The notes under the pieces were generated by a model. That model did no database searches and had not been told where the DNA came from. It saw only the letters and a program-made list of their open reading frames with translations. A DNA stretch of 64,000 nt from Marinoscillum furvescens DSM 4134. Lineage in GTDB: Bacteria > Bacteroidota > Bacteroidia > Cytophagales > Cyclobacteriaceae. The position numbers and the translations under genes were made by a program. Of this stretch, positions 1 through 64,000 are shown one piece after another. How positions within the stretch are numbered: position 1 is the first letter of the stretch; each line of letters begins with the position of its first letter. Location of the stretch: assembly GCF_003386095.1 (NCBI RefSeq), contig NZ_QREG01000011.1:1-64000 (forward strand). Direction: 5' to 3'.

Positions 1-86
1 CGTACGTACGGTGGTGTGAGAGGGCTGAAGTAAAGAAGAAATCCTTTCCGGGTTTCCGAAGGTCTAAAAGTCTCCTTTACTTTGCT

Positions 87-467
87 CTACTCGATCATTT
101 CAGTGGTGGGCGTATAGAAAAACTGCTCAAGCACGACCTTGCCATCTTTTACCTGATAGAGGCATAGCTCATCCCATTCAGAAGGTTCATCAAAGCCCTT
201 GAGTTTTACTTTCATGCGCATGCGGCAGGTAAAATAATCATCCGCAGCAAGTGGATCTGAAATCTCACTTTCCAATACTTCTTCCACCATGTCACGCCAT
301 TGATCTCCTTTGGCCTGGAGCTCATCCATACCATGTGTGGTCTTCCAGCCACCTTCTTCAGGTTCTTTGCTCACTATTTCAGGAGCGTAGAGTTCCAGGT
401 ATACCTGCTCGTATTTTCCTGCTCTACATAGGTTAACTAGCTTTTCTGCAATCTCTTGAGTTGTCAT
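87..467 (-). CDS. SnoaL/NTF2-like protein
   Basis: About 126 residues. It looks like a small cone-shaped SnoaL/NTF2-fold protein: an N-terminal helix pair (MTTQEIAEKLVNLCRAGKY), a YAPEIV-type segment, then alternating beta strands ending in VVLEQFFYTP. The open frame extends 18 codons further upstream, but that extension is unlike the family, so the Met at 467 is chosen. Substrate and reaction are unknown; such proteins are often annotated as ketosteroid-isomerase-like and many have no known activity. It sits alone, downstream of the TonB receptor gene on the same strand with a gap of about 77 bases. Confidence 0.75.
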   Translation of the reverse strand: MTTQEIAEKLVNLCRAGKYEQVYLELYAPEIVSKEPEEGGWKTTHGMDELQAKGDQWRDMVEEVLESEISDPLAADDYFTCRMRMKVKLKGFDEPSEWDELCLYQVKDGKVVLEQFFYTPTTEMIE

Positions 468-544
468 TTCGATTTGATGTTTAGTGAAATAATGACTCAA
501 AGAAAGAAGGGCGAGTGACAACCCTATGTCACTCCATTTTGCAT

Positions 545-3049
545 TTACTGAAAAGCAATACGGAGCTGCAAATTAGGCGTAAAGCCAAGCGCCTGGTTGT
601 CTATGCGTTCAGGACTGTCTTCATAGATATAGTAGGAGTTTACCACATTGGTTCGGTTGGTGAGGTTCCAAAGCGAAATCCCGACGGTTCCTACCAGATG
701 TTCAGACCACTGCCGCTGATATCCTGCGGAGAGATCCCAACGAAAATAGTGGGGCAGGTTTGCGCTATTGGGCACCGCAAACACCAGGGCATTAGCTTCC
801 TGACTGGCAGCATCGTCCAGCGGAGTGTATGGCCGGCCAGTATGCCAATTGGCTGCTGTAGACAAGGTGAACTGGTCGATTTCTATGCGGATTCCCGACG
901 AGATCAAATGGCGAATATCGAAATTGCTTCTAAACTCCGGTGGAACCAGATCTCCAAAGAAATAGTGGTTATAGGTCCAGGTGTAGTTTAGCCAGCCGGA
1001 AAAGGTTTCAAACTGCGGGTTGATCAGGGCTTCCATGCCGTAGCTGGAGGTTTCACCATCTACACGCGAACGTTCATATTGGTTTTGAAATCCCTGACTA
1101 GCCGAAGCTACACCGTTGATATGTCTGTAAAAACCCTCTACGCTAAGCAGCCAGTTTTTGGTTTCTACAGAAGGCCCTACAGATACCTGGTGGCTAACCA
1201 AAAGCGGAATGTTCTCTTCATTGGCAAGCACCCATTTACGCTTTTCCACTCCCAGAAAGTCATCCTGAAAATCAATGATCTGTGTGAGGTGCTGGCTCTT
1301 CCGCTCCGCTTTGGCTTCCACATACATTTTACTACTAAGTGCATGTGTGATTGATAAACGAGGTTCGACTACCACCTTGTTCAATGGAAGAAAAATCGAT
1401 GACCGTAGCCCTCCATATACTCGTGTGCGCAGAGTGGGGCTGGTCCAATCTACACTGCCATAAGGAGCCAATACACGCATGACTTCCTTGATATCCGAGC
1501 GAAACTCTGGTCGGTTGATGGTGCGGTAATTGCGAACCCCAAGCTCCTGAAAGCTTCCTCCGATAACCCATCGCCAGTTTTGATTAGGGGAGTAGGTCCA
1601 CTCTTCACGCAGCCCCACATCCAGCACTTCATTTTCCTGGTCTAGCCGCTGGCTATTCGTCACGTCATTATTGGTGGCCGAGAGCAGGTATTCGGAGTAA
1701 TGAAACGATGACAATAGCGACCACTTTTTTCGGCTGTAGGTATGCGAAAGGCCTAGTAGCAAACTACCCTGAGCTAAGGAGCTCTCCCGGTTTTCATCTT
1801 GAGCATTCGATGATTGTCGCTGCTGGTAGCTTAATTCGTTTTGGATATATAAACTATTAAAGGATAGGTGGTTATGATTGTTTATCTTCCGAAATAGTTG
1901 AGCTGTGAAATCCTGAAATGTAAATTGCTCTTTGGTTTGAATGATGTCCGGATTTCTGACTTGTGCCCGCACTTCCGTGTCATTAAATGCCCGGTTGTAG
2001 TAACGCTGATAAGTTGGGGTAGCGATCAAATTTCCGGGACCAATTCTGGCTGCCAACTGCAGCCCTGAGTCATTGGCTAGCGGAGCTTTCAACAGCACGT
2101 CTCCGTACAGCATGTTAGCACCGGCTTCTGCCACCAGGCTCGTGTTTTGCTGATCGGCTGCCTGCATGAGAATATGACCAGAGGTGCCTCCACCATAGCG
2201 TGCAGGAGTTCCGTTTTTTATTACTCTCACCCGATTTGTAATGCGAGGGTTTACTGCAGTAATCAACCCAAAAAAATGCCCTGGCTGATACAACCGAATA
2301 CCTTCCCAGCTCAGGTTGTGCTGGTCGTTGCTGGCACCGCGAATATTGAGATGAGAGACGGTTTCATTAAAACTCTGTATGCCGGGCAGCACTTGCAGGG
2401 AGTGCAATACATCTGCTTCCGTCATGCCGGCAAGTACGCCAATTTCCGAAAGGTTCAGTGCAATAGCTCCATTTGAGTTTTTGCTAATACCTGGAGCTAC
2501 ATAGTGCTGCACAGTGACTGCCTCGAGTTCTGTAATCGACTCATGCAAGACTATGGGCAAACAGGGGGATGGCTGGCGAGTTATACGCACCTGCCTGGGC
2601 TTGTAGGCTACATGCTGGAAGGTAATCAAGGAATCCGCCGAGCTTAGATCTAACTCAAAATATCCCGAGGAATCAGTTCGGCTAAAGGTGCCTTCTGTAC
2701 GTACGGACACTCCTTCTATGGGAGAGCCCTGGGGGTTCACTACCTTCCCACAAGCTCGCGTAATGTTCGGATGTATTAGAAAATAATCATTCTCGATGCC
2801 TTCCACTTTCAGGTTGAAATTGGCGCCAACGAAGGTGATTGCCTCCATTAAAGTCAGACTATCGGGCGGTGGAGCAAGTTTCAGGTGTCCAACCTGACTC
2901 CCCACATAATTGAAATGCACATCGTACTGGGCCTCTAATAGCTCAAAATATGCCTCAAGAGAAATGTCTTTTTCCTGAGCAATAAGTGGTTGATAGCCAG
3001 GAAATAAGAGGGAAAGCGTTAAAACGATTAGAGAAATCCATCTATTCAC
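545..3049 (-). CDS. TonB-dependent receptor with STN and carboxypeptidase-regulatory-like domains
   Basis: An 834-residue outer membrane receptor. A signal peptide (about 1-24, ending PLIAQ) is followed by an STN signalling domain (about 28-95), a carboxypeptidase-regulatory-like beta domain (about 96-165, GKVVNPQGSPIEGVSV), a plug (about 195-300, with LNIRGASNDQHN and ARYGGGTSGHI) and a 22-strand-type barrel ending LQLRIAFQ. The STN domain implies signalling through the adjacent FecR anti-sigma factor. Its start overlaps the end of fecR by 8 bases, so the two are translationally coupled. The ligand cannot be read from the sequence. No SusD-like partner is adjacent, so this is a FecA-type rather than a SusCD locus. 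Confidence 0.92.
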   Translation of the reverse strand: MNRWISLIVLTLSLLFPGYQPLIAQEKDISLEAYFELLEAQYDVHFNYVGSQVGHLKLAPPPDSLTLMEAITFVGANFNLKVEGIENDYFLIHPNITRACGKVVNPQGSPIEGVSVRTEGTFSRTDSSGYFELDLSSADSLITFQHVAYKPRQVRITRQPSPCLPIVLHESITELEAVTVQHYVAPGISKNSNGAIALNLSEIGVLAGMTEADVLHSLQVLPGIQSFNETVSHLNIRGASNDQHNLSWEGIRLYQPGHFFGLITAVNPRITNRVRVIKNGTPARYGGGTSGHILMQAADQQNTSLVAEAGANMLYGDVLLKAPLANDSGLQLAARIGPGNLIATPTYQRYYNRAFNDTEVRAQVRNPDIIQTKEQFTFQDFTAQLFRKINNHNHLSFNSLYIQNELSYQQRQSSNAQDENRESSLAQGSLLLGLSHTYSRKKWSLLSSFHYSEYLLSATNNDVTNSQRLDQENEVLDVGLREEWTYSPNQNWRWVIGGSFQELGVRNYRTINRPEFRSDIKEVMRVLAPYGSVDWTSPTLRTRVYGGLRSSIFLPLNKVVVEPRLSITHALSSKMYVEAKAERKSQHLTQIIDFQDDFLGVEKRKWVLANEENIPLLVSHQVSVGPSVETKNWLLSVEGFYRHINGVASASQGFQNQYERSRVDGETSSYGMEALINPQFETFSGWLNYTWTYNHYFFGDLVPPEFRSNFDIRHLISSGIRIEIDQFTLSTAANWHTGRPYTPLDDAASQEANALVFAVPNSANLPHYFRWDLSAGYQRQWSEHLVGTVGISLWNLTNRTNVVNSYYIYEDSPERIDNQALGFTPNLQLRIAFQ

Positions 3050-3944
3050 GCTTCAATATTACCTCATCACCAGCAATTTCGTAAGCATATCCTACAGGAA
3101 TCATGACTGCATCCAAGGCAACATTGAGGTTATTATTCGGAAAAGATCCAGTAAACATTTCATTACTATCAACAGGTGATATTGTAATTCCATATTGGGT
3201 TTCAAGCGCCTTTACTACTACTTTAAATGGCACCCGCTCAAACTGCGAAAGTCCTTCCGCTATCCAGGCCGGGCGATTCATCGCAGAAATATTCCTTAGC
3301 TCCAAAGGCGCCAGGTCAAGGCTGCGAGCCAGCTGATTAGGTTTCAGTATTATTTTATTTTCAATGTTGGCAACCCGTACGCTTCCTTCATAGCAGGCCA
3401 CTTCATAGTACTCATTATATGACCGCACGTTAAATTGCGTGCCCAGCACTTCTACTGTGCCAGGCTCGCTTGTCACTGTAAATCTCTCACCCTTGCGCAC
3501 TTCAAAAAAAGCTTCGCCTGTAAGCGCTACTTCACGGTTTTCATTCCATTGCTCCTTGTTGTATGTCAACCTGGCGCCAGCATTGAGCCATACCTTACTC
3601 GAGTCAGGGAGGTAATGCAGTTCTGTGTTTTGGGCTTCAGCCATCACCGTGGTAGCCTGTGGGGCCTGGAAGAAATACAGCACTACAGCCGCTGTGATCA
3701 GCACAAAAACTGCGGCTGCCTTCCAAACATGGCGATACATGGAAACCACAGGTGTAGAATCTTCAGCCAACGCACGCTCCAGCTCTTGCTCCACGTCATA
3801 GGCAGGCGCTTTGAAAGCCTGTATGGCACGATCCAGGCGTTCAAGCTTTTGGAGTTCGCCGGAAGCCTGGAGCTGCGAACGCTCCTCATCAGTGAGCGTG
3901 CCCTGGAGCCACTTTTCTATCAATATGTTGTTTGATTCTTTCAT
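3042..3944 (-). CDS. FecR-family anti-sigma factor
   Basis: A 300-residue single-pass inner membrane regulator. The cytoplasmic N-terminal segment (1-73) should bind the ECF sigma factor. One membrane helix lies at about 74-92 (WKAAAVFVLITAAVVLYFF). The periplasmic FecR domain (about 105-200) shows LPDSSKVWLNAGARLTY, GEAFFEV and VLGTQFNVRSY, and a C-terminal DUF4974-like STN-related domain follows (about 230-300, ending VILKRE). In the family it relays occupancy of the TonB receptor to the sigma factor. It lies between the sigma gene and the receptor gene in the standard Bacteroidota order. Confidence 0.93.
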   Translation of the reverse strand: MKESNNILIEKWLQGTLTDEERSQLQASGELQKLERLDRAIQAFKAPAYDVEQELERALAEDSTPVVSMYRHVWKAAAVFVLITAAVVLYFFQAPQATTVMAEAQNTELHYLPDSSKVWLNAGARLTYNKEQWNENREVALTGEAFFEVRKGERFTVTSEPGTVEVLGTQFNVRSYNEYYEVACYEGSVRVANIENKIILKPNQLARSLDLAPLELRNISAMNRPAWIAEGLSQFERVPFKVVVKALETQYGITISPVDSNEMFTGSFPNNNLNVALDAVMIPVGYAYEIAGDEVILKRE

Positions 3945-4000
3945 GCCTTATTAATACAACAGGTCAATTATCGGTTTTCCTACCGGCCGTAGCATAAATC

Positions 4001-4504
4001 TCACAGCCCTTCCACTTTTTCACGCAGGATGGCCAGCGCTTTATAGATCCGTTTTTCTACAGCTTTGCGCGAAATGCCCAACATATCGGCGATCTCCTGA
4101 TGCTTTTTGCCTTCCACACGATTGAGCATAAAGGTCACGCGTTGCTCTTCTGTAAGGCTGTCAAGTGCTTCTTGCAGCTGATCCATGTATTCTGCCTCTT
4201 CCATCACATACTCAGGCGACTCGTTGGTATTTCCCGAATGTGGAAGTTGCTCATAGCTCCAGGCTGTTTTTTGACGTGAAATTACATTTAACGTAAGATT
4301 GTTGGCTACCGTAAACAAAAATCCTCTGGCTTTCTCAGGAAGTACTTTTTTGCAGTTGTCCCACAGCTTGCTGAAAGCATCCTGTACCAGGTCTCGTGGG
4401 TTATACTGAGCACCGTATTTATAATACAAAAATTTGTAGAGCTCTTCCGAGTAGTTTTTGAAAAGCTCGCTAAATACTTTTTCGCTACATACATCTTTCT
4501 CCAT
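4001..4504 (-). CDS. ECF RNA polymerase sigma factor (sigma-70 family)
   Basis: 167 residues with region 2 (about 10-78, including NPRDLVQDAFSKLWDN and ARGFLFTVANNLTLN) and region 4 (about 118-167, EQRVTFMLNRVEGKKHQEIADMLGISRKAVEKR in segments), the helix-turn-helix that reads the -35 element. It is the first gene of the sigma/FecR/TonB receptor cassette, 56 bases ahead of fecR. It presumably drives this cassette when the receptor binds its ligand; other targets are unknown. Confidence 0.93.
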   Translation of the reverse strand: MEKDVCSEKVFSELFKNYSEELYKFLYYKYGAQYNPRDLVQDAFSKLWDNCKKVLPEKARGFLFTVANNLTLNVISRQKTAWSYEQLPHSGNTNESPEYVMEEAEYMDQLQEALDSLTEEQRVTFMLNRVEGKKHQEIADMLGISRKAVEKRIYKALAILREKVEGL

Positions 4505-4614
4505 AGCTTGTCAGATTGGAACGTAAGATTAAGTCAAAATGGGCATAGAAACCAACAGCATAAAATAAATAGCATGGCTGGTAGGAGAAATCCAACTTAT
4601 TCTGTTTTTAATTT

Positions 4615-5673
4615 GTGAGAATAGGAATCAAATTATCGATCATCATCAAATTCGGTACCATCATAGCGATATTGCTGGTCCTGGCCGCAGGCTGTCAGGA
4701 GGCCTATGTAGACACGCTGCCTGCTGATCAGCGGGACGCACTGGATGCCAATCACTCCGCAGTAGATCTTGCTACACGCATGGTGATGCTCGATGGCTCT
4801 GCAGACAATGCGCTCGACGGGATGAGTTGTGCTGCTGTGGTTTATCCTATTACCGTAGAGCGAAGTGATCAGCTGGAGACTTTAACTGGTCCAGAGGATT
4901 TAGCTCAACTGTTGCTAGACAGCATCGAGTTTGAGTTGGAGTTTCCAGTTACCCTGCAGCTGGCAGACTACAGCATGATAACACTTACAGATGATGACCA
5001 ACTGGAAGATCTGCAGGAAAACTGTGTGGAGGGTGGTGGTGACCCAGATATAGAGTGTATAGATTTTGACTATCCCGTGCAGCTGTTGGCTTTTGATACT
5101 ATCACGGAAGTGAGTAATTCGGTAGTGCTCACCAATGATGAGCAGGCGTACGCTTTTTTTACTTCCATGGAGAGCAACGTCATAAGTTTTGATTGGCCTA
5201 TTGGGCTCATAACGCGTTCAGGTGAACAACTGACTGTACAAGCTCACAGCGAGCTTCAGGCCGACCTGGAGCACTATGCCTCTAGCTGTGATGAAGGGGA
5301 TGTGGTGCCCGAACTTGACTTTGAAGATGAGGAGCGGGTAGAGGACCATGAGTTGTTTCAGTACCTGACGGGTGCCGTATGGGACGTAGCTGAACTGAGC
5401 GTAGAGGGAGAGCTCCAAACTCAATATTTTGAAAGCCTTGAATTCACCTTTAATCAGGATTTTACCATCGATGCTACTTACCAGGAGGAAAACTTAGTAG
5501 GGGAATGGGAGCTGGAAATAGAGCAGGAGCTTATTCTGGCCATCGATCTGGATACGGAGTTTGAAAATCAGGAGCTGATCAATGATGAGTGGCACGTAGT
5601 GAGCTACACTGCCGATAGCCTAATCGCCAACTCTGAATCTGGAGACAAAACCCTGCGACTAACGACCAGGTAA
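4615..5673 (+). CDS. acidic lipoprotein of unknown function
   Basis: 352 residues from a GTG start. The N-terminus is a hydrophobic helix followed by the lipobox LAAGC (Cys27), so it should be a lipoprotein. The mature part is strongly acidic (many E/D, e.g. DFEDEERVEDHE and ELEIEQELILAIDLDTEFE). It carries a Cys-containing segment CVEGGGDPDIECIDFDYPVQL and a C-terminal lipocalin-like beta stretch (LTGAVWDVAELSVEGE to LTTR) reminiscent of domains that measure loss of fit. It is divergent from the sigma operon and convergent with the next gene, with a 1-base gap. I do not recognise the family; calcium binding through the acidic patches is only a guess. Confidence 0.8.
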   Translation: MRIGIKLSIIIKFGTIIAILLVLAAGCQEAYVDTLPADQRDALDANHSAVDLATRMVMLDGSADNALDGMSCAAVVYPITVERSDQLETLTGPEDLAQLLLDSIEFELEFPVTLQLADYSMITLTDDDQLEDLQENCVEGGGDPDIECIDFDYPVQLLAFDTITEVSNSVVLTNDEQAYAFFTSMESNVISFDWPIGLITRSGEQLTVQAHSELQADLEHYASSCDEGDVVPELDFEDEERVEDHELFQYLTGAVWDVAELSVEGELQTQYFESLEFTFNQDFTIDATYQEENLVGEWELEIEQELILAIDLDTEFENQELINDEWHVVSYTADSLIANSESGDKTLRLTTR

Positions 5674-5674
5674 A

Positions 5675-6346
5675 CTATGCCTGCCCAAGTCGCTCCACGT
5701 ACTGCTGTATAAACTCCTCCTTGCGTTTGGTGCGGTACTGCATCACCCATCGTGGGTGCGGCACGGTTTCTATGGCATCAAAAAGTCCGTGCTTCTTATT
5801 GAGCTCCTGCAAAAACTTTAAGTTTTGGCCCTGCCCAATGCTAAAAGCGATCTGCCGGCTACAGGGAAAAGGCAGCTGCTCACGTATACGGTCCAGCGCA
5901 TAGTGCTCAAACAGTGGCTTCCACCCTTCGATATCGTAATAATTGAGGTTTTTGCCATCTCTCACAAAGCCCAAAGGAGATAAGGCAGAGATGTAAAACT
6001 TGCTGTAAAAAGCTTTGGGCCCTCCATAAGCATCAATCATCTCGTAAACGAAACGGCTGCTGAGCTCCGCACGCTTGTCAAACGCATTGGGTATGCTGCA
6101 GTCTTCCTCCATTTTGATGGGGTCCGTAAACGGCACACCCGTAATACCACCTCCAAACCTACCCGGGTTGATGCCAAATAGGATGATCCGTTCATTGGTG
6201 TCGCTGTAATATTTCTGATAAAAGGCCGTGGTGACACGCCAGGCTTCCTCATCTTTGTAGGGATTCATGACGCCCACATCTGCGGGCAGGCCGTCTGGTG
6301 GCGTGAGCGTTTGGTAAAAGCGAAGAATATGGTCTGCTACAGTCAT
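5675..6346 (-). CDS. SMUG2-like uracil-DNA glycosylase family protein
   Basis: 223 residues. The signature GINPGRFGGGITGVPFTDP (58-76) matches the catalytic GMNPGPFGMxQTGVPFG loop of SMUG-type uracil-DNA glycosylases, and PHPRW (196-200) supplies the His of the DNA-intercalation motif (H-P-S/R). These are the two active-site elements of the superfamily. The length and the Bacteroidota context fit the SMUG2/DUF4918 branch. The expected role is base excision repair, removing uracil or oxidised pyrimidines; the exact lesion range is not readable. It is divergent from the pseudouridine synthase gene with 20 bases between the starts, so the two share a promoter region. Confidence 0.85.
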   Translation of the reverse strand: MTVADHILRFYQTLTPPDGLPADVGVMNPYKDEEAWRVTTAFYQKYYSDTNERIILFGINPGRFGGGITGVPFTDPIKMEEDCSIPNAFDKRAELSSRFVYEMIDAYGGPKAFYSKFYISALSPLGFVRDGKNLNYYDIEGWKPLFEHYALDRIREQLPFPCSRQIAFSIGQGQNLKFLQELNKKHGLFDAIETVPHPRWVMQYRTKRKEEFIQQYVERLGQA

Positions 6347-6366
6347 GAAGCGAAAGATAAAACACT

Positions 6367-6966
6367 ATGGCACGAAGCAAAAAGTATTTCATCATTTATA
6401 AGCCCTTCAAAGTACTGAGTCAGTTTACCGATGAAGACGGCAATGCCGGTTTGGGCAGCGTTTTTGATGTGCCCAAAGACGTATATCCCGTCGGGCGCCT
6501 GGACCTGGACAGTGAAGGCCTGCTGCTTCTGACCAACGATAAATACCTCAACGGCGCACTATTGAATCCGAAAAATGAACATCAGCGCACGTACTGGGTA
6601 GAGGTGGATGGCGAGCCCAGCCAGCAAGCCTTGCAGCAACTTCGCGATGGGGTGACCATCAACGTAAAAGGACCGTACGCCACACGCCCTTGTGAAGTGC
6701 AGGTCATAGATGCACCAGATCTGGCCGAGCGCAACCCTCCAGTCAATTATCAAAAACACCCCGTACGCACGTGGTTAGAAATCAAGCTGATCGAAGGTAA
6801 AAACCGACAGGTACGCAAAATGACCGCCAAAGTAGGGCATCCCACCTTGCGCCTGGTTCGTGTGGGTATCGAAGACCTGTCACTCTTTCCCCTACAGCCG
6901 GGTGAGCTCACCCAGATCAGTCGCAAAGCTCTTTACAAAAAGCTTCACATCGATCTACCACAATGA
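6367..6966 (+). CDS. RsuA/RluE-family rRNA pseudouridine synthase
   Basis: 199 residues without an S4 domain. The catalytic motif GRLDLDSEG (43-51, nucleophile Asp46) is followed by LLLLTND, then RTYWVEVDGEP and a C-terminal KLIEGKNRQVRKMTAKVGHPTLRLVRVGIEDLSL. The size and the lack of an S4 domain fit RluE (23S rRNA U2457) better than RsuA or RluB, but the target uridine is an inference. The RNA methyltransferase gene follows 59 bases downstream on the same strand, a plausible rRNA-modification pair. Confidence 0.88.
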   Translation: MARSKKYFIIYKPFKVLSQFTDEDGNAGLGSVFDVPKDVYPVGRLDLDSEGLLLLTNDKYLNGALLNPKNEHQRTYWVEVDGEPSQQALQQLRDGVTINVKGPYATRPCEVQVIDAPDLAERNPPVNYQKHPVRTWLEIKLIEGKNRQVRKMTAKVGHPTLRLVRVGIEDLSLFPLQPGELTQISRKALYKKLHIDLPQ

Positions 6967-7025
6967 GTAGGGCCGATTGACAGATAGTTTTTATCATTGC
7001 CAAACATCAAAAAAAACACTGAGCA

Positions 7026-8414
7026 GTGAGTCTGCCTGAAGCATTTGTAAACCAAACCAAAACCCTGCTGGGAACTGAAGCACCCAAAGTGCTAGCCACC
7101 ATCCAGGCCCATGAGCCTCCAGTGAGTATTCGGCTCAATGGCCAGAAACTCACTACCACGCCAGACCTGGCTGAGGTGCCGTGGGCACCAAATGGGTTTT
7201 ACCTGCCTGAGCGGCCTGTATTTACCAAAGATCCGTGGCTGCATGCCGGAGCTTACTATGTGCAGGAAGCCAGCTCTATGATGCTGGAGCAAGCCGTAGC
7301 TCAGTCGCGGCCCGAGCATCCCATCCGCGTTTTAGACCTCTGTGCAGCGCCTGGCGGCAAAAGCACTCATCTGCTGTCCATGCTACACGCAAATGATTGG
7401 CTGGTAGCCAATGAAGTGATACAGGCACGAGCACGCATTCTCCACGAAAACCTTGCTAAATGGGGAAGCGCTAATGCAGTAGTCACCTGCGATGACCCAG
7501 CTTCCTTTGGGCAGCTGGAAGGATTTTTTGACCTGGTAGTGGTAGACGCCCCATGCTCTGGAGAAGGGATGTTTCGAAAGGACCCTGCCGCTATAGCCGA
7601 ATGGTCACCCGAGCACGTGCAGCTGTGTGCCGACCGCCAGCGACGAATTTTGGCAGATGTATGGGATACCCTGACTTACGATGGAGTGCTGATCTACTCT
7701 ACCTGCACCTTCAATACCGACGAAAACGAACAAATGCTTGACTGGCTGCTACAAAACTTTGAAGCAGAACTCATCGCCATCAACTTGCAGCAGGAGTGGG
7801 GCGCACGTTCTTTTACTGACTCGGCAGCAGGTCATAAAATGATCCCCGGACTGGTGCAGGGCGAAGGCTATTGCTTTTTTGTGCTTCGCAAAAAGAACGG
7901 TGCCGACAGGTGGGAAGCAGAAGGACTTTCGCGGCGCAAAGCACGCAAGCAGCGCGGAAAACGCGTGGCAAAGGAGATAGAGGTCAAAGGCCTCCGGTCG
8001 GTTGATGGCCTGAAAGTAATAGCGCAAGACCAACTACTCGTAGCTACGCCATTTCCTCAAGAGCTGGACGCCCTACGAAAACATGTTCGCGTGGAAAAGT
8101 CTGGAGTACTGCTAGGAGAGCAGAAAAAAAACAAGGTAGTTCCGGCCCATGAGTTTGCGCTAAGCGACTTATTAGAATCTGATAGCTATCCTGCTGTGGA
8201 GCTCACCTATGAGCAGGCACTGAGCTACCTGATGAAGGCCCCCTTTGACATGCAAGCCGATAGGGGATTTCAGACCGTGCAGTATGCGGGACAAACCCTG
8301 GGGTGGATCAATCACCTCGGCAACCGCTTCAACAACTTATATCCGGCCAACTGGCGGATACAGAAAGATTTTAGGGCTGAAAAGCCATGGACCTTACAAA
8401 CATACTTTGAATGA
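7026..8414 (+). CDS. RsmF/NOL1-NOP2-Sun family rRNA cytosine-C5 methyltransferase
   Basis: 462 residues from a GTG start. The SAM-binding motif is DLCAAPGGKSTH (104-115). The two catalytic cysteines are C177 in DAPCSGEGMFRKDP and C227 in STCTFNTDENE, as expected for RNA m5C methyltransferases. The C-terminal roughly 170 residues, with basic linker RRKARKQRGKR and ending in a PUA-like fold (GWINHLGNRFNNLYPANWRI), are typical of the RsmF/YebU branch that modifies 16S rRNA. The stop overlaps the start of the next gene (ATGA), so it is co-translated with the GH13-fold lipoprotein. Confidence 0.9.
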   Translation: MSLPEAFVNQTKTLLGTEAPKVLATIQAHEPPVSIRLNGQKLTTTPDLAEVPWAPNGFYLPERPVFTKDPWLHAGAYYVQEASSMMLEQAVAQSRPEHPIRVLDLCAAPGGKSTHLLSMLHANDWLVANEVIQARARILHENLAKWGSANAVVTCDDPASFGQLEGFFDLVVVDAPCSGEGMFRKDPAAIAEWSPEHVQLCADRQRRILADVWDTLTYDGVLIYSTCTFNTDENEQMLDWLLQNFEAELIAINLQQEWGARSFTDSAAGHKMIPGLVQGEGYCFFVLRKKNGADRWEAEGLSRRKARKQRGKRVAKEIEVKGLRSVDGLKVIAQDQLLVATPFPQELDALRKHVRVEKSGVLLGEQKKNKVVPAHEFALSDLLESDSYPAVELTYEQALSYLMKAPFDMQADRGFQTVQYAGQTLGWINHLGNRFNNLYPANWRIQKDFRAEKPWTLQTYFE

Positions 8415-9733
8415 TCGGAGCGAATAGAGCAATAGGGATGCTCGGGCTGCTGACAGCCCTGTTTTTTACAGCTTGTACTTCCAGACAACAGACGCCAGTA
8501 GGAGCTTTTCCCGAATGGGCAAAGGATGCCGTAGTGTATCAGGTAAACGTCCAGGATTTCACTCCCGAAGGCACTTTTAAGGCATTAGAGCTGCACCTGC
8601 CTCGCCTCCAAAACCTGGGAGTAGAAATGCTATGGCTGAGTCCTGTTTTTCCGGTAGGAGATAACCCACGCGCCAATTTTTATGGCCCACAAAGCCTGAT
8701 GACCAGCCATGACGGAGTAAACCCGGCTTACGGTACGGATGAAGACTTTCGTGCGCTAGTGCGTGCGGCACAAGGCAAAGGTATGCGTGTGATGCTCACC
8801 TGGGAAGCACAGTGTGCCAGCAGTGAGCACCCACTAGTGGTGGAGCACCCGGAGTGGTTTTTAGGTGAAGACTCCCTTCAGGCCAAAGGACTCGCACTGT
8901 TCGATCTTTCAGTACCTGAAGTCATTCAGTTTCAGGTGCAGCGCATGCAGCATTGGGTGCAGTCCTTCGAGGTAGACGGTTTTTACTTTCAGCATGCCGG
9001 GCAGCTGCCGCCAGACTTCTGGACAGCCTACCGTGACGGTGTGGCGAAAATGAAGCCGCTACTGACCATAGCGGATGTGCTCACTGATGCCAACCGCTCC
9101 TTTTTGCATGTGGCAGATGAAAACCAGGTCTTGGTAACGGCCAGAAATGCCCTGGAAGGCAAACTACTGCGAAAGACCCTTGCACAGCAGTTTCAGGCAG
9201 CCAGCACTGTACCTTATTCGCTCAACTATACCTCTAGCATGCTGATCAACGCACGCCAGGGCACGGTGTTTGAACGACTGGGGGCTTCGGCCAAATTATG
9301 GGCTGCATATACTCAACTGAAGCCCGGTATGCCCATGGTCTATTCCGGACAGGAGGTAGGCCTAAAGGTGTCCCTGAGTGAGTCAGAAAAGGACACCATC
9401 GCCTGGGGAGACCATCCCTTCAATAGCTTCTATGACCGCCTCCATAAGCTGCGCAAAGACCACCCTGCATTATGGCTTACCGCCGAAAAATCAGTTACCC
9501 TCATGCGTACATCTGCTGACGATCAGGTGATCGCTTACTTACATTCGTCAGGTAACAATCACGTGCTGGGGGTCTTCAATTTTACGGACAAGTCCGTGGA
9601 TTTTAAACTACTCGACAGCTTTCCTTCAGGAAGGTATAAAAGCTTCAATAGCCGGGCTTCTATTTCCCTGGAACAGCAAGACACCCTGCAACTAGGTCCC
9701 TATGGTTTTGAAATCTATACGCTAAAGCCGTGA
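8411..9733 (+). CDS. GH13 (alpha-amylase-fold) lipoprotein with degenerate active site
   Basis: 440 residues; the lipobox FFTAC gives Cys22. The GH13 barrel is recognisable: AVVYQVNVQDFTPEGTF (40-56), MLWLSPVFPVG, PAYGTDEDFRALVRAAQGKGMRVML, EHPEWF (145-150), VDGFYFQHAGQLPPDFW (188-204), GMPMVYSGQEVGL. The four catalytic regions are eroded. Region I has MLTWEAQC instead of D-x-V-x-N-H. Region II GFYFQHA has Gln194 where the Asp nucleophile belongs. Region III TIADV has Asp222 for the general-acid Glu. Region IV has LNYT for NHD. I therefore infer a non-hydrolytic, surface-anchored carbohydrate-binding or scaffolding protein. It overlaps the rRNA methyltransferase gene (ATGA) and the acetyltransferase gene downstream. 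Confidence 0.85.
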   Translation: MIGANRAIGMLGLLTALFFTACTSRQQTPVGAFPEWAKDAVVYQVNVQDFTPEGTFKALELHLPRLQNLGVEMLWLSPVFPVGDNPRANFYGPQSLMTSHDGVNPAYGTDEDFRALVRAAQGKGMRVMLTWEAQCASSEHPLVVEHPEWFLGEDSLQAKGLALFDLSVPEVIQFQVQRMQHWVQSFEVDGFYFQHAGQLPPDFWTAYRDGVAKMKPLLTIADVLTDANRSFLHVADENQVLVTARNALEGKLLRKTLAQQFQAASTVPYSLNYTSSMLINARQGTVFERLGASAKLWAAYTQLKPGMPMVYSGQEVGLKVSLSESEKDTIAWGDHPFNSFYDRLHKLRKDHPALWLTAEKSVTLMRTSADDQVIAYLHSSGNNHVLGVFNFTDKSVDFKLLDSFPSGRYKSFNSRASISLEQQDTLQLGPYGFEIYTLKP

Positions 9734-10209
9734 TCCGAAAAGCTACACGGGCAGACTATGATGCTGTATGGGAAATATTCCATCAGGTGATTCAGTCTGG
9801 TGATACCTATGTTTTTGATCCTCAAACTCCTAAAGCCGATCTGGAGAAGCATTGGTTTGCAGACTATATGCACACCTATGTATATGAAGCAGCAGGCGAG
9901 GTGCTAGGGACTTACATTTTGAAACCCAATCAGTTGGGTAGGGGGAGTCATGTGGCCAATGGTTCGTACATGGTGCATCCCAAAGCACACGGCCAGGGCA
10001 TTGGCAAGAAACTATGTGCGCATTCGCTGCAAGAGGCTGAGCGACTAGGCTTTAAAGCGATTCAGTTTAACCTGGTGGTCAGCACCAATACCGCTGCGAT
10101 TCATCTGTGGCAGAAATATGGCTTTGAGATCGTTGGCCGGCTTCCCAAAGCCTTTGACCATGCCGACCTGGGGCTGGTAGATGCGCTGGTGATGTATCGG
10201 GAGGTGTAG
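9730..10209 (+). CDS. GNAT-family N-acetyltransferase
   Basis: 159 residues from a GTG start overlapping the preceding stop by 4 bases. The GNAT fold is clear: IRKATRADYDAVWEIFHQVI at the N-terminus, acetyl-CoA pyrophosphate loop motif VHPKAHGQGIGKKLCAHSLQEA (97-118), and the C-terminal FNLVVSTNTAAIHLWQKYGFEIVGRLPKAF. This resembles the PhnO/RimI-like or phosphinothricin-acetyltransferase-like small-molecule branch. The acceptor substrate is unknown. Confidence 0.88.
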   Translation: MIRKATRADYDAVWEIFHQVIQSGDTYVFDPQTPKADLEKHWFADYMHTYVYEAAGEVLGTYILKPNQLGRGSHVANGSYMVHPKAHGQGIGKKLCAHSLQEAERLGFKAIQFNLVVSTNTAAIHLWQKYGFEIVGRLPKAFDHADLGLVDALVMYREV

Positions 10210-10229
10210 GTCAAATAGTATTTTGTTGA

Positions 10230-10251
10230 GAAGCTTTAGAAGCAAAGCTTC
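10230..10251. terminator. hairpin downstream of GNAT gene
   Basis: A perfect 8-bp stem (GAAGCTTT / AAAGCTTC) with a 6-base loop, 20 bases after the acetyltransferase stop. There is no T-run, so it may be a weak terminator or RNA-stabilising hairpin at the end of the 6.4-10.2 kb gene run. Confidence 0.4.
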
Positions 10252-10366
10252 GAAGGATACAATTTATTCTCTAATTATTCTTACCGTTTACTGTTAAATA
10301 CCCCTTTTTAGTGATTGATAGCTAATGGTCTAATTGGTAATTTCATATTTCACCAATTAACTAACC

Positions 10367-11056
10367 ATGCATAGACTCACTATACTTCTAATTCTAGCCC
10401 TGGGAATGGCTTGCGATTTCTGGGCGGATGAACACCCGACACCTGTACCGAAGGAATATCAGTTGACCAGAACGGCATCAGAACTCGGGCAGGTTACCGT
10501 AAAATTTCGAGTAGCAAAAGACACACAAATTGTTACCACGTTTACCAATCAATCTGGATTTACAATAGACCAGTTGGAAATGCTCATGCAGATAAAGAGC
10601 CAAAACGCTGAAATAATCTTTCAGCAAGTTCTTTCTGAAAATGCCCTCGTCCATGGCGCATCTTTCACAAATCAGGTTCACTTTCACAACCCCCAGCGAT
10701 CTCAGGTAGATCATATTAAGCTATTTGTACTAAACACTGATGTGGATGGGAAGGGAGGTTTGTACAAAGGGCAGTACGTATTACTTACTGATACTGGTTC
10801 ACATGTAGGCAACATCTCAGGAATAGTGGATTACAAAAACCAGTGGAGGTTTCATCTCAATGGAGTATTCGGGACACTACAGGGGGCGCTTTCAGGTACG
10901 ATCGATATGTCTGACAGTGCCTATTTCAGCTTAGCTATAGCCGATACTACCCATTCTAACTGGTATGGTGCTTTGCCTGCCAACTTCACTCAGGAGCCTT
11001 TTGTATTGGCCAATTCCAGCAATGATACCATTCACCTAAACCTAATGAAACGATGA
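10367..11056 (+). CDS. lipoprotein of unknown function
   Basis: 229 residues with a signal peptide and lipobox LGMAC (Cys16). The mature part is predicted mostly beta: VTVKFRVAKDTQIVTTFTNQSGF, then VDHIKLFVLNTDVDGKGG, and a C-terminal GxLSGTIDMSDSAYFSLAIAD segment. No catalytic motif is visible. The stop overlaps the start of the 883-residue gene by 4 bases (ATGA), so the two proteins are probably made together and may work together at the outer membrane. Confidence 0.8.
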   Translation: MHRLTILLILALGMACDFWADEHPTPVPKEYQLTRTASELGQVTVKFRVAKDTQIVTTFTNQSGFTIDQLEMLMQIKSQNAEIIFQQVLSENALVHGASFTNQVHFHNPQRSQVDHIKLFVLNTDVDGKGGLYKGQYVLLTDTGSHVGNISGIVDYKNQWRFHLNGVFGTLQGALSGTIDMSDSAYFSLAIADTTHSNWYGALPANFTQEPFVLANSSNDTIHLNLMKR

Positions 11057-13704
11057 AAAAACTATGGATAATCGCCGTTCTTATGTTTTTAGGATTCGGC
11101 GCCTTTTCGCAATCAGGTCAAAAGCTACCTACGCTACAATTTTTGGATAGTGCATCTTATAAAATCACAGGATATAAACTCGACGAAGAATTGAAATACC
11201 GATTTGATATCTCAGTAAATGAGCAAACGGAAAGTTTTACTTTGGAAACGACCACCGAATCTTTATTTGTAGCTTCATTTATAAGTAAAGTTCAAAAACT
11301 GTCTAGCCAGCATAAGAGTGCCGAAGAAGAGGCTCGACTTAGAACAACTGCCAGGCAGTTGTTTTATAACTACATCGCATCCTCCAAGGCTTTAGCGCTC
11401 AACAAAGAACCAGTTGCTGGAGATTTGATTTTGAATCGGCAAGTGGAAGTGTCCAGGGCTTTAGGAAAATATGAACGATCAAAGGCTATTGATGAAGCCA
11501 ATCAATTGTGGTCTGATGCCACCAAAGTGAAATTGTTTCAGCGACGGAAACACTTTGCTTCCATGCCATTTGATTCGACAATTTCTGGATGGCATTCTAA
11601 AAGGTCACTTAAAGAACTATTTATTAAGCACTCGAAGGATTCACTGACGGCTATTTCGGAACATCAATACGGTCAGACACTTCATAATTTACTAGGTGAA
11701 CTGAACAACCTTCAAAAGCTCGAAATAGATTATAAAATACAGAATCAAGAATATCAAGTAGACTTAAGAAAGTTTAACGAATTGAAAAGATTGAAAGATT
11801 CTTTGAAATTGGAGCAAATTTCATTTCTAGAATCAATTAAAAACCTTGAAAACCCTAATAACTCAAATTTAGAAACAAGTGATATCCCAAAATTGCAAGC
11901 AGATACAGCCGAGATTAATTCTAATATTGAAAAACTAAAAGATTCACTTGAAATTCAATTGCCCAAGGCGGATCCAGTACTTGATTCTAATTCTGTCAAT
12001 TCGAAAGATCGTATTAAACAACTTCAAGAATGTCTAGTCTGGCTAAACTATAATATTCCGATTACTGGTAACTACCTGACTATGACTACTGCACTGATAA
12101 AGCGTATTCAACAAGAAACCGGAGAAGTTGCCCCAAATGGGAGCTATGGAGAAGGAACATATGAAATCCTCAATCAAAAAATGAGAATCAAGAAATTCAA
12201 CATCGAAAATTCTCTCCGTGCATTGCAGGATAGTTTAGACCTCCAGTTAAAAAACCTCCTACTTTTGAAATTTAGAGAAAAGGAGAAAGATGTACAGGAA
12301 AAAATAAAGCACACTGAGTTGCGATATCCTAATAGTGTAATAATTGCTAAAAAAGACTCAACAGTGAAAATTAAATGGAAAAGCATCCTGGATAGTAAGG
12401 CGAAAATTGCAAAAGGAATAATAAAACTAAATAAGCTTAACAAACAACTCTATGTTCTTCCTTATAAAATAGATTCTATTCAAATAGAATTTAAGAGTGG
12501 ATACATAGAAAATATGTTGGTGGTCGGTAACCTCCAATATGGAAATGAAGCTTTAAGTAAAAAACTACCGGACTCACTCAGACCCAAACAGGAAGACCAA
12601 ATTAAATTTGACAATCAATACCCCATAGGGTTTTCCAGAAAGCGCGATTATCAATATTTGATTTCAGGTGAATATCCAAGACTTATTGGCTATAGCTCCA
12701 CAGGGAAAACTTCTAAAAAGAAAGAGGACGCCTTCTACCTACCAACACGAGCCATCATACAAAACTACCTGCAAAATCACGCCGTGGGCAGGAGAGACTT
12801 TAGCCCAAAGGATCAGGTCAAAAGTATCGTGTTTACAGATGAGCCTAATGAATCGATTCGTCTGGTCAAAAAAATGAGGAAAAAGCTATTTGAGGCACAT
12901 GTATTCAGTGATTTTATTGGACTTGATGAATCGAAAGAAAACGGGTTGATCCAAACATCGATTAGCAAACAGCTAAACATTGTAACGAAGCGCTTTCCAA
13001 GGTTGATTTTTGGAGATGTAATCAACTGGGGGATAATTCCAGAAATTACACCTAGTGTGACCATCTCAAAACTTGAAGAAACCAATAAACACCTTCCCAT
13101 CAGCTATCGTAATGACGTAATTAATCTGCAATACCGGCCAGCAAGGTATGTTGAATCACTTCACTTACGCAGCTATGAAAATTTCAACACAGGATTTGAC
13201 ATAACATGGGGGCTACTCGATGTGCCTTCATTAAAATCAACATTCTGTTTAAGTTCCGGTATGTTTTACGGGAGAGTGGCGCTTGTAGATAGCACCAGGA
13301 GATACGAAGGTGACAGCATCAGGTATACGGGGCAAGCGTTAGAAATTGGAGCAAATACCTGGAGAATTCGACCCGTCCTGTTAACCTGGAGACTGCAGAC
13401 GGTAGAGGACTTTCAGTTTGACTTTAATTGGTCTGTAAACTACCTCGACCTCCGGCATCAGGACATATATCAGGTAGGGGACGAAGCCCTGTTTTTACAG
13501 CAGGACCCATTGGCCACTTCACAAGAAGAAAGAAATCATAAATTCTTTTTTCGTACAGAGTTTAATGCTCAATGGAATCCTCCAAATCAAGAGGATAGTG
13601 GAGGTAAACTGTTTTTCAGGTATCGTTTCTTTTGGCAAAACAGGTTTTGGAATACCAGCTTTCATCAGGCCCAGGTCGGCTATTCATTTTACCTGATGAA
13701 GTGA
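11053..13704 (+). CDS. large envelope protein: coiled coil, peptidoglycan-binding-like segment and C-terminal beta-barrel-like region
   Basis: 883 residues. Signal peptide about 1-19 (ending GAFSQ). Helical and coiled-coil segments cover about 60-320 (ELNNLQKLEIDYKIQNQ, IEKLKDSLEIQ). Residues about 321-376 (IKQLQECLVWLNYNI, then GSYGEGTYEILNQK) look like a PG_binding_1 fold. A further Lys/Leu-rich helical part follows. From about 692 the sequence turns into alternating aromatic beta strands, ending AQVGYSFYLMK like an outer membrane barrel terminus. I do not recognise the family. The architecture would link peptidoglycan to the outer membrane; this is inference. It is co-translated with the upstream lipoprotein and closed by a strong terminator. 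Confidence 0.75.
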   Translation: MKKLWIIAVLMFLGFGAFSQSGQKLPTLQFLDSASYKITGYKLDEELKYRFDISVNEQTESFTLETTTESLFVASFISKVQKLSSQHKSAEEEARLRTTARQLFYNYIASSKALALNKEPVAGDLILNRQVEVSRALGKYERSKAIDEANQLWSDATKVKLFQRRKHFASMPFDSTISGWHSKRSLKELFIKHSKDSLTAISEHQYGQTLHNLLGELNNLQKLEIDYKIQNQEYQVDLRKFNELKRLKDSLKLEQISFLESIKNLENPNNSNLETSDIPKLQADTAEINSNIEKLKDSLEIQLPKADPVLDSNSVNSKDRIKQLQECLVWLNYNIPITGNYLTMTTALIKRIQQETGEVAPNGSYGEGTYEILNQKMRIKKFNIENSLRALQDSLDLQLKNLLLLKFREKEKDVQEKIKHTELRYPNSVIIAKKDSTVKIKWKSILDSKAKIAKGIIKLNKLNKQLYVLPYKIDSIQIEFKSGYIENMLVVGNLQYGNEALSKKLPDSLRPKQEDQIKFDNQYPIGFSRKRDYQYLISGEYPRLIGYSSTGKTSKKKEDAFYLPTRAIIQNYLQNHAVGRRDFSPKDQVKSIVFTDEPNESIRLVKKMRKKLFEAHVFSDFIGLDESKENGLIQTSISKQLNIVTKRFPRLIFGDVINWGIIPEITPSVTISKLEETNKHLPISYRNDVINLQYRPARYVESLHLRSYENFNTGFDITWGLLDVPSLKSTFCLSSGMFYGRVALVDSTRRYEGDSIRYTGQALEIGANTWRIRPVLLTWRLQTVEDFQFDFNWSVNYLDLRHQDIYQVGDEALFLQQDPLATSQEERNHKFFFRTEFNAQWNPPNQEDSGGKLFFRYRFFWQNRFWNTSFHQAQVGYSFYLMK

Positions 13705-13741
13705 ATGTTTTCAACTCATTTTTGAGTATTTAGGAAACAAC

Positions 13742-13766
13742 AAAGGCACCCAAAAGGGTGCCTTTT
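13742..13766. terminator. intrinsic bidirectional terminator
   Basis: A 10-bp perfect stem (AAAGGCACCC / GGGTGCCTTT) with an AAAA loop and T-rich tail, A-rich on the other side. It ends the 10.4-13.7 kb operon and can also serve the small minus-strand gene that ends at 13818. Confidence 0.88.
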
Positions 13767-13817
13767 CTATATCAGGCCGTACGCCTGGAATGCTAATGTT
13801 TATATGTAAAAGATGTC

Positions 13818-14000
13818 CTAGGACTCTGCACGCTGCTGAGAGCGGAGCGTTACCAGCTCGGTATGGATCCGATCGATCCGGTAAGCAATGTTCTCAACTT
13901 CTTCATGCTTGCGTTCGCGATGCTTTTCGAGCATTTCTGACTGTAAGCGACTCAGCTCAGACTGGAGCTGGCTCATTGTTCTGAAGGGCGTGTAATACAT
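13818..14000 (-). CDS. small coiled-coil protein of unknown function
   Basis: 60 residues, MYYTPFRTMSQLQSELSRLQ..., almost entirely an amphipathic, highly charged helix with heptad-like spacing of Leu/Ile (SQLQSELSRLQSEMLEKH; VENIAYRIDRIHTELVTL). It may start at the internal Met at residue 9. It is convergent with the preceding operon and shares its terminator. The composition looks protein-like, not like a shadow frame, but no family is recognised. Confidence 0.5.
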   Translation of the reverse strand: MYYTPFRTMSQLQSELSRLQSEMLEKHRERKHEEVENIAYRIDRIHTELVTLRSQQRAES

Positions 14001-14300
14001 GGTGGCAAGTGGTTTAAGTGTTACATAGTAAGCTGTGATTAAATGCAGGTTGGGAGAGACTGTCCTTCTTGCATAATATTATAATTCTATGGTACCTGTT
14101 TTTGTTTAAAATACCTACTGTAAGATGGTAATGTAACTGAAAAGTAACACCGTCAGTTCGGTGAATGATGAGATTTACACGATGACCATTTTTCACCAAA
14201 TTCCCTTAAAAATCACGTCAAAATTCACGCAATACTTGACCTGTTTTTAGCTAATTGGCAGTGAATCAGAAGTATGTGAGACTTGTGAGTGAAAACTTTA
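14001..14300. other. non-coding stretch, nothing recognised
   Basis: An AT-rich gene-free stretch ahead of the repeat field. It presumably holds the promoter of the small minus-strand gene ending at 13818. I see no conserved site. Confidence 0.5.
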
Positions 14301-14970
14301 AATTCAATAGGCAATAATGCAAAAAGCAGTAGGCAAATGCTTTGGAGACAAAAGACATTAGATCGAAGACAATAGACAGAAGACAATAGACCAAAGACAA
14401 TAGACAAGTTTCAATAGGCAATATGCAAATGGGGAAGCAGTCATCGTGCCCGCTTGCCACGCCGATAGGCGGGCCTGCCGGAGTGTACGTAGGCATGGAG
14501 CCTGCCTGCTTGCTACGCCGATAGGCGAGCCTGCCGGAGTATACGTAGGCACGGTCGAAGGATAAGACACTTTTTCGCTAAGAAACAGCCAAAATTCAAT
14601 AGACAATATGCAAAAAACAGTAGGCAAACGCTTTGAAGACAATAGACGGAAGACAGTAAAGTAAAAAGTAACTCATTTGATCTTGTCATTCTGAGTTTGC
14701 CTAATGTTCGTAGACAAGGTTGAAGAATAAGATTCGGCTGTAATAATTGTCGAGTCATTCTGCCTGCCTTCCGCAGGAATGGAGCCTGCCTGCTTGCCAC
14801 GCCGATAGGCGGATCCGCCTCCGGCGTGACAAGCCTGCCGGAGTGTACGTAGGCATGGAGCTTGCGTGCCTGCCGTAGACAAGGTTGAAGAATAAGACTC
14901 GGCTGGAATAATTGTCGAGTCATTCTGAGCCTGTCGAAGAATAAGACTCGACCATCTTTGCATGGTGTAG
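14301..14970. repeat. interspersed CAATAG repeat array with GC-rich hairpin modules (locus 1)
   Basis: Gene-free. Degenerate 7-9 base units such as CAATAGGCAATATGCAAA and AGACAATAGACCAAAGACAA occupy 14301-14425 and 14590-14660. Between and after them lie GC-rich modules containing GCCACGCCGATAGGCGG and CCTGCCGGAGTGTACGTAGG (14436-14560, 14780-14880), and copies of the dispersed hairpin TCATTCTGAGCCTGTCGAAG (14690-14750, 14755-14945). The open frames crossing this region in several phases are low-complexity translations of the repeat and are not genes. The same families recur at 28.0, 37.2, 38.0 and 38.6 kb in the opposite orientation. Confidence 0.85.
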
Positions 14971-15252
14971 ACCAACAGCTCACATTTAGTTTAACTCACT
15001 TAGCAGTACAAGCGGGTTACTTTAGTCTGCTAAATATCAGAGGGTTATCTAAAGGTTATTCTGCGAATAGGGAGTTATTTCCAGAACATAACTTAACATA
15101 ATGTAAATTATATTAATACTATTTGAGATTGAAAACGAGGAGCTTTTTCGATACATGATAAGATCAATTCTTGGATGTCAGTACAATATTGTGTGAGAAA
15201 CTTTCTACCCGTTAGCTGATTGATGATGTGGCAACAATCTCCTTACTACACG
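14971..15252. other. AT-rich gene-free stretch
   Basis: No gene, hairpin or repeat was identified. It lies between the repeat field and the 81-codon minus-strand gene and may be the 3' boundary of the island. Confidence 0.4.
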
Positions 15253-15498
15253 CTAATCTATAAGGATTGAATTAAGTAGGTTCAGTGAGTATTGATTGCT
15301 ATCATCAATCAGGTTTCCCTCTACAATCATCTCATCCAAACCATGAAGTTTTCTTTCATCCGACTTATCCTTAAAGTATACCACAAGCTTTCTACTTCTT
15401 GCTTGATATTCCACTTCTGCAATTACATAGAAATGTCCTCCATCAACCCCAGTAGAGTTTATTTGAAATTCCGTGAGTTTGAATATTGATCGTGACAT
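15253..15498 (-). CDS. small hypothetical protein
   Basis: 81 residues, MSRSIFKLTEFQINSTGVDG..., alternating beta strands (HFYVIAEVEYQARSRKLVVYF) followed by a short helical, acidic tail. The composition is normal for a folded protein, but no family is recognised. It follows the restriction endonuclease gene on the same strand after 159 bases and may be an accessory gene of the defence island. Confidence 0.55.
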   Translation of the reverse strand: MSRSIFKLTEFQINSTGVDGGHFYVIAEVEYQARSRKLVVYFKDKSDERKLHGLDEMIVEGNLIDDSNQYSLNLLNSILID

Positions 15499-15657
15499 TT
15501 GGGCATTTACCGGGGCGCCTAGCCTTTTTTCATTGCCGGGCCAACGTTTCGGTGAAAAAGTAAATAAAAAATCTAGCGATTTCCCGCCGAGACAAAATAA
15601 TCACTCCCAACACACAGTCCACCACACCCTCGGTATTTTGGCAGGCCAACGCTCTCC

Positions 15658-16602
15658 TCAGATTCGAAATAATTCATCAGGTAAATCATTAACCAGATCT
15701 CTTATCTCATCTGAATCTTCTTCATGAACTTCATTTAACTCGAAATCTACAAGTGGTTGGAGATGTCGATAAACTTCCAATAATGGATTCCCATTACGAA
15801 TTTGAATTAATTTAACCTGAGCTCTGTCAGCTGTTTGATATACTCTTGATTTATTTCCAAGCTTATCAAATAAGATGATTCCATGTCTTCCTACTCTAGC
15901 GATCTTATCTTCTACGACCTCTTGATTTCCTTGAGCAATTAAACCAACTTCAATCCTTATTCTTCCTCTACGTGACTGGACTTCTGCATCTGCTTCTCTT
16001 TCAACCTCCAAATCCCTTTCAACATTCATCCAAAAATTATTATCTAATTCAAATCCCAAAATGGTGAGAATGGCTTTTAAGAATATCCTTTCGACTTGCT
16101 TACCAACTTTAGATTTTTGAGATCCTCGAATACTGAGAGTCGCAGAGCCTGCCATTAACAGTAACCATGCATCATTTTTAAAGTCAATATCAATTCTGTC
16201 AAAAAGTTCATTAAAATGTCCAATAGTCTCCCTAACTATTTCCACATAATCATTTTTGTCAAGACCAAGATTAACGGATGTTTTATTCGTTAGTCCTAAA
16301 ATCCATAACAATAGATTTTTAAGCTCTTCTGGTTTCTTATCAGTAGAAACTAAATCCTCTGTTAATCTCTCAATCCAGTCATCTCCGTAATTGTCAATGG
16401 CACTTTCTTGAACTTTAGATAACCAAAAAAATGTAGCAAATAATCTGCCTTTAGTATTAGGCTCAGTAAGAAGTCGATAATTCCTACCCATAAGAATATG
16501 GTATACCATATCTCGAAGGGCTTGTGGTGAAAACGGGTCTGTTAATGATGTATTTTCTTCTAACCAATTCCTATAAGGGTCTAAATTGTAATCTATAGCC
16601 AT
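15658..16602 (-). CDS. type II restriction endonuclease, probably CfrBI-like
   Basis: 314 residues. The core carries GSQKSKVGKQVERIFLKAIL (160-179), typical of the region before the nuclease core in CfrBI-type enzymes. A candidate PD-(D/E)XK core follows: EADAEVQ (203-209), RIRIEVGLI (214-222), NQEVVEDK (226-233). It starts directly at the base after the methyltransferase stop (TAAATG junction), which is strong evidence for a restriction-modification pair. The family assignment to CfrBI (target CCWWGG in the type member) is from memory of the motifs; the target site here is not known. Confidence 0.78.
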   Translation of the reverse strand: MAIDYNLDPYRNWLEENTSLTDPFSPQALRDMVYHILMGRNYRLLTEPNTKGRLFATFFWLSKVQESAIDNYGDDWIERLTEDLVSTDKKPEELKNLLLWILGLTNKTSVNLGLDKNDYVEIVRETIGHFNELFDRIDIDFKNDAWLLLMAGSATLSIRGSQKSKVGKQVERIFLKAILTILGFELDNNFWMNVERDLEVEREADAEVQSRRGRIRIEVGLIAQGNQEVVEDKIARVGRHGIILFDKLGNKSRVYQTADRAQVKLIQIRNGNPLLEVYRHLQPLVDFELNEVHEEDSDEIRDLVNDLPDELFRI

Positions 16603-17751
16603 TTATTTTATTTGAAAACTTTCGTGTATATCAAAATCTACTCTGCCGCCAATTTCCAATTGTTCAAAGTAATTTTTCATATGGTGAAAGTATCTAATTT
16701 CATTGTCAATTAATAAGAATCGTCTATCCATCTTTTGAGCTACTCTTCCCGTAGTGCCAGTACCACCAAATGGGTCAAGTACTAAATCTTTTTTAAATGA
16801 GTAATATTGAATCACTCTTTTAGCTAACTCGTCAGGAAAAACGGCCGGATGTATTTTTGAATGTCCGGGATGAATTTTCCAAATATCAGTAACATCATAA
16901 TCACCAAGAATTTTTGAATCTTCAACTAATTGAGGATCGTGATGATTTCTCAAGTTCCAGTCTATTAACTTGTCTGTTTTCTTTCGATAAACCATTACAT
17001 GTTCAGTTACTGGAACTGGCTTGTATTGAAGTGCGTTTCTGTCAGCTTTAAATCTTCTCCCTCTTCCTAAGTTCCACCCTGCGCCCTCCGGCTTAGCCCA
17101 AATTATATCGTCAATAAACTCAAATCCCATTTTTTCAATTATCACATGTAAATCAAATGGAATGGCCAATCTTCTACTAGATGTGTTTCTGGAAGTTCTA
17201 CGAATTAGAACCGGAGAAGTATTAATTATGAAAAATCTTCCTTCCGACAGTATTTCATGACATTTCTTAATAATCTCACCCATGAAATCAAGATAATCTT
17301 GATAATCGACATATTCTGAATATTCTGGTTTGGCATTAAAATATGGAGGTGATGTAAATACTAACTGAGCAGTATCTGGAGGAAAGTCGGATAGTACATT
17401 TAAACTGTTTCCAAGAATTACCTGATTTGGAATTGCGGCTGGCTGGAAAAGTGTTTTACGTCTTTTTTGAGCTTTTTCAGGTTTATGATCTTTAATTTTC
17501 TTAATTCTCTCCTTAATCAGAGAAACTTCAGTAAAACCTACTATGGATTCAGCCTGATTATTTAATTTAATTTCACCAAGATGAACTTTTTTGCCGTTTT
17601 GGTGATGAAGTGGTACTCTCCAAGCATCAAACCTATCATCATACTCTGGTAAACCTAGGGAAATCACCTCTTTACTATCTGTCAAATTTTCAGATATCCA
17701 CTTAAGTGATATTTCTCTAGCTCTATTCGTAGTACCTCTTTCGAAATTCAT
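16603..17751 (-). CDS. type II DNA methyltransferase, SPPY type (N4-cytosine or N6-adenine), beta class
   Basis: 382 residues. Catalytic motif IV TSPPY (133-137) precedes the SAM-binding motif DPFGGTGTTG (326-335), the beta-class order. SPPY is most common in N4-cytosine methyltransferases, consistent with a CfrBI-type system. The N-terminal roughly 100 residues form an extra domain (REISLKWISENLTDSKE). It protects host DNA from the endonuclease encoded next to it. It lies 10 bases after the controller gene and abuts the endonuclease gene. Confidence 0.9.
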   Translation of the reverse strand: MNFERGTTNRAREISLKWISENLTDSKEVISLGLPEYDDRFDAWRVPLHHQNGKKVHLGEIKLNNQAESIVGFTEVSLIKERIKKIKDHKPEKAQKRRKTLFQPAAIPNQVILGNSLNVLSDFPPDTAQLVFTSPPYFNAKPEYSEYVDYQDYLDFMGEIIKKCHEILSEGRFFIINTSPVLIRRTSRNTSSRRLAIPFDLHVIIEKMGFEFIDDIIWAKPEGAGWNLGRGRRFKADRNALQYKPVPVTEHVMVYRKKTDKLIDWNLRNHHDPQLVEDSKILGDYDVTDIWKIHPGHSKIHPAVFPDELAKRVIQYYSFKKDLVLDPFGGTGTTGRVAQKMDRRFLLIDNEIRYFHHMKNYFEQLEIGGRVDFDIHESFQIK

Positions 17752-17761
17752 TGTTAAGATT

Positions 17762-18094
17762 TTATAGTTTAAGCTTTCCTTGTTGAGCCTTTTTTGATCT
17801 TTGATAATTTATTTTTTCCTCAGCCACCATCAATACCTCCTTTGTATAATCTTCATCAATTAAATCATAAGTTACCTTATCACTTAAAAAATGGATTAGC
17901 AGTTCTTTTTCTTCGACCTCAAAAATTCTTGCGAATATTGGGATGAGATCCTTATTTGCTGATCTATCGTTTCTTTCAATTTTACTCAAGGTAGATGGGT
18001 CTAAATCAAGAATAGCGGCTACTTTCCTAATAGGTAGTTTACGTTCTTCTCTAAGTTTTCTCACCACCTCACCAAATGTTTCCTTTTTGTGCAT
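17762..18094 (-). CDS. XRE-family regulator, candidate controller (C) protein of the R-M operon
   Basis: About 110 residues from the Met at 18094. The open frame runs 32 codons further upstream, but the HTH protein naturally begins MHKKETFGEVVRKLREERK. The helix-turn-helix is RKVAAILDLDPSTLSKIERN. A C-terminal helical tail (EVLMVAEEKINYQRSKK) follows. As first gene of an operon with the methyltransferase and endonuclease it probably delays or balances endonuclease expression, as C proteins do. Confidence 0.85.
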   Translation of the reverse strand: MHKKETFGEVVRKLREERKLPIRKVAAILDLDPSTLSKIERNDRSANKDLIPIFARIFEVEEKELLIHFLSDKVTYDLIDEDYTKEVLMVAEEKINYQRSKKAQQGKLKL

Positions 18095-18283
18095 TGAAGA
18101 ATAATTCAGGACATTATTTGTCAAAAATACTAAATTTATTGGCAATTCAAAATGTTCACGGAACAATAGCCACACACATTTGTCATCCACTCAAAATCCT
18201 CAAACAACCAAAGAAGTCAAAAGAGTGTGTCTTACCCAACCCAATAAATGAAAAACTCTTTTCTCCCCTCTTAAATGAAAAAT

Positions 18284-18349
18284 GATTAGTCCCTTCTCTC
18301 AATCCCTAAGCTACATTAACCGGGCCACGTAGGCATAACGCAGGACATT
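18284..18349. repeat. direct repeat copy A flanking the AbiV gene
   Basis: Contains ATTAGTCCC (18284-18292), AAGCTACATTAAC (18308-18320) and ATAACGCAGGACATTA (18334-18349). The same three blocks in the same order and near-identical spacing recur at 19278-19340 on the other side of the AbiV gene. The gene-free stretch 18191-18470 contains this copy and a hairpin GACCTTCTAAAGGTC near 18430-18446 that may end the AbiV transcript. Confidence 0.65.
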
Positions 18350-18470
18350 ATGATTAAATCCACGTAGATTGGAAAAGACTAGTATGCCTACTTAATTAAG
18401 CTTGATACTCACGAGCTAATTTTTGACACATGTGACCTTCTAAAGGTCAGCTATTTGTGAAAAAGAACTT

Positions 18471-19127
18471 TTAGAGTTTATCATTTGTACTTCGTAGGTC
18501 CTCATTAAATTGACCACCAGTAATTACTCTGTGATCTTCTGGTTGTAGCTTTTCAATAACAGCGAGTATTTCTACAAAGGATCTTGCTATTTCCAGTGTG
18601 CTATTAAAAGTAGAGGAATCAATAGCCTTTGGTGTCTTCCAAGCATCATCGACAAAACTAACGTATAAACCATTATTTTTTAGGTCATTGGCAGATAACC
18701 ACCAGTCTCTTTGGGTGTCATTTACTTTAAAAATTCTATCTAGTATATTCGGAAGAAGAAATAAAATACCAAGCTCAATCACTAAGTTCTTTGATTTGCT
18801 TTTAAGAGCATTTATATTATCTGAAATCCATTGAATGGTACTCAGTAACGGCTGAATTTCTTTTCCTTGACCATGCTTATATTTATGGTCATAAAAGACT
18901 TTTACAGCACTTTCAGGAACTTCGATCTCAAAAAATTTGGCGATTAGAACAAGGCATTTCACAGCCTCTTCTATAGATAGTACAAGCATTGAGCATCCGT
19001 GACCATAATTTGATATCTCACCAATTGATTTTCCGCTTTCAAAGAGAGATTGGGCATTTTCAATACAATATTTGGCACCGGTCAGTAACTCTTCTTTTGT
19101 GGCGTTATTTAGTTGCTTTCTTTTCAA
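18471..19127 (-). CDS. AbiV-family abortive infection protein
   Basis: 218 residues, mostly helical. Family features visible: N-terminal GAKYCIENAQSLFESGKS, then YGHGCSMLVLSIEEAVKCLVLI (41-62), HKYKHG (81-86), and the conserved GLYVSFVDDAWKTP (153-166). AbiV proteins block phage propagation; the lactococcal member interacts with a phage protein and stops late translation. It stands alone between two imperfect direct repeats next to a restriction-modification operon, which suggests a mobile defence cassette. Confidence 0.8.
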   Translation of the reverse strand: MKRKQLNNATKEELLTGAKYCIENAQSLFESGKSIGEISNYGHGCSMLVLSIEEAVKCLVLIAKFFEIEVPESAVKVFYDHKYKHGQGKEIQPLLSTIQWISDNINALKSKSKNLVIELGILFLLPNILDRIFKVNDTQRDWWLSANDLKNNGLYVSFVDDAWKTPKAIDSSTFNSTLEIARSFVEILAVIEKLQPEDHRVITGGQFNEDLRSTNDKL

Positions 19128-19277
19128 GTCAAAAAAAATAAGTGTAATCTATTCAGATCCACCGCACACATTTACCTTTTGCTTCCCTGCATCCTACCCT
19201 TAAAAATTGAATGAATGCTTTTTACCAAAAAATAGCCTGTTTGCTTTTGATGGATAATGTAGGTCAAATCCTAATCT

Positions 19278-19340
19278 ATTAGTCCCGCCTAAGAACAAAG
19301 CTACATTAACAGACACACATATTGATAACGCAGAATATTA
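19278..19340. repeat. direct repeat copy B flanking the AbiV gene
   Basis: ATTAGTCCC (19278-19286), AAGCTACATTAAC (19298-19310) and ATAACGCAGAATATTA (19325-19340) match copy A at 18284-18349, offset by about 990 bases. It lies in the 440-base gene-free stretch between AbiV and greB. The rest of that stretch (to 19566) should hold the greB promoter; no clear consensus was found. Confidence 0.65.
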
Positions 19341-19566
19341 TATAACATACTTAGTGATTTGCGGTCAGCTTTGCTGATTTAAATGAGATTAGTATCGGGT
19401 ATTAGTCTTCACTAAACAGTCTCAAAAAAATATCTTCTTCAATTTCTAAAAAGTCAACACAGCCAACCCATTTACTCTCTCGATACGACCCTCAAAAAGC
19501 TTTGTTCTTCCCCCCACTCTCCTATTCATTTACTTATTTTGCAGCACGATTGCTAAACCAGATCAT

Positions 19567-20082
19567 ATGAGACGAAAAATCCCAGAATCTACGCTACCCA
19601 AACTCAATCGCTCGCAGATGATTACTCCCGAAGGCATGGAAAAACTACGGGAAGAACATGATCACTTGTGGCGAGTGGAACGCCCAGACGTTACCGCCAA
19701 GGTGTCATGGGCCGCCAGCCTGGGAGATCGCTCAGAAAATGCCGATTACCACTACAACAAAAAACGGCTAAGGGAGATTGATAGCCGCCTGCGCTACTTG
19801 CGCAAGTGCATAGATGACTTCAAGGTCATTAGCTACCACCCCAACCAGGAAGGAAAAGTCAACTTTGGTGCCTGGGTAGAAATCAAAAACGAAGCAAAAG
19901 GCCTCCAAAATCGTTTTCGGATTGTCGGGTACGAAGAGTTAAAAAGTAACAAAAGTTACATCTCTATGGACTCCCCCATGGCGAAAGCGCTTCTTGGTAA
20001 AACTGTAGGTGACGAAGTTGTGGTCACTACCAAATTGGGAGACTTTGTCTGGAAAATCCTGAAGATCGAGTATCAGAAGTAG
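19567..20082 (+). CDS. greB: transcription elongation factor GreB
   Basis: 171 residues. The N-terminal coiled coil (about 18-85) carries the acidic tip GDRSENADY (53-61) that is inserted into the RNA polymerase secondary channel to stimulate cleavage of backtracked transcripts. The C-terminal FKBP-like domain (about 100-170) includes FRIVGYEELKSNKSYISMDSPMAKALLGKTVGDEV. SMDSPMAKALLGK is the Gre signature. The basic N-terminus and the overall form favour GreB over GreA. It is monocistronic and marks the core-genome side of the defence island. Confidence 0.93.
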   Translation: MRRKIPESTLPKLNRSQMITPEGMEKLREEHDHLWRVERPDVTAKVSWAASLGDRSENADYHYNKKRLREIDSRLRYLRKCIDDFKVISYHPNQEGKVNFGAWVEIKNEAKGLQNRFRIVGYEELKSNKSYISMDSPMAKALLGKTVGDEVVVTTKLGDFVWKILKIEYQK

Positions 20083-20214
20083 GGTAAATTGAGTGGCGCT
20101 ATCGCCAAAGAGTGGCACGGTCTAAAGCGTAAACGCTGGCACGGGTAGGCTGAAAGAGTAACTGCTAACAAAATGGGTAGTGAAAATTGCTGCTTTATGA
20201 TACTTAACCTAGCA

Positions 20215-20760
20215 TCAAGAGTTTTGCTGTTCATTAGAATACTGCCAAAGGGCCTTATCCAATGTTCTCATGTCTACATTGGCTTTATCTGCTAAACTCC
20301 TGGTGAAAGCTGTATACTTCTCCCAAAAAGCAAACCTGTAATCATTTGACTTGATATGCTCGCAACTCAAGGAAAACAGCGCTCTGAAGTCGAGAATTGG
20401 ATAGCGGTCTGTATGATAGAAATGCAACAGCACTGAAGCTGTTGGCCAACTTACCCCAGTCAGTAAATTGAGAATTTCAATTCTTAATTGCTCGCTAGTT
20501 GTGGAGAATGCTATTTGCGTAACTTCTTTGATGAAATCCTCTGAATTAGAAGCTATCCTGGATTTGGACCGTGGTGTTTTCCATTCACCGATGATTTGGA
20601 GTTCATTTTTTGTGAGGTAGCCCCTATTCTTGATATGTTTAGCGTTTCCAATCACCTCCTGATCAGAAATACGATATGAGTACTTTGAGGCAAAATAATC
20701 GATTTCAGTAGTTTGGAATTTTAGCTTGAAGTCAGTTCTCATCTTCTTCATGTTCATCAT
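20215..20760 (-). CDS. HhH-like protein of unknown function
   Basis: 181 residues. The central segment IEILNLLTGVSWPTASVLLHFYHTDRYPILDFRALFSL resembles the helix-hairpin-helix plus conserved Asp region of HhH-GPD DNA glycosylases (L-x-G-V-G-x-x-T-A-x-x-L, then a D-x-R motif). It is short for a glycosylase and lacks a visible catalytic Lys, so the function is open. It overlaps the upstream gene by 11-29 bases depending on which of four Met codons (20760, 20751, 20742 among them) is used, so the two are coupled. Confidence 0.7.
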   Translation of the reverse strand: MMNMKKMRTDFKLKFQTTEIDYFASKYSYRISDQEVIGNAKHIKNRGYLTKNELQIIGEWKTPRSKSRIASNSEDFIKEVTQIAFSTTSEQLRIEILNLLTGVSWPTASVLLHFYHTDRYPILDFRALFSLSCEHIKSNDYRFAFWEKYTAFTRSLADKANVDMRTLDKALWQYSNEQQNS

Positions 20761-21262
20761 CTATCTCCTTTAGAAAATCTTCCAGGGATATGGTATTTGC
20801 CTGACGCTCTTCCGGCAACATCTTTTCATACTCATCAACAGTCCTTTTCAACTCGTCCCACTTAGACTGAATTTCCTCCTGGTCAAAGGAGATAAATGTC
20901 ATCTCATAGAGACAATGAGCAATGATTTCCAATTCCGTAAAGTCCCTTAAGGCGCATGTATCGATTTTCATGCCTAGCCATTGACTCCATGGTGTAAAGT
21001 CCAAAGCTAGTGCATCATTGCCGCTTAGCTCATCGACCGTCCCATCCGTATAATAGCCATCCACATTTATATAGCTTTCATCTTCATCTATTATTTCTGT
21101 GAGCCGGATTGTGATATCCGAAAGTGCTTCTGGCATTACACGAAGTTGACTAAAAACATCCCCATAGGCATCTAGTTGCTCTTGCTCATCTGTGTATAAT
21201 CGCGCCAACTCCGATTTCACGCTGAGAAAGTCGTGATTATTGATTAAATCTTTTAAAGTCAT
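20732..21262 (-). CDS. DUF6557-like protein
   Basis: 176 residues, acidic. Features: MTLKDLINNHDFLSVKSELARLY, YINVDGYYTDG, ALDFTPWSQWLGMKID, FTELEIIAHCLYEMTFISFDQEEIQSKWDEL, and a Glu/Asp-rich tail. The FTPWxxWLGM and ELEIIAHCLYEMTF motifs match what I remember as DUF6557, a family of unknown function common in Bacteroidota and often found near immunity or defence genes. It is the first gene of a two-gene overlapping unit with the HhH-like protein. Confidence 0.7.
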   Translation of the reverse strand: MTLKDLINNHDFLSVKSELARLYTDEQEQLDAYGDVFSQLRVMPEALSDITIRLTEIIDEDESYINVDGYYTDGTVDELSGNDALALDFTPWSQWLGMKIDTCALRDFTELEIIAHCLYEMTFISFDQEEIQSKWDELKRTVDEYEKMLPEERQANTISLEDFLKEIDDEHEEDEN

Positions 21263-21690
21263 CTTTCTGATTTTTTACTCAAATACATCCATACGCATCA
21301 GCCAATATGATATTTTAGAAATGATCCATCGCTTTTACATGAAGCTAAGATTCGTGACGGTGCCATTTCAGATCTGAAGACATCTAGAAATTCTTCCATA
21401 CTTCCGTTGTGTACACCCCGGAAAGTTAGGATGCTATGCCGGGTCCACATCAACCTTACAACACCTATCGAAGATAACGATATGTTTCAAAAATTTCCAA
21501 TCTTTGGTTAAGCAATTACTCCTCAAAACAAGGTAACCGCGCGCTTTTATTACCTGCGCAAACTCAATTTATTAGGCATGGACGTGCTCAAATGGAAATT
21601 ATAATATGATTATTTTAACCAATGTTACCTACATCTCTTCATGAAACCTTAGTTTTACAGTCATTCCTCATATCACACTTATTTTTTTAT
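21263..21690. other. 428-base gene-free stretch with a possible gene relic
   Basis: Around 21430-21590 one forward frame reads TPIEDNDMFQKFPIFG, a stop, then TPQNKVTARFYYLRKLNLLG before another stop. It looks protein-like but is broken, so it may be the tail of a decayed gene. There is nothing else to report. Confidence 0.3.
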
Positions 21691-22194
21691 ATGGAAACTA
21701 CGGTATACCCCATTACAAACAAACTCATTACCGGTACAGCGATCGTAGACGTGGTGCTCATCGATGGCATGCTCCAGGTACGCCTCATCGACTACCGCAG
21801 CACTTCTCGTGGCGAAAAGCTGTATCAGTCTCCCGCCGAAATAGACCTGGAAGCGTTCCCAAAATACATCCAGGCCGCTCTCAAAAAAGCCTGCAACCAT
21901 TGCCACCACCTGGCTGTCCTGTTTTCCACCCATAACCTGTCCGATGATGCCCGCACCCTGCTAGACCATATCGCCAGGCATAGCGCCGAATACCCGGTGG
22001 TCTCCTACAAGCGGGTGCTGGAAGATCAGGTACTTCCTCGCGAGTCCATTCGGCCCACGCTGGAGTTGCTCTACACGCAGTACAAGCTCCAAAGACACAA
22101 TACCAACCATTACTATTACAACACCGAATTTGAAGACGTCAGGTCCATGTATGTAGAAAACAAGAATACCGTCTGGCTCACCAGGGCTTTTTGA
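21691..22194 (+). CDS. hypothetical protein
   Basis: 167 residues from the Met at 21691 (METTVYPITNKLITGTA). The longer frame from 21622 adds an unlikely hydrophobic leader and is not preferred. Contents: beta-rich N-terminus (IVDVVLIDGMLQVRLIDYRS), a His/Cys patch KACNHCHHLAVLFSTHNLSDDARTLL, and a basic C-terminus (YTQYKLQRHNTNHYYYN). NHCHH could bind a metal. No family is recognised. It is followed by the 21-bp tandem repeat. Confidence 0.65.
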   Translation: METTVYPITNKLITGTAIVDVVLIDGMLQVRLIDYRSTSRGEKLYQSPAEIDLEAFPKYIQAALKKACNHCHHLAVLFSTHNLSDDARTLLDHIARHSAEYPVVSYKRVLEDQVLPRESIRPTLELLYTQYKLQRHNTNHYYYNTEFEDVRSMYVENKNTVWLTRAF

Positions 22195-22265
22195 AATAGT
22201 TGCCTTTATGCTGGGGCCGCTGCCCGTTCGCAGGCACAACATCAGGTATAATAATGCCTATTACC

Positions 22266-22653
22266 AATGCTCGGGTGTAATACCTTAATGCTTGAGTGTA
22301 AAACCTCAATGCACGGGTGTAATACCTTAATGCATGAGTGTAAAACCTCAATGCACGGGTGTAATACCTCAATGCATGACTGTAATACCTTAATGCACGG
22401 GTGTAAAACCTCAATGCACGAGTGTAATACCTCAATGCACGGGTGTAATACCTCAATGCACGAGTGTAAAACCTCAATGCACGAGTGTAATACCTCAATG
22501 CACGAGTGTAAAACCTTAATGCACGGGTGTAATACCTTAATGCACGGGTGTAATACCTTAATGCATGAGTGTAAAACCTCAATGCATGGGTGTAAAACCT
22601 CAATGCATGAGTGTAATACCTTAATGCATGAGTGTAAAACCTCAATGCACGGG
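22266..22653. repeat. 21-bp tandem repeat (VNTR), 18 copies plus a 10-base partial
   Basis: Unit consensus AATGCACGRGTGTAAWACCT followed by one pyrimidine; 18 full units start every 21 bases from 22266 to 22623, with a partial unit at 22644-22653. Variation is confined to a few positions (CA/TA or CG/TG at 6-7, A/G at 9, A/T at 16, T/C at 21). Position 16 nearly alternates T (10 units) and A (8 units), hinting at an older 42-bp unit. Because 21 is divisible by 3 the array is open in several frames on both strands; these peptides are not considered genes. It ends 46 bases before the start of the NmrA-family gene. Confidence 0.95.
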
Positions 22654-22699
22654 ACCCGTCCTAAAATTACCAAACAATCCAAACCACAATTCATAAAAG

Positions 22700-23554
22700 A
22701 TGAAAATAGCCATCACCTCAGCCAGTGGAAAGCTCGGCGCTACCATTGTAAAGCAACTGATCTCCAAAATAGGAAAAGAAAGCGTGGTAGCTATAGCACG
22801 TACTCCTCAAAATGCGGCCCACCTCGGTGTAGAAGTCAGAAAGGGAGACTACAACAGTCGCGAACAATTTGACGAAGCACTCAAGGGCGTATCCCGGTTG
22901 TTGCTGGTTTCAGGAATGGATGCTCCGGACAAACGGATCGGCCAACACCGCAATGTGATACAGGCAGCCAAATCCAACGGCGTGGAGAAAGTGGTCTACA
23001 CCAGCATCATCGGCCTTGAGGAAGGCACCGCGTTTAGCCCTATCGTACAGAGCAACCGACAAACGGAAGCCGACGTACGTGCCTCTGGTATGGACTGGTC
23101 CATAGGCCGCAATGGCATCTACATAGAGCCGGATCTGGAGTACCTGGACACCTACCTCCAAGCCGGTGAGATACACAACTGCGCCGGTGATGGCAGGTGT
23201 ACTTATACCAGCAGAGCGGAGCTGGCTGTGGCATACGCCAAAATGCTGCTAGATGACCACACCTCAGGCAAAACATACCGCCTGGCAGGCCAGCCCATTA
23301 CTCAGAGCGAATTGGCAGAAGCAATCAATAGTGTGTATCATACCAATCTGAAATACAAAGAGTTATCAGTACGTGCTTACAAAGAAGATCGAATAGCCGA
23401 GCTGGGTGAGTTTATGGGTACAATCATTGCTGGCATTTATGAAGGCATCAGAAAAGGTGCCAATGACGTACCTTCAGATTTTGAAACGCTAGTGGGCAGG
23501 CCACACCTCTCACCAGCACAACTAATCCGAAACTTTCAGCAACAAAACCCATGA
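22700..23554 (+). CDS. NmrA/QorB-like NAD(P)-binding oxidoreductase
   Basis: 284 residues. The Rossmann start is MKIAITSASGKLGATIVKQL, with VVAIARTPQNAAHLGVEVRKGDY setting NADPH preference, VEKVVYTSIIG, and MDWSIGRNGIYIEPDLEYL. It matches the atypical SDR group that includes NmrA and quinone oxidoreductase 2 (QorB). The classical YxxxK is not obvious, as usual in this group. It probably reduces quinones or acts as a redox sensor; the substrate is unknown. The tandem repeat occupies its upstream region, so expression may depend on repeat number. Confidence 0.88.
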   Translation: MKIAITSASGKLGATIVKQLISKIGKESVVAIARTPQNAAHLGVEVRKGDYNSREQFDEALKGVSRLLLVSGMDAPDKRIGQHRNVIQAAKSNGVEKVVYTSIIGLEEGTAFSPIVQSNRQTEADVRASGMDWSIGRNGIYIEPDLEYLDTYLQAGEIHNCAGDGRCTYTSRAELAVAYAKMLLDDHTSGKTYRLAGQPITQSELAEAINSVYHTNLKYKELSVRAYKEDRIAELGEFMGTIIAGIYEGIRKGANDVPSDFETLVGRPHLSPAQLIRNFQQQNP

Positions 23555-23706
23555 TACCTTCCCAGCGCACAGATTGGACCGCACAGGAGAGCTTTGGGCT
23601 AAAGCCAAAGCAGGCATCAGTTTTCTGTAGAAAGAAGTCAAAAAAAGGGCAAGCCAAACCACCGCGCCCTAATCTGTGGTTGGCTGCCCTAATGAACCAC
23701 GCCAAC

Positions 23707-23880
23707 TTACCGTGGTTTTTCGTTTTTGCATAACATACGTAAGACATACACCCCTGCTGCTGCGAGCAGTACAGATATGCCGCCATCTATAGGTGTGGCT
23801 GGTGGAGGCCCCTGAGCAAAAACGGGGGTAATTGCTACACAGCAGAGTATCCTGAAGATGTGTTTCTTTGATGCGTTCAT
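23707..23880 (-). CDS. small PID-CTERM-type exported protein
   Basis: 57 residues (MNASKKHIFRILCCVAITPV...). A signal peptide (to VFAQ) is followed by GPPPATPIDGGISVLLAAAGVYVLRMLCKN: a Pro-rich PID-G motif, one hydrophobic helix and a basic tail, the layout of PID-CTERM putative sorting signals of Bacteroidota. A start 6 bases upstream (23886) is equally possible. It lies 13-19 bases after the stop of the GloVer-repeat protein gene, so it is probably co-transcribed. Confidence 0.7.
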   Translation of the reverse strand: MNASKKHIFRILCCVAITPVFAQGPPPATPIDGGISVLLAAAGVYVLRMLCKNEKPR

Positions 23881-23899
23881 GGTCATGTAAATTGATAGG

Positions 23900-26800
23900 T
23901 TATTTGAGCAATACTTTCTGCACAGCGTCTCCATAGATCAGCAGATAGACACCATCTCGGATGGCCGTTAGATCTACCGTGCCATTGCTTACGTCAGGGT
24001 ACACTCCTACCAGCTGTCCGGCCAGATCAACTATCCGCAGCTCCTTTGCGTTGAGCTCGCCATGTATCCTCACTTGCTTATCATACACAAATAGTCGCGG
24101 TGAATCTTGTGGTTGGTTAGCCAGCAGTTTTTTCGCAGCTACCAGTTCAAACCGATCATTAAACTCCCCTGCTTTGGAGTGAAAAGTATAAGGCTTACCC
24201 ACTGGCATAGCCGTAAGCGTGCCGGCATGCAGGTCACGCAGGTAATACAGGTCACCAGCCCGATCTTCAGTGATGGTCAGTGTAAATGAATCGTTCGTGG
24301 CTGTATGAAAACCGATCGGCACCTGCATATTTTCAAGATTAGTGGTGTGTATGGATAGTTTTTTGCCATACTGCGGCACAAAGAGCAAATCCGACTGATG
24401 TGCATTAAACACAGGGGCATCGTACCCCTTGAGCGGTAAATTACCCGGCACATCAGATTTCCAGGCCACCATGCACTGGCTTAGATGTGTGCCAGCTTGT
24501 GTAGCCAGATCCAGACGCACATAGGGCACAGTTTCAAGAGCTGTTCTGTAGAAATTGTCGCTTAGATTATGGCCAGCCACGCGCATGTCTTCGGTAAATA
24601 CCACAGTGCCCGCAGCCCCATCTAGTTGTATAAAAAAGCCCTGAGAAGATCCTATGTAGCCATTCCATCGGTGCTCATTGTTTTCACCGCCCAGGTCTAC
24701 AGCCCCTACTTTGTTTACCACCACATAGTCGTTGTTAGTCCCTCTTCCCTGGTCAGAGCCATTATCATCCCACAGGTATATGGCCCCCGTAGTGTTTGTA
24801 TTGGCATCCAAAAAAGCGTCCAGCTCTATGGCTGCCGGGTATGGATTGCTCACCAGATGCCATCCGTCGTTTTCATAGGTGCCCGTGTAAGTGATGGTGC
24901 CATCATTGGGAATTCCTCCAAAGGTTAAAAATTGCATGTTCGTCTGAGTATAGCCTTTGCCGGGCTTCAGTGTGTCAGAGGCTGCATCCACCCATCTGCT
25001 TAGGTCCAGTTCACTTTCAGCGCGCGATTCATCATAGGAGTACACATGCATACCCATGGTCTCTCCCGTGATTAAGCTAGAAGCTTTCATCGGAGTGCCT
25101 ACAAAGCTATATCTGCCATTGTCAAACCGCGTGTTGCGCTCCACAAAAGCGTGGAGTCCGCCGTGCATATTTCCTTCATAAGTGATCAACGTTCCGCCAG
25201 ACTCTATGAGGAGCACCCCATGGGAGATCAGGTGGCCATGTACTTCTAGTGTGTGGCCCGCGTCTACAGTCACAAGTTCAAATTCATCAATGTACAGGTT
25301 ATTGACACTTAGGTTTCCATCTATACTACAGGTGTAATCGCCTGCTAATCGCACATCATCGTTGATTTGAGGGCTTACACCTCCCTGCCACTGGTTGCCG
25401 TCCCATACCAGAGCGTCGGGGTCTGATGCACCTGTAGAGAGCAGGCGCCCAAACAACACCTTGCCTCCCGTGGACTTGTCAAAATCCCTCAGTTTCAAAA
25501 ACTGCGTAGTTTCATCAGTAATCACAAACAAGACGCCATCATAATACTCCCCATCCGCAAAGGTGGTACCGTACAGGTTGTTGTCCAGTAGTGTTAGGCT
25601 GCCAGAAGGCACAGCACCATCCTCTCCCGAAAACTCATGTACCACCTCCAGTTCTTGATTTTTCGGATCATACGCAAATATGGTACCTGCGCCCTGCCCT
25701 CCATTCTGAGAAATTCCCCAGAGCCTGGAGTAAAATGCGGTAAGTCCACCAGTGGCAGTGACGCTTTCCTGAGCTGTGAAATAATGCTCTACGGCAAATT
25801 CAAGCGAATTGACATCTACACTAAACAGAGTACCCACTTGTGCATTGCCGCCAGCCGTGGTAGTCCCGTACATCCTACCATTAAACAGGGTTAAATCACC
25901 ATGAGGCAATTGCCCATCCGTGCCATCAAACTCATGCACTACTGTTACGTCATTGGAGTTATTGAGGTCTACCTTGTAGATCACCCCCATATTGTTGGCT
26001 CCGCCCAGTTCAGTGACTCCCCACAGCTGATCGTCTATTTTGGTCAGCCCCGAATAGGGCACATTGCCATCCTGCTGATCAAAATAGTGAATGATGCTAA
26101 ACTGCTGCAGCGTGTGATTGTATTCATAGATGGCTCCATGTTGCCCTGCACCGATCAGCACTCCCCAAAATCGATCATCGTCTATAGCCTGAAGACTGCC
26201 CAGCGGATTGCCATCAATTAGCGTGAAATGATGGTTCATGGTGAAATCGCTCCCATCTTCATCAATGGAAAACAGCACACCACTATTATGCGTGCCTCCA
26301 AGCTGTGTAGTCCCCCAGTACCGGCCATTTGCGTGGAGCAGTTCACTTAAGGCAGATGCATTGCCCGGGTGATTGCCAAAATCAAAAGCCGTTTTATACT
26401 GCTCTGTATTGAGCTGGTAAGAAAAAATACTGCCTTTGGCATGTGCTCCACTATTGTAAGTGGTGCCCCAGAGCTCTTCGCCTACCAGTATCATTCCTGA
26501 GCGGTATTCGTCCAGCTCGTCAAACTCCCGCAGTACCCGGAGAGTCTCTGATTCTGGGTTGAACGCATAGAAGCCTCCCAGGTCTTCAGTGAGGTCAGAT
26601 GAAGTAAGCCCTACAAACACCGAATCCACCCACACCATGCTTTGTACGGGGGTGCCTCCAGTAGCTGCCGAGAAATCCATCAGTTTGGTAAACCCCTCAG
26701 CTTCGTTGATCTTGTAAATGGTTCCCAGGTTGTTGGCTCCACCTTCAGTAGTTACTCCATACATATTGCCATCGTATGCGGTGAGGGCCGCACTGGGGTT

Positions 26801-27589
26801 TTCCCCATCTGCGGCAGTTAGATGATAAACAATAGAAATGGTATTGTTTTCAGTGTCTATAGTATAAATCACACCCAGATCATTATCACCACCCTGCTGG
26901 GTGGTACCCCAAAGAAAAGTGCCGGCCATGGTCAGGTCAGCATGTGGGCCATCGCCAGTTTCAAAATCATGAATCTTTTCAAATTGTGCGGCACTTACAT
27001 TGTATTTAAACAAGGTGCCCTTCATGTTTTCACCACCAGAGTGGCAAACACCCCACAGTTCTTCGCCTACTGCTACAAGGGAGCCCGGTTGCCTACCATG
27101 CTTTTGGGTGCCCAGATCTAGAAAATCAAAGTGCCGGGTGTATTCCAGTGTCGTTGGATCAAAACTAAAAATGGTACCTAAACCTTCAGTACCTCCATTG
27201 TTGGTCGTTCCCCAGAGCTTACTCTGAAACCATACCAGCTGACAGTTGGAGTTGATGTCTAAAGGAAAATGATGGACATCAAGATAGCCTGTACCATCGG
27301 TGCGGATAGAAAAGATTGTTCCTGCATCGGAAAAGCCATCGTCAGTGGTGAGGCCCCATAGCTTATCCTGAGCCAAAGTGAGGCGCCGTGAAGTAGGGTG
27401 TATCCCTTCATCCAACCCTTTCAATACATTGGCCTTCGAGCCATCTGCTGATACAGAAAAGATAGACAGAGTACCCAGGCCTATTAGCTCATGTGTCTGG
27501 CCTTGGCAGGTGAACTTTGTAAGAAAAAGCCCTACTAGCAATAGCAGGAGAATCTTCCAAAAGTTTAAGATGTGAGGTTTCTTTTTCAT
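23900..27589 (-). CDS. secreted GloVer-repeat (TIGR03803-like) protein with T9SS C-terminal domain
   Basis: 1229 residues. Signal peptide about 1-30. Residues about 35-700 consist of roughly a dozen repeats built on LWGTTxxGGxxxxGTIFxxD...HxFxxxDGxxPxxxL, the GloVer repeat, likely forming a beta-propeller-like array. Then a beta module (DALVWDGNQWQGGVSPQIND) and a domain found also in the 47.5-49.6 kb protein (GWHLVSNPYPAAIELDAFLD, AIYLWDDNGSDQ). The C-terminus ELRIVDLAGQLVGVYPDVSNGTVDLTAIRDGVYLLIY-KVLLK is a T9SS type A sorting domain, so the protein is secreted or cell-surface bound. Its function is unknown; repeats of this type may bind ligands or surfaces. Confidence 0.9.
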   Translation of the reverse strand: MKKKPHILNFWKILLLLLVGLFLTKFTCQGQTHELIGLGTLSIFSVSADGSKANVLKGLDEGIHPTSRRLTLAQDKLWGLTTDDGFSDAGTIFSIRTDGTGYLDVHHFPLDINSNCQLVWFQSKLWGTTNNGGTEGLGTIFSFDPTTLEYTRHFDFLDLGTQKHGRQPGSLVAVGEELWGVCHSGGENMKGTLFKYNVSAAQFEKIHDFETGDGPHADLTMAGTFLWGTTQQGGDNDLGVIYTIDTENNTISIVYHLTAADGENPSAALTAYDGNMYGVTTEGGANNLGTIYKINEAEGFTKLMDFSAATGGTPVQSMVWVDSVFVGLTSSDLTEDLGGFYAFNPESETLRVLREFDELDEYRSGMILVGEELWGTTYNSGAHAKGSIFSYQLNTEQYKTAFDFGNHPGNASALSELLHANGRYWGTTQLGGTHNSGVLFSIDEDGSDFTMNHHFTLIDGNPLGSLQAIDDDRFWGVLIGAGQHGAIYEYNHTLQQFSIIHYFDQQDGNVPYSGLTKIDDQLWGVTELGGANNMGVIYKVDLNNSNDVTVVHEFDGTDGQLPHGDLTLFNGRMYGTTTAGGNAQVGTLFSVDVNSLEFAVEHYFTAQESVTATGGLTAFYSRLWGISQNGGQGAGTIFAYDPKNQELEVVHEFSGEDGAVPSGSLTLLDNNLYGTTFADGEYYDGVLFVITDETTQFLKLRDFDKSTGGKVLFGRLLSTGASDPDALVWDGNQWQGGVSPQINDDVRLAGDYTCSIDGNLSVNNLYIDEFELVTVDAGHTLEVHGHLISHGVLLIESGGTLITYEGNMHGGLHAFVERNTRFDNGRYSFVGTPMKASSLITGETMGMHVYSYDESRAESELDLSRWVDAASDTLKPGKGYTQTNMQFLTFGGIPNDGTITYTGTYENDGWHLVSNPYPAAIELDAFLDANTNTTGAIYLWDDNGSDQGRGTNNDYVVVNKVGAVDLGGENNEHRWNGYIGSSQGFFIQLDGAAGTVVFTEDMRVAGHNLSDNFYRTALETVPYVRLDLATQAGTHLSQCMVAWKSDVPGNLPLKGYDAPVFNAHQSDLLFVPQYGKKLSIHTTNLENMQVPIGFHTATNDSFTLTITEDRAGDLYYLRDLHAGTLTAMPVGKPYTFHSKAGEFNDRFELVAAKKLLANQPQDSPRLFVYDKQVRIHGELNAKELRIVDLAGQLVGVYPDVSNGTVDLTAIRDGVYLLIYGDAVQKVLLK

Positions 27590-27959
27590 ATGACTTGGAG
27601 TTCTTAAGTGAAACGGTGCTACTACCCGGTGTTGTCCGGATTTCTCAAGTCAAAGATGTACAGGCAACTATTTAGAGACCTGCCAAAAACCTCACAATCC
27701 TGCCAAAGTCATAACTACCTGATTTTGGAGTACTTAAGGGGGATGTTGTCAGGTTTATGCGTATGACAGCATGAAAAATGCCAGTAATAATCCGCCTGTA
27801 TGGACCTTATTACGGGTTGTTTAGTTTTTCAGCCCTACTAATCAGCTTAGGTGTGCGATTTTCACCAGGGCTAAACTTGTGTCGGATTGCAGGATTTCCC
27901 TGGCAGGATTGTGAGGTTTTGCTACTTGCCATGCGTGGCTGGTCTTGAGTGTTAGTAGA
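27590..27959. other. gene-free stretch with a TIR-bounded element
   Basis: Upstream region of the GloVer protein gene. It contains a 20-bp perfect inverted repeat, AAAACCTCACAATCCTGCCA at 27686-27705 and its exact reverse complement at 27901-27920, delimiting about 235 bases with no gene. See the mobile_element entry. Confidence 0.6.
27686..27920. mobile_element. candidate MITE-like element, 20-bp terminal inverted repeats
   Basis: The two ends are exact 20-bp inverted repeats (27686-27705, 27901-27920) around 195 bases of non-coding DNA. No transposase and no obvious target-site duplication are seen. The internal part has AGCCCTACTAATCAGC and a partial complement CACCAGGGCT. It could instead be a long-range RNA hairpin in the leader of the GloVer protein gene. 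Confidence 0.4.
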
Positions 27960-28014
27960 ATGGTAATTGACAGTAGGCAACGAGCAGTAGACCAAAACTT
28001 ACAGACCTACCTCA

Positions 28015-28622
28015 ATCGATACATTGCCTATTGAATTTTGCCTATTGCCTATTGTATTCTGCCTATTGCAAATTGAATCCATTGCCTATTGAAACTTGTC
28101 TATTGTCTTTGGTCTATTGTCTTTGGTCTTATGTCTTATGTCTTTTGTCTACTGAGCATTGCCTATTGACTATTGGGAAACTACCAGAAATTACATCCTG
28201 TTGGTCACAAGACCAACAGGGACGGAAAATTTGCCTTTTGTCCTTTGCGGTTGTCTACAGTCTAGTGTCTAAATTCTTGCCTACTGCCTATTGAATTCTA
28301 CCTACTCGCTATTGATTCTGGAAGATTTTGTCTTAAACTTCGACAAGCTCAGCTTGACAAAATCAATTGATATTATTCCTTCTAGTGTCTTCTGTCTCAT
28401 GTCTTTTGTCTACTGAGCATTACCTGTTGATTTGACAAAAGTGTCTTATCCTTCGACCGTGCCTACGGCAGGCAGGCAAGCTCAGGATGACCCTTTTGGT
28501 CTATTCTTTGCCTATTGTTTTTTGCCTATTGTCTATTGTCTCATGTCTTTTGTCTACAGAGCATTGCCTATTGTTTTTTGCTTACTGCCAATTGAATTCT
28601 ACCTATTGAGTTTTGTCTTCTT
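28015..28622. repeat. interspersed CTATTG repeat array with hairpins (locus 2)
   Basis: Pyrimidine-rich units such as TTGCCTATTGAATTTTGCC, TTGTCTATTGTCTTTGGTC and the longer unit TCTTTTGTCTACTGAGCATT (about 28143, 28400, 28548) fill the stretch. Embedded hairpins are CCTGTTGGTC-ACAA-GACCAACAGG at 28197-28220, CTTCGACAAGCTCAGCTTGAC near 28338 and TATCCTTCGACCGTGCC... near 28448. The array runs into the 3' end of the LodB-type gene and encodes its last codons. Forward frames here are repeat translations, not genes. Confidence 0.88.
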
Positions 28623-29656
28623 CTTTCCCAAAATCCTCCGCGGCTTTCAGGCATCACACCATAATACCGGGCACTTTGCTGCTCATACGCCTCAAACATG
28701 GTCCGGGCTATAGCCTGATACTTCCGCATCGCCATGGGCTTCTTGTTTCGATAGTCCTTGAGTGCGTAGCTACACCATAGCGCCGTTTCAAAGGCCTTGT
28801 AGATGCCCTGCCCAGAAAGCGGGTCAAACTTCATCAGCGCATCGCCTACCGCTAGCCAGCCCTCACCGTATGCAGCACTTTGGTGCACGCGGACGGTAAA
28901 CCATTGTCCCTCCTGATGATGCGGCACCGTAGCAAATGCCGACCGAAAGGCTTCATCATCCGGAAGCTCATGGTGCAGATCGCCTGCAGTTTTAAATGCA
29001 TGCGTTTTTACGTGTTCGGGATCCGTCACTAGCGTAAATACCGACCGATCGGCCAGGTTGCAGTGGTACCACCAGCCATTTTGAGCGGCAGCTATCGTAG
29101 TATAGGTCTCCTCCCCGATCTTTTCACCAAAAAAATAGGTGGCCACCAGCTGGTCCTTTACCTCACAGCTTTTGCGATGGTCCGCCAGGATCGCAGCGCT
29201 TCCTGTAGCATTGATGAGAAAGTCCGCCTTGATAGCCAGCGACTGCCCTGTGACTATCCAGTGATCACCTTTTTGCACGGCATGTGCCTTGCCAAAACCA
29301 CGCACTACCCGGATACCACGCGCCTGGCAGTGCTCCTCCAGCCATTCGTCAAACAATGGTCTGTTTAGGTGCCATCCTGTACCTTCCGTCTGCAGGAGCG
29401 CAGGCACATCGGTATTACCCTCCCAAAGTATGCGTCGGCCATATGCTGGCCAGTGGTCTTGGGCAAGAAAGGAATCCTTTAAGTGCAGTGCCTCAAAAAG
29501 ACGCAAAATTCGGCCAGGCACCGTTTCGCCCGGTCTAAAGCCCCGCTGCTGCGTTCGCTCTACCACGGTGATGGAGAGGTCTGGCAGCTGCTTTCGAATG
29601 GCTAGCGCGGTGGCCAGCCCCGCCGGACCAGCCCCTACGATGAGTACCGTTTTCAT
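28568..29656 (-). CDS. lodB: LodB-type FAD-dependent monooxygenase (CTQ maturase)
   Basis: About 362 residues from Met 29656 (MKTVLIVGAGPAGLATALA), which overlaps the upstream stop as ATGA. FAD-binding GxGxxG at the N-terminus, GFRPGETVPGRILRLFEAL, the second FAD motif GEGWLAVGDALMKFDPLSGQGIYKAFETAL near 265-295. It belongs to the PHBH-like/tryptophan-halogenase-like group; next to a LodA homologue it is the LodB maturase, which in Marinomonas is needed to build the cysteine tryptophylquinone cofactor. The last roughly 17 residues (NSIGRIQLAVSKKQ) are encoded by the CAATAG repeat, so the natural C-terminus appears to have been replaced or extended by repeat DNA. Confidence 0.85.
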   Translation of the reverse strand: MKTVLIVGAGPAGLATALAIRKQLPDLSITVVERTQQRGFRPGETVPGRILRLFEALHLKDSFLAQDHWPAYGRRILWEGNTDVPALLQTEGTGWHLNRPLFDEWLEEHCQARGIRVVRGFGKAHAVQKGDHWIVTGQSLAIKADFLINATGSAAILADHRKSCEVKDQLVATYFFGEKIGEETYTTIAAAQNGWWYHCNLADRSVFTLVTDPEHVKTHAFKTAGDLHHELPDDEAFRSAFATVPHHQEGQWFTVRVHQSAAYGEGWLAVGDALMKFDPLSGQGIYKAFETALWCSYALKDYRNKKPMAMRKYQAIARTMFEAYEQQSARYYGVMPESRGGFWERRRQNSIGRIQLAVSKKQ

Positions 29657-30069
29657 TCTTCTTGCTTTACCGCATACCACGAGGCTACTACACCTGCCGG
29701 ATGGATGGTTTGCCCACTACCTCCGGAGTGTGGAATCACCCGCACTATAGACCCCACGATAGTTGGCGGCTGATTGTTGCCATCTACCCACGGCTGCACC
29801 ATGTACCCTACATAGTTGTAGATCCACTCTTCGCCTCCTACTACGCCTTTGCCCTGAAAGCGCAGCTCAAACGGGCTGCCGTAGTTTACCGAGCCTTTGA
29901 GGTCCAGCGACCAACCAGGGCCATAAATCAGGCCTTTGAATTCATTGACTGGGGATTCGTCGATGCGAATGGTTCCCTTACCAAACTGTAGGTCGTTAAA
30001 GGCTACCGACAGGTCGGGATTGTTGAGAAGGCTCCGGTATGACCAGTTGCCTAGTAATAGCTCATTCAT
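29653..30069 (-). CDS. small conserved protein of the LodA cluster
   Basis: 138 residues: MNELLLGNWSYRSLLNNPDL, FNDLQFGKGTIRIDES, FELRFQGKGVVGGEEWIYNYVGYM, then IVGSIVRVIPHSGG and AGVVASWYAVKQ. Predicted all-beta, no signal peptide. It sits between and overlaps both the LodA-type and the LodB-type genes by 4 bases, so a role in oxidase maturation or as a small subunit is likely, but this is inference. I know no characterised relative. Confidence 0.75.
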   Translation of the reverse strand: MNELLLGNWSYRSLLNNPDLSVAFNDLQFGKGTIRIDESPVNEFKGLIYGPGWSLDLKGSVNYGSPFELRFQGKGVVGGEEWIYNYVGYMVQPWVDGNNQPPTIVGSIVRVIPHSGGSGQTIHPAGVVASWYAVKQEE

Positions 30070-32204
30070 TTTTTTACTTTTTTAGTGTTAGAAACGGGAC
30101 CAGCGTACTGGTCGGAAATGGTGTCATCAAAATTTCGCTCCTGCTCCAGGTAGCTAGCCCCCTGCTGGAGCACAAAGCCCAACTCACTCCAGTAGGAAAC
30201 CATTTTTAAGTCACCCTCATAAGTTTGAGGTATGCCTCTCGCCCAGTTTACCTGGTTCACCACCGGGTTGGAGCCATTCATTAGCGGATTGCCGTTTTGG
30301 TCTTTCACTACTTTAAAGACCTGCATGGGCCGGTGCGAAGGCCACCACAATACCGTAAAGGTTTCCTGGTACTTTTGCAGAAAAGGGTCTTTAGGATCAT
30401 CAGGGTTGATTTTATTCCACTCCTGAAAGGTCACATTGACATCCTGCGAGCTACACTCATTGAAGTCAGCCTGCCAGGGCAAGGCACTCATTCGTGTGAT
30501 GTCTCCCGGCTGCAACCCCTCGGCATAGTCCGCTCCCAGGCTTAGGCTGTCGGGGTGGTAATACGCCTCCACTCCTGGCGTGGTGCCCGCGGTGCTATTG
30601 TCCATACCGGGGATAAAACGAGGATCGGCCTTGATCCGGAACGGCTTACTGTAAATGGCGGGATTGCGCATGATCCACGACACTTCACCTCCCGGACAAA
30701 AAGCCCCACCAATGATATTGCTGATCACACCCCCATCCAGCTGCTCGCTTTCAGGTTTGGGCTCCGGCGTGATGTGCTCCAGCTTTTCATTGATAAACTT
30801 ACCCTCGGCCCACTGTTTGAGGATAAAGAGTTGCGTTTCGGTAAGCACCAAAAACTTGGAAGGTATGGTGTTGGATATGGGATTGTCCCCTGCCAGCAGT
30901 GGCATGAGTAAGTAGTTGTAGTTTTGGCTTTTGGGGTTTTTCGTATTGCGAAAAATGTTGCGCTCCTCTCGCTGCCGCAGCATGTTGTAGATGCGCTTGC
31001 GGTACATATCATTGCGTTTACGAAGCTCAGGGTCCGCTTCAGTTTTGGGAGGCACACTCAGGATACTTTCGTCAAAAGTGCCCCTCGGCCCGGCGTAGTG
31101 TGGTAAGTTAGAGGCCATCACTATGTTGCTCACCCATTGCATCTGATTGGGGCGCTGCAAGATGGGCCACACATCCCGGTAGAAATATGGGTAATAGTCA
31201 TCGTTCCACTGCTTCCGAGGGTTGATGCGCCAGTCTTCCAGGTTTTTGGCCGTATCCACGGTTTTCGAGCCATCGAAGGGCGCCTCGCCGTACAGGTACT
31301 GGTTGGTACCAAAGTGCTGGATGTTTACGTCAGTGAGCAGGTCTTCCAGTGTGATCATATCCGCAATCTGAGGCACATAGCGAGGATAGCCCACCACTAC
31401 CCAGCTGGGGTCTTCCACCGCTGCATACCGATATTGGTTGTCGCGCTCGTCAGCAAAGATTAGCTTCGCATACACAGGACCATCGCTGGTGTCATCAAAC
31501 CACCCGTCATTATTGGCATAGGCTTCTATTTTGGGTTCTCCCGGGCCAGAGAGGTAGCTGCCCGAGTGGCCATTGCCGCCGATTACGATGAGCTCATTTT
31601 GATCATTGGTCATGATCTTGCCCAGCGTATCGATGCTCTGAGGCTGTAATGGTGGCGGAAAAGTCTGCGCGTAGTTTGGGTTTTTTCCTTTGGCAAATTC
31701 CGCTTCACGCTTTTGGGTGCAGTTGATGGACTGTGGCCCCGGATCGATGATCAGTAATTTGGTGCGCTCATCCGGGTCGGTAATGTGGGCATTGCGCAGC
31801 GGATGGTCTGGTTGGTAGCCGTGCTCGCCCTCCAGCTGATCAAACTGATACCAGGAGGCTTTCTTGTTGGCCAGCCATACCGTCCATTCTATATCCACGA
31901 GTTTGCCTTTGCTGCCTACCCCTATCACTTCATCTCCGGGTTGGATAGGGCGGCCTTTTGGATTTTGCTCATCATACACGTAGATGGTAAATCGGGCGGC
32001 CTGTTTTTTGATGCGCTGCTGCGCGTCCTTAAAAGCAGTAACTCGCTCATAACTTTTGTCTTTGCCCTTTCGAAGCGGAGTGCCATTGGCTGTGCAGGCT
32101 ATGGGTAGTTCAGCGAGCGCTTCTGGTGATAAATAAAATTCGTCAGGGCTATTGCCTACCCGGGCTATGCCTATGGCAGGATGTATTTTATATGTAGTGT
32201 TCAT
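30066..32204 (-). CDS. lodA: LodA/GoxA-type CTQ-dependent oxidase
   Basis: 712 residues, close to LodA (726). N-terminus IHPAIGIARVGNSPDEFYLS is the family hallmark. NDGWFDDTSDGPVYAKLI (232-249) and GGAFCPGGEVSWIMRNP (499-515) with Cys503, and MSALPWQADFNEC (572-584) with Trp577, correspond to the Cys and Trp that form the cysteine tryptophylquinone cofactor. Relatives oxidise the epsilon-amino group of lysine (LodA) or glycine (GoxA), giving H2O2 and ammonia. There is no signal peptide, as in LodA, which leaves the cell by an unknown route. The amine substrate here is not readable. It overlaps the DJ-1/PfpI gene upstream and the 138-residue gene downstream. Confidence 0.88.
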   Translation of the reverse strand: MNTTYKIHPAIGIARVGNSPDEFYLSPEALAELPIACTANGTPLRKGKDKSYERVTAFKDAQQRIKKQAARFTIYVYDEQNPKGRPIQPGDEVIGVGSKGKLVDIEWTVWLANKKASWYQFDQLEGEHGYQPDHPLRNAHITDPDERTKLLIIDPGPQSINCTQKREAEFAKGKNPNYAQTFPPPLQPQSIDTLGKIMTNDQNELIVIGGNGHSGSYLSGPGEPKIEAYANNDGWFDDTSDGPVYAKLIFADERDNQYRYAAVEDPSWVVVGYPRYVPQIADMITLEDLLTDVNIQHFGTNQYLYGEAPFDGSKTVDTAKNLEDWRINPRKQWNDDYYPYFYRDVWPILQRPNQMQWVSNIVMASNLPHYAGPRGTFDESILSVPPKTEADPELRKRNDMYRKRIYNMLRQREERNIFRNTKNPKSQNYNYLLMPLLAGDNPISNTIPSKFLVLTETQLFILKQWAEGKFINEKLEHITPEPKPESEQLDGGVISNIIGGAFCPGGEVSWIMRNPAIYSKPFRIKADPRFIPGMDNSTAGTTPGVEAYYHPDSLSLGADYAEGLQPGDITRMSALPWQADFNECSSQDVNVTFQEWNKINPDDPKDPFLQKYQETFTVLWWPSHRPMQVFKVVKDQNGNPLMNGSNPVVNQVNWARGIPQTYEGDLKMVSYWSELGFVLQQGASYLEQERNFDDTISDQYAGPVSNTKKVKK

Positions 32205-33031
32205 GATGGGATTTCGTGGTGTTTTAGGTAATAAAGAAATACATCTCCCGCGGCGGAAAACCCGGGAGTATAAGGCGTCTCGTGACGACTTACTTCATAG
32301 ATAATTTCTGGTTTGGCATGTGCCGGATCACCCCCTTTCACAGGCGGATCTGGGTGGTACTGCATCATCAGCTGCACCTTCTCGGCGGTCTGCTGGTCAA
32401 ACAGGGCGGTGACGATCGCCAGTGCTTCGTCTATAGTAGACGAGATACCGCCACCGGTAAAGATGTTCTGATCCACGACGTAGCGCGGATAGCCGGCCGC
32501 CAGGGTCACCTGTGGAAACTGGGCCAGTAGTGTGGCAGTCATCCAGTGAGTAGTGGCTTTTCGGCCGGCCAGTAGACCTGCCGTACCGAGCAGTAGTGCC
32601 CCCGTGCATACCGAAGCAATAATTTCCGCTTCCTGGCGGGCCTTTTCCAAAACCTTGAAAAATGGATTATCAGCCATCTTTTGACTATAATACAGCGGAC
32701 AGCTCGTATCCATAGCGCCGGGCACATAGATCAGGTCCAGTTGGTAGCGGCCTTTCTTATCATTTAAGTAATCCTGATAGGTGATGTCCTGAGCTATTTT
32801 CACCTGCTCTCCACTTACCACCTCCCCCTTTTTGGCAGCCGCCAGATAGGGTTTCAGTTTGTCGTGTTGGAGGTCTTTAGGGTCTGGGCCCAAAAGCAAT
32901 ACTTCTGAGTCGGAATGGTACCGGCATGCGTAGTGAAACACCTGATGTGCTCCAATAACATCGAGTGAATCAAACGTCGGGTAAAGCACGATACCTATAC
33001 GCTTTCCTTTCTTTTGTGTCTTTTTTGCCAT
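32201..33031 (-). CDS. DJ-1/PfpI-family protein, isonitrile-hydratase-like
   Basis: 276 residues. RIGIVLYPTFDSLDVIGAHQVF at the N-terminus, the nucleophile-elbow SVCTGALLLGTAGLLAGRKATTHW (about 141-164) with the reactive Cys, and GYPRYVVDQNIFTGGGISSTID. This is the InhA/AraC-N-like branch of DJ-1/PfpI enzymes, which includes isonitrile hydratase; a basic N-terminal tail (MAKKTQKKGKR) precedes it. In this operon it may detoxify a reactive product (aldehyde, quinone or isonitrile) of the oxidases; that is inference. It lies 11 bases after the tyrosinase gene. Confidence 0.85.
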   Translation of the reverse strand: MAKKTQKKGKRIGIVLYPTFDSLDVIGAHQVFHYACRYHSDSEVLLLGPDPKDLQHDKLKPYLAAAKKGEVVSGEQVKIAQDITYQDYLNDKKGRYQLDLIYVPGAMDTSCPLYYSQKMADNPFFKVLEKARQEAEIIASVCTGALLLGTAGLLAGRKATTHWMTATLLAQFPQVTLAAGYPRYVVDQNIFTGGGISSTIDEALAIVTALFDQQTAEKVQLMMQYHPDPPVKGGDPAHAKPEIIYEVSRHETPYTPGFSAAGDVFLYYLKHHEIPS

Positions 33032-33042
33032 GAGGAACGGAT

Positions 33043-35052
33043 TTAGTCGATAAAATCAAGAGAAAGTGCTTCCATACGGAGCAGGTCGGTGAGCGCTTCA
33101 CCATCCGTGTCTTGCACCAGTAGGTTCACATGAAAGTCTTTTTCACCTTGCTCTATAAGTTTGGAGACACACTGCGTGGCATCCAGCCGGTAATTCCACG
33201 GTGTGTTGTGATGACGCTCACGTACATCACCTACCCTGCGGCGGCCCGGAGGGTCGCAATGCCCGCTACTGCCTATACACTGCCCATGCCCGAATAAAAC
33301 GAAGCTGCCCACATAGTGATCCGGGTGCTTGTCACGGTCTCCAGGCTCTGGACTGTCCAGGTTCAAAAAGACTTTTACAAACAATGATTGGTTAGGCTGT
33401 GTAACATTGATGAGCTTTACCTCGGCCTTTTCGTGATGCTCCAGTGCAGTATGAGAGACATTCACTTTGTCAGTCTTTAACTTCCTGATGCCTAGCTCCT
33501 TATTACCCTGCATGTAATGACCAGAGCGAACATATTCGTAGCCAAACCGATGGATGTTGTAGGTCTCTCCCACCAAATAGTTGAAAGGTACCAACACGCT
33601 GTTTCCACCGTCTGGAGTAAGCCCGGGATGCTTCACCTGCCACTTGTACCACATTCGGTCCACATTGGCATGGTGCGCGTAGAAGATCGGGTCAAAACCA
33701 GCCGTCAGGTTATTGAGCATATCTCCGTATTTAGGCTCCAGAGGGTCATTGGGGTCGTAGTTGGGGTTGTATCCTCCTGACCAGATATGGATGGTATTGT
33801 GCGGATCCATGTCCAGCACACCAAAGGATTCATTGTACGCATCACCACCACCAAATTGCTGAAAAGACCTGGTGGCGAGTATCTGCTCGATATCTGTTCT
33901 GGTAGGATAATGGTGATGAAAGTCCCGAAGTGTGCGAAGTGGCGTAGGGTAACGCTTTGGGTCATAGTTAGTTTTCATCGGGTACCGGTAGGGATACCAG
34001 AGCGGGTTGATGTCCTCCAGGAGGTCGTAAAACTGCTGCTTCCATGGTTTGATTACCGCGTAGTAGTCGAGCTTTTTAGATGGATAAAAAGCCGCATAAC
34101 AGAGGTCATCCAGTGTCTGGAAGGGTTTGTCTGTGTGCTTGCGTAGCACGTCTGCCAAGTCGGAGGGAAAATCACGCGCCTCCAGCTTGCTGATAGCCTC
34201 TTCTGTAATCCATAGCTGATATGCCTCGGGGATGAAGTAGTCGCCCGTATCGGGATCCAGATAGTGTTTATTGGACCACTGCCAGTAGTGCAGCGCCACG
34301 CTTTCGTCTTCGTCCATGAGTAGCTGCTCCATCTCATACATCTGGCACCTATGCCAGGGCAGAAACTTCTCCCAGCCATGCTGGCAAGAATTGCCATGCA
34401 CCCGGCCCCAGTATGCAAACGATCTGCGGTCCTGCTCTGGTCTTGATTTTACAATCCTGAGTGCATCACGGTAGCAGTTTAGCTCTGATTCACTGAGCTC
34501 TTCCACGTTTTTTCGCTGCGCCAGGTGTCCGTTAGAGCGTCGCTTCTGGTTCGTAGTGGCAGTGCATACGCCAAACGTGGCTTTGCCAGTAGCTAGCTGC
34601 TGGCGCTCTACCTGGTCGAGCGAATCGGTAGTGTCTTCCTGTGGGCAGCCATCTGCGATCCAGTCGGCGATGAGCTGTATGTCTGGTGCCGACACCTCTC
34701 GCTCCGCAGACCATAGCAGTTTGGGAAACTGAGTGCCATCAAAAGGAAATTTACCTTTGAGTCCTCGTATCAGTCCTGAAGCTTCCGGATCTCCGGTAGT
34801 AGTAGCGGCTGTTGTGGACTTTGCTACCGGCTGAGCACTGCTGTGGCAGCAGCTGTGAGACGGTGGCTGCTCATTTGGGTTTTCACCCAATACAAACATG
34901 GGTATACCATAGAGTTTCATGGAGATAAACTCCTCATAAGGACGGTCCCAAAAGCGGTGATAGCCGTCATAGTCTGGGCAGTCTTTGCCCTGAGCTTTTT
35001 CCAGTATGAGCCTTACCTGCTCATACCTGCTCCGTTGTTTTTTCTTAGCCAT
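33043..35052 (-). CDS. tyrosinase (type 3 copper) with N-terminal and C-terminal extensions
   Basis: 669 residues from Met 35052 (MAKKKQRSRYEQVR). The longer frame from 35145 overlaps the previous gene and is not preferred. The copper centre is complete: CuA His219, His225, His234 (VHGNSCQHGWEKFLPWHR) and CuB His418, His422 and His460 or 461 (MDPHNTIHIW; FDPIFYAHHANVDRMW). The first roughly 185 residues are an extra module with SCCHSS, GKFPFDGTQFPKLLW and APDIQLIADWIADGCP. The C-terminal roughly 150 residues (from VSHTALEHHEKAEVKL) resemble the beta domain that caps plant polyphenol oxidases. There is no signal peptide. It should hydroxylate and oxidise phenols to quinones. Confidence 0.9.
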   Translation of the reverse strand: MAKKKQRSRYEQVRLILEKAQGKDCPDYDGYHRFWDRPYEEFISMKLYGIPMFVLGENPNEQPPSHSCCHSSAQPVAKSTTAATTTGDPEASGLIRGLKGKFPFDGTQFPKLLWSAEREVSAPDIQLIADWIADGCPQEDTTDSLDQVERQQLATGKATFGVCTATTNQKRRSNGHLAQRKNVEELSESELNCYRDALRIVKSRPEQDRRSFAYWGRVHGNSCQHGWEKFLPWHRCQMYEMEQLLMDEDESVALHYWQWSNKHYLDPDTGDYFIPEAYQLWITEEAISKLEARDFPSDLADVLRKHTDKPFQTLDDLCYAAFYPSKKLDYYAVIKPWKQQFYDLLEDINPLWYPYRYPMKTNYDPKRYPTPLRTLRDFHHHYPTRTDIEQILATRSFQQFGGGDAYNESFGVLDMDPHNTIHIWSGGYNPNYDPNDPLEPKYGDMLNNLTAGFDPIFYAHHANVDRMWYKWQVKHPGLTPDGGNSVLVPFNYLVGETYNIHRFGYEYVRSGHYMQGNKELGIRKLKTDKVNVSHTALEHHEKAEVKLINVTQPNQSLFVKVFLNLDSPEPGDRDKHPDHYVGSFVLFGHGQCIGSSGHCDPPGRRRVGDVRERHHNTPWNYRLDATQCVSKLIEQGEKDFHVNLLVQDTDGEALTDLLRMEALSLDFID

Positions 35053-35065
35053 TAAAGGATTGGTT

Positions 35066-35479
35066 TTAGTTCCTGAAGAGCGACTTACAATGGGGTTGTG
35101 CTTTGCGAGGTATTCGCCACATAGAACCGGCCACCAGCTGACCACCAGACAGCAGGCTTATGCCTACATAATAGCCCGTGGCACTAAAGGTGTTGCCACT
35201 AAAACTCAGCAGTATAACTCCCGTGCCGAGCACACATAGTGCTATAGCCATGAGGTGAATTTTGCCTGCACAGTCACGCCGCAGTTGCCATAGAGGCAAC
35301 AGGCATAGCGCCAGTATTAGGGCATATTCCCATGTGGGAGTAGTAGCACGGTCCAGGCCACACACAGATATGGCCGAACCAATAGCGAATACACACAAAG
35401 AGCATTTAGGAAGGAGTACCAGTGCCAATACACTCACTACGGACCGGTACCCCTGTCCTAACCTAAACAATAGTCGCAA
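35066..35479 (-). CDS. four-helix membrane protein with CxxC motif (MauE/MerC-like)
   Basis: 137 residues with four predicted membrane helices. A PKCSLC motif follows the first hydrophobic stretch (VLALVLLPKCSLCVFAIGSA), and two further Cys occur (VCGLDR, RRDCAGK). It resembles small MauE/MerC/DoxX-like proteins. Between a tyrosinase and a CxxCH lipoprotein it may handle copper or thiol redox; the sequence alone cannot decide. Gaps of 5 and 13 bases to its neighbours place it in the operon. Confidence 0.7.
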   Translation of the reverse strand: MRLLFRLGQGYRSVVSVLALVLLPKCSLCVFAIGSAISVCGLDRATTPTWEYALILALCLLPLWQLRRDCAGKIHLMAIALCVLGTGVILLSFSGNTFSATGYYVGISLLSGGQLVAGSMWRIPRKAQPHCKSLFRN

Positions 35480-35484
35480 AACAA

Positions 35485-37005
35485 TTAGTTACGCTTGCTG
35501 TATGCTTTGATCATCTGTATAAGCTGTGTAGGTTCATACCCTACGCTATCCAGCGCCACATCAAATGCCAGGTAAGGATCTGGTCGGTCTACGGGCTTTC
35601 CGGCTCCAAAGTCCAGCAGGAAGCTAAAATCCGAACCTTTCAATTGGGCCTGGCCATGACACCCCTGGCATCCGCCCATATTATAGGTAGCGCCATTGTA
35701 GACTACATTTTGGATGGACTCGTCGAAAGGTATTCCAAATGAGCCGTGAAAAAAGGTGAGCGTACTATCCGATTCGATCACATAATTGGCCATGAAATAA
35801 TTGGGATCTGTCGCCCGATCCTCATAGTTAATCGGTTTGCCCTGCACACCAATGAGTTGGTAATATTGCCACACAGAAGCTGCGTTTTGACTGGTGATCA
35901 GCGCTTTGGCCGCAGCATTTACTGTTTGAATTTCGGAAGGGATCTCCCGGTCTATTACCGGCTCTGGGCGGTGCGGATCCACATTGGGGTCGTTGATCGT
36001 ATCTCCATTAATGATCTTTTGAGGCACATCTTGCCCGATGGTTTGCATTTGCGCCTGACGCACATCTACCTGCTCCCACGAAGCAAAGACAAAGGCCGGG
36101 TAGTTTTTCGTTTTGTGAATGATGTGTAGCCCTATGAGGCCAAACTCATCTGTCTGGGCTGTAGCCTCACCGTCTTTATCCATATAGGTGTAGTACACTG
36201 CCTTGCGAGTAAAGAAGCGAGTGGGATCATCTGCCGCGGTGAGTTTCCTCCAGGCGGTTTTGATTTCTATGGCACCTTCTTGCCCTCCGTATTCGCCACA
36301 TGGCAGGCACACCACATTACTGGCTGTATCGCTATTGCAAGATTGTCCCTGAGAGACTTTTTTCAGGTATTCCAGGTCCTGACCATTATTTACTGCTTTA
36401 AAAAGCAATGCATCATCTGGAAACTTATCACGCACGTAGTTGTACTCTGTCAGGTTAGACTTGGCCATGTAGAGCACTTGGTTTTCGCTGTAGGCATACA
36501 GATAGCACGAACCAATCTCATTGTCTTCATCCAGGTTTACCCAGTAGTCTGAGAGTTCGATTCCATTGGTATTGATAGGATCTATAAAGGTGTAGTCCGG
36601 TTTTCCTGTATTGAGGTTGACCTTATAGCGGTTACTGTCTGCAGGTCGGAGCTCCGTGCGGTGGATGTACGTTTCCCAAACGGCCAGATCGGGGGCCGCT
36701 CCACTTGTAGCAAAATCCCAACTGGTATCTGGCAATCCTCGTGAGCGACTGCTGGCAGGTGAACTTGCCTGCGCAGCCCATTCTGCTCGCCAATTCAGGG
36801 CAAAAAACTCGTTCCACGCAAAGGTGGCCAACTCTTCAATAGTAGCATCAGGTGATGCAAGGTCTCCAGGCACCTTGTAGCTGATCGATAGCTCAGAAGG
36901 TGAGGCAGTTTCCAACTCCTCTTGAGGAGCTTGTTTGGTAGTGGTCTTACAGGCTGCTAGCATACATATGCCCACACCCCAGTAGGTGATGAGTGATTTT
37001 CTCAT
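35485..37005 (-). CDS. CxxCH lipoprotein, putative haem c electron carrier of the oxidase operon
   Basis: 506 residues with lipobox MLAACK (Cys19). An N-terminal Pro/Glu linker leads to a large domain: LATFAWNEFFALNWRAEW, PVIDREIPSEIQTVNAAAKALI. Near the C-terminus GGCQGCHGQAQLKGSDFSFLL has the haem c motif C446-Q-G-C449-H450, followed by a short helical end. Other cysteines form CNSDTASNVVCLPCGEYGG. It is probably anchored to the outer or inner membrane facing the periplasm. As first gene of the seven-gene operon it could accept electrons from the quinone enzyme; covalent haem attachment is inferred only from CxxCH. Confidence 0.8.
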   Translation of the reverse strand: MRKSLITYWGVGICMLAACKTTTKQAPQEELETASPSELSISYKVPGDLASPDATIEELATFAWNEFFALNWRAEWAAQASSPASSRSRGLPDTSWDFATSGAAPDLAVWETYIHRTELRPADSNRYKVNLNTGKPDYTFIDPINTNGIELSDYWVNLDEDNEIGSCYLYAYSENQVLYMAKSNLTEYNYVRDKFPDDALLFKAVNNGQDLEYLKKVSQGQSCNSDTASNVVCLPCGEYGGQEGAIEIKTAWRKLTAADDPTRFFTRKAVYYTYMDKDGEATAQTDEFGLIGLHIIHKTKNYPAFVFASWEQVDVRQAQMQTIGQDVPQKIINGDTINDPNVDPHRPEPVIDREIPSEIQTVNAAAKALITSQNAASVWQYYQLIGVQGKPINYEDRATDPNYFMANYVIESDSTLTFFHGSFGIPFDESIQNVVYNGATYNMGGCQGCHGQAQLKGSDFSFLLDFGAGKPVDRPDPYLAFDVALDSVGYEPTQLIQMIKAYSKRN

Positions 37006-37067
37006 AGCTTGTTCGTATTAGGTTAGTAATTAGAATACGAAAGGTAGAGAAAACCCAAGTCTCACGC

Positions 37068-37085
37068 ATACCCCAATTGGGGTAT
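37068..37085. promoter_or_regulatory. 18-bp perfect palindrome, candidate operator of the LodA/tyrosinase operon
   Basis: ATACCCCAATTGGGGTAT lies 63-80 bases ahead of the first start codon of the operon (37005). It is non-repetitive in the window. On the coding strand TACCTTTC (37046-37039) resembles the Bacteroidota -7 box TAnnTTTG and lies between the palindrome and the gene, so the palindrome would be near or just upstream of the -33 region. Probably the binding site of a dimeric regulator, which is not encoded next to it. Confidence 0.6.
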
Positions 37086-37195
37086 ATGTGGTGAATGATA
37101 GTTGCTAGAAGCCTATATTTTTGGTCTACAAGGCACTTACCGAATCCCAGGCAATCAAAATTTTGGGGTAATTACCAATATTAAATTATAAAAAG

Positions 37196-37495
37196 CAAGC
37201 ATGTTGGTCCCAAGACCAACATGGAAGCCTAATGTATTTATTGCCCTTTTATGCTCGATGGATTTGCTACTGCCTACTCAAAAGAGATGTGTGATCATTT
37301 TGTCTAAAACTTTGATCGTGCCTATGTACACTCCGGTAGGCCTGTCACGCCGGAGGCGGACTCGTCTATCGGCGTGGCAGGCAAGCACGATGACCCTTTT
37401 AATCTCATCTTTGCCTATTGCTCTTTGATTAATGTCTTCTACAGTCTATTAAGCATTTCCTATTGGAGTTTGCCTAATGAGGCTGTCTATTGATA
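37196..37495. repeat. CTATTG repeat array and hairpins (locus 3)
   Basis: The hairpin CATGTTGGTC-CCAA-GACCAACATG (37200-37223) is a near copy of the one at 28197. A GC-rich module at about 37315-37395 contains CACTCCGGTAGGCCTG, CACGCCGGAGGCGG and TCGGCGTGGCAGGC, then TTGCCTATTGCTC, CAGTCTATTAAGCATTTCC and GGCTGTCTATTG. The array ends at the stop codon of the DUF3024 gene. The open frame at 37201-37428 is a repeat translation. From 37006 to 37195 only the operon promoter region is seen. Confidence 0.85.
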
Positions 37496-37499
37496 GCTC

Positions 37500-37847
37500 C
37501 TAACCCCAGAAGCAATAATGACTATCCTCTTCTACAAGCTTTATAAAATCTTTAATTGATTTTACAGTGGGTTTTGCTTGGTAGCTACTCCATTTGAGAT
37601 TGCCTCGCATCCAAAAGACTTTCCATTCGTTGCGGGTATGCACCCAGGTAGCCTTCGCTATTGGTGGTTCAATGGTTCGATCTGGGTCTTCAAAAGCAGG
37701 CCTCACCTCATGTATGATGATGCTTTGATTGTCGATTTTGTAAGCTATATCCAGCTGATCCCGTATGTGCTCAGCTGGCCGTTTGCGGTCCAAAAAGTTT
37801 TCTAACTCATTGATCGTATCTGCTGCCTGGATTACATCTAAAGCCAT
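37500..37847 (-). CDS. DUF3024 protein
   Basis: 115 residues. EVRPAFEDPDRTIEPPIAKATWV, then RNEWKVFWMRGNLKWSSY and a C-terminal VEEDSHYCFWG, matching the DUF3024 consensus (W-x-V-Y-W-x-R-A-x-L-K-W; ending CFFG). Function unknown; members are small cytoplasmic proteins common in Bacteroidota. The repeat array starts at its stop codon. Confidence 0.85.
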   Translation of the reverse strand: MALDVIQAADTINELENFLDRKRPAEHIRDQLDIAYKIDNQSIIIHEVRPAFEDPDRTIEPPIAKATWVHTRNEWKVFWMRGNLKWSSYQAKPTVKSIKDFIKLVEEDSHYCFWG

Positions 37848-37974
37848 GGAATAGTGTATTTTTAGAAATGATGAGCTTGATGAACTTGTTTAGTTTTTCG
37901 TTAAAACTACAGAGAATTTAATGGAGTTCAATAACCCTTGGTTAGCAAGTATGTCACGCTGCAAGTGCACCCGC

Positions 37975-38255
37975 TATTGCTCGTTGCCTACTGCCTATTG
38001 AATTCTGATTTCTCGCTTTGATTCTGGAAGATTTCATCTTAAACTTCGATCGTGCGTGCGTTCACTCCGGCAGGCGGGCAGGCTCCATGCCTACGTAAAC
38101 TCCGGCAGACGGGCACGATGACCCTTTTGATGTATCTTTTGTCTATTTTCTATTTTCTTCTGTCTCATGTCTTTTGTCTACTTAGCATTGCCTATTGTAC
38201 ATTGTTTATTGCCTATTGAATTCTGCCCATTTTCTATCGTCTTCTGTCTGCAACT
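37975..38255. repeat. CTATTG repeat array and GC-rich hairpin module (locus 4)
   Basis: TTGCCTACTGCCTATTGAAT followed by TTCTGGAAGATTTCATCTTA matches locus 2 (28272-28340) over about 80 bases. The GC-rich module at 38045-38120 reads GATCGTGCGTGCGTTCACTC, CGGCAGGCGGGCAGGC and CTACGTAAACTCCGGCAGAC. Then TTTTGTCTACTTAGCATTGC and TTGTACATTGTTTATTGCC follow. The array crosses the stop codon of the small lipoprotein gene. The stretch 37848-37974 upstream of DUF3024 shows nothing else. Confidence 0.85.
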
Positions 38256-38485
38256 GAATCTTTGGACTTAAGTCTTAATGCATTCTGAAATTCGGCCAAT
38301 GACTTCCATTCCTGAATTTGTTTCTTGGCCTTGTCAAGTTCGATTGTAAGGCTATCGATTGTCACTTGTGCATTGGTGAGCTCTTGCTCTAATTTCTTCG
38401 TTTTTGGACTTTCGCATGCCGTGAGGGTGAGTAAGATCGCCAGCGATGTGACTCCCAATTGAATTCGTTGACTCATAATTGACAA
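38234..38485 (-). CDS. small coiled-coil lipoprotein
   Basis: 83 residues. Signal peptide and lipobox TLTAC (Cys24), followed by a single amphipathic helix (KKLEQELTNAQVTIDSLTIELDKAKKQI), Lpp-like in plan. The last residues (DSVADRRR) and stop come from the repeat array. Function unknown; possibly an envelope spacer. The first Met could be at residue 1 or 4. Confidence 0.7.
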   Translation of the reverse strand: MSIMSQRIQLGVTSLAILLTLTACESPKTKKLEQELTNAQVTIDSLTIELDKAKKQIQEWKSLAEFQNALRLKSKDSVADRRR

Positions 38486-38635
38486 TAGATTAATTTCATC
38501 AGATTCAAATACAATGGCTAGTACAGTTTAAATATTCAATCGACCAGGTGGCAGATCGTATAAAAATACAGGAATGACGCCAAATTAATCGCATACGGGT
38601 CGTGCACTTCCCACCCTCCCTATTCGCCAAGACCC

Positions 38636-38805
38636 ATCACAAAAGTGTCTTATCCTTCGACGGGCTCCATGCCTACGTAAACTCCGGCAGGCCCACCTAT
38701 CGGCGTGGCAGGCGGGCACGATGACTGCTTCCCCATTTGCCTATTGCCTATTCATACTTGTCTATTGTCTTATGTCTTAAGTCTTAAGTCTCATGTCTGT
38801 TGCAT
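38636..38805. repeat. repeat cluster (locus 5) in a gene-free stretch
   Basis: AAAAGTGTCTTATCCTTCGAC, a GC-rich module with CTACGTAAACTCCGGCAGGC and CCTATCGGCGTGGCAGGCGG, then GCCTATTGCCTATTC and TGTCTTATGTCTTAAGTCTT. The preceding 38486-38635 shows no gene and presumably holds the lipoprotein promoter. Confidence 0.82.
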
Positions 38806-38844
38806 AAAAAAAGGGTGACCTTGCTTGCGCAAAATCACCCTTTT
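38806..38844 (-). terminator. intrinsic terminator of the cold-shock genes
   Basis: A 10-bp stem AAAAGGGTGA / TCACCCTTTT (38809-38818, 38835-38844) with a 16-base loop; in the minus direction it is followed by a run of seven T. It lies 32 bases after the stop of the downstream csp gene. Confidence 0.88.
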
Positions 38845-38876
38845 GTAAGTGCCAGCGAACTGGCCTTTGACGAGAA

Positions 38877-39074
38877 TTAGTCGTTGATCAACTCTACGTT
38901 GATAGCGTTAAGACCTTTTCTGCCTTCTTCAGTATCAAATTGTACCATGTCATTTTCTCTGATCTCATCGATCAGTCCATTGGCATGTACAAATATGTCT
39001 TGACTCGAATTGGATGGAGTAATGAATCCGTATCCTTTTTCGGTGTTGAAAAATTTAACTTTTCCTTCTTGCAT
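38877..39074 (-). CDS. cold-shock protein (CspA family)
   Basis: 65 residues. A single cold-shock domain with RNP1-like KGYGFITP and RNP2-like DIFVHANGL, ending KGLNAINVELIND. It binds single-stranded RNA or DNA. It is a tandem paralogue of the next gene (32 bases between them) and shares its terminator. Confidence 0.93.
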   Translation of the reverse strand: MQEGKVKFFNTEKGYGFITPSNSSQDIFVHANGLIDEIRENDMVQFDTEEGRKGLNAINVELIND

Positions 39075-39106
39075 TGTATTATAATTATAGATTGTATTAT
39101 GCGATC

Positions 39107-39301
39107 TTAGTCGATGCGCTCTACGTTTACGGCATTCAAGCCCTTCTTTCCTTCTTCTACTTCAAATGACACCTTGTCATTTTCCATGATCTCGTGGATC
39201 AAGCCGCTCATGTGAACGAAAACATCTTTTCCTGAATCACTTGGGGTGATAAATCCGTACCCTTTTTCTTTGTTGAAAAACTTTACAGTTCCTTCTTGCA
39301 T
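39107..39301 (-). CDS. cold-shock protein (CspA family)
   Basis: 64 residues. KGYGFITP and DVFVHMSGL, ending KGLNAVNVERID. About three quarters identical to its neighbour, so a recent tandem duplication. In the RNP1 region the surface-exposed aromatic positions are kept. Its long upstream region (39302-39673) may act as a temperature-responsive leader. Confidence 0.93.
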   Translation of the reverse strand: MQEGTVKFFNKEKGYGFITPSDSGKDVFVHMSGLIHEIMENDKVSFEVEEGKKGLNAVNVERID

Positions 39302-39673
39302 TGTACTACTTATTTAATTGATATTCTTAATAATCATTGCTGTCTAAAGCAGTGAGACAATGTTTCGCCAAAGCGGACCATTGCTTAACATCTTCAATAA
39401 TCAACCAATAAGCAGTACCAACTTTCGTTGGACCGGCCTAACTCATACGTTTAAAAATGGAATTCTTTGGAAAGAAACTATTAGAAACGAATTGTAGACT
39501 TACCGTGAATACAGCACGTCTGAGGAACTACTGAAGCGCTCATTAACTTTTACGAGCTACCGCAAATGTACTACATTCTTTAGATAGGCAACGTTATTTT
39601 ATAGTTTTCACTAAATAATTTCAATATTTTCTGTCATTTGGCCTGTTTCGTGCGTTCGAAAGCTGTCTTACAC
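39302..39673. other. 372-base gene-free leader of the csp pair
   Basis: AT-rich, no gene. A hairpin CCAAC-TTTC-GTTGG near 39418-39433 and several A/T tracts are seen. Long untranslated leaders are usual for cold-shock genes; no known riboswitch is recognised. Confidence 0.4.
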
Positions 39674-40558
39674 TTATCCAACCACGATTCTACCGATCTG
39701 CAGTAGCTCCCTGGCCAATGCCGGGTCTGTGGCATAGAGTATTCCGGTAGTGTTCATAAAGGTGGTGTTCTCATTATTGAGGTGTAGGCGCTCACCTTGT
39801 GCATTACTCACTACACAGCCCAACTCCTCTCCCATTAGCCGAGTGGCTGCATAGTCCCAGATACTGCCACAACCCTTGCGCTTTTTAGGATACTTTACAT
39901 AGCACCCATGTTTGGACTGCAGCACACCCAGGGCATTGCGCACACCACCGAAATCATGAATATACTTCACCCCTTGTAGACCAAGCTTTTGTGCGGATGC
40001 ACTTACCTTTTCCTGTACATCTTTAAAGTACGGTTCTGCCAAAAAGCTTTGGTCCATGAAAAAATGAAGCGTTTTGTCATCTGATTGAGGCTTATCAAGT
40101 TCATCACCATTACAAAAGACACCAGATCCTTTGATGGCATGGTAACAGAGCCCCAGATCCGGCACCATTACTACACCCACCACCGGGTCGCCTGCTTTGC
40201 TAATCAGGGCTATAGAGACGGCATAGCCTGTGCGCCTTTCGGTAAATGGCAAAGTGCCATCCATGGGATCGATGCACCAGAAATACTCCTTTGTCAATCT
40301 CGAATGGTCATCAGCTAGCTCCTCGGTGAGCAGCCCAAGGTCGTAGGTATCTCTGGTTGGATTGAGGTGATCCAGTGTAATATCCTGAGCCTCAATATCT
40401 ACCGCTGTGACTACCTGTGATGCCAGTGAATCACCTCCGGTTTTGCGTTGCTTTTCGTAGTGTTGGTCAAACTGCGACTGGATATAGTTCCCGGCCTTTT
40501 CTGCTGCAGATATGGCAACCTGGCATAGGTGCTGTAGCTCTGGTTCAGTAAGTGTCAT
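39674..40558 (-). CDS. inositol-monophosphatase family phosphatase (CysQ-like)
   Basis: 294 residues. Metal-site motifs: LLTEE (77-81), [10 protein letters not shown] (96-105) and the C-terminal [15 protein letters not shown]. The core sequence (DPMDGT, WDYAA) is that of the IMPase/CysQ/FBPase fold that uses Mg2+ to remove phosphate from inositol phosphates or 3'-phosphoadenosine nucleotides. The exact substrate cannot be fixed. It overlaps the kinase gene by 4 bases, so the pair may act on the same small molecule. Confidence 0.85.
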
Positions 40559-41523
40559 TGTGTCAATGCTTTAAGTGCAGTTTGTGTCATGCGTTTGCTG
40601 TAGGCATGTACTTTCCAATGCCCAGGACTCCAGCCGTCTAAAAATCGGCAAAAATCTGCCCAGGCAAACGGATACAGCGCTAACCATTCTTTTTTAAGCA
40701 GCTTAAAATCAATGGTATTATCCACTGCTACTTCCAGCTGCTCAAAGTAATGGTTTAAGAGCCTGGGAGCCAGTTTTTCACACTCCACCCCTGAATAGCA
40801 GCTGCTGATGAAGTACGCCACATCTTTCATACCGCAGCCACCTCCTACGTATTGAAAATCTACTGCGGCTACTGCTCCCGTGGGGGAAAAACAAAAATTG
40901 GCCAACTTGGCATCACCGTGCACGATGGTCTGAAACCTACTCGCACTCAGACGCTCATCGATGGCCTTAGCAGCAGCTTTTAGCGATTCATTCGTCATGG
41001 CATTCCATTCATCAGGACGCGTTTCCAGGTGCCAGTAGGTGCCCTTGGGCCACAAGCCCTCAGGTGCCTTGTGGAGATGCTGTGCATGAAAACATGCCAA
41101 CCAGCTAAGGCAGGATTTTGCGGTATCTAGTTTGACGGTCGGCGGTGTATGACGCAACGTAAATCCAGAGGCATTGAGGTCTTCCAGCACCAGCAACAAA
41201 CCGTCCGAGGTATCTTCAACATGCAACAGGTTAGGCACTTTACAGTTTGTAGCAACGTGTTTAGCATAGTGCTGATACCAGTGACTTTCCACGCGATACG
41301 ATTGGAGTTTCCGCTCATGCGAAATGGAGGTATGCCACCCTCTGGGATGGTTTACGGTATTGGGAAACTGAATGTGCTTGGCAATTACAGAAGCAGTGGT
41401 TCCTCCCTGGAGGTGATACCGCACAATCTGGCCATACCCACTCCAGAGCTCTTGCACTTGCTCATTATCCTGCACTGCAGTAGCTCCACACAGCTGAAGT
41501 ATCCTTTGCTTGAAATCTGACAT
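40555..41523 (-). CDS. EcKinase/aminoglycoside-phosphotransferase-like kinase
   Basis: 322 residues from the Met at 41523 ([13 protein letters not shown]); a start 36 bases upstream is possible. Catalytic loop [10 protein letters not shown] (Asp base, Asn metal) and the DFG-equivalent [18 protein letters not shown], with [12 protein letters not shown] upstream. This is the ecdysteroid-kinase-like branch of the protein-kinase fold, phosphorylating small molecules. Co-encoded with an IMPase-type phosphatase (ATGA overlap). Substrate unknown. Confidence 0.85.
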
Positions 41524-41572
41524 GAAAGCCAAATCTGAGGGATTTTTAGCTATGAACAAAGCCCTGACAGCA

Positions 41573-41600
41573 TTGGGTTGATCAAAATGCGTTACTTTTG
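41573..41600 (+). promoter_or_regulatory. candidate Bacteroidota promoter of the 41.6-44.2 kb operon
   Basis: TACTTTTG at 41593-41600 fits the -7 consensus TAnnTTTG exactly. TTGGG at 41573-41577 is a plausible -33 box (spacer slightly short). The start codon follows 30 bases downstream. Confidence 0.55.
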
Positions 41601-41629
41601 ATTAATATTTTATTGCCCAACTAAGATTA

Positions 41630-43498
41630 ATGAAGAACCTCCTTAAGAAGAACTGGTTTGCAGTTCAACACCTGACCATTCTACTTATTATCTCCCTAAC
41701 TTCTTGCACTTTTGATTTTGATGAAATCAAAGGACCAGAGACTGAGCCCCCAACAGATAGAGATTTTGAGGTAGAATTATCCTCGGATTCACGAGAGTAC
41801 ACCATTTATAAGACAACAGTTTTTACTTTCAACTTCCATAATAAATCTGACTACAATCTCCGATATAATGATGCCACCGTTTCAGTTGATGGTGAAGAGA
41901 TAGCTACTGTAAATCCAGAACATTTCAGTAAAAAGATCAGATTTGAAATTGACCCGTTTTCGCTTGAAGAAGGACCTCACACGCTTGAAATCAATCCTAA
42001 GATAGAATTCTATGGAAATGAACTGGCTGGAAGAGCCGGAGTGACTAATACCTATAGCTTACAATGGGAGCTTTTTGTGGATACTACACCAGACACGGTT
42101 AATATCTCTTCAGTAGCTGTTAAGGACGGTGAATTAATCGTGAGTTGGGAAAGGCCAGAATTATTAAATTTTGACTATTTCTTGTTGCGGGCAATCGACC
42201 CTAGTAATCCGAATATTAACTACCCGTCAATGAGGATAGAGCCGAGTGAAACTCAAGTGTCTTACCCCTACTTTCTTAACGGTGAAATTTCCTTCAGTTT
42301 AAGTACTTTCACTTATGAACGGTTGAAAACAAAAGGTTCCTCAATGGACTTCAGATTGGATGATCCATTTATCATCTACCCAAATAGTGATAGCACCATA
42401 GCTGTCAAGATGCGTCAACCACAATTATACAAGTTCATCACCAGTTATAATATTATCACTAATATTGAAGATAAGACCTACAGTAAACTGGACACAGCAT
42501 ACCAGCACATTCATCTGACAGATGAACCAATTTTTGGAAAAACTGTCAGTTCGATGATAAAAGTGAATACTTCAGATCATTCTTTTCTTTTCTTCAACGA
42601 AAATTCTTTAGGCAGATCCATTCCAGAATTCGATGAAGTAGTCTACTCTGAAGCCTCACGAAGCTTTATCCTAAGAAAGCTGAACGATCGAACACATTAT
42701 CTTTATAAGGTTGATGAAAACAGCATGGAGGTATTGGACACTTTGCAATATCCGGTTCCAAATAACACCAGTGATTATGGTCAATATGCAATTACATCCA
42801 CTGGTGATCGTCTCATCTCAGTGGATGCAGCCTCTGGGATGCTATACGACATAGCTGTTTCTGACCTCTCTATTAAAAATCAGATAGACTTGTCTGCATT
42901 TGGATATTATAAACCTCTACATCATCGACATCATAGTGTTTTCTCAAATAATGGCATGGTATTGCTCGGCAGTAGAGAAAGTATCATTTACGATATCAAT
43001 AACGAAAAATTAATAATGGAAAACTGGCAAACGGGATTATACGGGCAAGCCGTGCACATGTCTCCTAATGGTGAACACCTATTTCGTGAAGGTAAAATGT
43101 ATAAAAATAACGGTGGCTATTTTGAAGACTATTTGACACTCAGTAACCATTTCGCTAGTGGTCATTTTATCAACAACTCTGAGCTTCTTCATTTTACAGA
43201 TACGACCATAAATCATTATGATTTAAACACTCAGGAAATTTCTCCTTTATTTAAATTAAACCATTATGGGGAATCAATCAGTAAATATGGATTAATACCA
43301 CTTGGCTATGACATACCCTCGAACGAACGAAGGATTATCTTAATTAAAGGTTACCATAGCCGGAATGAGCTTTCATTTGTAATGAACTTTGAAGGAGACA
43401 CAGTACAGACATTTAAGGTGTGGGATTCCTCAAAAGTTAGATATCTGCAAAACCATTTATTTGACCGGAAAGGCAAAGCCATCAAATTCAACCTTTAA
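41630..43498 (+). CDS. large surface lipoprotein of unknown function
   Basis: 622 residues with lipobox SLTSC (Cys26). Two Ig/Fn3-like beta domains (about 45-140 and 145-250: VDTTPDTVNISSVAVKDGELIVSWERP) are followed by a C-terminal part that looks like a WD/beta-propeller repeat region (VYSEASRSFILRKLNDRTHYLYKVD, GQYAITSTGDRLISVD, AVHMSPNGEHLFREGKMYK). There is no catalytic motif. Followed after 11 bases by a small barrel-like gene, so a lipoprotein/outer membrane protein pair. Confidence 0.8.
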   Translation: MKNLLKKNWFAVQHLTILLIISLTSCTFDFDEIKGPETEPPTDRDFEVELSSDSREYTIYKTTVFTFNFHNKSDYNLRYNDATVSVDGEEIATVNPEHFSKKIRFEIDPFSLEEGPHTLEINPKIEFYGNELAGRAGVTNTYSLQWELFVDTTPDTVNISSVAVKDGELIVSWERPELLNFDYFLLRAIDPSNPNINYPSMRIEPSETQVSYPYFLNGEISFSLSTFTYERLKTKGSSMDFRLDDPFIIYPNSDSTIAVKMRQPQLYKFITSYNIITNIEDKTYSKLDTAYQHIHLTDEPIFGKTVSSMIKVNTSDHSFLFFNENSLGRSIPEFDEVVYSEASRSFILRKLNDRTHYLYKVDENSMEVLDTLQYPVPNNTSDYGQYAITSTGDRLISVDAASGMLYDIAVSDLSIKNQIDLSAFGYYKPLHHRHHSVFSNNGMVLLGSRESIIYDINNEKLIMENWQTGLYGQAVHMSPNGEHLFREGKMYKNNGGYFEDYLTLSNHFASGHFINNSELLHFTDTTINHYDLNTQEISPLFKLNHYGESISKYGLIPLGYDIPSNERRIILIKGYHSRNELSFVMNFEGDTVQTFKVWDSSKVRYLQNHLFDRKGKAIKFNL

Positions 43499-43509
43499 TA
43501 AGAATAAAC

Positions 43510-44214
43510 ATGAAACCTGTGTTCATTACTATATTGATGGCTTTATCATTAACCCTACTTGGACAAGATATTGATTTCAATTTGGGTGTTTATGGCGCTA
43601 ATTTCCACTTAAAGGACATTCGTAATCTTCAAGAGGATTTTAATGGAATTTTCGTGGGATCTGAAAAGACCGAATCATTCCCTCCTTATTTGGCATTTGA
43701 TGCTTCTATTCGTTTAAAATCTCGGAGAGGAATGATTGGCCCCTGGTTTATGTATCAGTCTACAGGCGGACGAAGTTACTACGAGGATAGAACAGGTTAC
43801 TTTACTACGGATATGTTACTCCAGGGATACACTTTCGGCCTTTCAGGCCAAGTTGACCTTACCATGAAAAGAACTTATTTTATTTACAGCCTTGGGGTTA
43901 CTTATTCGTCTTTTTTAATAGAACAACGTTTGTTGATTTTTGAAGAGTTATCAGGTACTTATCGGGATTACTATGATGCCTATAACGGAACTCTTATTGG
44001 GGGAATCGAATACGAATTAGTGCGGAAGCCGAGAATATCTATGATTGCTCAATTTGATTTCTCCATGCTCGGCTCAGATATTAAAAGAAAAGAAGACAAA
44101 AACGGTGATTTTGGAGACATCCCAGAAAGAAAAATTGACTGGAGCGGATTTAAAATTGGGTTACGCATGGGGATCTCAAAGGAAATGGTAAAAGACCTCT
44201 TCAATAAAGATTGA
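43510..44214 (+). CDS. outer membrane beta-barrel-like protein
   Basis: 234 residues. Signal peptide (MKPVFITILMALSLTLLGQ), then beta strands with aromatic belts (FNLGVYGANFHLKD, GPWFMYQSTGG, YTFGLSGQVDLTMKRTYFIYSLGVTYSSFLIEQ, FKIGLRMGISKEMVKD). Probably an 8-strand-type barrel. It is translated with the preceding lipoprotein. No family is recognised. Confidence 0.75.
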   Translation: MKPVFITILMALSLTLLGQDIDFNLGVYGANFHLKDIRNLQEDFNGIFVGSEKTESFPPYLAFDASIRLKSRRGMIGPWFMYQSTGGRSYYEDRTGYFTTDMLLQGYTFGLSGQVDLTMKRTYFIYSLGVTYSSFLIEQRLLIFEELSGTYRDYYDAYNGTLIGGIEYELVRKPRISMIAQFDFSMLGSDIKRKEDKNGDFGDIPERKIDWSGFKIGLRMGISKEMVKDLFNKD

Positions 44215-44225
44215 GAGGTCTTTTT
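44191..44225 (+). terminator. intrinsic terminator overlapping a gene end
   Basis: Stem AAAGACCTCT / AGAGGTCTTT (44191-44200, 44214-44223) with a T-run. The left arm lies inside the last codons of the beta-barrel gene, whose stop is at 44212-44214. Confidence 0.85.
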
Positions 44226-44234
44226 CAACTATCA

Positions 44235-46595
44235 TCACCTCCTTAGCACCCCATTTTTCACTGATTGCCCATTGATCATTAGTCGGTATGCATACATCGA
44301 CTGCTGCAAGTGACTGAAATCCAAACGATTTTGACCGCCAGTAAGAGCCTGTTGTACAACTAGCTTTCCGCTCATGTCATAGACCATCAGCTTACCTTCC
44401 GACTCATAGCCTTCTATTACTATATGAAGACTACCAGCTGCACCGATTGGATTGGGGTATAAATTAATCGTACGGTCCACAGCAGCAGGTTTTGTTGCCT
44501 CCTGGCGTGCTTGAGTATTCTCCGAATCTGTGTACAATTTTACCGCCTCAGCACATGCACCTGTGTGCAAAAGACTTACATCTCCTACGAGCTCCGGGGC
44601 ATTAGAGATGGAAGACCGAGCTATGATGTTTCCATTTCGCAAATAGCGCATTTCATGGCCTTTGCGCTCCACGCGTAGCACATCGCCTGTGTCAAAACTG
44701 CCCAGGTAAGTTCGCTGGCTGCCCTCCCTTTTCCAATAAGCATTGTTATACTGAGAAAGCTCAAAGCCATACGCCACCGTTTCGGGGTGATCGTCTGGGT
44801 TATATGGCGACAGGCCTATGGCCAGATTGGCTTTGCTGGCATCACCAATGGTCATTTGCAGCCAACCATCGGCATGTGCTGGGATATTGCTGGCTGTGGC
44901 TGCACCGGCATTTCCCCATCCGTATTTTGCAGTTTTAACCAGCCGAGTGCTCTCCACTTTCGCACCCTTTACTTCCACCCAATTCACATATTGGGCCGGA
45001 TTGCCTTTAGAGTCTGCACCCATTTTGCCATCGAAAAGCGTGACGCCAGTGTGTAGCAGTGCCACATCCGCCATGAGCGCAGATTTCGACTGCTGATTAC
45101 TCGTAGCAATCAATTGTCCGGATTGGTAGTAATAGATCACTGAGGCCTTACGCTCTATTTTGAATACATCGCCCATGGAAAAGGAACCCATATAGCGCCG
45201 ATCCCCTTTTTCACGGATCCAGAAGGCACGATTGTGTCGAGACAGCTCAAAGCCAAAATCAATACTTGTTGGATTGTTGTTTATATTTTCTGAAGAAAGT
45301 CCAAAGGCAAGGTCAGCCTTATCAGGATCTTCGATACGCATCGAAACCCAGCCATCTGATCCGTATGGAATCGTTTCTTCTGAAACTGCCCCGCTATTTC
45401 CCCATCCATAAGCGGCGGTTTTGAGTAGCTGACCATACTTTAAATCTGCTCCAATAATTTCCGTCCAGGAAATGGAATTTTCCATCTGAGTCGTGCCTTC
45501 TGTGGTAGCTGAAACCTGCTGCGTATACGGCGAGGTACCCTCAGTATTGAATGCCTGTAATTTGTAATAGTACTTCGTAGATGCCTTGAGATCCTGATCT
45601 TGAAAGCTTGACTTGTTGGTGCTTAAGGTCATAATGTGCTCAAAGTCATTTCCAGAAACTGTAGATCGAAATACCTTGAATCCCTCTTCATCAGCAGACC
45701 GATCTGTCCAGGTCAAAGCGATGGTGTTGGGTCCTTTAGCATTAGCTGACAGTTGATTGGGTGGTGCTGGAGCAGAAGCATGCGTCGAATTGGATCCTTT
45801 GACCTTGGTCAGCAGCCATTCGTACAAATTAGGATTGTACATGGAGTGATTCGTACGGTAGGTAGGCCCGGTAATGCTATGTCCGGCCCCCTTCACCTCT
45901 GTAAACTTGATTTCCACATTGGGGTTGCGTGGGCATTCTCGGAGGGTTTTGATAGCGCTGCGGCTATGGCCAATGAATCTGCCGTCTTGGGTGCCGCAAA
46001 ATGCCCAAACCGGGATTTCACGGTCGGCGACTCTACACAGCCTTGATTTGTTGGTCCAATAAGAAAGAGGCGCAATGGCGGCAAAGCGATTGGGCTCGTT
46101 TTGATCAGCATAGGCGGCTTCCCAGGTGCCATTGCCTCCTAGCGAGTGTCCGGTCAGGTATACCCGGCTGTAGTCAATGCGATAATCAGCTTCTTCCAGT
46201 ATATGTTGCCAAAAACGCTCCTGATTGTTGGCTGTCCAGTTGTTCTGCGGGCGCAGTTGCGGACTGATGACTATAAAGCAATGCTCCTTTCCATCCACCG
46301 TAAAGCAGAGACTCCCCTGCTCTTCAGCTCGTCGGGAAGGACATCCTACTTTCGCAATCTTGTACAAGTCTGAAGATCCATTGCCACGCTCTCCAGTACC
46401 GTGCAGGTAAACAATAAGGGGATATCGTTTTTGAGGGTTTTGATGATAGCCAGGTGGTAAATGCAACAGGTAGCCGTCTACGGCTCCCATTTCGCGGCTT
46501 ACCGGTGTGGTGTTTTTTAAAGCTGCGTTTCCGCTTTGTGTGTAGCTAGCCGTTGTGATGGTTAAAAGTAAAAACAGGATGATAAGCTGTTTCAT
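44235..46595 (-). CDS. secreted esterase-like hydrolase with Fn3, duplicated beta module and T9SS domain
   Basis: 786 residues. Signal peptide about 1-20. A phospholipase/carboxylesterase-type alpha/beta hydrolase domain (about 25-265) has oxyanion HGTGERG (65-71) and nucleophile GHSLGG (149-154, Ser151), with a likely His in GAGHS near 235. An Fn3 domain (about 280-368, PPNQLSANAKGPNTIALTWTDRS) is followed by two tandem copies of a roughly 165-residue module (starting SWTEIIGADLKYGQLLKTA and NWVEVKGAKVESTRLVKTA). The C-terminus NLYPNPIGAAGSLHIVIEG to GVLRR is a T9SS type A signal. It probably cleaves esters in polymers outside the cell; the substrate is unknown. Confidence 0.88.
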   Translation of the reverse strand: MKQLIILFLLLTITTASYTQSGNAALKNTTPVSREMGAVDGYLLHLPPGYHQNPQKRYPLIVYLHGTGERGNGSSDLYKIAKVGCPSRRAEEQGSLCFTVDGKEHCFIVISPQLRPQNNWTANNQERFWQHILEEADYRIDYSRVYLTGHSLGGNGTWEAAYADQNEPNRFAAIAPLSYWTNKSRLCRVADREIPVWAFCGTQDGRFIGHSRSAIKTLRECPRNPNVEIKFTEVKGAGHSITGPTYRTNHSMYNPNLYEWLLTKVKGSNSTHASAPAPPNQLSANAKGPNTIALTWTDRSADEEGFKVFRSTVSGNDFEHIMTLSTNKSSFQDQDLKASTKYYYKLQAFNTEGTSPYTQQVSATTEGTTQMENSISWTEIIGADLKYGQLLKTAAYGWGNSGAVSEETIPYGSDGWVSMRIEDPDKADLAFGLSSENINNNPTSIDFGFELSRHNRAFWIREKGDRRYMGSFSMGDVFKIERKASVIYYYQSGQLIATSNQQSKSALMADVALLHTGVTLFDGKMGADSKGNPAQYVNWVEVKGAKVESTRLVKTAKYGWGNAGAATASNIPAHADGWLQMTIGDASKANLAIGLSPYNPDDHPETVAYGFELSQYNNAYWKREGSQRTYLGSFDTGDVLRVERKGHEMRYLRNGNIIARSSISNAPELVGDVSLLHTGACAEAVKLYTDSENTQARQEATKPAAVDRTINLYPNPIGAAGSLHIVIEGYESEGKLMVYDMSGKLVVQQALTGGQNRLDFSHLQQSMYAYRLMINGQSVKNGVLRR

Positions 46596-46799
46596 TTTGG
46601 TTTAGAATTGCTTGTCTCATGGTTATTGGCGTTTAATTCGAGTTGGGTGTTGACATGACTATAAAGGGACAACCCTCGGATTGGCTTATTATTATGTGAT
46701 GCACCACAAATTTTGAAAAACTCAGTAAATCTTTGTTTAGGCCACCTTGTCAGCAATGGATCAAAAAATGGAATGCTATATTCGCAATAAAAAAGACAA

Positions 46800-47459
46800 A
46801 TGCTAAAAGCTGTGATATTTGATATGGACGGTGTGATCATCGATAGCGAACCGCTACACTACCGTGCCTATTACCAGATGTTTGATGAAGTGGGGGTTGA
46901 TGTTTCTGAGGAACTGTACGACTCTCTCACTGGCAAATCTACGATCAACGTCTGCAAACAGCTAAAAGAAACCTTTAGCCTCTCACACTCACCCGAAGAA
47001 CTGGCGGCCATCAAGCGAAGGCATTACGATGTAATTTTTGATAATGATAAGGATTTTGATCTGATTGCCGGAGTACGTGAACTCATCGAAGACTACTATC
47101 AAAATGGGCTTACGCTGGTGTTGGGGTCTTCTGCCACTATGGCGAGCATCGAGCGTATCTTCAAACGCTTCGACCTAAACAAGTATTTCAAAGCTAAGCT
47201 CAGTGGAGCGGACCTTGAAGCTTCTAAGCCACACCCGGAAATTTTCATCAAAGCTGCTGAAGCTACCGGATTTGGAACGGAAGAGTGTATTGTGATAGAG
47301 GATGCTACCAATGGCATAGCTGCAGCCAAAGGTGCAGGCATTTACTGTGTGGCTTTTGATAGCGTGCATTCAAAAAATCAAGACTACAGTCAGGCAGATA
47401 AAGTGATTAAGAATTTTAAAGAAATCCATTTTGAGCAAATCAAGGAGGTGCTGTCCTAG
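46800..47459 (+). CDS. HAD-superfamily hydrolase, beta-phosphoglucomutase-like
   Basis: 219 residues. Motif I DMDGVIIDSEP (8-18), motif II LVLGSSAT, motif III SKPHPEIF, motif IV IEDATNGIAAAKGAGI. The C1 cap with KSTINVCKQL and the I-D-S-E-P signature point to the beta-phosphoglucomutase/phosphatase branch. It may dephosphorylate or isomerise sugar phosphates. Convergent with the DNRLRE protein gene, with one base between them. Confidence 0.88.
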   Translation: MLKAVIFDMDGVIIDSEPLHYRAYYQMFDEVGVDVSEELYDSLTGKSTINVCKQLKETFSLSHSPEELAAIKRRHYDVIFDNDKDFDLIAGVRELIEDYYQNGLTLVLGSSATMASIERIFKRFDLNKYFKAKLSGADLEASKPHPEIFIKAAEATGFGTEECIVIEDATNGIAAAKGAGIYCVAFDSVHSKNQDYSQADKVIKNFKEIHFEQIKEVLS

Positions 47460-47460
47460 C

Positions 47461-49599
47461 CTACAGCATCAAAAACTTGATGGTTTGCCCTGCTATTTTC
47501 AAGATATAAAGCTGATTTTTAGATAAGCGTACGTCCATAAGCGCCTGGCTATCAACAAACCATATGTTTTTCTTAACCACCTCTTTTCCGTCAAGGCTGT
47601 AAACAGCAGCACCGACAGACCCCTGATAATCAGCCATGATTTTTAGCTGATTGCTATGTGCATGCACAGTGATTGGTCTATCACTTTCAGCCTGTAAAGG
47701 TGAACTACCAATACTAAGAGCAAATCGTTCATTGTGCTGACCGGAGGGTAATTCAAAAGAATGATCGGCCAACAAGTGATAAGTCTGGGTTACTTGATCT
47801 ACCAGGTAAATAGGAAAACCTGTGGTATTGGTTTTCATTTTAATCGACAGACTAGCAGCTGGTTCTGCCTCAATCCCCAGATCTAAAACCATAGGTTCAA
47901 GTGGCAAGGCCTGAATGGCCCACTTTTCTTCGTTGAATATGCTGTAGAAAGACAACTGAGGGTTTAGGAGCTTGTGAACATCCAGGCCCGCTTCATTTTC
48001 GAAGCTTGCTTCCGTTGAAAAGTTCAGCAGAAGTTCATCCACTATTTTGCCATCAGTTACGGCTATCCGCACCTGTTGACTGCTTTGGCGGTAATAGCCG
48101 CCATCACTATTTACTCCGGCAGTTGCTTGCTGCATGGCGGGGGTAAATTGCACCGTCGGGTTATTATTGGTCCCTGTGAAGACATAAAAGCCCTGCATAG
48201 ACCGAATGTTTCCGTCGAAGGAACCATTGGTGGTGTTGCCAGCAGCATCTACTGAAACGTACACTCCGGCACGTACAGCGCCATTGTTACTACCACCATC
48301 ATCCCAAAAGTAGAGTGCACCATCGATATGATCTGTAGAATTGGCCGCCAAAAAATCCGTGCGACTAATAGCCGCCGCATAGGGATTGCCCACCAAATGA
48401 AACTCAGAACTTCCTGAAAGGGAATAGGAAACACTCCCATGATTGAATTTACCTTGGAGCGAAAGTGTAGGACTTGTCTTATCATAAGCTACAAAATAGC
48501 CGGCACCTGGTGTCAGTGGCGTTGAGGTACTTGAAGTGATGTTTACATAGTTGGCACCATCAAACGTATACACCAGATTGGGACTCCCTAAAGAACCAAT
48601 TGTCGCATTCGAAAAAGGACTACTCAGGATATTGTAGCCACCAGAGTTTTTGGTCCCGTTCCCTCCCATCATGGCTTGCTCTACAATACCCATACCAGTG
48701 CCGCTTACAGCGCCCATGATAGCGAATGACACCCCAGAACTCACCGTAAGACTGGCACTAGCAGCTATTTCAAGATCGTGGATGGAAAAATCACCTGTTA
48801 CCACGGGGAAATTTCCAGAGGCACCCGAGACATCAGGAATAATCACATCATCGGTCTCACCAGGCACTGTACCCGATGACCAATTAGACGCTGTATTCCA
48901 ATCGGTGGAACTACTACCCGTCCAAGTAAGTGGCGCCTCATAGGTTATAGACAATACTGGCGCAGTACCCTGCTCCTTGCTCCCAAACCTTCTTGCACTG
49001 GTGGCAGACTCCTCGCCTATAAGTATCCACCCAAAGTTCGAGCTACTTCCATCTAGCCAGGCCTGAATATCAGCAATCAAACCAGAACTGGAACTAAAAG
49101 TCTGATTGCCCGTGCCTGAAGACATAGCCAAGGAGGCTGACGCAGTGCTTTCATAGTCTCCACCGGCATTTGTCCAACTCGAAGTACCAAGCATCGCATC
49201 TGTCCATGTTGCATCTGGTGCAATGGCTGTGGCTCCTCCACCTTCTGCACCAGTGGCATCGGAGGTACCCTCTCCCCAATCTTTAGTAAGGCGGTGTAGC
49301 GAAAAGGTTTGGCCCGCGGAGGCTTTGCTTGCTTTATTGACATTTAGCGTCAAGGATGCACTGGTAATGGTAGCATCGGTAGGAATCGAGGACAAATCAA
49401 ATTGTAACAAGGCCCGACGGATGTTTCCAGACTTGGCAGTGTTGGTAATACCAGCGAATAAATAACCTTGCCCATTGGATTTGCTGCCACTTTCGGCAAA
49501 AAGCGTGTTGTCTTTAGCGGGGTTGAGCGTAACTGTAGTCTGTGCCTTTACACTGTAAGCAAGCAGACTAGCCAATAGGATGGTAGTGAAAGTTTTCAT
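47461..49599 (-). CDS. secreted DNRLRE-domain protein with T9SS C-terminal domain
   Basis: 712 residues. Signal peptide about 1-19, then a DNRLRE domain (about 20-215, TTVTLNPAKDNTLFAESGSK; RRALLQFDLSSIPTDATITSASLTLNV). A WTGSSSTDWNTASNW module follows, then the shared domain seen in the GloVer protein (FHLVGNPYAAAISRTDFLAAN, ALYFWDDGGSNN), and a T9SS type A sorting domain (VYSLDGKEVVKKNIWF to LKIAGQTIKFLML). No enzymatic motif; probably an adhesin or matrix protein. The GNPYxAAI...D module shared with the 23.9 kb protein shows reuse of modules across the genome. Confidence 0.88.
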   Translation of the reverse strand: MKTFTTILLASLLAYSVKAQTTVTLNPAKDNTLFAESGSKSNGQGYLFAGITNTAKSGNIRRALLQFDLSSIPTDATITSASLTLNVNKASKASAGQTFSLHRLTKDWGEGTSDATGAEGGGATAIAPDATWTDAMLGTSSWTNAGGDYESTASASLAMSSGTGNQTFSSSSGLIADIQAWLDGSSSNFGWILIGEESATSARRFGSKEQGTAPVLSITYEAPLTWTGSSSTDWNTASNWSSGTVPGETDDVIIPDVSGASGNFPVVTGDFSIHDLEIAASASLTVSSGVSFAIMGAVSGTGMGIVEQAMMGGNGTKNSGGYNILSSPFSNATIGSLGSPNLVYTFDGANYVNITSSTSTPLTPGAGYFVAYDKTSPTLSLQGKFNHGSVSYSLSGSSEFHLVGNPYAAAISRTDFLAANSTDHIDGALYFWDDGGSNNGAVRAGVYVSVDAAGNTTNGSFDGNIRSMQGFYVFTGTNNNPTVQFTPAMQQATAGVNSDGGYYRQSSQQVRIAVTDGKIVDELLLNFSTEASFENEAGLDVHKLLNPQLSFYSIFNEEKWAIQALPLEPMVLDLGIEAEPAASLSIKMKTNTTGFPIYLVDQVTQTYHLLADHSFELPSGQHNERFALSIGSSPLQAESDRPITVHAHSNQLKIMADYQGSVGAAVYSLDGKEVVKKNIWFVDSQALMDVRLSKNQLYILKIAGQTIKFLML

Positions 49600-49851
49600 G
49601 GCGGTATGATCTGTTCGTCATAATTATCTGAATTTTCTTTGTGACACCATAGGACACCTTTCGCCTTTCATACTACACATGTTACCCTAAACATGGTATA
49701 GTGAAATTGCCAAATGTATTTAGGTTGTACCATGGAGCACGTTCTGACTATGGTTCAGAAAGAAAATTCACTTCCTATAAGTTACTGATAATTAATCAAA
49801 TAATTAAAGTCATCTACAGCCAGTAAGGTGTCCACCTACCAACGCAGTGTC

Positions 49852-50106
49852 TTAGACATGCACTCTAGACTCAGAAAACAAATCATAAACTGCCACGAGA
49901 GATTCATGGCTATTAGAAGCTCCATATTGCTCATACTCAGTGAAGGCGGAGCGATCTTCAGCGTATACTGGTAAGTACTTACCGTCAAACTCATTCCAAA
50001 CGACCAGCATAAAGTTGTAACTGATCTTTTTGGATCGTCCTTCTTCGAGCCAGGCATCAAAAACGTCTTCATCGAGGGATTTAGGAAAATCGGCACCGTC
50101 AAACAT
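49852..50106 (-). CDS. small acidic hypothetical protein
   Basis: 84 residues, MFDGADFPKSLDEDVFDAWL..., aromatic and acidic, with a helix (LDEDVFDAWLEEGRSKK), a beta pair (SYNFMLVVWNEFDGKYLPVY) and a C-terminal helix. A competing frame (49836-50138) has poorer composition. Divergent from the DUF2293 gene with about 130 bases between the starts. No family is recognised. Confidence 0.6.
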   Translation of the reverse strand: MFDGADFPKSLDEDVFDAWLEEGRSKKISYNFMLVVWNEFDGKYLPVYAEDRSAFTEYEQYGASNSHESLVAVYDLFSESRVHV

Positions 50107-50238
50107 AAGCTTCTGTGTCTTTCAAAAGTAGAGTTCAAAGATGGACATCTTTTTGCAAGGAATGCACACGTCTTGCCATTTCCTACTGCTATTTTGGTAA
50201 GATCTTTACAAATTGCGGACCGTTTCAGATTTCAGTCT

Positions 50239-50916
50239 ATGAGCAACATTCGAGTAGTCAGCCAGGGGCCTGCCGGATACATCACCAACGAATACGGCAT
50301 TCATGAAAAGCCTCCTGCTGGATGGAGCTTTTTGCCGGCGGGTGATGCCGCTGTGACCAGAAAAGTAACAGCTATGGGCGAATGCTGGCGGGTACAGATC
50401 AAAAAAGGCAGACGCACCATGTCTAAAGGCATTTGGGCACCTACCCATCACATCACTCAGGCCAAAGAAGCTGTGGACGCCATGCGGTCAGCTCCAGACT
50501 ATGCCAAAAAACAGGCCTCCGCTGCAAAATCTCGTGCGCGAAAGCAAGAGGCTTACCGACAGGAATTTACAGAAGCGGTAACGAATTACCTAAACTTCCC
50601 TACCTGCTATGAAGGCTTGCAGAAAACGCTGGCTGAGTTGGTCACCGAACATGCCATACCGATAGGAAGTGGTACCGTGGCCCGCACCAGTCAAATACCA
50701 ATAGAAGACCGAGCCGGCAAAGCGGTCATTGCCTGGATGAGGCATCATACCACCAACTACGACAACCTAAAAATAGCCAGAGTGAAAGGTGAGCGGAGAA
50801 AAGTGCGCAGACAGCTGGCACAACAGTCCGTTAAAGTGCTCAACTCCTTCCGCAAGGGAGGGCAAAGACCTCCTTCCTGTCCTCTTCTATTGGCAGTGAA
50901 CAAGCTGAGCAAATAA
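50239..50916 (+). CDS. DUF2293 domain protein
   Basis: 225 residues from the Met at 50239 (MSNIRVVSQGPAGYITNEYG); the longer frame adds a non-conserved leader. The C-terminal half matches DUF2293: VIAWMRHHTTNYDNLKIARVKGERRKVRRQLAQQSVKVLNSFR. The very basic helix region suggests nucleic acid binding. A Lys/Ala-rich helix lies in the middle (AKKQASAAKSRARKQEAYRQ). Function unknown. Convergent with the VLRF1-like gene (22 bases between stops). Confidence 0.85.
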   Translation: MSNIRVVSQGPAGYITNEYGIHEKPPAGWSFLPAGDAAVTRKVTAMGECWRVQIKKGRRTMSKGIWAPTHHITQAKEAVDAMRSAPDYAKKQASAAKSRARKQEAYRQEFTEAVTNYLNFPTCYEGLQKTLAELVTEHAIPIGSGTVARTSQIPIEDRAGKAVIAWMRHHTTNYDNLKIARVKGERRKVRRQLAQQSVKVLNSFRKGGQRPPSCPLLLAVNKLSK

Positions 50917-50938
50917 GCGAACACTTTAAATGGCGTGC

Positions 50939-51622
50939 TCAAAAAGAAAAAGCTTCCTGTACCGAAGACTCATTCTCCGCTTTGTAAAAAACTGTAGGCA
51001 CCGATAGCTCGTCGATAGCTGCTTTGAGATTAGTGAAATTGGATTGCGGGATGTGAAGGGGGATTTTGTAAAGCATGGAGTCCTTTTTATCTACTGGAAA
51101 AGGGACTTTGGATTGAAACAGATAAGGGATCAACGAAGTGCTGCAAGACAGCCCCAACCGATCGATGGCATAGTCTTCCATAAGCTCTACCATGGTGGTG
51201 TTGATATTCTCAAAAAAGGTGACGGTTTCAGCCAGGCGCACCCTTGATCCAGCACGGGATTTCCCTTTTTTGTTGAGGTATTTGATTTGGCTAAAGCCCT
51301 GCTTTTTGCGGGTCATGTAGGCCGAAAAGGTAGTGTGATATTCTAGCTCTGTGCCATCCATTAGGCAGATAGCGGCATTCCCCGATTCAACGGCGAGATA
51401 CAAGGACATGGCTTCATGGTCTACCACCTGCAGGTCGTCAGTTACCTGCAGGTGAAGAGGCAATCTCACATAGCCTATTTCACTTCCATTTTCATTGGAT
51501 AAATTGATCAAATGCCTGCCATGATCGTAGCTACATTCTTCAAATGCATCTTGTATCAATGGAAGTAGTTCGTCGTGATATAAATGATCCAAACTTCGCT
51601 TGAGCATGTCCATATCCGACAA
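50939..51622 (-). CDS. VLRF1-like (Vms1/ANKZF1-type) candidate peptidyl-tRNA hydrolase / release factor
   Basis: 227 residues. The segment TRKKQGFSQ (104-112) followed by KGKSRAGSRVRLAE (119-132) aligns with the catalytic loop of eukaryotic Vms1/ANKZF1 (RRKQGGSQ ... KGK ... GSxxRRYNE), where the Gln (here Gln112) releases nascent chains from stalled 60S-tRNA. The N-terminal part (AMSLYLAVESGNAAICLMDG) forms the preceding strands of the release-factor fold. This fits the bacterial VLRF1 group described by comparative genomics in Bacteroidetes. It follows the RMD1/DUF155 gene by 21 bases and is probably co-transcribed. Substrate and activity are inferred. Confidence 0.7.
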   Translation of the reverse strand: MSDMDMLKRSLDHLYHDELLPLIQDAFEECSYDHGRHLINLSNENGSEIGYVRLPLHLQVTDDLQVVDHEAMSLYLAVESGNAAICLMDGTELEYHTTFSAYMTRKKQGFSQIKYLNKKGKSRAGSRVRLAETVTFFENINTTMVELMEDYAIDRLGLSCSTSLIPYLFQSKVPFPVDKKDSMLYKIPLHIPQSNFTNLKAAIDELSVPTVFYKAENESSVQEAFSF

Positions 51623-51643
51623 AACTAGGCTTTCTGTCAGACT

Positions 51644-52429
51644 TTAAAGCTTGCTCCAAAAGGTGTCTATCACTTCGATGACTATCAGGATGATAATGAT
51701 CCACTCCAGTCGACTACTTTCCCGGTGATGGTTATAAGAAATGTAAATAGCCAGGTTGTCCTCGATGATTTTCAACGTATTGTCTATTTCCCGGTATCGG
51801 GGCACCAACTCAAAATGATGCGCTAGCGTGGCGTGTAACTTGTCGAGGTATTCATCTTCCCAGGCTACCTTAGGGCTATCCAGTATGTAGAGATTTTCCG
51901 CTATGTTGTTTTTGGCTGTTAGACTTTTGCCGATGAATTGGAGTGCCTTTTTATGACCGAGTTTTACTTTACCATACTTCTGCATATAAAGCGTGTAAGT
52001 CTTTAATTCGCTCAAGAGCGCCTGACTTTGCGTATTGTAATGCGCCAAAGCCACCGTTTGGGCCAGGTGCATCATCACCAGCTTATTCGTGGGTACGTCC
52101 AGCCTCCCTAACGAAAGTGTATCGAAGCTGAGGCTCAAAGATTGATCTTCGCTTGCGTAAATTACTTCGAGATCATCTTTTGACGGATGCTGATGCAGCT
52201 CTGTAGCAAAGGGTTTGAGCTTTTTGAGAAATTCCTCTTCGTCATCAAATCCCGCTAGTACCACAGCGCCGTAGCTCACGATGTATGCATATCGGTTCAT
52301 TTCAAACTGATAATAGAGCTCGCGAGTACCCGTAGCAATCAGACAATCAGGGTACGTCTGTTTGTATTTGGCCACATCCAGCTTGTCTGCGATGTGGTGG
52401 GCTTTAAAGGCCAGATGTAGAGCTTCCAT
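51644..52429 (-). CDS. RMD1/YagE (DUF155) family membrane protein
   Basis: 261 residues. RYAYIVSYGAVVLAGFDDEEEFLKKL, long helices (LVMMHLAQTVALAHYNTQS), the conserved AHHFELVPRYREIDNTLKIIEDNLAIYISYNHHRESSRLEWIIIILIVIEVID, with a membrane helix at the C-terminus. These are the hallmarks of the RMD1/YagE family, whose yeast and human members (RMD1, RMND1) support mitochondrial translation. First gene of a two-gene unit with the VLRF1-like protein. Confidence 0.87.
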   Translation of the reverse strand: MEALHLAFKAHHIADKLDVAKYKQTYPDCLIATGTRELYYQFEMNRYAYIVSYGAVVLAGFDDEEEFLKKLKPFATELHQHPSKDDLEVIYASEDQSLSLSFDTLSLGRLDVPTNKLVMMHLAQTVALAHYNTQSQALLSELKTYTLYMQKYGKVKLGHKKALQFIGKSLTAKNNIAENLYILDSPKVAWEDEYLDKLHATLAHHFELVPRYREIDNTLKIIEDNLAIYISYNHHRESSRLEWIIIILIVIEVIDTFWSKL

Positions 52430-52619
52430 AGATTAGAAATAGTGTTTTGCTCATCTACGTAAACCGTGTACAAAAGTGTCCTGTTGATAGCAGATTTATT
52501 TTGTCCTAAAAGCATCCGACGTTGTGCATTGGTATGCACGACATTTTAAGCAGCAATCAGCAGATTTACTTAACCAAATAGTGATTGCATCGTATTTTAG
52601 CGAGCATACAAAGATTCCT

Positions 52620-53222
52620 ATGGCTAAAGTACTGGTGCTTTTTGCACATCCGAAATATGAACGATCCAGAGTCAATCGCAGACTTGTGGAGCAAATCAAA
52701 CACCATGAAGAGGTCACTTTTCATGACTTGTATCAGCAATATCCGGACTTTAACATCGATGTGGTACTGGAAAAAAACCTACTGACTAACCATGATGTCA
52801 TCATTTGGCATCACCCCTTTTACTGGTACAGTTGCCCTCCATTGATGAAACAGTGGATAGACGTGGTATTGGAATACAACTGGGCTTATGGTCCAAAAGG
52901 GAATGCACTACAGGGCAAACAGGTACTGAGTGTAATTACCACCGGAGGAACACCTGAGGTTTATTGTGCCCAGGGAAACAACAACTACTCAGTGAATGAG
53001 TTTTTGCGCCCGTTCGAACAAACTGCCAGGCTATGTGGAATGGACTATCTACCTCCATTTGCGGTAATGGGCACCTACCAGCTATCAGAAGTAGACCTGG
53101 ATACTTATGCAGAAAAATTCAATAAAATACTGACCCTGTTAAAAAACGGCGAGGTAGACTTGTCTAACTCATCCCGTTTTATGAACGATTTACCAGCTCT
53201 TAAAAACACTACATCATCATGA
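52620..53222 (+). CDS. KefG-like NAD(P)H oxidoreductase, ancillary to K+/H+ antiporter
   Basis: 200 residues from the Met at 52620 (MAKVLVLFAHPKYERSRVN); the frame upstream is not preferred. Flavodoxin-like fold with FAHPKYERSRVN (FMN phosphate loop), DVIIWHHPFYWYSCPPLMKQWIDVVL and TTGGTPEVYCAQGNNNYS. The family (KefF/KefG) binds and activates KefB/KefC-type antiporters. The antiporter gene starts within its stop (ATGA). Confidence 0.9.
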   Translation: MAKVLVLFAHPKYERSRVNRRLVEQIKHHEEVTFHDLYQQYPDFNIDVVLEKNLLTNHDVIIWHHPFYWYSCPPLMKQWIDVVLEYNWAYGPKGNALQGKQVLSVITTGGTPEVYCAQGNNNYSVNEFLRPFEQTARLCGMDYLPPFAVMGTYQLSEVDLDTYAEKFNKILTLLKNGEVDLSNSSRFMNDLPALKNTTSS

Positions 53223-55111
53223 GTGGAAGTATCCTGTTTCAAGCCATTATATTTTTAGCGGGTGCCATTATCTGCGTGCCTATCGCCAAGCGCTTTGGGT
53301 TGAGCTCGGTGCTAGGATATCTGATCGCCGGAATTGTGATTGGTCCATATGTATTGGGTTTTGTGGGTGAAGAAGGTGAGGATATTCTTCATTTTGCAGA
53401 GTTCGGGGTGGTGATTATGCTGTTTCTGATTGGATTGGAGATAGAGCCAAGAAGTTTTTGGAAAATGCGCAAAGCCATAGCTGGAATGGGTGGTGCACAG
53501 CTGGCACTTACATTAAGTTTAGCATACCTGCTGTTTATTACACTCGGCTTTGACTCCAAGGTCTCGCTCGTTATAGGCATGTCCGTGGTTTTGTCGTCTA
53601 CGGCCATTGTACTCCAAACATTGAAAGAAAAAGGGCTGATGGATACCTCGTTTGGCAATTCCTCGTTTTCCATTCTGCTTTTTCAAGATATCATAGTGAT
53701 TCCCATGTTGGCCATTATACCCTTGCTATCTTCTGGAAATACTCACGTGGATTCAGGACATGGTGATGAGCTGCACGTTTATTTGCTAGAAGATCTGCCT
53801 CTGGGTGTGCAAACGCTGGCAGTAATCCTTTCGGTGGTACTCGTCATACTCGCAGGTCGTTATTTGTTTGTACCGATGTTGAGATTGGTAGCCAAAACAC
53901 GTCTACGGGAGCTACTTTCCGCGTCGGCCCTTCTGATAGTGCTGGGGTTGTCTTTGGTCATGGAGCTGGTAGGGCTCAGTCCAGCACTTGGCGCATTTCT
54001 AGGAGGAGTCGTCCTCGCTACCAGCGAATTTAAACACGAGCTCGAAAGCAACCTGGAGCCATTTAAAGGACTATTGCTGGGATTGTTTTTTATGGCTGTA
54101 GGAGCTTCTATCAACTTTATCGTGATCGGCGACAACCCACTAATGATTACCGGATTGGTACTGGGTGTAATCGTGCTCAAAGCAATCGTACTGTTTATTG
54201 TCGGCAGCTTGTTTAAAATGAAGCTAGACCAAAAAATTCTTCTCAGCGTGAGTCTGGCTCAAGTAGGTGAATTTGCCTTTGTCTTACTTTCCTTTGCATT
54301 CCAACTCAGCATTTTAGACCGAACATATCTGGACATGATGCTGGTAGTAACCGCTCTGAGCATGACGCTGGCACCTATTCTTGGCATCATCAACGAGCGG
54401 TTTATCATACCCCGTATAGGCACAAAACGCTCTGCTGAGCGTACTGCTGATCACATCGCTAAAACTCATCGGGTCATATTGATCGGTTTTGGCCATTTTG
54501 GGGGTTCGGTAGGTAGGTTTTTGCGATCCTACGGTATAGAAGCCACCATTTTGGATCAGGACTCCAACCGAGTGGACTTACTCCGAAAAATGGGGTTTGA
54601 AGTGTACTATGGCGATGCTACCAGACTGGAACTTTTGGAATCTGCGGGGATCGAAGAGGCTGAAGTGGTCATTTGTGCCATAGACAACCCAGACGTATCT
54701 GTAGAGCTCGCCAGGGTGCTCAAAGACAAATACCCCCACTTGAAACTCATGATGCGTGCTAAAAACAGAATAGATGCATCCGAACTGTTAAACCTGGGCA
54801 TTACAAATGTCTACCGCGAAACCTTGGAAACCTCCGTACGCATGGCATCTGATGTGCTGCATCATATGGGTTTTAGAAAATACACCGTCTATCGACAGGC
54901 GCAAAATTTCATTAAATACGATGAAGATAGTTTACGCCGGCTGGCTGATTCGCCACGAACTGGAGAGGATTTTATTTTCAAGGTCCGCCAGGAAATCGAG
55001 CAGCAGGAAAAGCTGCTCGAAGAAGATCTGCGCAGAGGTATAGTGGACAGTGACCAGCAATGGGACAGTGAACAAATACGCCTGAGCAGATCTAAATCAG
55101 CAGAAAACTAA
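53219..55111 (+). CDS. CPA2-family K+/H+ antiporter (KefB/KefC-like)
   Basis: 630 residues. The N-terminal membrane domain has about 12-13 helices (1-390, including GYLIAGIVIGPYVLG, MLFLIGLEIEPRSFW, LFQDIIVIPMLAIIP). A TrkA-N/RCK domain starts at HRVILIGFGHFGGSVGRFLRSYGIEATILDQD (about 418-450). The C-terminus is a Glu-rich coiled tail (IEQQEKLLEEDLRRGI). In the family, glutathione adducts relieve inhibition to let K+ out during electrophile stress. The KefG-like gene directly upstream supports this assignment. Confidence 0.92.
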   Translation: MSGSILFQAIIFLAGAIICVPIAKRFGLSSVLGYLIAGIVIGPYVLGFVGEEGEDILHFAEFGVVIMLFLIGLEIEPRSFWKMRKAIAGMGGAQLALTLSLAYLLFITLGFDSKVSLVIGMSVVLSSTAIVLQTLKEKGLMDTSFGNSSFSILLFQDIIVIPMLAIIPLLSSGNTHVDSGHGDELHVYLLEDLPLGVQTLAVILSVVLVILAGRYLFVPMLRLVAKTRLRELLSASALLIVLGLSLVMELVGLSPALGAFLGGVVLATSEFKHELESNLEPFKGLLLGLFFMAVGASINFIVIGDNPLMITGLVLGVIVLKAIVLFIVGSLFKMKLDQKILLSVSLAQVGEFAFVLLSFAFQLSILDRTYLDMMLVVTALSMTLAPILGIINERFIIPRIGTKRSAERTADHIAKTHRVILIGFGHFGGSVGRFLRSYGIEATILDQDSNRVDLLRKMGFEVYYGDATRLELLESAGIEEAEVVICAIDNPDVSVELARVLKDKYPHLKLMMRAKNRIDASELLNLGITNVYRETLETSVRMASDVLHHMGFRKYTVYRQAQNFIKYDEDSLRRLADSPRTGEDFIFKVRQEIEQQEKLLEEDLRRGIVDSDQQWDSEQIRLSRSKSAEN

Positions 55112-55114
55112 CTG

Positions 55115-57514
55115 TTATTCATACCGTAGTGACTGTACCGGGTTGACCATGGCTGCTTTTAATGTCCGTAGCCCAGCTATAGTCAGTGAGATAGATATAA
55201 TCACAATGGCTGGAATAAGGAATGTAAATACATCCATGTCTTTGTAGTTTCTAAAAATGGAAGCAATTAACCCGTCGATGAGGTAATATCCCATGGTGAC
55301 GCCCACTACAGAAGCTATGACGAGTAATATGGCATACCCTCTGCTGATGAGAAATACAATGTGACCCAAACCACCTCCCAGCACTTTTCGAACACCTATT
55401 TCTTTAGTTCTGCGTATGAGGTTGATGGACACCAAAGTAAACAGCCCTAAACTGGACAGGATAAATGCTACGATGCCCAGGAAGCCGAAAATAGTTAGAA
55501 TGTTGTTGTTCACTTCCCGAGCATTGCGCAGTAAATCGTCCTGATAAAAGCCAGCAAAGGTTTTGGTGGGAATTTTAGCATTCCAGGACTCCTCCAGGTA
55601 GCTGTAGACTTCTTTTACATTCGAAATATTGGTGCGGGCTACCATAAAGCTATAAGTGCCATCATCCTCGAATTTCAGGCTTTTTAGGCGGATGCCTACT
55701 GGCTCCAACGGTGCCCAAAATCCATACATATAGAAATTTTTAACCACTCCTACTACCGTGAGCGTAGTGCTGTCATCCACGACCAGTCGTTGGCCAATAG
55801 GGTCTACCCAGTCAAACGCCTCCACCAACTTTTCATTGACCACTATGGAGTTTCGACTGTCCGAAGCTTCCAATTCCTTTTGAAAGGGTCTGCCCTGCAC
55901 CACTTCCAGCCCCATAGTTTCTATATAGTTGATCCCTACATCCAGCATATCAACGTTCACCTCCTGATCACCATTTTTGAGCAGGCCACCATAATTACCT
56001 CGGCCGATGTGATTTTTGGCACTGGCCACTGACTCAATAGCCGGGTTGGCCTCCATGGCAGCAAGAATCTTTTGATACTGTGTATCATTGAGCAAACTCA
56101 CACCGATGACCTGATTCCGTTCATAGCCCAGATCCAGCGTGTCCTGATACCGCGCATTTTGTATAAAAGCCACACTAGCAAACAATGCAATCACCGTAAA
56201 GGTGTACTGAGTGGCTAATAAAAACCGGGTGAGTTTACCTGCTCCGCCAATACTCATACTTCCCCTAAGAATGTTGACAGGCCGGTATTTACTGATATAC
56301 AGTGATGGATATAGACCGGCCAGCATCGTAGTAAAGATGAGCAAGCCTGCCAAAAACATGTAAAAAGTAAAGTCTTCCATCAACTCCAACTGAAGCTCCA
56401 TGCCTTCCCACATAGCACTGTACATAGGTACCAGGTAAAGTGCAATGCCTATAGAAGTGATCAGGGCAAGAAAACACACGGCCAGATTTTCGGTCATAAA
56501 CTGCTGAATCAGCTGTCTTCTGCTGCCGCCCAGCACCTTTCGTATCCCAATTTCTTTGAGTCTTCTGTTGCTATTGGCAATGGCGGTATTGGTAAAATTG
56601 AAGCACGCTACCAGCAGTATGAGTAGTGCCATTACCTGAGGGGTAAGCACTGCTGCTGTAGGCATGGCGTCACGCAAGTTGTCCCACCGAATGTCATTCG
56701 AAATGTGGGCGTGATTGTTCATTGGAGAAAGCACAAAAGAACTGACAATAAAATCCTGTCGTGCTGCATTTTGAATTGGGATATACTTATCCAATAAACC
56801 TTCAAAAGCATCCGCTTGCTCAGGCTGATCAAAGTACAAAAAGGTGTTTTGAGCGAATGCTTCCCAGTTCCCTTTTACATTGTCATCGTACATCCTAAAG
56901 CGATTTTCGAAGCTGACCAGTACCTCAAAGTGCACAGAAGAGTTTTGTGGTGCTTTCTCCACTACTCCACCTATGGTGAAATTGAAGCTCATCCCAGTAT
57001 CATCAAATACCGTCAATACCTTCCCTATCGGGTCTTCATCACCATAAAACTTATTGGCATATTCTTTGGTAACTACCGCATTTTCCAGTTGTTGATAAGC
57101 CAAAGGATCACCGGATACAGCTGGAAATGTAAAGGACTCCATAAAGCCTGGCTCCGCATAGCATACGCTTGTATTGAAGATTTTGTCCATGTTGACATCA
57201 CGTGCAGAAAACACATGACTTTCAAATCGAAACACCCGTGAGGCACCCGATAGGTCATTGCGTATAGCCGGCGCCATAGGCATGGGTATACGTCCGTATT
57301 CATGGAGGTCGCCCTGATTTTCGCGGATGCTATGGATTTTATAGATGTGATCTATCTGTGCATGGTTTTTATCAAAGTCAATATTGTACTTGGTATTGAG
57401 ATAAGCCACGATACAACACGCAAGTGCCAGTCCCAGCCCAACTATATTGATGGCCACATAGACTTTGTTTTTGAGCAAGTTGCGAAAAGCGATAATGAGG
57501 AAGTTTTTGAGCAT
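55115..57514 (-). CDS. MacB/FtsX-type ABC transporter permease
   Basis: 799 residues with two FtsX cores. N-terminal FLIIAFRNLLKNKVYVAINIVGLGLALACCIVAYL, a MacB periplasmic domain (about 45-250), a three-helix core (LTPQVMALLILLVACFNFTNTAI, RLKEIGIRKVLGGSRRQLIQQF), a second periplasmic domain and a second core (RRTKEIGVRKVLGGGLGHIVFL), ending NPVQSLRYE. This is the Bacteroidota fusion permease, with the ATPase usually encoded elsewhere. Role: export or signalling across the envelope. No ATPase gene is adjacent in this window. Confidence 0.92.
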   Translation of the reverse strand: MLKNFLIIAFRNLLKNKVYVAINIVGLGLALACCIVAYLNTKYNIDFDKNHAQIDHIYKIHSIRENQGDLHEYGRIPMPMAPAIRNDLSGASRVFRFESHVFSARDVNMDKIFNTSVCYAEPGFMESFTFPAVSGDPLAYQQLENAVVTKEYANKFYGDEDPIGKVLTVFDDTGMSFNFTIGGVVEKAPQNSSVHFEVLVSFENRFRMYDDNVKGNWEAFAQNTFLYFDQPEQADAFEGLLDKYIPIQNAARQDFIVSSFVLSPMNNHAHISNDIRWDNLRDAMPTAAVLTPQVMALLILLVACFNFTNTAIANSNRRLKEIGIRKVLGGSRRQLIQQFMTENLAVCFLALITSIGIALYLVPMYSAMWEGMELQLELMEDFTFYMFLAGLLIFTTMLAGLYPSLYISKYRPVNILRGSMSIGGAGKLTRFLLATQYTFTVIALFASVAFIQNARYQDTLDLGYERNQVIGVSLLNDTQYQKILAAMEANPAIESVASAKNHIGRGNYGGLLKNGDQEVNVDMLDVGINYIETMGLEVVQGRPFQKELEASDSRNSIVVNEKLVEAFDWVDPIGQRLVVDDSTTLTVVGVVKNFYMYGFWAPLEPVGIRLKSLKFEDDGTYSFMVARTNISNVKEVYSYLEESWNAKIPTKTFAGFYQDDLLRNAREVNNNILTIFGFLGIVAFILSSLGLFTLVSINLIRRTKEIGVRKVLGGGLGHIVFLISRGYAILLVIASVVGVTMGYYLIDGLIASIFRNYKDMDVFTFLIPAIVIISISLTIAGLRTLKAAMVNPVQSLRYE

Positions 57515-57791
57515 GGCAAGCAGGTTACAGGTAATCAGAGTTTTACTCTCTTGTAAAAGCCAATCATTATGCCAACCATTTTAACTATCTATAAATCAAT
57601 GTCATAGATCAGCTTAGTTAGTCTGTCTGTACGGATTTGAACAGAAAAATGTACGGAATTGTGGTCGCTGCTTGTAGCTTACAATCAGTCATATGATGGA
57701 TTTACTCGATACCACACCGTATTTTGAGCAATTTTTGCTCGTAATAAATTGCTATTGAATGATTTAGAGTATCAAGCTTAATTTGATACTC

Positions 57792-58331
57792 ATGAAAGCA
57801 CTGGTAATTTATTTAGGGCTCATGCTACCGATTGGCCTTACTGCCGAGAGCCTTGAAATGAGAATTTCAAGGGTGACTTCTCAGTGGAAGTCCGAAATGC
57901 AGAAGCTCACCGAATATCAGGGACTGAAATCTTTTTGCGAGCAGTCAGCATACAGAAGGCAGGTCATAGCCATGCTCCACGAAATACATGCCTATCATGA
58001 TGAATTGGAGAAGTTGCTAACCAGCCCGCACTCCGCACATACCACCCGTGTGGCCCGGAGACTTATCAGGCATTTGGACCATTTAGAAGAACATTATAAT
58101 GTACATGCGTTTAAGTTGTTTTTCCACGATCAATGTGGGCTCCAACAGAAGATAGAAAGGCGTTCCGCTCATTATAAAGCTGGGTTTGGGGTGCACTCCT
58201 ACAGTGGTAAAGTCTACGCCCAGGAAGTAGAAATGTATCGGTATATCAAAAAGCTAACCCGAAAAATTGTAAGAATCCGCAAACATGTGGGGCACTTCTA
58301 TAGAAGAAAACCTGCGTGGGATCACTCTTAA
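57792..58331 (+). CDS. exported helical protein of unknown function
   Basis: 179 residues from the ATG at 57792 (a TTG three codons earlier is less likely). Signal peptide (MKALVIYLGLMLPIGLTAES), then His/Arg-rich helices (RRQVIAMLHEIHAYHDELEKLL, ARRLIRHLDHLEEHYNVHAFKLFFHDQCGLQQ). Two Cys (FCEQS, DQCG) could form a disulfide. The His content suggests metal binding, unproven. First of a run of small envelope genes. The 277-base stretch before it has no feature beyond a likely divergent promoter region. Confidence 0.7.
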   Translation: MKALVIYLGLMLPIGLTAESLEMRISRVTSQWKSEMQKLTEYQGLKSFCEQSAYRRQVIAMLHEIHAYHDELEKLLTSPHSAHTTRVARRLIRHLDHLEEHYNVHAFKLFFHDQCGLQQKIERRSAHYKAGFGVHSYSGKVYAQEVEMYRYIKKLTRKIVRIRKHVGHFYRRKPAWDHS

Positions 58332-58361
58332 ACAAATTTTTACACCAAAACCCAAACAACC

Positions 58362-58664
58362 ATGCCCCGATTTGTACTCCTATTAGTAGCACTGACGTTT
58401 GCCATTTATACAAAGATGGACTTGCGCCAGCATACACTAAGCCAGCAGACATATGAGCTTCGCCTTCAACAGGCAGAGCAGCATGCGCAGCAATTTATCA
58501 GGACCTTACAATCTGAAACCATGGATTGTCACCTCCAATGCCTGAATTCAGGTGCCAACGTACCCTTCCAGGTGTCAGATTGCGCTTATGAAGTGTTTGA
58601 AAAATATCACCGAGCTGAGCTGACGGCCATGATGAACGACCTGGCCGGAGTAAACCTGCGCTAG
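58362..58664 (+). CDS. small membrane-anchored hypothetical protein
   Basis: 100 residues: hydrophobic N-terminus (MPRFVLLLVALTFAIYTKMD), then a Gln/Glu-rich helix (YELRLQQAEQHAQQFIRTLQ) and a Cys-containing end (MDCHLQCLNSGANVP, DCAYEVF). Three Cys in the C-terminal part, possibly disulfide bonded in the periplasm. Function unknown. 30 bases after the previous gene. Confidence 0.65.
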   Translation: MPRFVLLLVALTFAIYTKMDLRQHTLSQQTYELRLQQAEQHAQQFIRTLQSETMDCHLQCLNSGANVPFQVSDCAYEVFEKYHRAELTAMMNDLAGVNLR

Positions 58665-58697
58665 CTATTACTTTTTAAAAAACAAAACTTAAAGCCT

Positions 58698-59324
58698 ATG
58701 CAACCCAAAACCTGGAAAGACATCCTAAATCAAAAAAGAAATACAGCGCTAACGCTGGTATCTGTGTTTATCCTTTTTCTGATGACCTGTGTACTCAACA
58801 AGGTACATCTTACTCAGCTAGAAGAGTCTCTGGAAGCCATCTATCAGGACCGGCTGATGGCCAATGGTTACATATATCAGCTTGCGGACCTGCTTCATCA
58901 AAAGGAAGCCCTTCTGGTAACTGCGGATAGCTACCAGGCCGAGCAAAACCTCCAACTCAATGACTCCATAGCTTCCTTAATTAGCAGCTATGAAAAAACA
59001 CGTCTGACCAAAGAGGAAGCACAAGTGTTTGAAGCATTGAAAAAACACCTGCGCATTGCAGAAAAGCTGGAGGCTCAAAACGAGGCACAACCCGCTTTAG
59101 TGGCTACCATAAAAACGCGCTATGGAAATGCTCAAAACGCACTTCATCAGCTATCAGGCATCCAACTGTACGAAGGCAAGAACGTATTGAAGGCCTCTAA
59201 CCAAACGATTGCTTCTAATCGCATGACCGTTCAGCTGGAAATTGGATTGCTCATCATTCTCGGTCTGATGATTCACTTTGTGGTATCATCCCAATGGGTA
59301 GTAGGTAAGCCGATGCCTCAATAA
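58698..59324 (+). CDS. 4HB_MCP-like sensor module without output domain
   Basis: 208 residues with membrane helices at about 17-35 (TLVSVFILFLMTCVL) and 182-200 (GLLIILGLMIHFVVS), and between them a four-helix-bundle sensor domain (LTQLEESLEAIYQDRLMANGYIYQLADLLHQKEALL). The 4HB_MCP_1 fold is usual in chemoreceptors, but HAMP and signalling domains are absent and the protein stops 8 residues after the second helix. It may pair with another protein or act as an envelope scaffold. Confidence 0.72.
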   Translation: MQPKTWKDILNQKRNTALTLVSVFILFLMTCVLNKVHLTQLEESLEAIYQDRLMANGYIYQLADLLHQKEALLVTADSYQAEQNLQLNDSIASLISSYEKTRLTKEEAQVFEALKKHLRIAEKLEAQNEAQPALVATIKTRYGNAQNALHQLSGIQLYEGKNVLKASNQTIASNRMTVQLEIGLLIILGLMIHFVVSSQWVVGKPMPQ

Positions 59325-59384
59325 GGTGGGCCATTGACTTTGCAGAGCTTTTTGCAAGGTTTAACTTGCGTGAAAATAGCCTTT

Positions 59385-59771
59385 ATGAAAAGCATCGAAA
59401 GCCTGGAGGATATAAAAATGCTCGTAGATACGTTTTACGGCTGTGTGCGTAAAGATGAGCTTTTGGGACCCATTTTCTCAGAGAAGTTAGGCGATCATTG
59501 GGAAAATCATCTCACCAAGATGTATAGCTTTTGGCAGACCGTCTTACTCGGAACTTATACGTACAGCGGACGGCCTTTTCCCCCTCATGCTCAATTGCCA
59601 GTGGATAAGCAGCACTTTGAGCGTTGGCTAGCACTATTTGAGCAAACCGTAGATGAGTTGTTTGAAGGTGAAAAAGCTGATGAAGCTAAATGGAGAGCAC
59701 ACAAAATGGCTGAAATGTTTCAGTACAAGATCGCTTACCTGCGAGAGCACCAAAAACACCCTCTTCATTGA
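59385..59771 (+). CDS. group III truncated haemoglobin
   Basis: 128 residues from the Met at 59385 (MKSIESLEDIKMLVDTFYGC); an upstream Met adds 17 unlikely residues. Helical truncated globin with DTFYGCVRKDELLGPIF, HWENHLTKMYSFWQTVLLG, PFPPHAQLPV and KQHFERWLALF, the HF-x-RWL block holding the likely proximal His77. Trp50 and Trp85 are family-typical. Suggested role in O2/NO/peroxide handling. Confidence 0.88.
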   Translation: MKSIESLEDIKMLVDTFYGCVRKDELLGPIFSEKLGDHWENHLTKMYSFWQTVLLGTYTYSGRPFPPHAQLPVDKQHFERWLALFEQTVDELFEGEKADEAKWRAHKMAEMFQYKIAYLREHQKHPLH

Positions 59772-59783
59772 CAGTAGTTTTCT

Positions 59784-60962
59784 TTAGCTTATAAGCCAGC
59801 GAACTAATAGCCAGGTGAACACTCCAAATACTGCGAAATAAAGGAATATTGTTCTTTTGGAAGGTTGGAATACATTGGACCGATAGCCCAAATAGATCAG
59901 GATGCCTGCTAGCATGGGCACGAACAGGGCTCCACTCAAGGCATATAGTTTTTGCATTTTTGCAAATCCTAGTGGCAGACCACATATAGGCACTAATGCC
60001 AGCAAGGCCAACGATCGGTTATAGGTTTTGGCTGGAGTAGTGGCAGGTAGCAAACGCTGCAGTACATCAGCATACAAATAAGGAACACTTTGCCATACCC
60101 CCAGCAAGCTGCTAAAAATGGCCGCAAAAGCACCAAGACGGAAAATCCAAGCCACCAATGGCCCGGAGTGGGTCTCTAGCTCTGCAGCTAGTTGTACCAG
60201 CAGGCTAGCACCCCCTCCCTGTATTTCTATCCGACTGCCTATGATAACCATACCTACTCCCAATAGCACCGTGGTACCGTAGGCCAGGGCAAGATCTATC
60301 CGGGATTGACGCAATCCTTCCCGTCCTTCTCGTTGATGTTCGCGAATCCAATAGCCATAACACAAGACCGTAACCGTACCTCCTACACCTCCCATAGTGG
60401 CTATAAACCAGCTCAAATCAGTAGAAGAAGATTGCCAAAACCCTGAAAAATCGTCAAAGGCAAAATCCAGTTTGAAAAGGGTGAAGCATACAGCTACTAC
60501 CATCAGAGCCACAGACAAACTCATGATCCGCTCAAAGGCAGTAAAGCCACCTACCTTTACTAGCAACCAGCCCGTCAAACTCAACACAATGCCAAACACA
60601 ACCTTTGCCTTTCCCGGATCATCAAAAACTGGCCAGATTGCATGAACCGCAATGCCATTAGCGCTCATGAGGGCTACAGCTACCGTAAAACTCCAAACAG
60701 TCAGATATACCAGGAATGACCAGCCCACAAGTTTCGATGTATTGAGCAAAGCCCCTTCTATGAGGGTGCTGTTGGTATCCAACTGCCATTTGGTGAGGCC
60801 TTCATTCAGTACAAACTTCATTATTCCCCCTATGACAACAGCCCATATAGCCACCAGCCCAATATTGGACCCGGCTAAAGCCGAAGTAGCCAGGTCTCCA
60901 GCACCTACACCAGTAGCCGCTACCAGCAAACCGGGGCCTATCCTGGTAAGTATTCTTTTCAT
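59784..60962 (-). CDS. Nramp-family-like transporter, non-canonical metal site
   Basis: 392 residues, about 11 membrane helices. The Nramp fold is seen in ILTRIGPGLLVAATGVGAGDLATSALAG and in TM6. The DPGN metal motif of TM1 is replaced by GVGAGD (18-23) and the MPH of TM6 by GGVGGTVTVLCYGYW (191-205), so canonical Mn/Fe transport is not assured. It may belong to the Nramp-related branch without transition-metal selectivity (such as Mg transporters). Convergent with the haemoglobin gene. Confidence 0.85.
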   Translation of the reverse strand: MKRILTRIGPGLLVAATGVGAGDLATSALAGSNIGLVAIWAVVIGGIMKFVLNEGLTKWQLDTNSTLIEGALLNTSKLVGWSFLVYLTVWSFTVAVALMSANGIAVHAIWPVFDDPGKAKVVFGIVLSLTGWLLVKVGGFTAFERIMSLSVALMVVAVCFTLFKLDFAFDDFSGFWQSSSTDLSWFIATMGGVGGTVTVLCYGYWIREHQREGREGLRQSRIDLALAYGTTVLLGVGMVIIGSRIEIQGGGASLLVQLAAELETHSGPLVAWIFRLGAFAAIFSSLLGVWQSVPYLYADVLQRLLPATTPAKTYNRSLALLALVPICGLPLGFAKMQKLYALSGALFVPMLAGILIYLGYRSNVFQPSKRTIFLYFAVFGVFTWLLVRWLIS

Positions 60963-61095
60963 AGCATGCTAATCTAAGCATCATTCAGGGTTTGCGTTGA
61001 GTAGAAATCAGATTCTATCTAGTCCTATGAAAAAAATCGATGGTGGAGGCAAGAATGAAAAAAAGATCGTAACTTCATCTTCAAGTCTCGATTAG

Positions 61096-61440
61096 ATGCG
61101 AAAAAGTCTTTTACATATCATTCTTTGCTCTATTCTGGCATTTGCAGTCACAGATTATATCTGGCTGGAAATGTTTCACGAGGATATCGTATGTATTGAT
61201 CTCGAACTGGAAAAGGAAAAGGAGCAGGAAAACGAAGAGGAAAAACTCAAAGAGACTGAACACCATGTAAAGAAAGAGCTGTTGCTAATTGGCTTATATC
61301 TGGCCAAACACAATCAACCAAAACTTTCTATAGGCCCTGGCTCAGGGTACATTAAAAATGGCAATTCCTTTGCCCCAGACATCACACACAACAAACCTCC
61401 TAAGTATCTGGAAATCTGCCAGATAATCATTTACAGCTAA
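61096..61440 (+). CDS. small Glu/Lys-rich hypothetical protein
   Basis: 114 residues: hydrophobic start (MRKSLLHIILCSILAFAVTDYIWL), then a charged helix (ELEKEKEQENEEEKLKETEHH) and KELLLIGLYLAKHNQPKLSIGPGSGYIKNGNSFAPD. Probably anchored or exported. No family is recognised. The 103-base gap to the SbtA gene holds no obvious promoter box. Confidence 0.55.
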   Translation: MRKSLLHIILCSILAFAVTDYIWLEMFHEDIVCIDLELEKEKEQENEEEKLKETEHHVKKELLLIGLYLAKHNQPKLSIGPGSGYIKNGNSFAPDITHNKPPKYLEICQIIIYS

Positions 61441-61543
61441 AGTACAATTCGGTCATAATAATTTTTAGCAGACATCATCGATGTACTGCATGGGATAGCT
61501 ATGTCCCATTCTCTCCAATACAAAACTCAATTGAATTGTACTT

Positions 61544-62518
61544 ATGTCATTATCCACAATTTTAGAAAATTTTGCCCATCCGGCTACCCTCTTTTTCTTT
61601 CTCGGCATGCTAGCCGTGATCGTAAAATCTGACCTTGAGATTCCACCTCAAATCGCCAAGTTCCTGAGCATCTATCTGTTGTTTGATATCGGGATAAAAG
61701 GAGGTGAAGAACTCTTTCACAGTGGCTTCAACAGCCAGGTGCTCACAGTGATTCTTGTTTGTGTGAGCGCCTCATTTCTGGTGCCATTTGCCATGTATTA
61801 TATCCTCAACCGCAAGCTGAGCGTGTATGATGCAGGCGCTGTAGCTGCTACTTACGGTTCTATTTCCGCCGTGACATTTGCAACGGCTACTGCTTTCCTT
61901 GAAGGCCAAAATGAACCCTTCGGTGGATATATGGTGGCTGGTATGGCCCTGATGGAATCTCCTGCCATCATAGCTGGCCTGATACTTATTCGCCTAAACA
62001 ACAAAACTGATGAAAGCGAAACAAGATCTGGCAATTTTAATCACATACTCCGAGAATCCTTTTTCAATGGATCAGTTCTCCTGTTAGTAGGGAGTTTAGT
62101 GATCGGCTATGTCGCTGGAGAAACAGGCGAAAAGGAACTCAAACCATTTGTAAATGAGATATTCTTTGGGATGCTCAGTCTATACATGCTGGACATGGGA
62201 CTGTTAGCAGGTCGCAGGATTCGTGAACTTCGCAAAGCAGGTGCTTTTGTTGTTTCCTTTGCAGCACTGTTTCCACCAGCAATTGCTGTCCTGGGAATAG
62301 CACTTTCATATGCACTGGGGTATTCTGCAGGGGATGCCTTGCTGCAAACCATACTTTTGGCCAGTGCTTCCTATATAGCTGTACCTGCCGCCATGCGAAT
62401 GGCTGTGCCTCAGGCCAATATGAGCATACTTCTACCCATGGCTTTAGGTGTGACTTTCACCTTCAATATTGCTCTGGGTATTCCTCTCTATTATTTCATC
62501 ATTCAAATTTTCTGGTAA
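61544..62518 (+). CDS. sbtA: SbtA-family sodium-dependent bicarbonate transporter
   Basis: 324 residues, 10 membrane helices in two inverted halves. Segments NFAHPATLFFFLGMLAVIVKSDLEIPPQIAKFLSIYLLFDIGIKGG, YGSISAVTFATATAFLEGQNEPFGGYMVAGMALMESPAII and AAMRMAVPQANMSILLPMALGVTFTFNIALGIPLY are the SbtA signature elements (G-F/Y-Gx-A-x-x, E-P, F-N). The known family imports HCO3- with Na+ in cyanobacteria. In a heterotroph it could feed anaplerotic carboxylases. A PII-like gene follows with a 1-base gap. Confidence 0.88.
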   Translation: MSLSTILENFAHPATLFFFLGMLAVIVKSDLEIPPQIAKFLSIYLLFDIGIKGGEELFHSGFNSQVLTVILVCVSASFLVPFAMYYILNRKLSVYDAGAVAATYGSISAVTFATATAFLEGQNEPFGGYMVAGMALMESPAIIAGLILIRLNNKTDESETRSGNFNHILRESFFNGSVLLLVGSLVIGYVAGETGEKELKPFVNEIFFGMLSLYMLDMGLLAGRRIRELRKAGAFVVSFAALFPPAIAVLGIALSYALGYSAGDALLQTILLASASYIAVPAAMRMAVPQANMSILLPMALGVTFTFNIALGIPLYYFIIQIFW

Positions 62519-62519
62519 A

Positions 62520-62819
62520 ATGAAACTACAAAAAATAGAAATAATTATAGCTAACAGCTTTCTGCAAGACCTTATCCAGCAACTGGAAGGTTGCGGAATT
62601 CATGGTTATACGGCTTTGGAGATTTTTCGTGGAAAAGGCACTCAACGCGGCGAACAGCTTTCTGAAGGACTGCTCCCTATTACCAGAAATTCACTGGTCT
62701 TTACGATTACAGAAGAGAAACTCTCAGAGCAAGTGATTCAAAAGCTAGACCCATTTATTTCAGAGCGTGGAGGGGTGTTAATAGTCACAGAAGTGACGCA
62801 TGCCATAGGCATTTCCTAA
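62520..62819 (+). CDS. PII-like protein, SbtB-type
   Basis: 99 residues from the Met at 62520 (MKLQKIEIIIANSFLQDLIQQL). A ferredoxin-like PII fold with GYTALEIFRGKGTQRGEQL in place of the T-loop and GGVLIVTEVTHAIGIS at the C-terminus. PII-like proteins next to SbtA (SbtB) bind cyclic or adenine nucleotides and regulate the transporter. It starts one base after the SbtA stop, so the stoichiometric pair is coupled. The usual T-loop residues are not conserved, so the ligand is open. Confidence 0.8.
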   Translation: MKLQKIEIIIANSFLQDLIQQLEGCGIHGYTALEIFRGKGTQRGEQLSEGLLPITRNSLVFTITEEKLSEQVIQKLDPFISERGGVLIVTEVTHAIGIS

Positions 62820-62824
62820 AAAGA

Positions 62825-62857
62825 AAGCCCATCTTTAGAGACTTAAAGGTGGGCTTC
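62825..62857. terminator. bidirectional terminator
   Basis: Stem AAGCCCATCTTT / AAAGGTGGGCTT (62825-62836, 62845-62856), one mismatch or G:U pair, 8-base loop. It lies between the convergent PII-like and SSS symporter genes. Confidence 0.8.
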
Positions 62858-62875
62858 CAATGGTTTTAACTGTGC

Positions 62876-64000
62876 CTATTTGCCGTTGAAAAAGATCATG
62901 ATAGAGATCACAATCGCTACCACGATTACAGACACTACTATATCTTTCCAGTTATAGGATGTTTTATTGCTCGCCTTGTCTTCATCACTAAGCGTACCAT
63001 AGGTCATTCCGGCCAGTTGCTCTTTGGTTTGAGGAGCTGTGGCAAAACTCACCCCTACGGCCAGAATCACACAAAACAAGAAGAACCACGCACCGAATGT
63101 TAGGAAGTTCATGGTGCCCATCGTATGCAGGAAGCTCCCGGGAGCAAAACTGTCTGACAGTACTTCAAGGACAATACGCAAACCACCTACGATAAACCCG
63201 ACTACCAGGGTAGCATAGGCCCCATGGGCATTGATGCGCTTGTAAAAGATGCCCAGCAAGAATACGGCTGCTATCGGAGGAGCAATGTATGCCTGCACTG
63301 ACTGTAAGTACTCATACAAAACCCCTGAAATGTTTTGCATGATTGGGATCCACAGGATACCCAGTACTACCACTACGAGCGTAGCCACACGCCCGATGTT
63401 TACCAGTTTCTTTTCAGATGTATCCGGTCTTAGTTTTTTATAAATATCTACTGTGAAAAGTGTAGAGCAAGAATTGAATACAGATGCTAATGAGCTCATG
63501 AGCGCAGCCAATAATCCTGCAGCAACCAGTCCTCTAAGGCCAGATGGCAACAAATTACTCATCAACACAGGAAATGCCTGATCTGGAGTATCCCAGTGTA
63601 ATTTACCTTGTGTTTTTAGCGTAAGCGCTACGATACCTGGCACCAAAAACAAGAATACAGGCAATAACTTAAGAAACGCACCCCAAATCGCTCCTCGCCT
63701 GCCTTCTTTCAGGTTTTTGGCAGTAAGTGTTCGTTGTACGATATACTGATCTGTACACCAGTACCAAATCCCGACAATGGAACTGGTAATCACCAAAGAT
63801 GGCCATGGAAAGTCAGGGTCTGTGGCCGGTCTCCACATATTAAAGTACTCCTTACCCAATGTTGACTGCATTTCAGCCCAGCCGCCTACTTCGTTGAGAC
63901 CGATAAAGGTCAGTGCAGCGGCTCCAAATACCAGCACGATGGCTTGAAGGGTCTCGGTATACACTACGGCCCGCATACCACCAAATACAGTATACAACCC
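62876..64000 (-). CDS. SSS-family sodium:solute symporter (vSGLT-like), partial
   Basis: At least 373 residues read; the 5' end of the gene lies beyond the window, and the Met at 63997 is internal (YTVFGGMRAVVYTETLQAIVL is within a conserved helix of the family). Sodium/sugar symporter signatures: GGMRAV near the left edge, WYWCTDQYIVQRTL, LVAAGLLAALMSSLASVFNSCSTLF (Na+-site helix). It ends with a single hydrophobic helix (VVSVIVVAIVISIMIFFNGK). Likely substrate: a sugar or related solute, not decidable here. Confidence 0.9.
   Translation of the reverse strand, partial: GLYTVFGGMRAVVYTETLQAIVLVFGAAALTFIGLNEVGGWAEMQSTLGKEYFNMWRPATDPDFPWPSLVITSSIVGIWYWCTDQYIVQRTLTAKNLKEGRRGAIWGAFLKLLPVFLFLVPGIVALTLKTQGKLHWDTPDQAFPVLMSNLLPSGLRGLVAAGLLAALMSSLASVFNSCSTLFTVDIYKKLRPDTSEKKLVNIGRVATLVVVVLGILWIPIMQNISGVLYEYLQSVQAYIAPPIAAVFLLGIFYKRINAHGAYATLVVGFIVGGLRIVLEVLSDSFAPGSFLHTMGTMNFLTFGAWFFLFCVILAVGVSFATAPQTKEQLAGMTYGTLSDEDKASNKTSYNWKDIVVSVIVVAIVISIMIFFNGK

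Follow-up and report, generated by a model that had tools for sequence, protein, structure and literature searches.

The described systems closest to this locus are the group ID lodA operons of Campillo-Brocal et al. (2015; PMC4417212), whose set already included one Bacteroidete and in which lodA, a small gene for 138 to 142 amino acids, and lodB follow one another in operons with a tyrosinase and a laccase-like multicopper oxidase (MCO). No activity is given in that paper for a group ID LodA, nor does it assign a function to the small gene that separates lodA from lodB, and in Saccharophagus degradans, which belongs to group ID, its authors did not find a lysine oxidase; in the open-licence literature, we found no later paper with an activity of a group ID LodA or a function of the small gene. 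The same three enzyme types are present in Marinomonas mediterranea as LodA/LodB, the tyrosinase PpoB1, and the laccase PpoA, and, according to PMC2855505, PpoS regulates LodA, tyrosinase, and laccase in this organism; these genes do not form one operon, however, and the LodA is of group IA. Parts of the locus can also be compared with PvdP (6eys, 6rrp), the tyrosinase of pyoverdine maturation, in which an N-terminal barrel is combined with a type-3 copper domain, and with quinohemoprotein amine dehydrogenase (QHNDH), another enzyme with cysteine tryptophylquinone (CTQ).

The locus analyzed here occupies positions 28568-37005, on the minus strand, of a 64,000-nucleotide stretch of a Bacteroidota genome (the window), and consists of seven closely packed genes, all in the same direction (Table 1). 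In transcription order, the genes are separated by gaps of 5, 13, and 11 bases and then overlap three times by 4 bases; the tight spacing described in an earlier note on this DNA is thus confirmed by the coordinates, and from it a single transcript is inferred. The tyrosinase has an alternative 700-amino-acid form, starting with GTG at 35145, which overlaps the preceding gene. As the gene set recurs in several phyla, the grouping is not due to chance. The earlier note had taken the system to be undescribed, a claim that has to be given up in view of the operons with tyrosinase, MCO, and small gene published in 2015: what is found in the window is a variant of the group ID type in a member of the Bacteroidota. 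The operon shares with that group the order of lodA, small gene, and lodB, the tyrosinase, and a LodA that falls into one clade with Bradyrhizobium homologues, but it lacks an MCO, has instead a lipoprotein with CxxCH and a membrane protein with CxxC, and carries a DJ-1 gene between tyrosinase and lodA. New here are the predicted barrel fold of the small protein and its kinship with the barrel of a PvdP-like fused tyrosinase, the mutual absence of MCO and lipoprotein, and the counts of tyrosinase-LodA co-occurrence.

Table 1. Genes of the operon and upstream palindrome, with positions in the window
Feature	Position	Strand	Remarks
CxxCH heme-type lipoprotein	35485..37005	-	506 aa; first in transcription order
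Small membrane-type CxxC protein	35066..35479	-	137 aa, TTG start; second gene
Tyrosinase	33043..35052	-	669 aa from ATG; third gene
DJ-1/PfpI-family protein	32201..33031	-	276 aa; fourth gene
LodA-type CTQ oxidase	30066..32204	-	712 aa; fifth gene
Small eight-strand barrel protein	29653..30069	-	138 aa; sixth gene
LodB-type flavoprotein, presumed CTQ maturase	28568..29656	-	From its ATG; seventh gene
Perfect 18-bp palindrome ATACCCCAATTGGGGTAT	37068..37085	.	62 bases upstream of first start codon

Pfam finds both LodA_N (PF17990, 1.9e-60) and LodA_C (PF18417, 2e-44) above cut-off in the window LodA, and Cys503 and Trp577, which the earlier note had placed at the cofactor positions, do fall, in the alignment with crystallized LodA (3weu/2ymw), on its CPG and PWQADF positions; each is present in at least 85% of 76 sequences. 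These domains and residues argue for membership of the CTQ oxidase family, with CTQ as the predicted cofactor. The protein lies below the curated cut-offs of both NF038172 (lysine 6-oxidase LodA; 369 of 600 bits) and NF038173 (glycine oxidase GoxA; 210 of 750 bits), and its substrate can therefore not be named from the family. The LodB-type protein matches the NCBIfam model maturase_LodB (3.6e-46; 158 bits, below its cut-off of 400) and the QhpG model (3.7e-42, also below cut-off). In a quick tree, which left out rows of fewer than 600 residues and was made without the 2015 paper's own sequences, the window LodA is found in a 72-row clade with the lodA-small gene-lodB operons of Bradyrhizobium and Mesorhizobium (SH-aLRT 99), and L028, L029, L055_second, and L116 fall outside this clade.

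The tyrosinase (PF00264, 7.3e-29 in Pfam) has both copper sites intact, in line with the earlier reading, since all six histidines (CuA H250, H256, and H265; CuB H449, H453, and H492, in the numbering of the 700-amino-acid form) are present and each recurs in no fewer than 85% of 68 sequences, that of the window included. It carries an N-terminal extension with a Cys-Cys motif and a CxH motif at CuA, and among its PDB relatives are bacterial tyrosinases as well as hemocyanins of molluscs, which share its CxHG motif.

The earlier note would have withdrawn its view of the operon had the tyrosinase and lodA parts been separate transcription units rarely found together, and the neighborhoods speak for their association. 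Loci were located through the small protein, with neighborhoods drawn from the best 80 of 160 relatives; of the 57 that are well flanked, 53 have both tyrosinase and LodA, and these come from Bacteroidota, Acidobacteriota, Pseudomonadota, Nitrospirota, and others, and the ends of the two genes lie within 250 bases of each other in 68 of the 73 loci with both, so that the two form one conserved unit. Over 62 loci, the pairwise distances among the tyrosinases are correlated with those among the LodA proteins at r=0.978, a value reached by 0 of 2000 permutations, and those of LodB and LodA with 0.877, kinship being ignored in both cases. One locus (L027) has tyrosinase and lodA and no small gene. 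It could be argued that the genes are merely inherited together, with the barrel belonging to the tyrosinase, the lipoprotein to either half, and the halves uncoupled. The barrel gene indeed stands beside a tyrosinase and/or MCO without LodA at L026, L030, L032, L050, L075, L076, L098, L114, and L115, several genera having barrel and tyrosinase in this way, and in L029 a homologue of the lipoprotein (57.3 bits) directly precedes lodA-lodB without a tyrosinase. The retention of tyrosinase and lodA across phyla makes such a lack of coupling quite improbable, as does a second and separate pairing, albeit a single case, in L116, where a GoxA-like oxidase adjoins a fused PvdP-like enzyme. As a general arrangement this second pairing was rejected: of 397 genomes from the order to which G487 belongs, one matched the PvdP-like domain, weakly, which makes L116 a single case.

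The most informative part of the operon is the small protein, which the earlier note did not recognize. Its AF2 model is an eight-strand β-barrel (pLDDT 92.1), and the small genes of lodA operons in rhizobia encode relatives of it. A tblastn search with the window protein reaches L116 (E 3e-8), L116 residues 2-152 reach 58.9 bits with a small-protein profile from which L116 had been left out, and the reverse search with the L116 barrel matched the small protein in five of five genomes; for the barrel model, 7 loci were omitted as broken, short, or a duplicate of the window, removal of near-identical rows took the set from 82 to 43, and six further rows were omitted. By these matches, the small protein is a sequence relative of the N-terminal barrel of L116, a PvdP-like fused tyrosinase. 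L116 as a whole aligns with PvdP in one continuous alignment (3.2e-90; L116 3-482 on PvdP 49-505), with G-x-W-x-x-R at the start of the barrel and F-x-AVK at its end common to both, and it matches NF051454 with 1.7e-113 over residues 2-482.

The last step, from the small protein to PvdP's own barrel, is made by alignment position, architecture, and fold, and passes through one protein, L116. The L116 barrel segment alone matched neither a PDB chain nor the PvdP model, the small-protein profiles (including one of 9 rows that contains the L116 barrel) did not reach PvdP among PDB sequences, PvdP is absent among the 50 fold matches listed for the small protein, and NF051454 is not among the matches of the window tyrosinase or small protein. 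The window tyrosinase also differs from PvdP in being of the Pfam Tyrosinase kind with its CxH motif, and hhalign of the C-terminal domain of L116 against window-type tyrosinases is weak (probability 9.6). Barrel and tyrosinase, although separate genes in the window and not fused as in PvdP, look like a split PvdP-type enzyme, and this relation gives the small protein a testable role as partner of the neighboring tyrosinase. A dirigent- or allene-oxide-cyclase-like barrel, the first idea for the small protein, was absent among the 50 matches listed in each of two fold searches, an absence that carries no weight.

The fold search with the small protein also returned QHNDH (1jmx_A; Z 13.5, rmsd 2.6, 103 residues), which has a barrel of similar fold in its alpha subunit. 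Since designed barrels and avidins come out with scores close to that of QHNDH, the match does not discriminate; a profile search of PDB sequences misses QHNDH, and we rejected it as a relative, the likeness being one of fold only. A PF14930 search of 59 relatives gave no match, but with the control silent too it is uninformative. The subunit make-up of QHNDH is unlike that of the window proteins, and dihydroxyindoles are substrates of tyrosinases and laccases. This last point bears on the possibility that a copper oxidase serves LodA, with the tyrosinase, MCO, or lipoprotein oxidizing the catechol-like Trp of LodA, hydroxylated by LodB, to the quinone during CTQ maturation. The close co-inheritance of tyrosinase and LodA would fit such a role, as would the occurrence of a like-fold barrel in a CTQ enzyme and the dihydroxylation of Trp in QHNDH by the LodB-like QhpG (PMC7876137). 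Yet L028 and L029 have lodA-lodB pairs without a tyrosinase in the 19-kb stretches searched, tyrosinase and barrel are found without LodA too, and designed barrels match about as well as QHNDH does. LodB reportedly suffices for the LodA of M. mediterranea, and we regard a maturation role as very improbable.

What the sequence gives is a predicted CTQ-type amine oxidase together with a flavoprotein of the LodB type, and a tyrosinase accompanied by a barrel protein that is encoded separately and is related to the N-terminal barrel of a PvdP-like fused tyrosinase. We tentatively favor, at a little under even chances, a reading in which a split PvdP-type tyrosinase and the CTQ amine oxidase act in one oxidative pathway that yields an o-quinone, an oxidized amine, and H2O2. 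In PvdP, an inhibitor sits between the barrel and the tyrosinase domain and blocks the substrate pocket, and the product is a catechol and then an o-quinone (PMC9569983 and PMC6206403, respectively). As in PvdP, the barrel would dock on the tyrosinase and form part of its substrate pocket, and the pair would hydroxylate and oxidize a phenolic compound to an o-quinone; LodB would activate LodA, and the latter would turn a primary amine into an imine or aldehyde, with formation of H2O2. Further one-electron oxidation, or the uptake of peroxide or electrons, would fall to a third redox protein, which is the c-type heme lipoprotein in the window and an MCO in many lineages. The CxxC membrane protein would supply copper, the DJ-1 protein would handle reactive by-products, and the product would be a quinone-amine adduct or melanin-like material. 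Through the barrel protein, a single oxidative module connects rhizobial plasmids, Nitrosomonas, methanotrophs, Acidobacteria, and marine Bacteroidota.

The CxxCH motif that the earlier note had seen in the lipoprotein is there, and all 24 sequences compared, that of the window among them, have it near the C-terminus, with a second motif at an extended N-terminus in one; the start of the window protein contains a lipobox-like LAAC, as judged by eye. The lipoprotein has no family in NCBIfam and, like the membrane protein and the small protein, none in Pfam at E<=1. In a structural search with a poor model (pLDDT 49.9), the top 8 rows are P460/c'-beta proteins (Z 5.5-6.0; next 3.9), and a profile comparison with P460 aligned 29 columns at the heme motif (probability 12.3; tyrosinase control 4.1). 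The lipoprotein alignment comprised 20 of the 24 sequences (L026, L027, L043, and L064 omitted). We take this likeness to P460/c'-beta as a hint.

Among the 57 well-flanked loci, 31 have an MCO, 19 the lipoprotein, none both, and 7 neither, and the two were exchanged at least 5 times on the LodA tree, where a test of their exclusivity has little power, its 5 independent pairs giving p 0.125 at best. In the window, Pfam finds no MCO among the seven proteins of the operon, and a rhizobial MCO query, in a search without a positive control, found none in the genome. The swap suggests that the same job is done with two different cofactors. By eye, no signal peptide is evident in LodA, tyrosinase, or barrel, and one is present in the sampled MCOs and lipoproteins, so that the compartments of the two sets may differ, which weighs against the favored reading. 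That a split PvdP-type tyrosinase is coupled to the CTQ amine oxidase in an undescribed pathway joining the o-quinone and the oxidized amine, with the heme lipoprotein as a peroxidase consuming LodA H2O2 in lineages that lack the O2-using MCO, we hold to be distinctly unlikely. A mainly antibacterial or biofilm operon, in which LodA H2O2 and tyrosinase quinones would be released as toxins with no shared substrate or order, could draw on the antimicrobial activity of group IA LodA/AlpP (PMC4417212) and on the common control by PpoS in M. mediterranea described above. It would leave the PvdP-like barrel and the exchange of MCO and heme lipoprotein unexplained, and no activity is reported for group ID; we consider it unlikely.

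The membrane-type protein has a P-K-C-x-x-C motif in all 16 sequences, including the window version PKCSLC, and is a candidate metal (copper) supply protein, its membrane nature having been judged by eye. The DJ-1/PfpI protein (PF01965, 3.8e-12; 46.8 bits against a cut-off of 26.6) has Cys142 and His162, each in at least 80% of 23 sequences, and of 90 loci the window alone has its gene between tyrosinase and lodA. Anti-phage defence was also considered and rejected, with no PADLOC match at E<=0.01 for six of the seven proteins, all but the membrane protein.

The palindrome upstream of the first gene is a possible operator. Its pattern ATACCCCNNNNGGGGTAT has 3 exact sites in the 5.96-Mb genome and 3 more with one mismatch; the second exact site precedes a gene that is followed by what, by eye, are an apparent sensor kinase and a LuxR-type regulator, and the third lies between convergent genes. 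A search ahead of the first gene in 11 further Bacteroidota loci did not find the palindrome, and one of them (L034) has a different one. The window palindrome resembles the TACCCC...GGGGTA sites of the copper sensor CsoR; a CsoR operator is disfavored, as no PF02583 protein was found in the genome (the control was positive in 6 of 14 genomes) and the palindrome is missing before those 11 operons. As for further partners, among the clusters of flanking open reading frames listed (25 at most, within 4 kb), none covers more than 8 of 90 loci and most are of one genus; two span phyla, one of them (5 loci) by reading a LysR-type regulator and the other (4 loci) a GMC-type oxidoreductase.

The operon is a variant of a published operon type. 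The gene set proposed in the earlier note is present; its seven minus-strand genes run CxxCH lipoprotein, small CxxC membrane protein, tyrosinase, DJ-1/PfpI protein, LodA, a 138-residue small protein, and LodB. The spacing is also as claimed (gaps of 5, 13, and 11 bases, then three 4-base overlaps), and the domain assignments and cofactor residues agree with domain searches, alignment, and residue conservation. The claim that this is not a described system is not borne out: group ID lodA operons were published in 2015 by Campillo-Brocal et al. for 11 organisms, including one Bacteroidete (PMC4417212), and the core of the finding is therefore known. For the group ID member Saccharophagus degradans, the small gene is absent and no lysine oxidase was shown (PMC4417212). 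What is new here is a testable identity for the small protein and an apparent exchange of a multicopper oxidase (MCO) and the heme lipoprotein. As the window LodA falls below the cut-offs of both the lysine oxidase model (369 bits, cut-off 600) and the glycine oxidase model (210 bits, cut-off 750), neither lysine nor glycine can be assigned as its substrate. In the tyrosinase, Cys99-Cys100 and Cys167 are conserved (700-aa numbering).

A scan of genome contigs with the small-protein alignment gave 160 relatives, and profiles from the window proteins and one rhizobial MCO were run on the best 80 of these, nine further loci, and the window (90 loci). Among the best 80 of 160, which include several short contigs, the profile search found LodA at 75 (at L077 as a 70-residue piece), LodB at 73, tyrosinase at 74, MCO at 40, lipoprotein at 21, membrane protein at 13, and DJ-1 at 20. 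Tyrosinase and LodA are both present in 53 of the 57 well-flanked loci, defined by at least 6.8 kb before and at least 5 kb after the small gene. They co-occur at 73 of all 90, with their ends at most 250 bases apart on one strand in 68 of the 73, and the pairwise distances of the two proteins among 62 loci correlate at 0.978, shared descent being uncontrolled. Placement of DJ-1 between them was found only in the window among the 90 loci. The small gene is rare in Bacteroidota (4/395 genomes, the window's own counted) and occurs on 107 of 72,556 plasmid records, 105 of the 107 being rhizobial; it is absent from one locus (L027) that has tyrosinase, LodA, lipoprotein, LodB, and membrane protein.

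An MCO alone is found in 31 of the well-flanked loci and the lipoprotein alone in 19, with neither in 7 and both in none (Fisher p 1e-9 over the 57 loci, shared descent ignored). A LodA tree of 76 rows, made by a quick method, pairs the window with Fluviicola (support 100) within a 72-row clade (support 99) that includes Bradyrhizobium and Mesorhizobium operons, and on this tree MCO and lipoprotein exchange at least five times. The window's neighbors on the tree mark its source as a member of the Bacteroidota. Random pairings of five independent pairs gave, as means, the same direction never, opposite directions 2.9, and no difference 2.1; as five pairs are too few, exclusivity on the tree falls short of significance. 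The rhizobial MCO query found no match in the window genome, in a search run without a positive control. As to the lipoprotein, CxxCH lies near the C terminus in 24/24 sequences, the window counted. Its model is poor (pLDDT 49.9); cytochromes P460 and c'-beta take all eight top places among its structural matches (Z 5.5-6.0, next 3.9), and when profiles were compared with 13 P460 sequences, the heme motif alone aligned. A homologue immediately precedes a lodA-lodB pair outside the clade (L029), where the tyrosinase is absent.

The small protein is modeled by AlphaFold2 as an eight-strand barrel (mean pLDDT 92.1). Its top Foldseek matches are rhizavidin and other avidins (lowest E 3.5e-3). As designed barrels, the quinohemoprotein amine dehydrogenase alpha subunit, and avidins score alike in VIA-align (all Z 11.6-13.8), the fold by itself is little informative. 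Sequence comparison firmly supports a relationship to the N-terminal part of L116, a 513-residue PvdP-like protein of Mesorhizobium onobrychidis: the window protein matches it at E 3e-8, a profile built without L116 scores 58.9 bits on its residues 2-152, and the reverse search recovered small genes in 5/5 genomes, picked for having one. Whole L116 aligns with PvdP, the pyoverdine maturation tyrosinase (6eys, E 3.2e-90, residues 3-482), and with the NCBIfam PvdP model (1.7e-113, residues 2-482, at 380 bits below the cut-off of 625). Both alignments include the barrel, and in that with 6eys the two proteins share G-x-W-x-x-R where the barrel starts and F-x-AVK where it ends. The barrel segment alone matched no PDB chain and not the PvdP model, and the small-protein profiles did not reach PvdP. 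By position, architecture, and fold, the small protein is nevertheless likely related to PvdP's own barrel domain. In PvdP, the inhibitor phenylthiourea sits between the barrel and tyrosinase domains and obstructs the substrate pocket (PMC9569983).

The loci without LodA (see the table) tie the barrel more to copper oxidases than to LodA. Beside the established gene set, cofactor residues, barrel-L116 relation, and exclusivity counts, it is inferred that the barrel docks on the tyrosinase, that an o-quinone is formed, and that an amine is oxidized with production of H2O2; a third redox protein, MCO or lipoprotein, could take part, while the membrane protein may supply copper and DJ-1 may detoxify. 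By eye, signal peptides are present in sampled MCOs and lipoproteins and lacking in LodA, tyrosinase, and barrel, so these proteins may not all share one compartment. Marinomonas mediterranea LodA nevertheless leaves the cell (PMC2855505).

Coordinates and gene orders at the window and compared loci (small, small barrel gene)
Locus	Position	Feature
Window	28568-37005	Seven-gene operon
Window	28000-28580 and 37410-38750	Degenerate non-coding repeats of 7-base period, flanking the operon on both sides
Window	28199-28218 and 37202-37221	Hairpin TGTTGGTCnnnnGACCAACA, just outside both operon ends
Window	37068-37085	ATACCCCAATTGGGGTAT, a perfect palindrome preceding the operon
L026	13712-14080	Separate 122-residue ORF after lipoprotein; recurrence of window tyrosinase N-terminal residues 118-168 (700-aa numbering)
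L026		DJ-1 - small - membrane protein - tyrosinase - lipoprotein; LodA absent
L032, L050, L075, L076, L098 (Burkholderia)		Tyrosinase - small; LodA absent
L114 (Sinorhizobium medicae)		MCO - small - tyrosinase; LodA absent
L115 (Rhizobium leguminosarum)		Small - MCO - tyrosinase; LodA absent
L030 (R. etli)		MCO - small; LodA absent
L030 (R. etli p42d)	9995-12713	Small gene ~2 kb from avidin/streptavidin-family gene (barrel's best Foldseek match, rhizavidin)
L116 (Mesorhizobium plasmid)	7998-12655	Fused PvdP-like protein adjoining, on the other strand, GoxA-like CTQ oxidase and LodB-like flavoprotein; a second, separate CTQ oxidase and barrel-tyrosinase pairing
L049, L051, L052, L060, L063 (Aquimarina)	2300-5220	Other-strand neighbors of the operons: flavin amine-oxidase-like gene (~611 aa) and ~335-aa protein with GTWTN start (both by eye)
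L055 (Lacihabitans)	beyond 13665	Second, distantly related lodA-lodB pair, opposite strand, adjoining its group ID operon

The 7-base-period repeats include TGCCTATTG, with 17 exact copies in the window against 0.7 expected, two of them distant, near 14300. The hairpin occurs at 11 genome sites, 7 of which cluster on one contig (C15). The palindrome pattern is exact at 3 genome sites, one of which precedes a gene followed, as read, by an apparent sensor kinase and a LuxR-type regulator.
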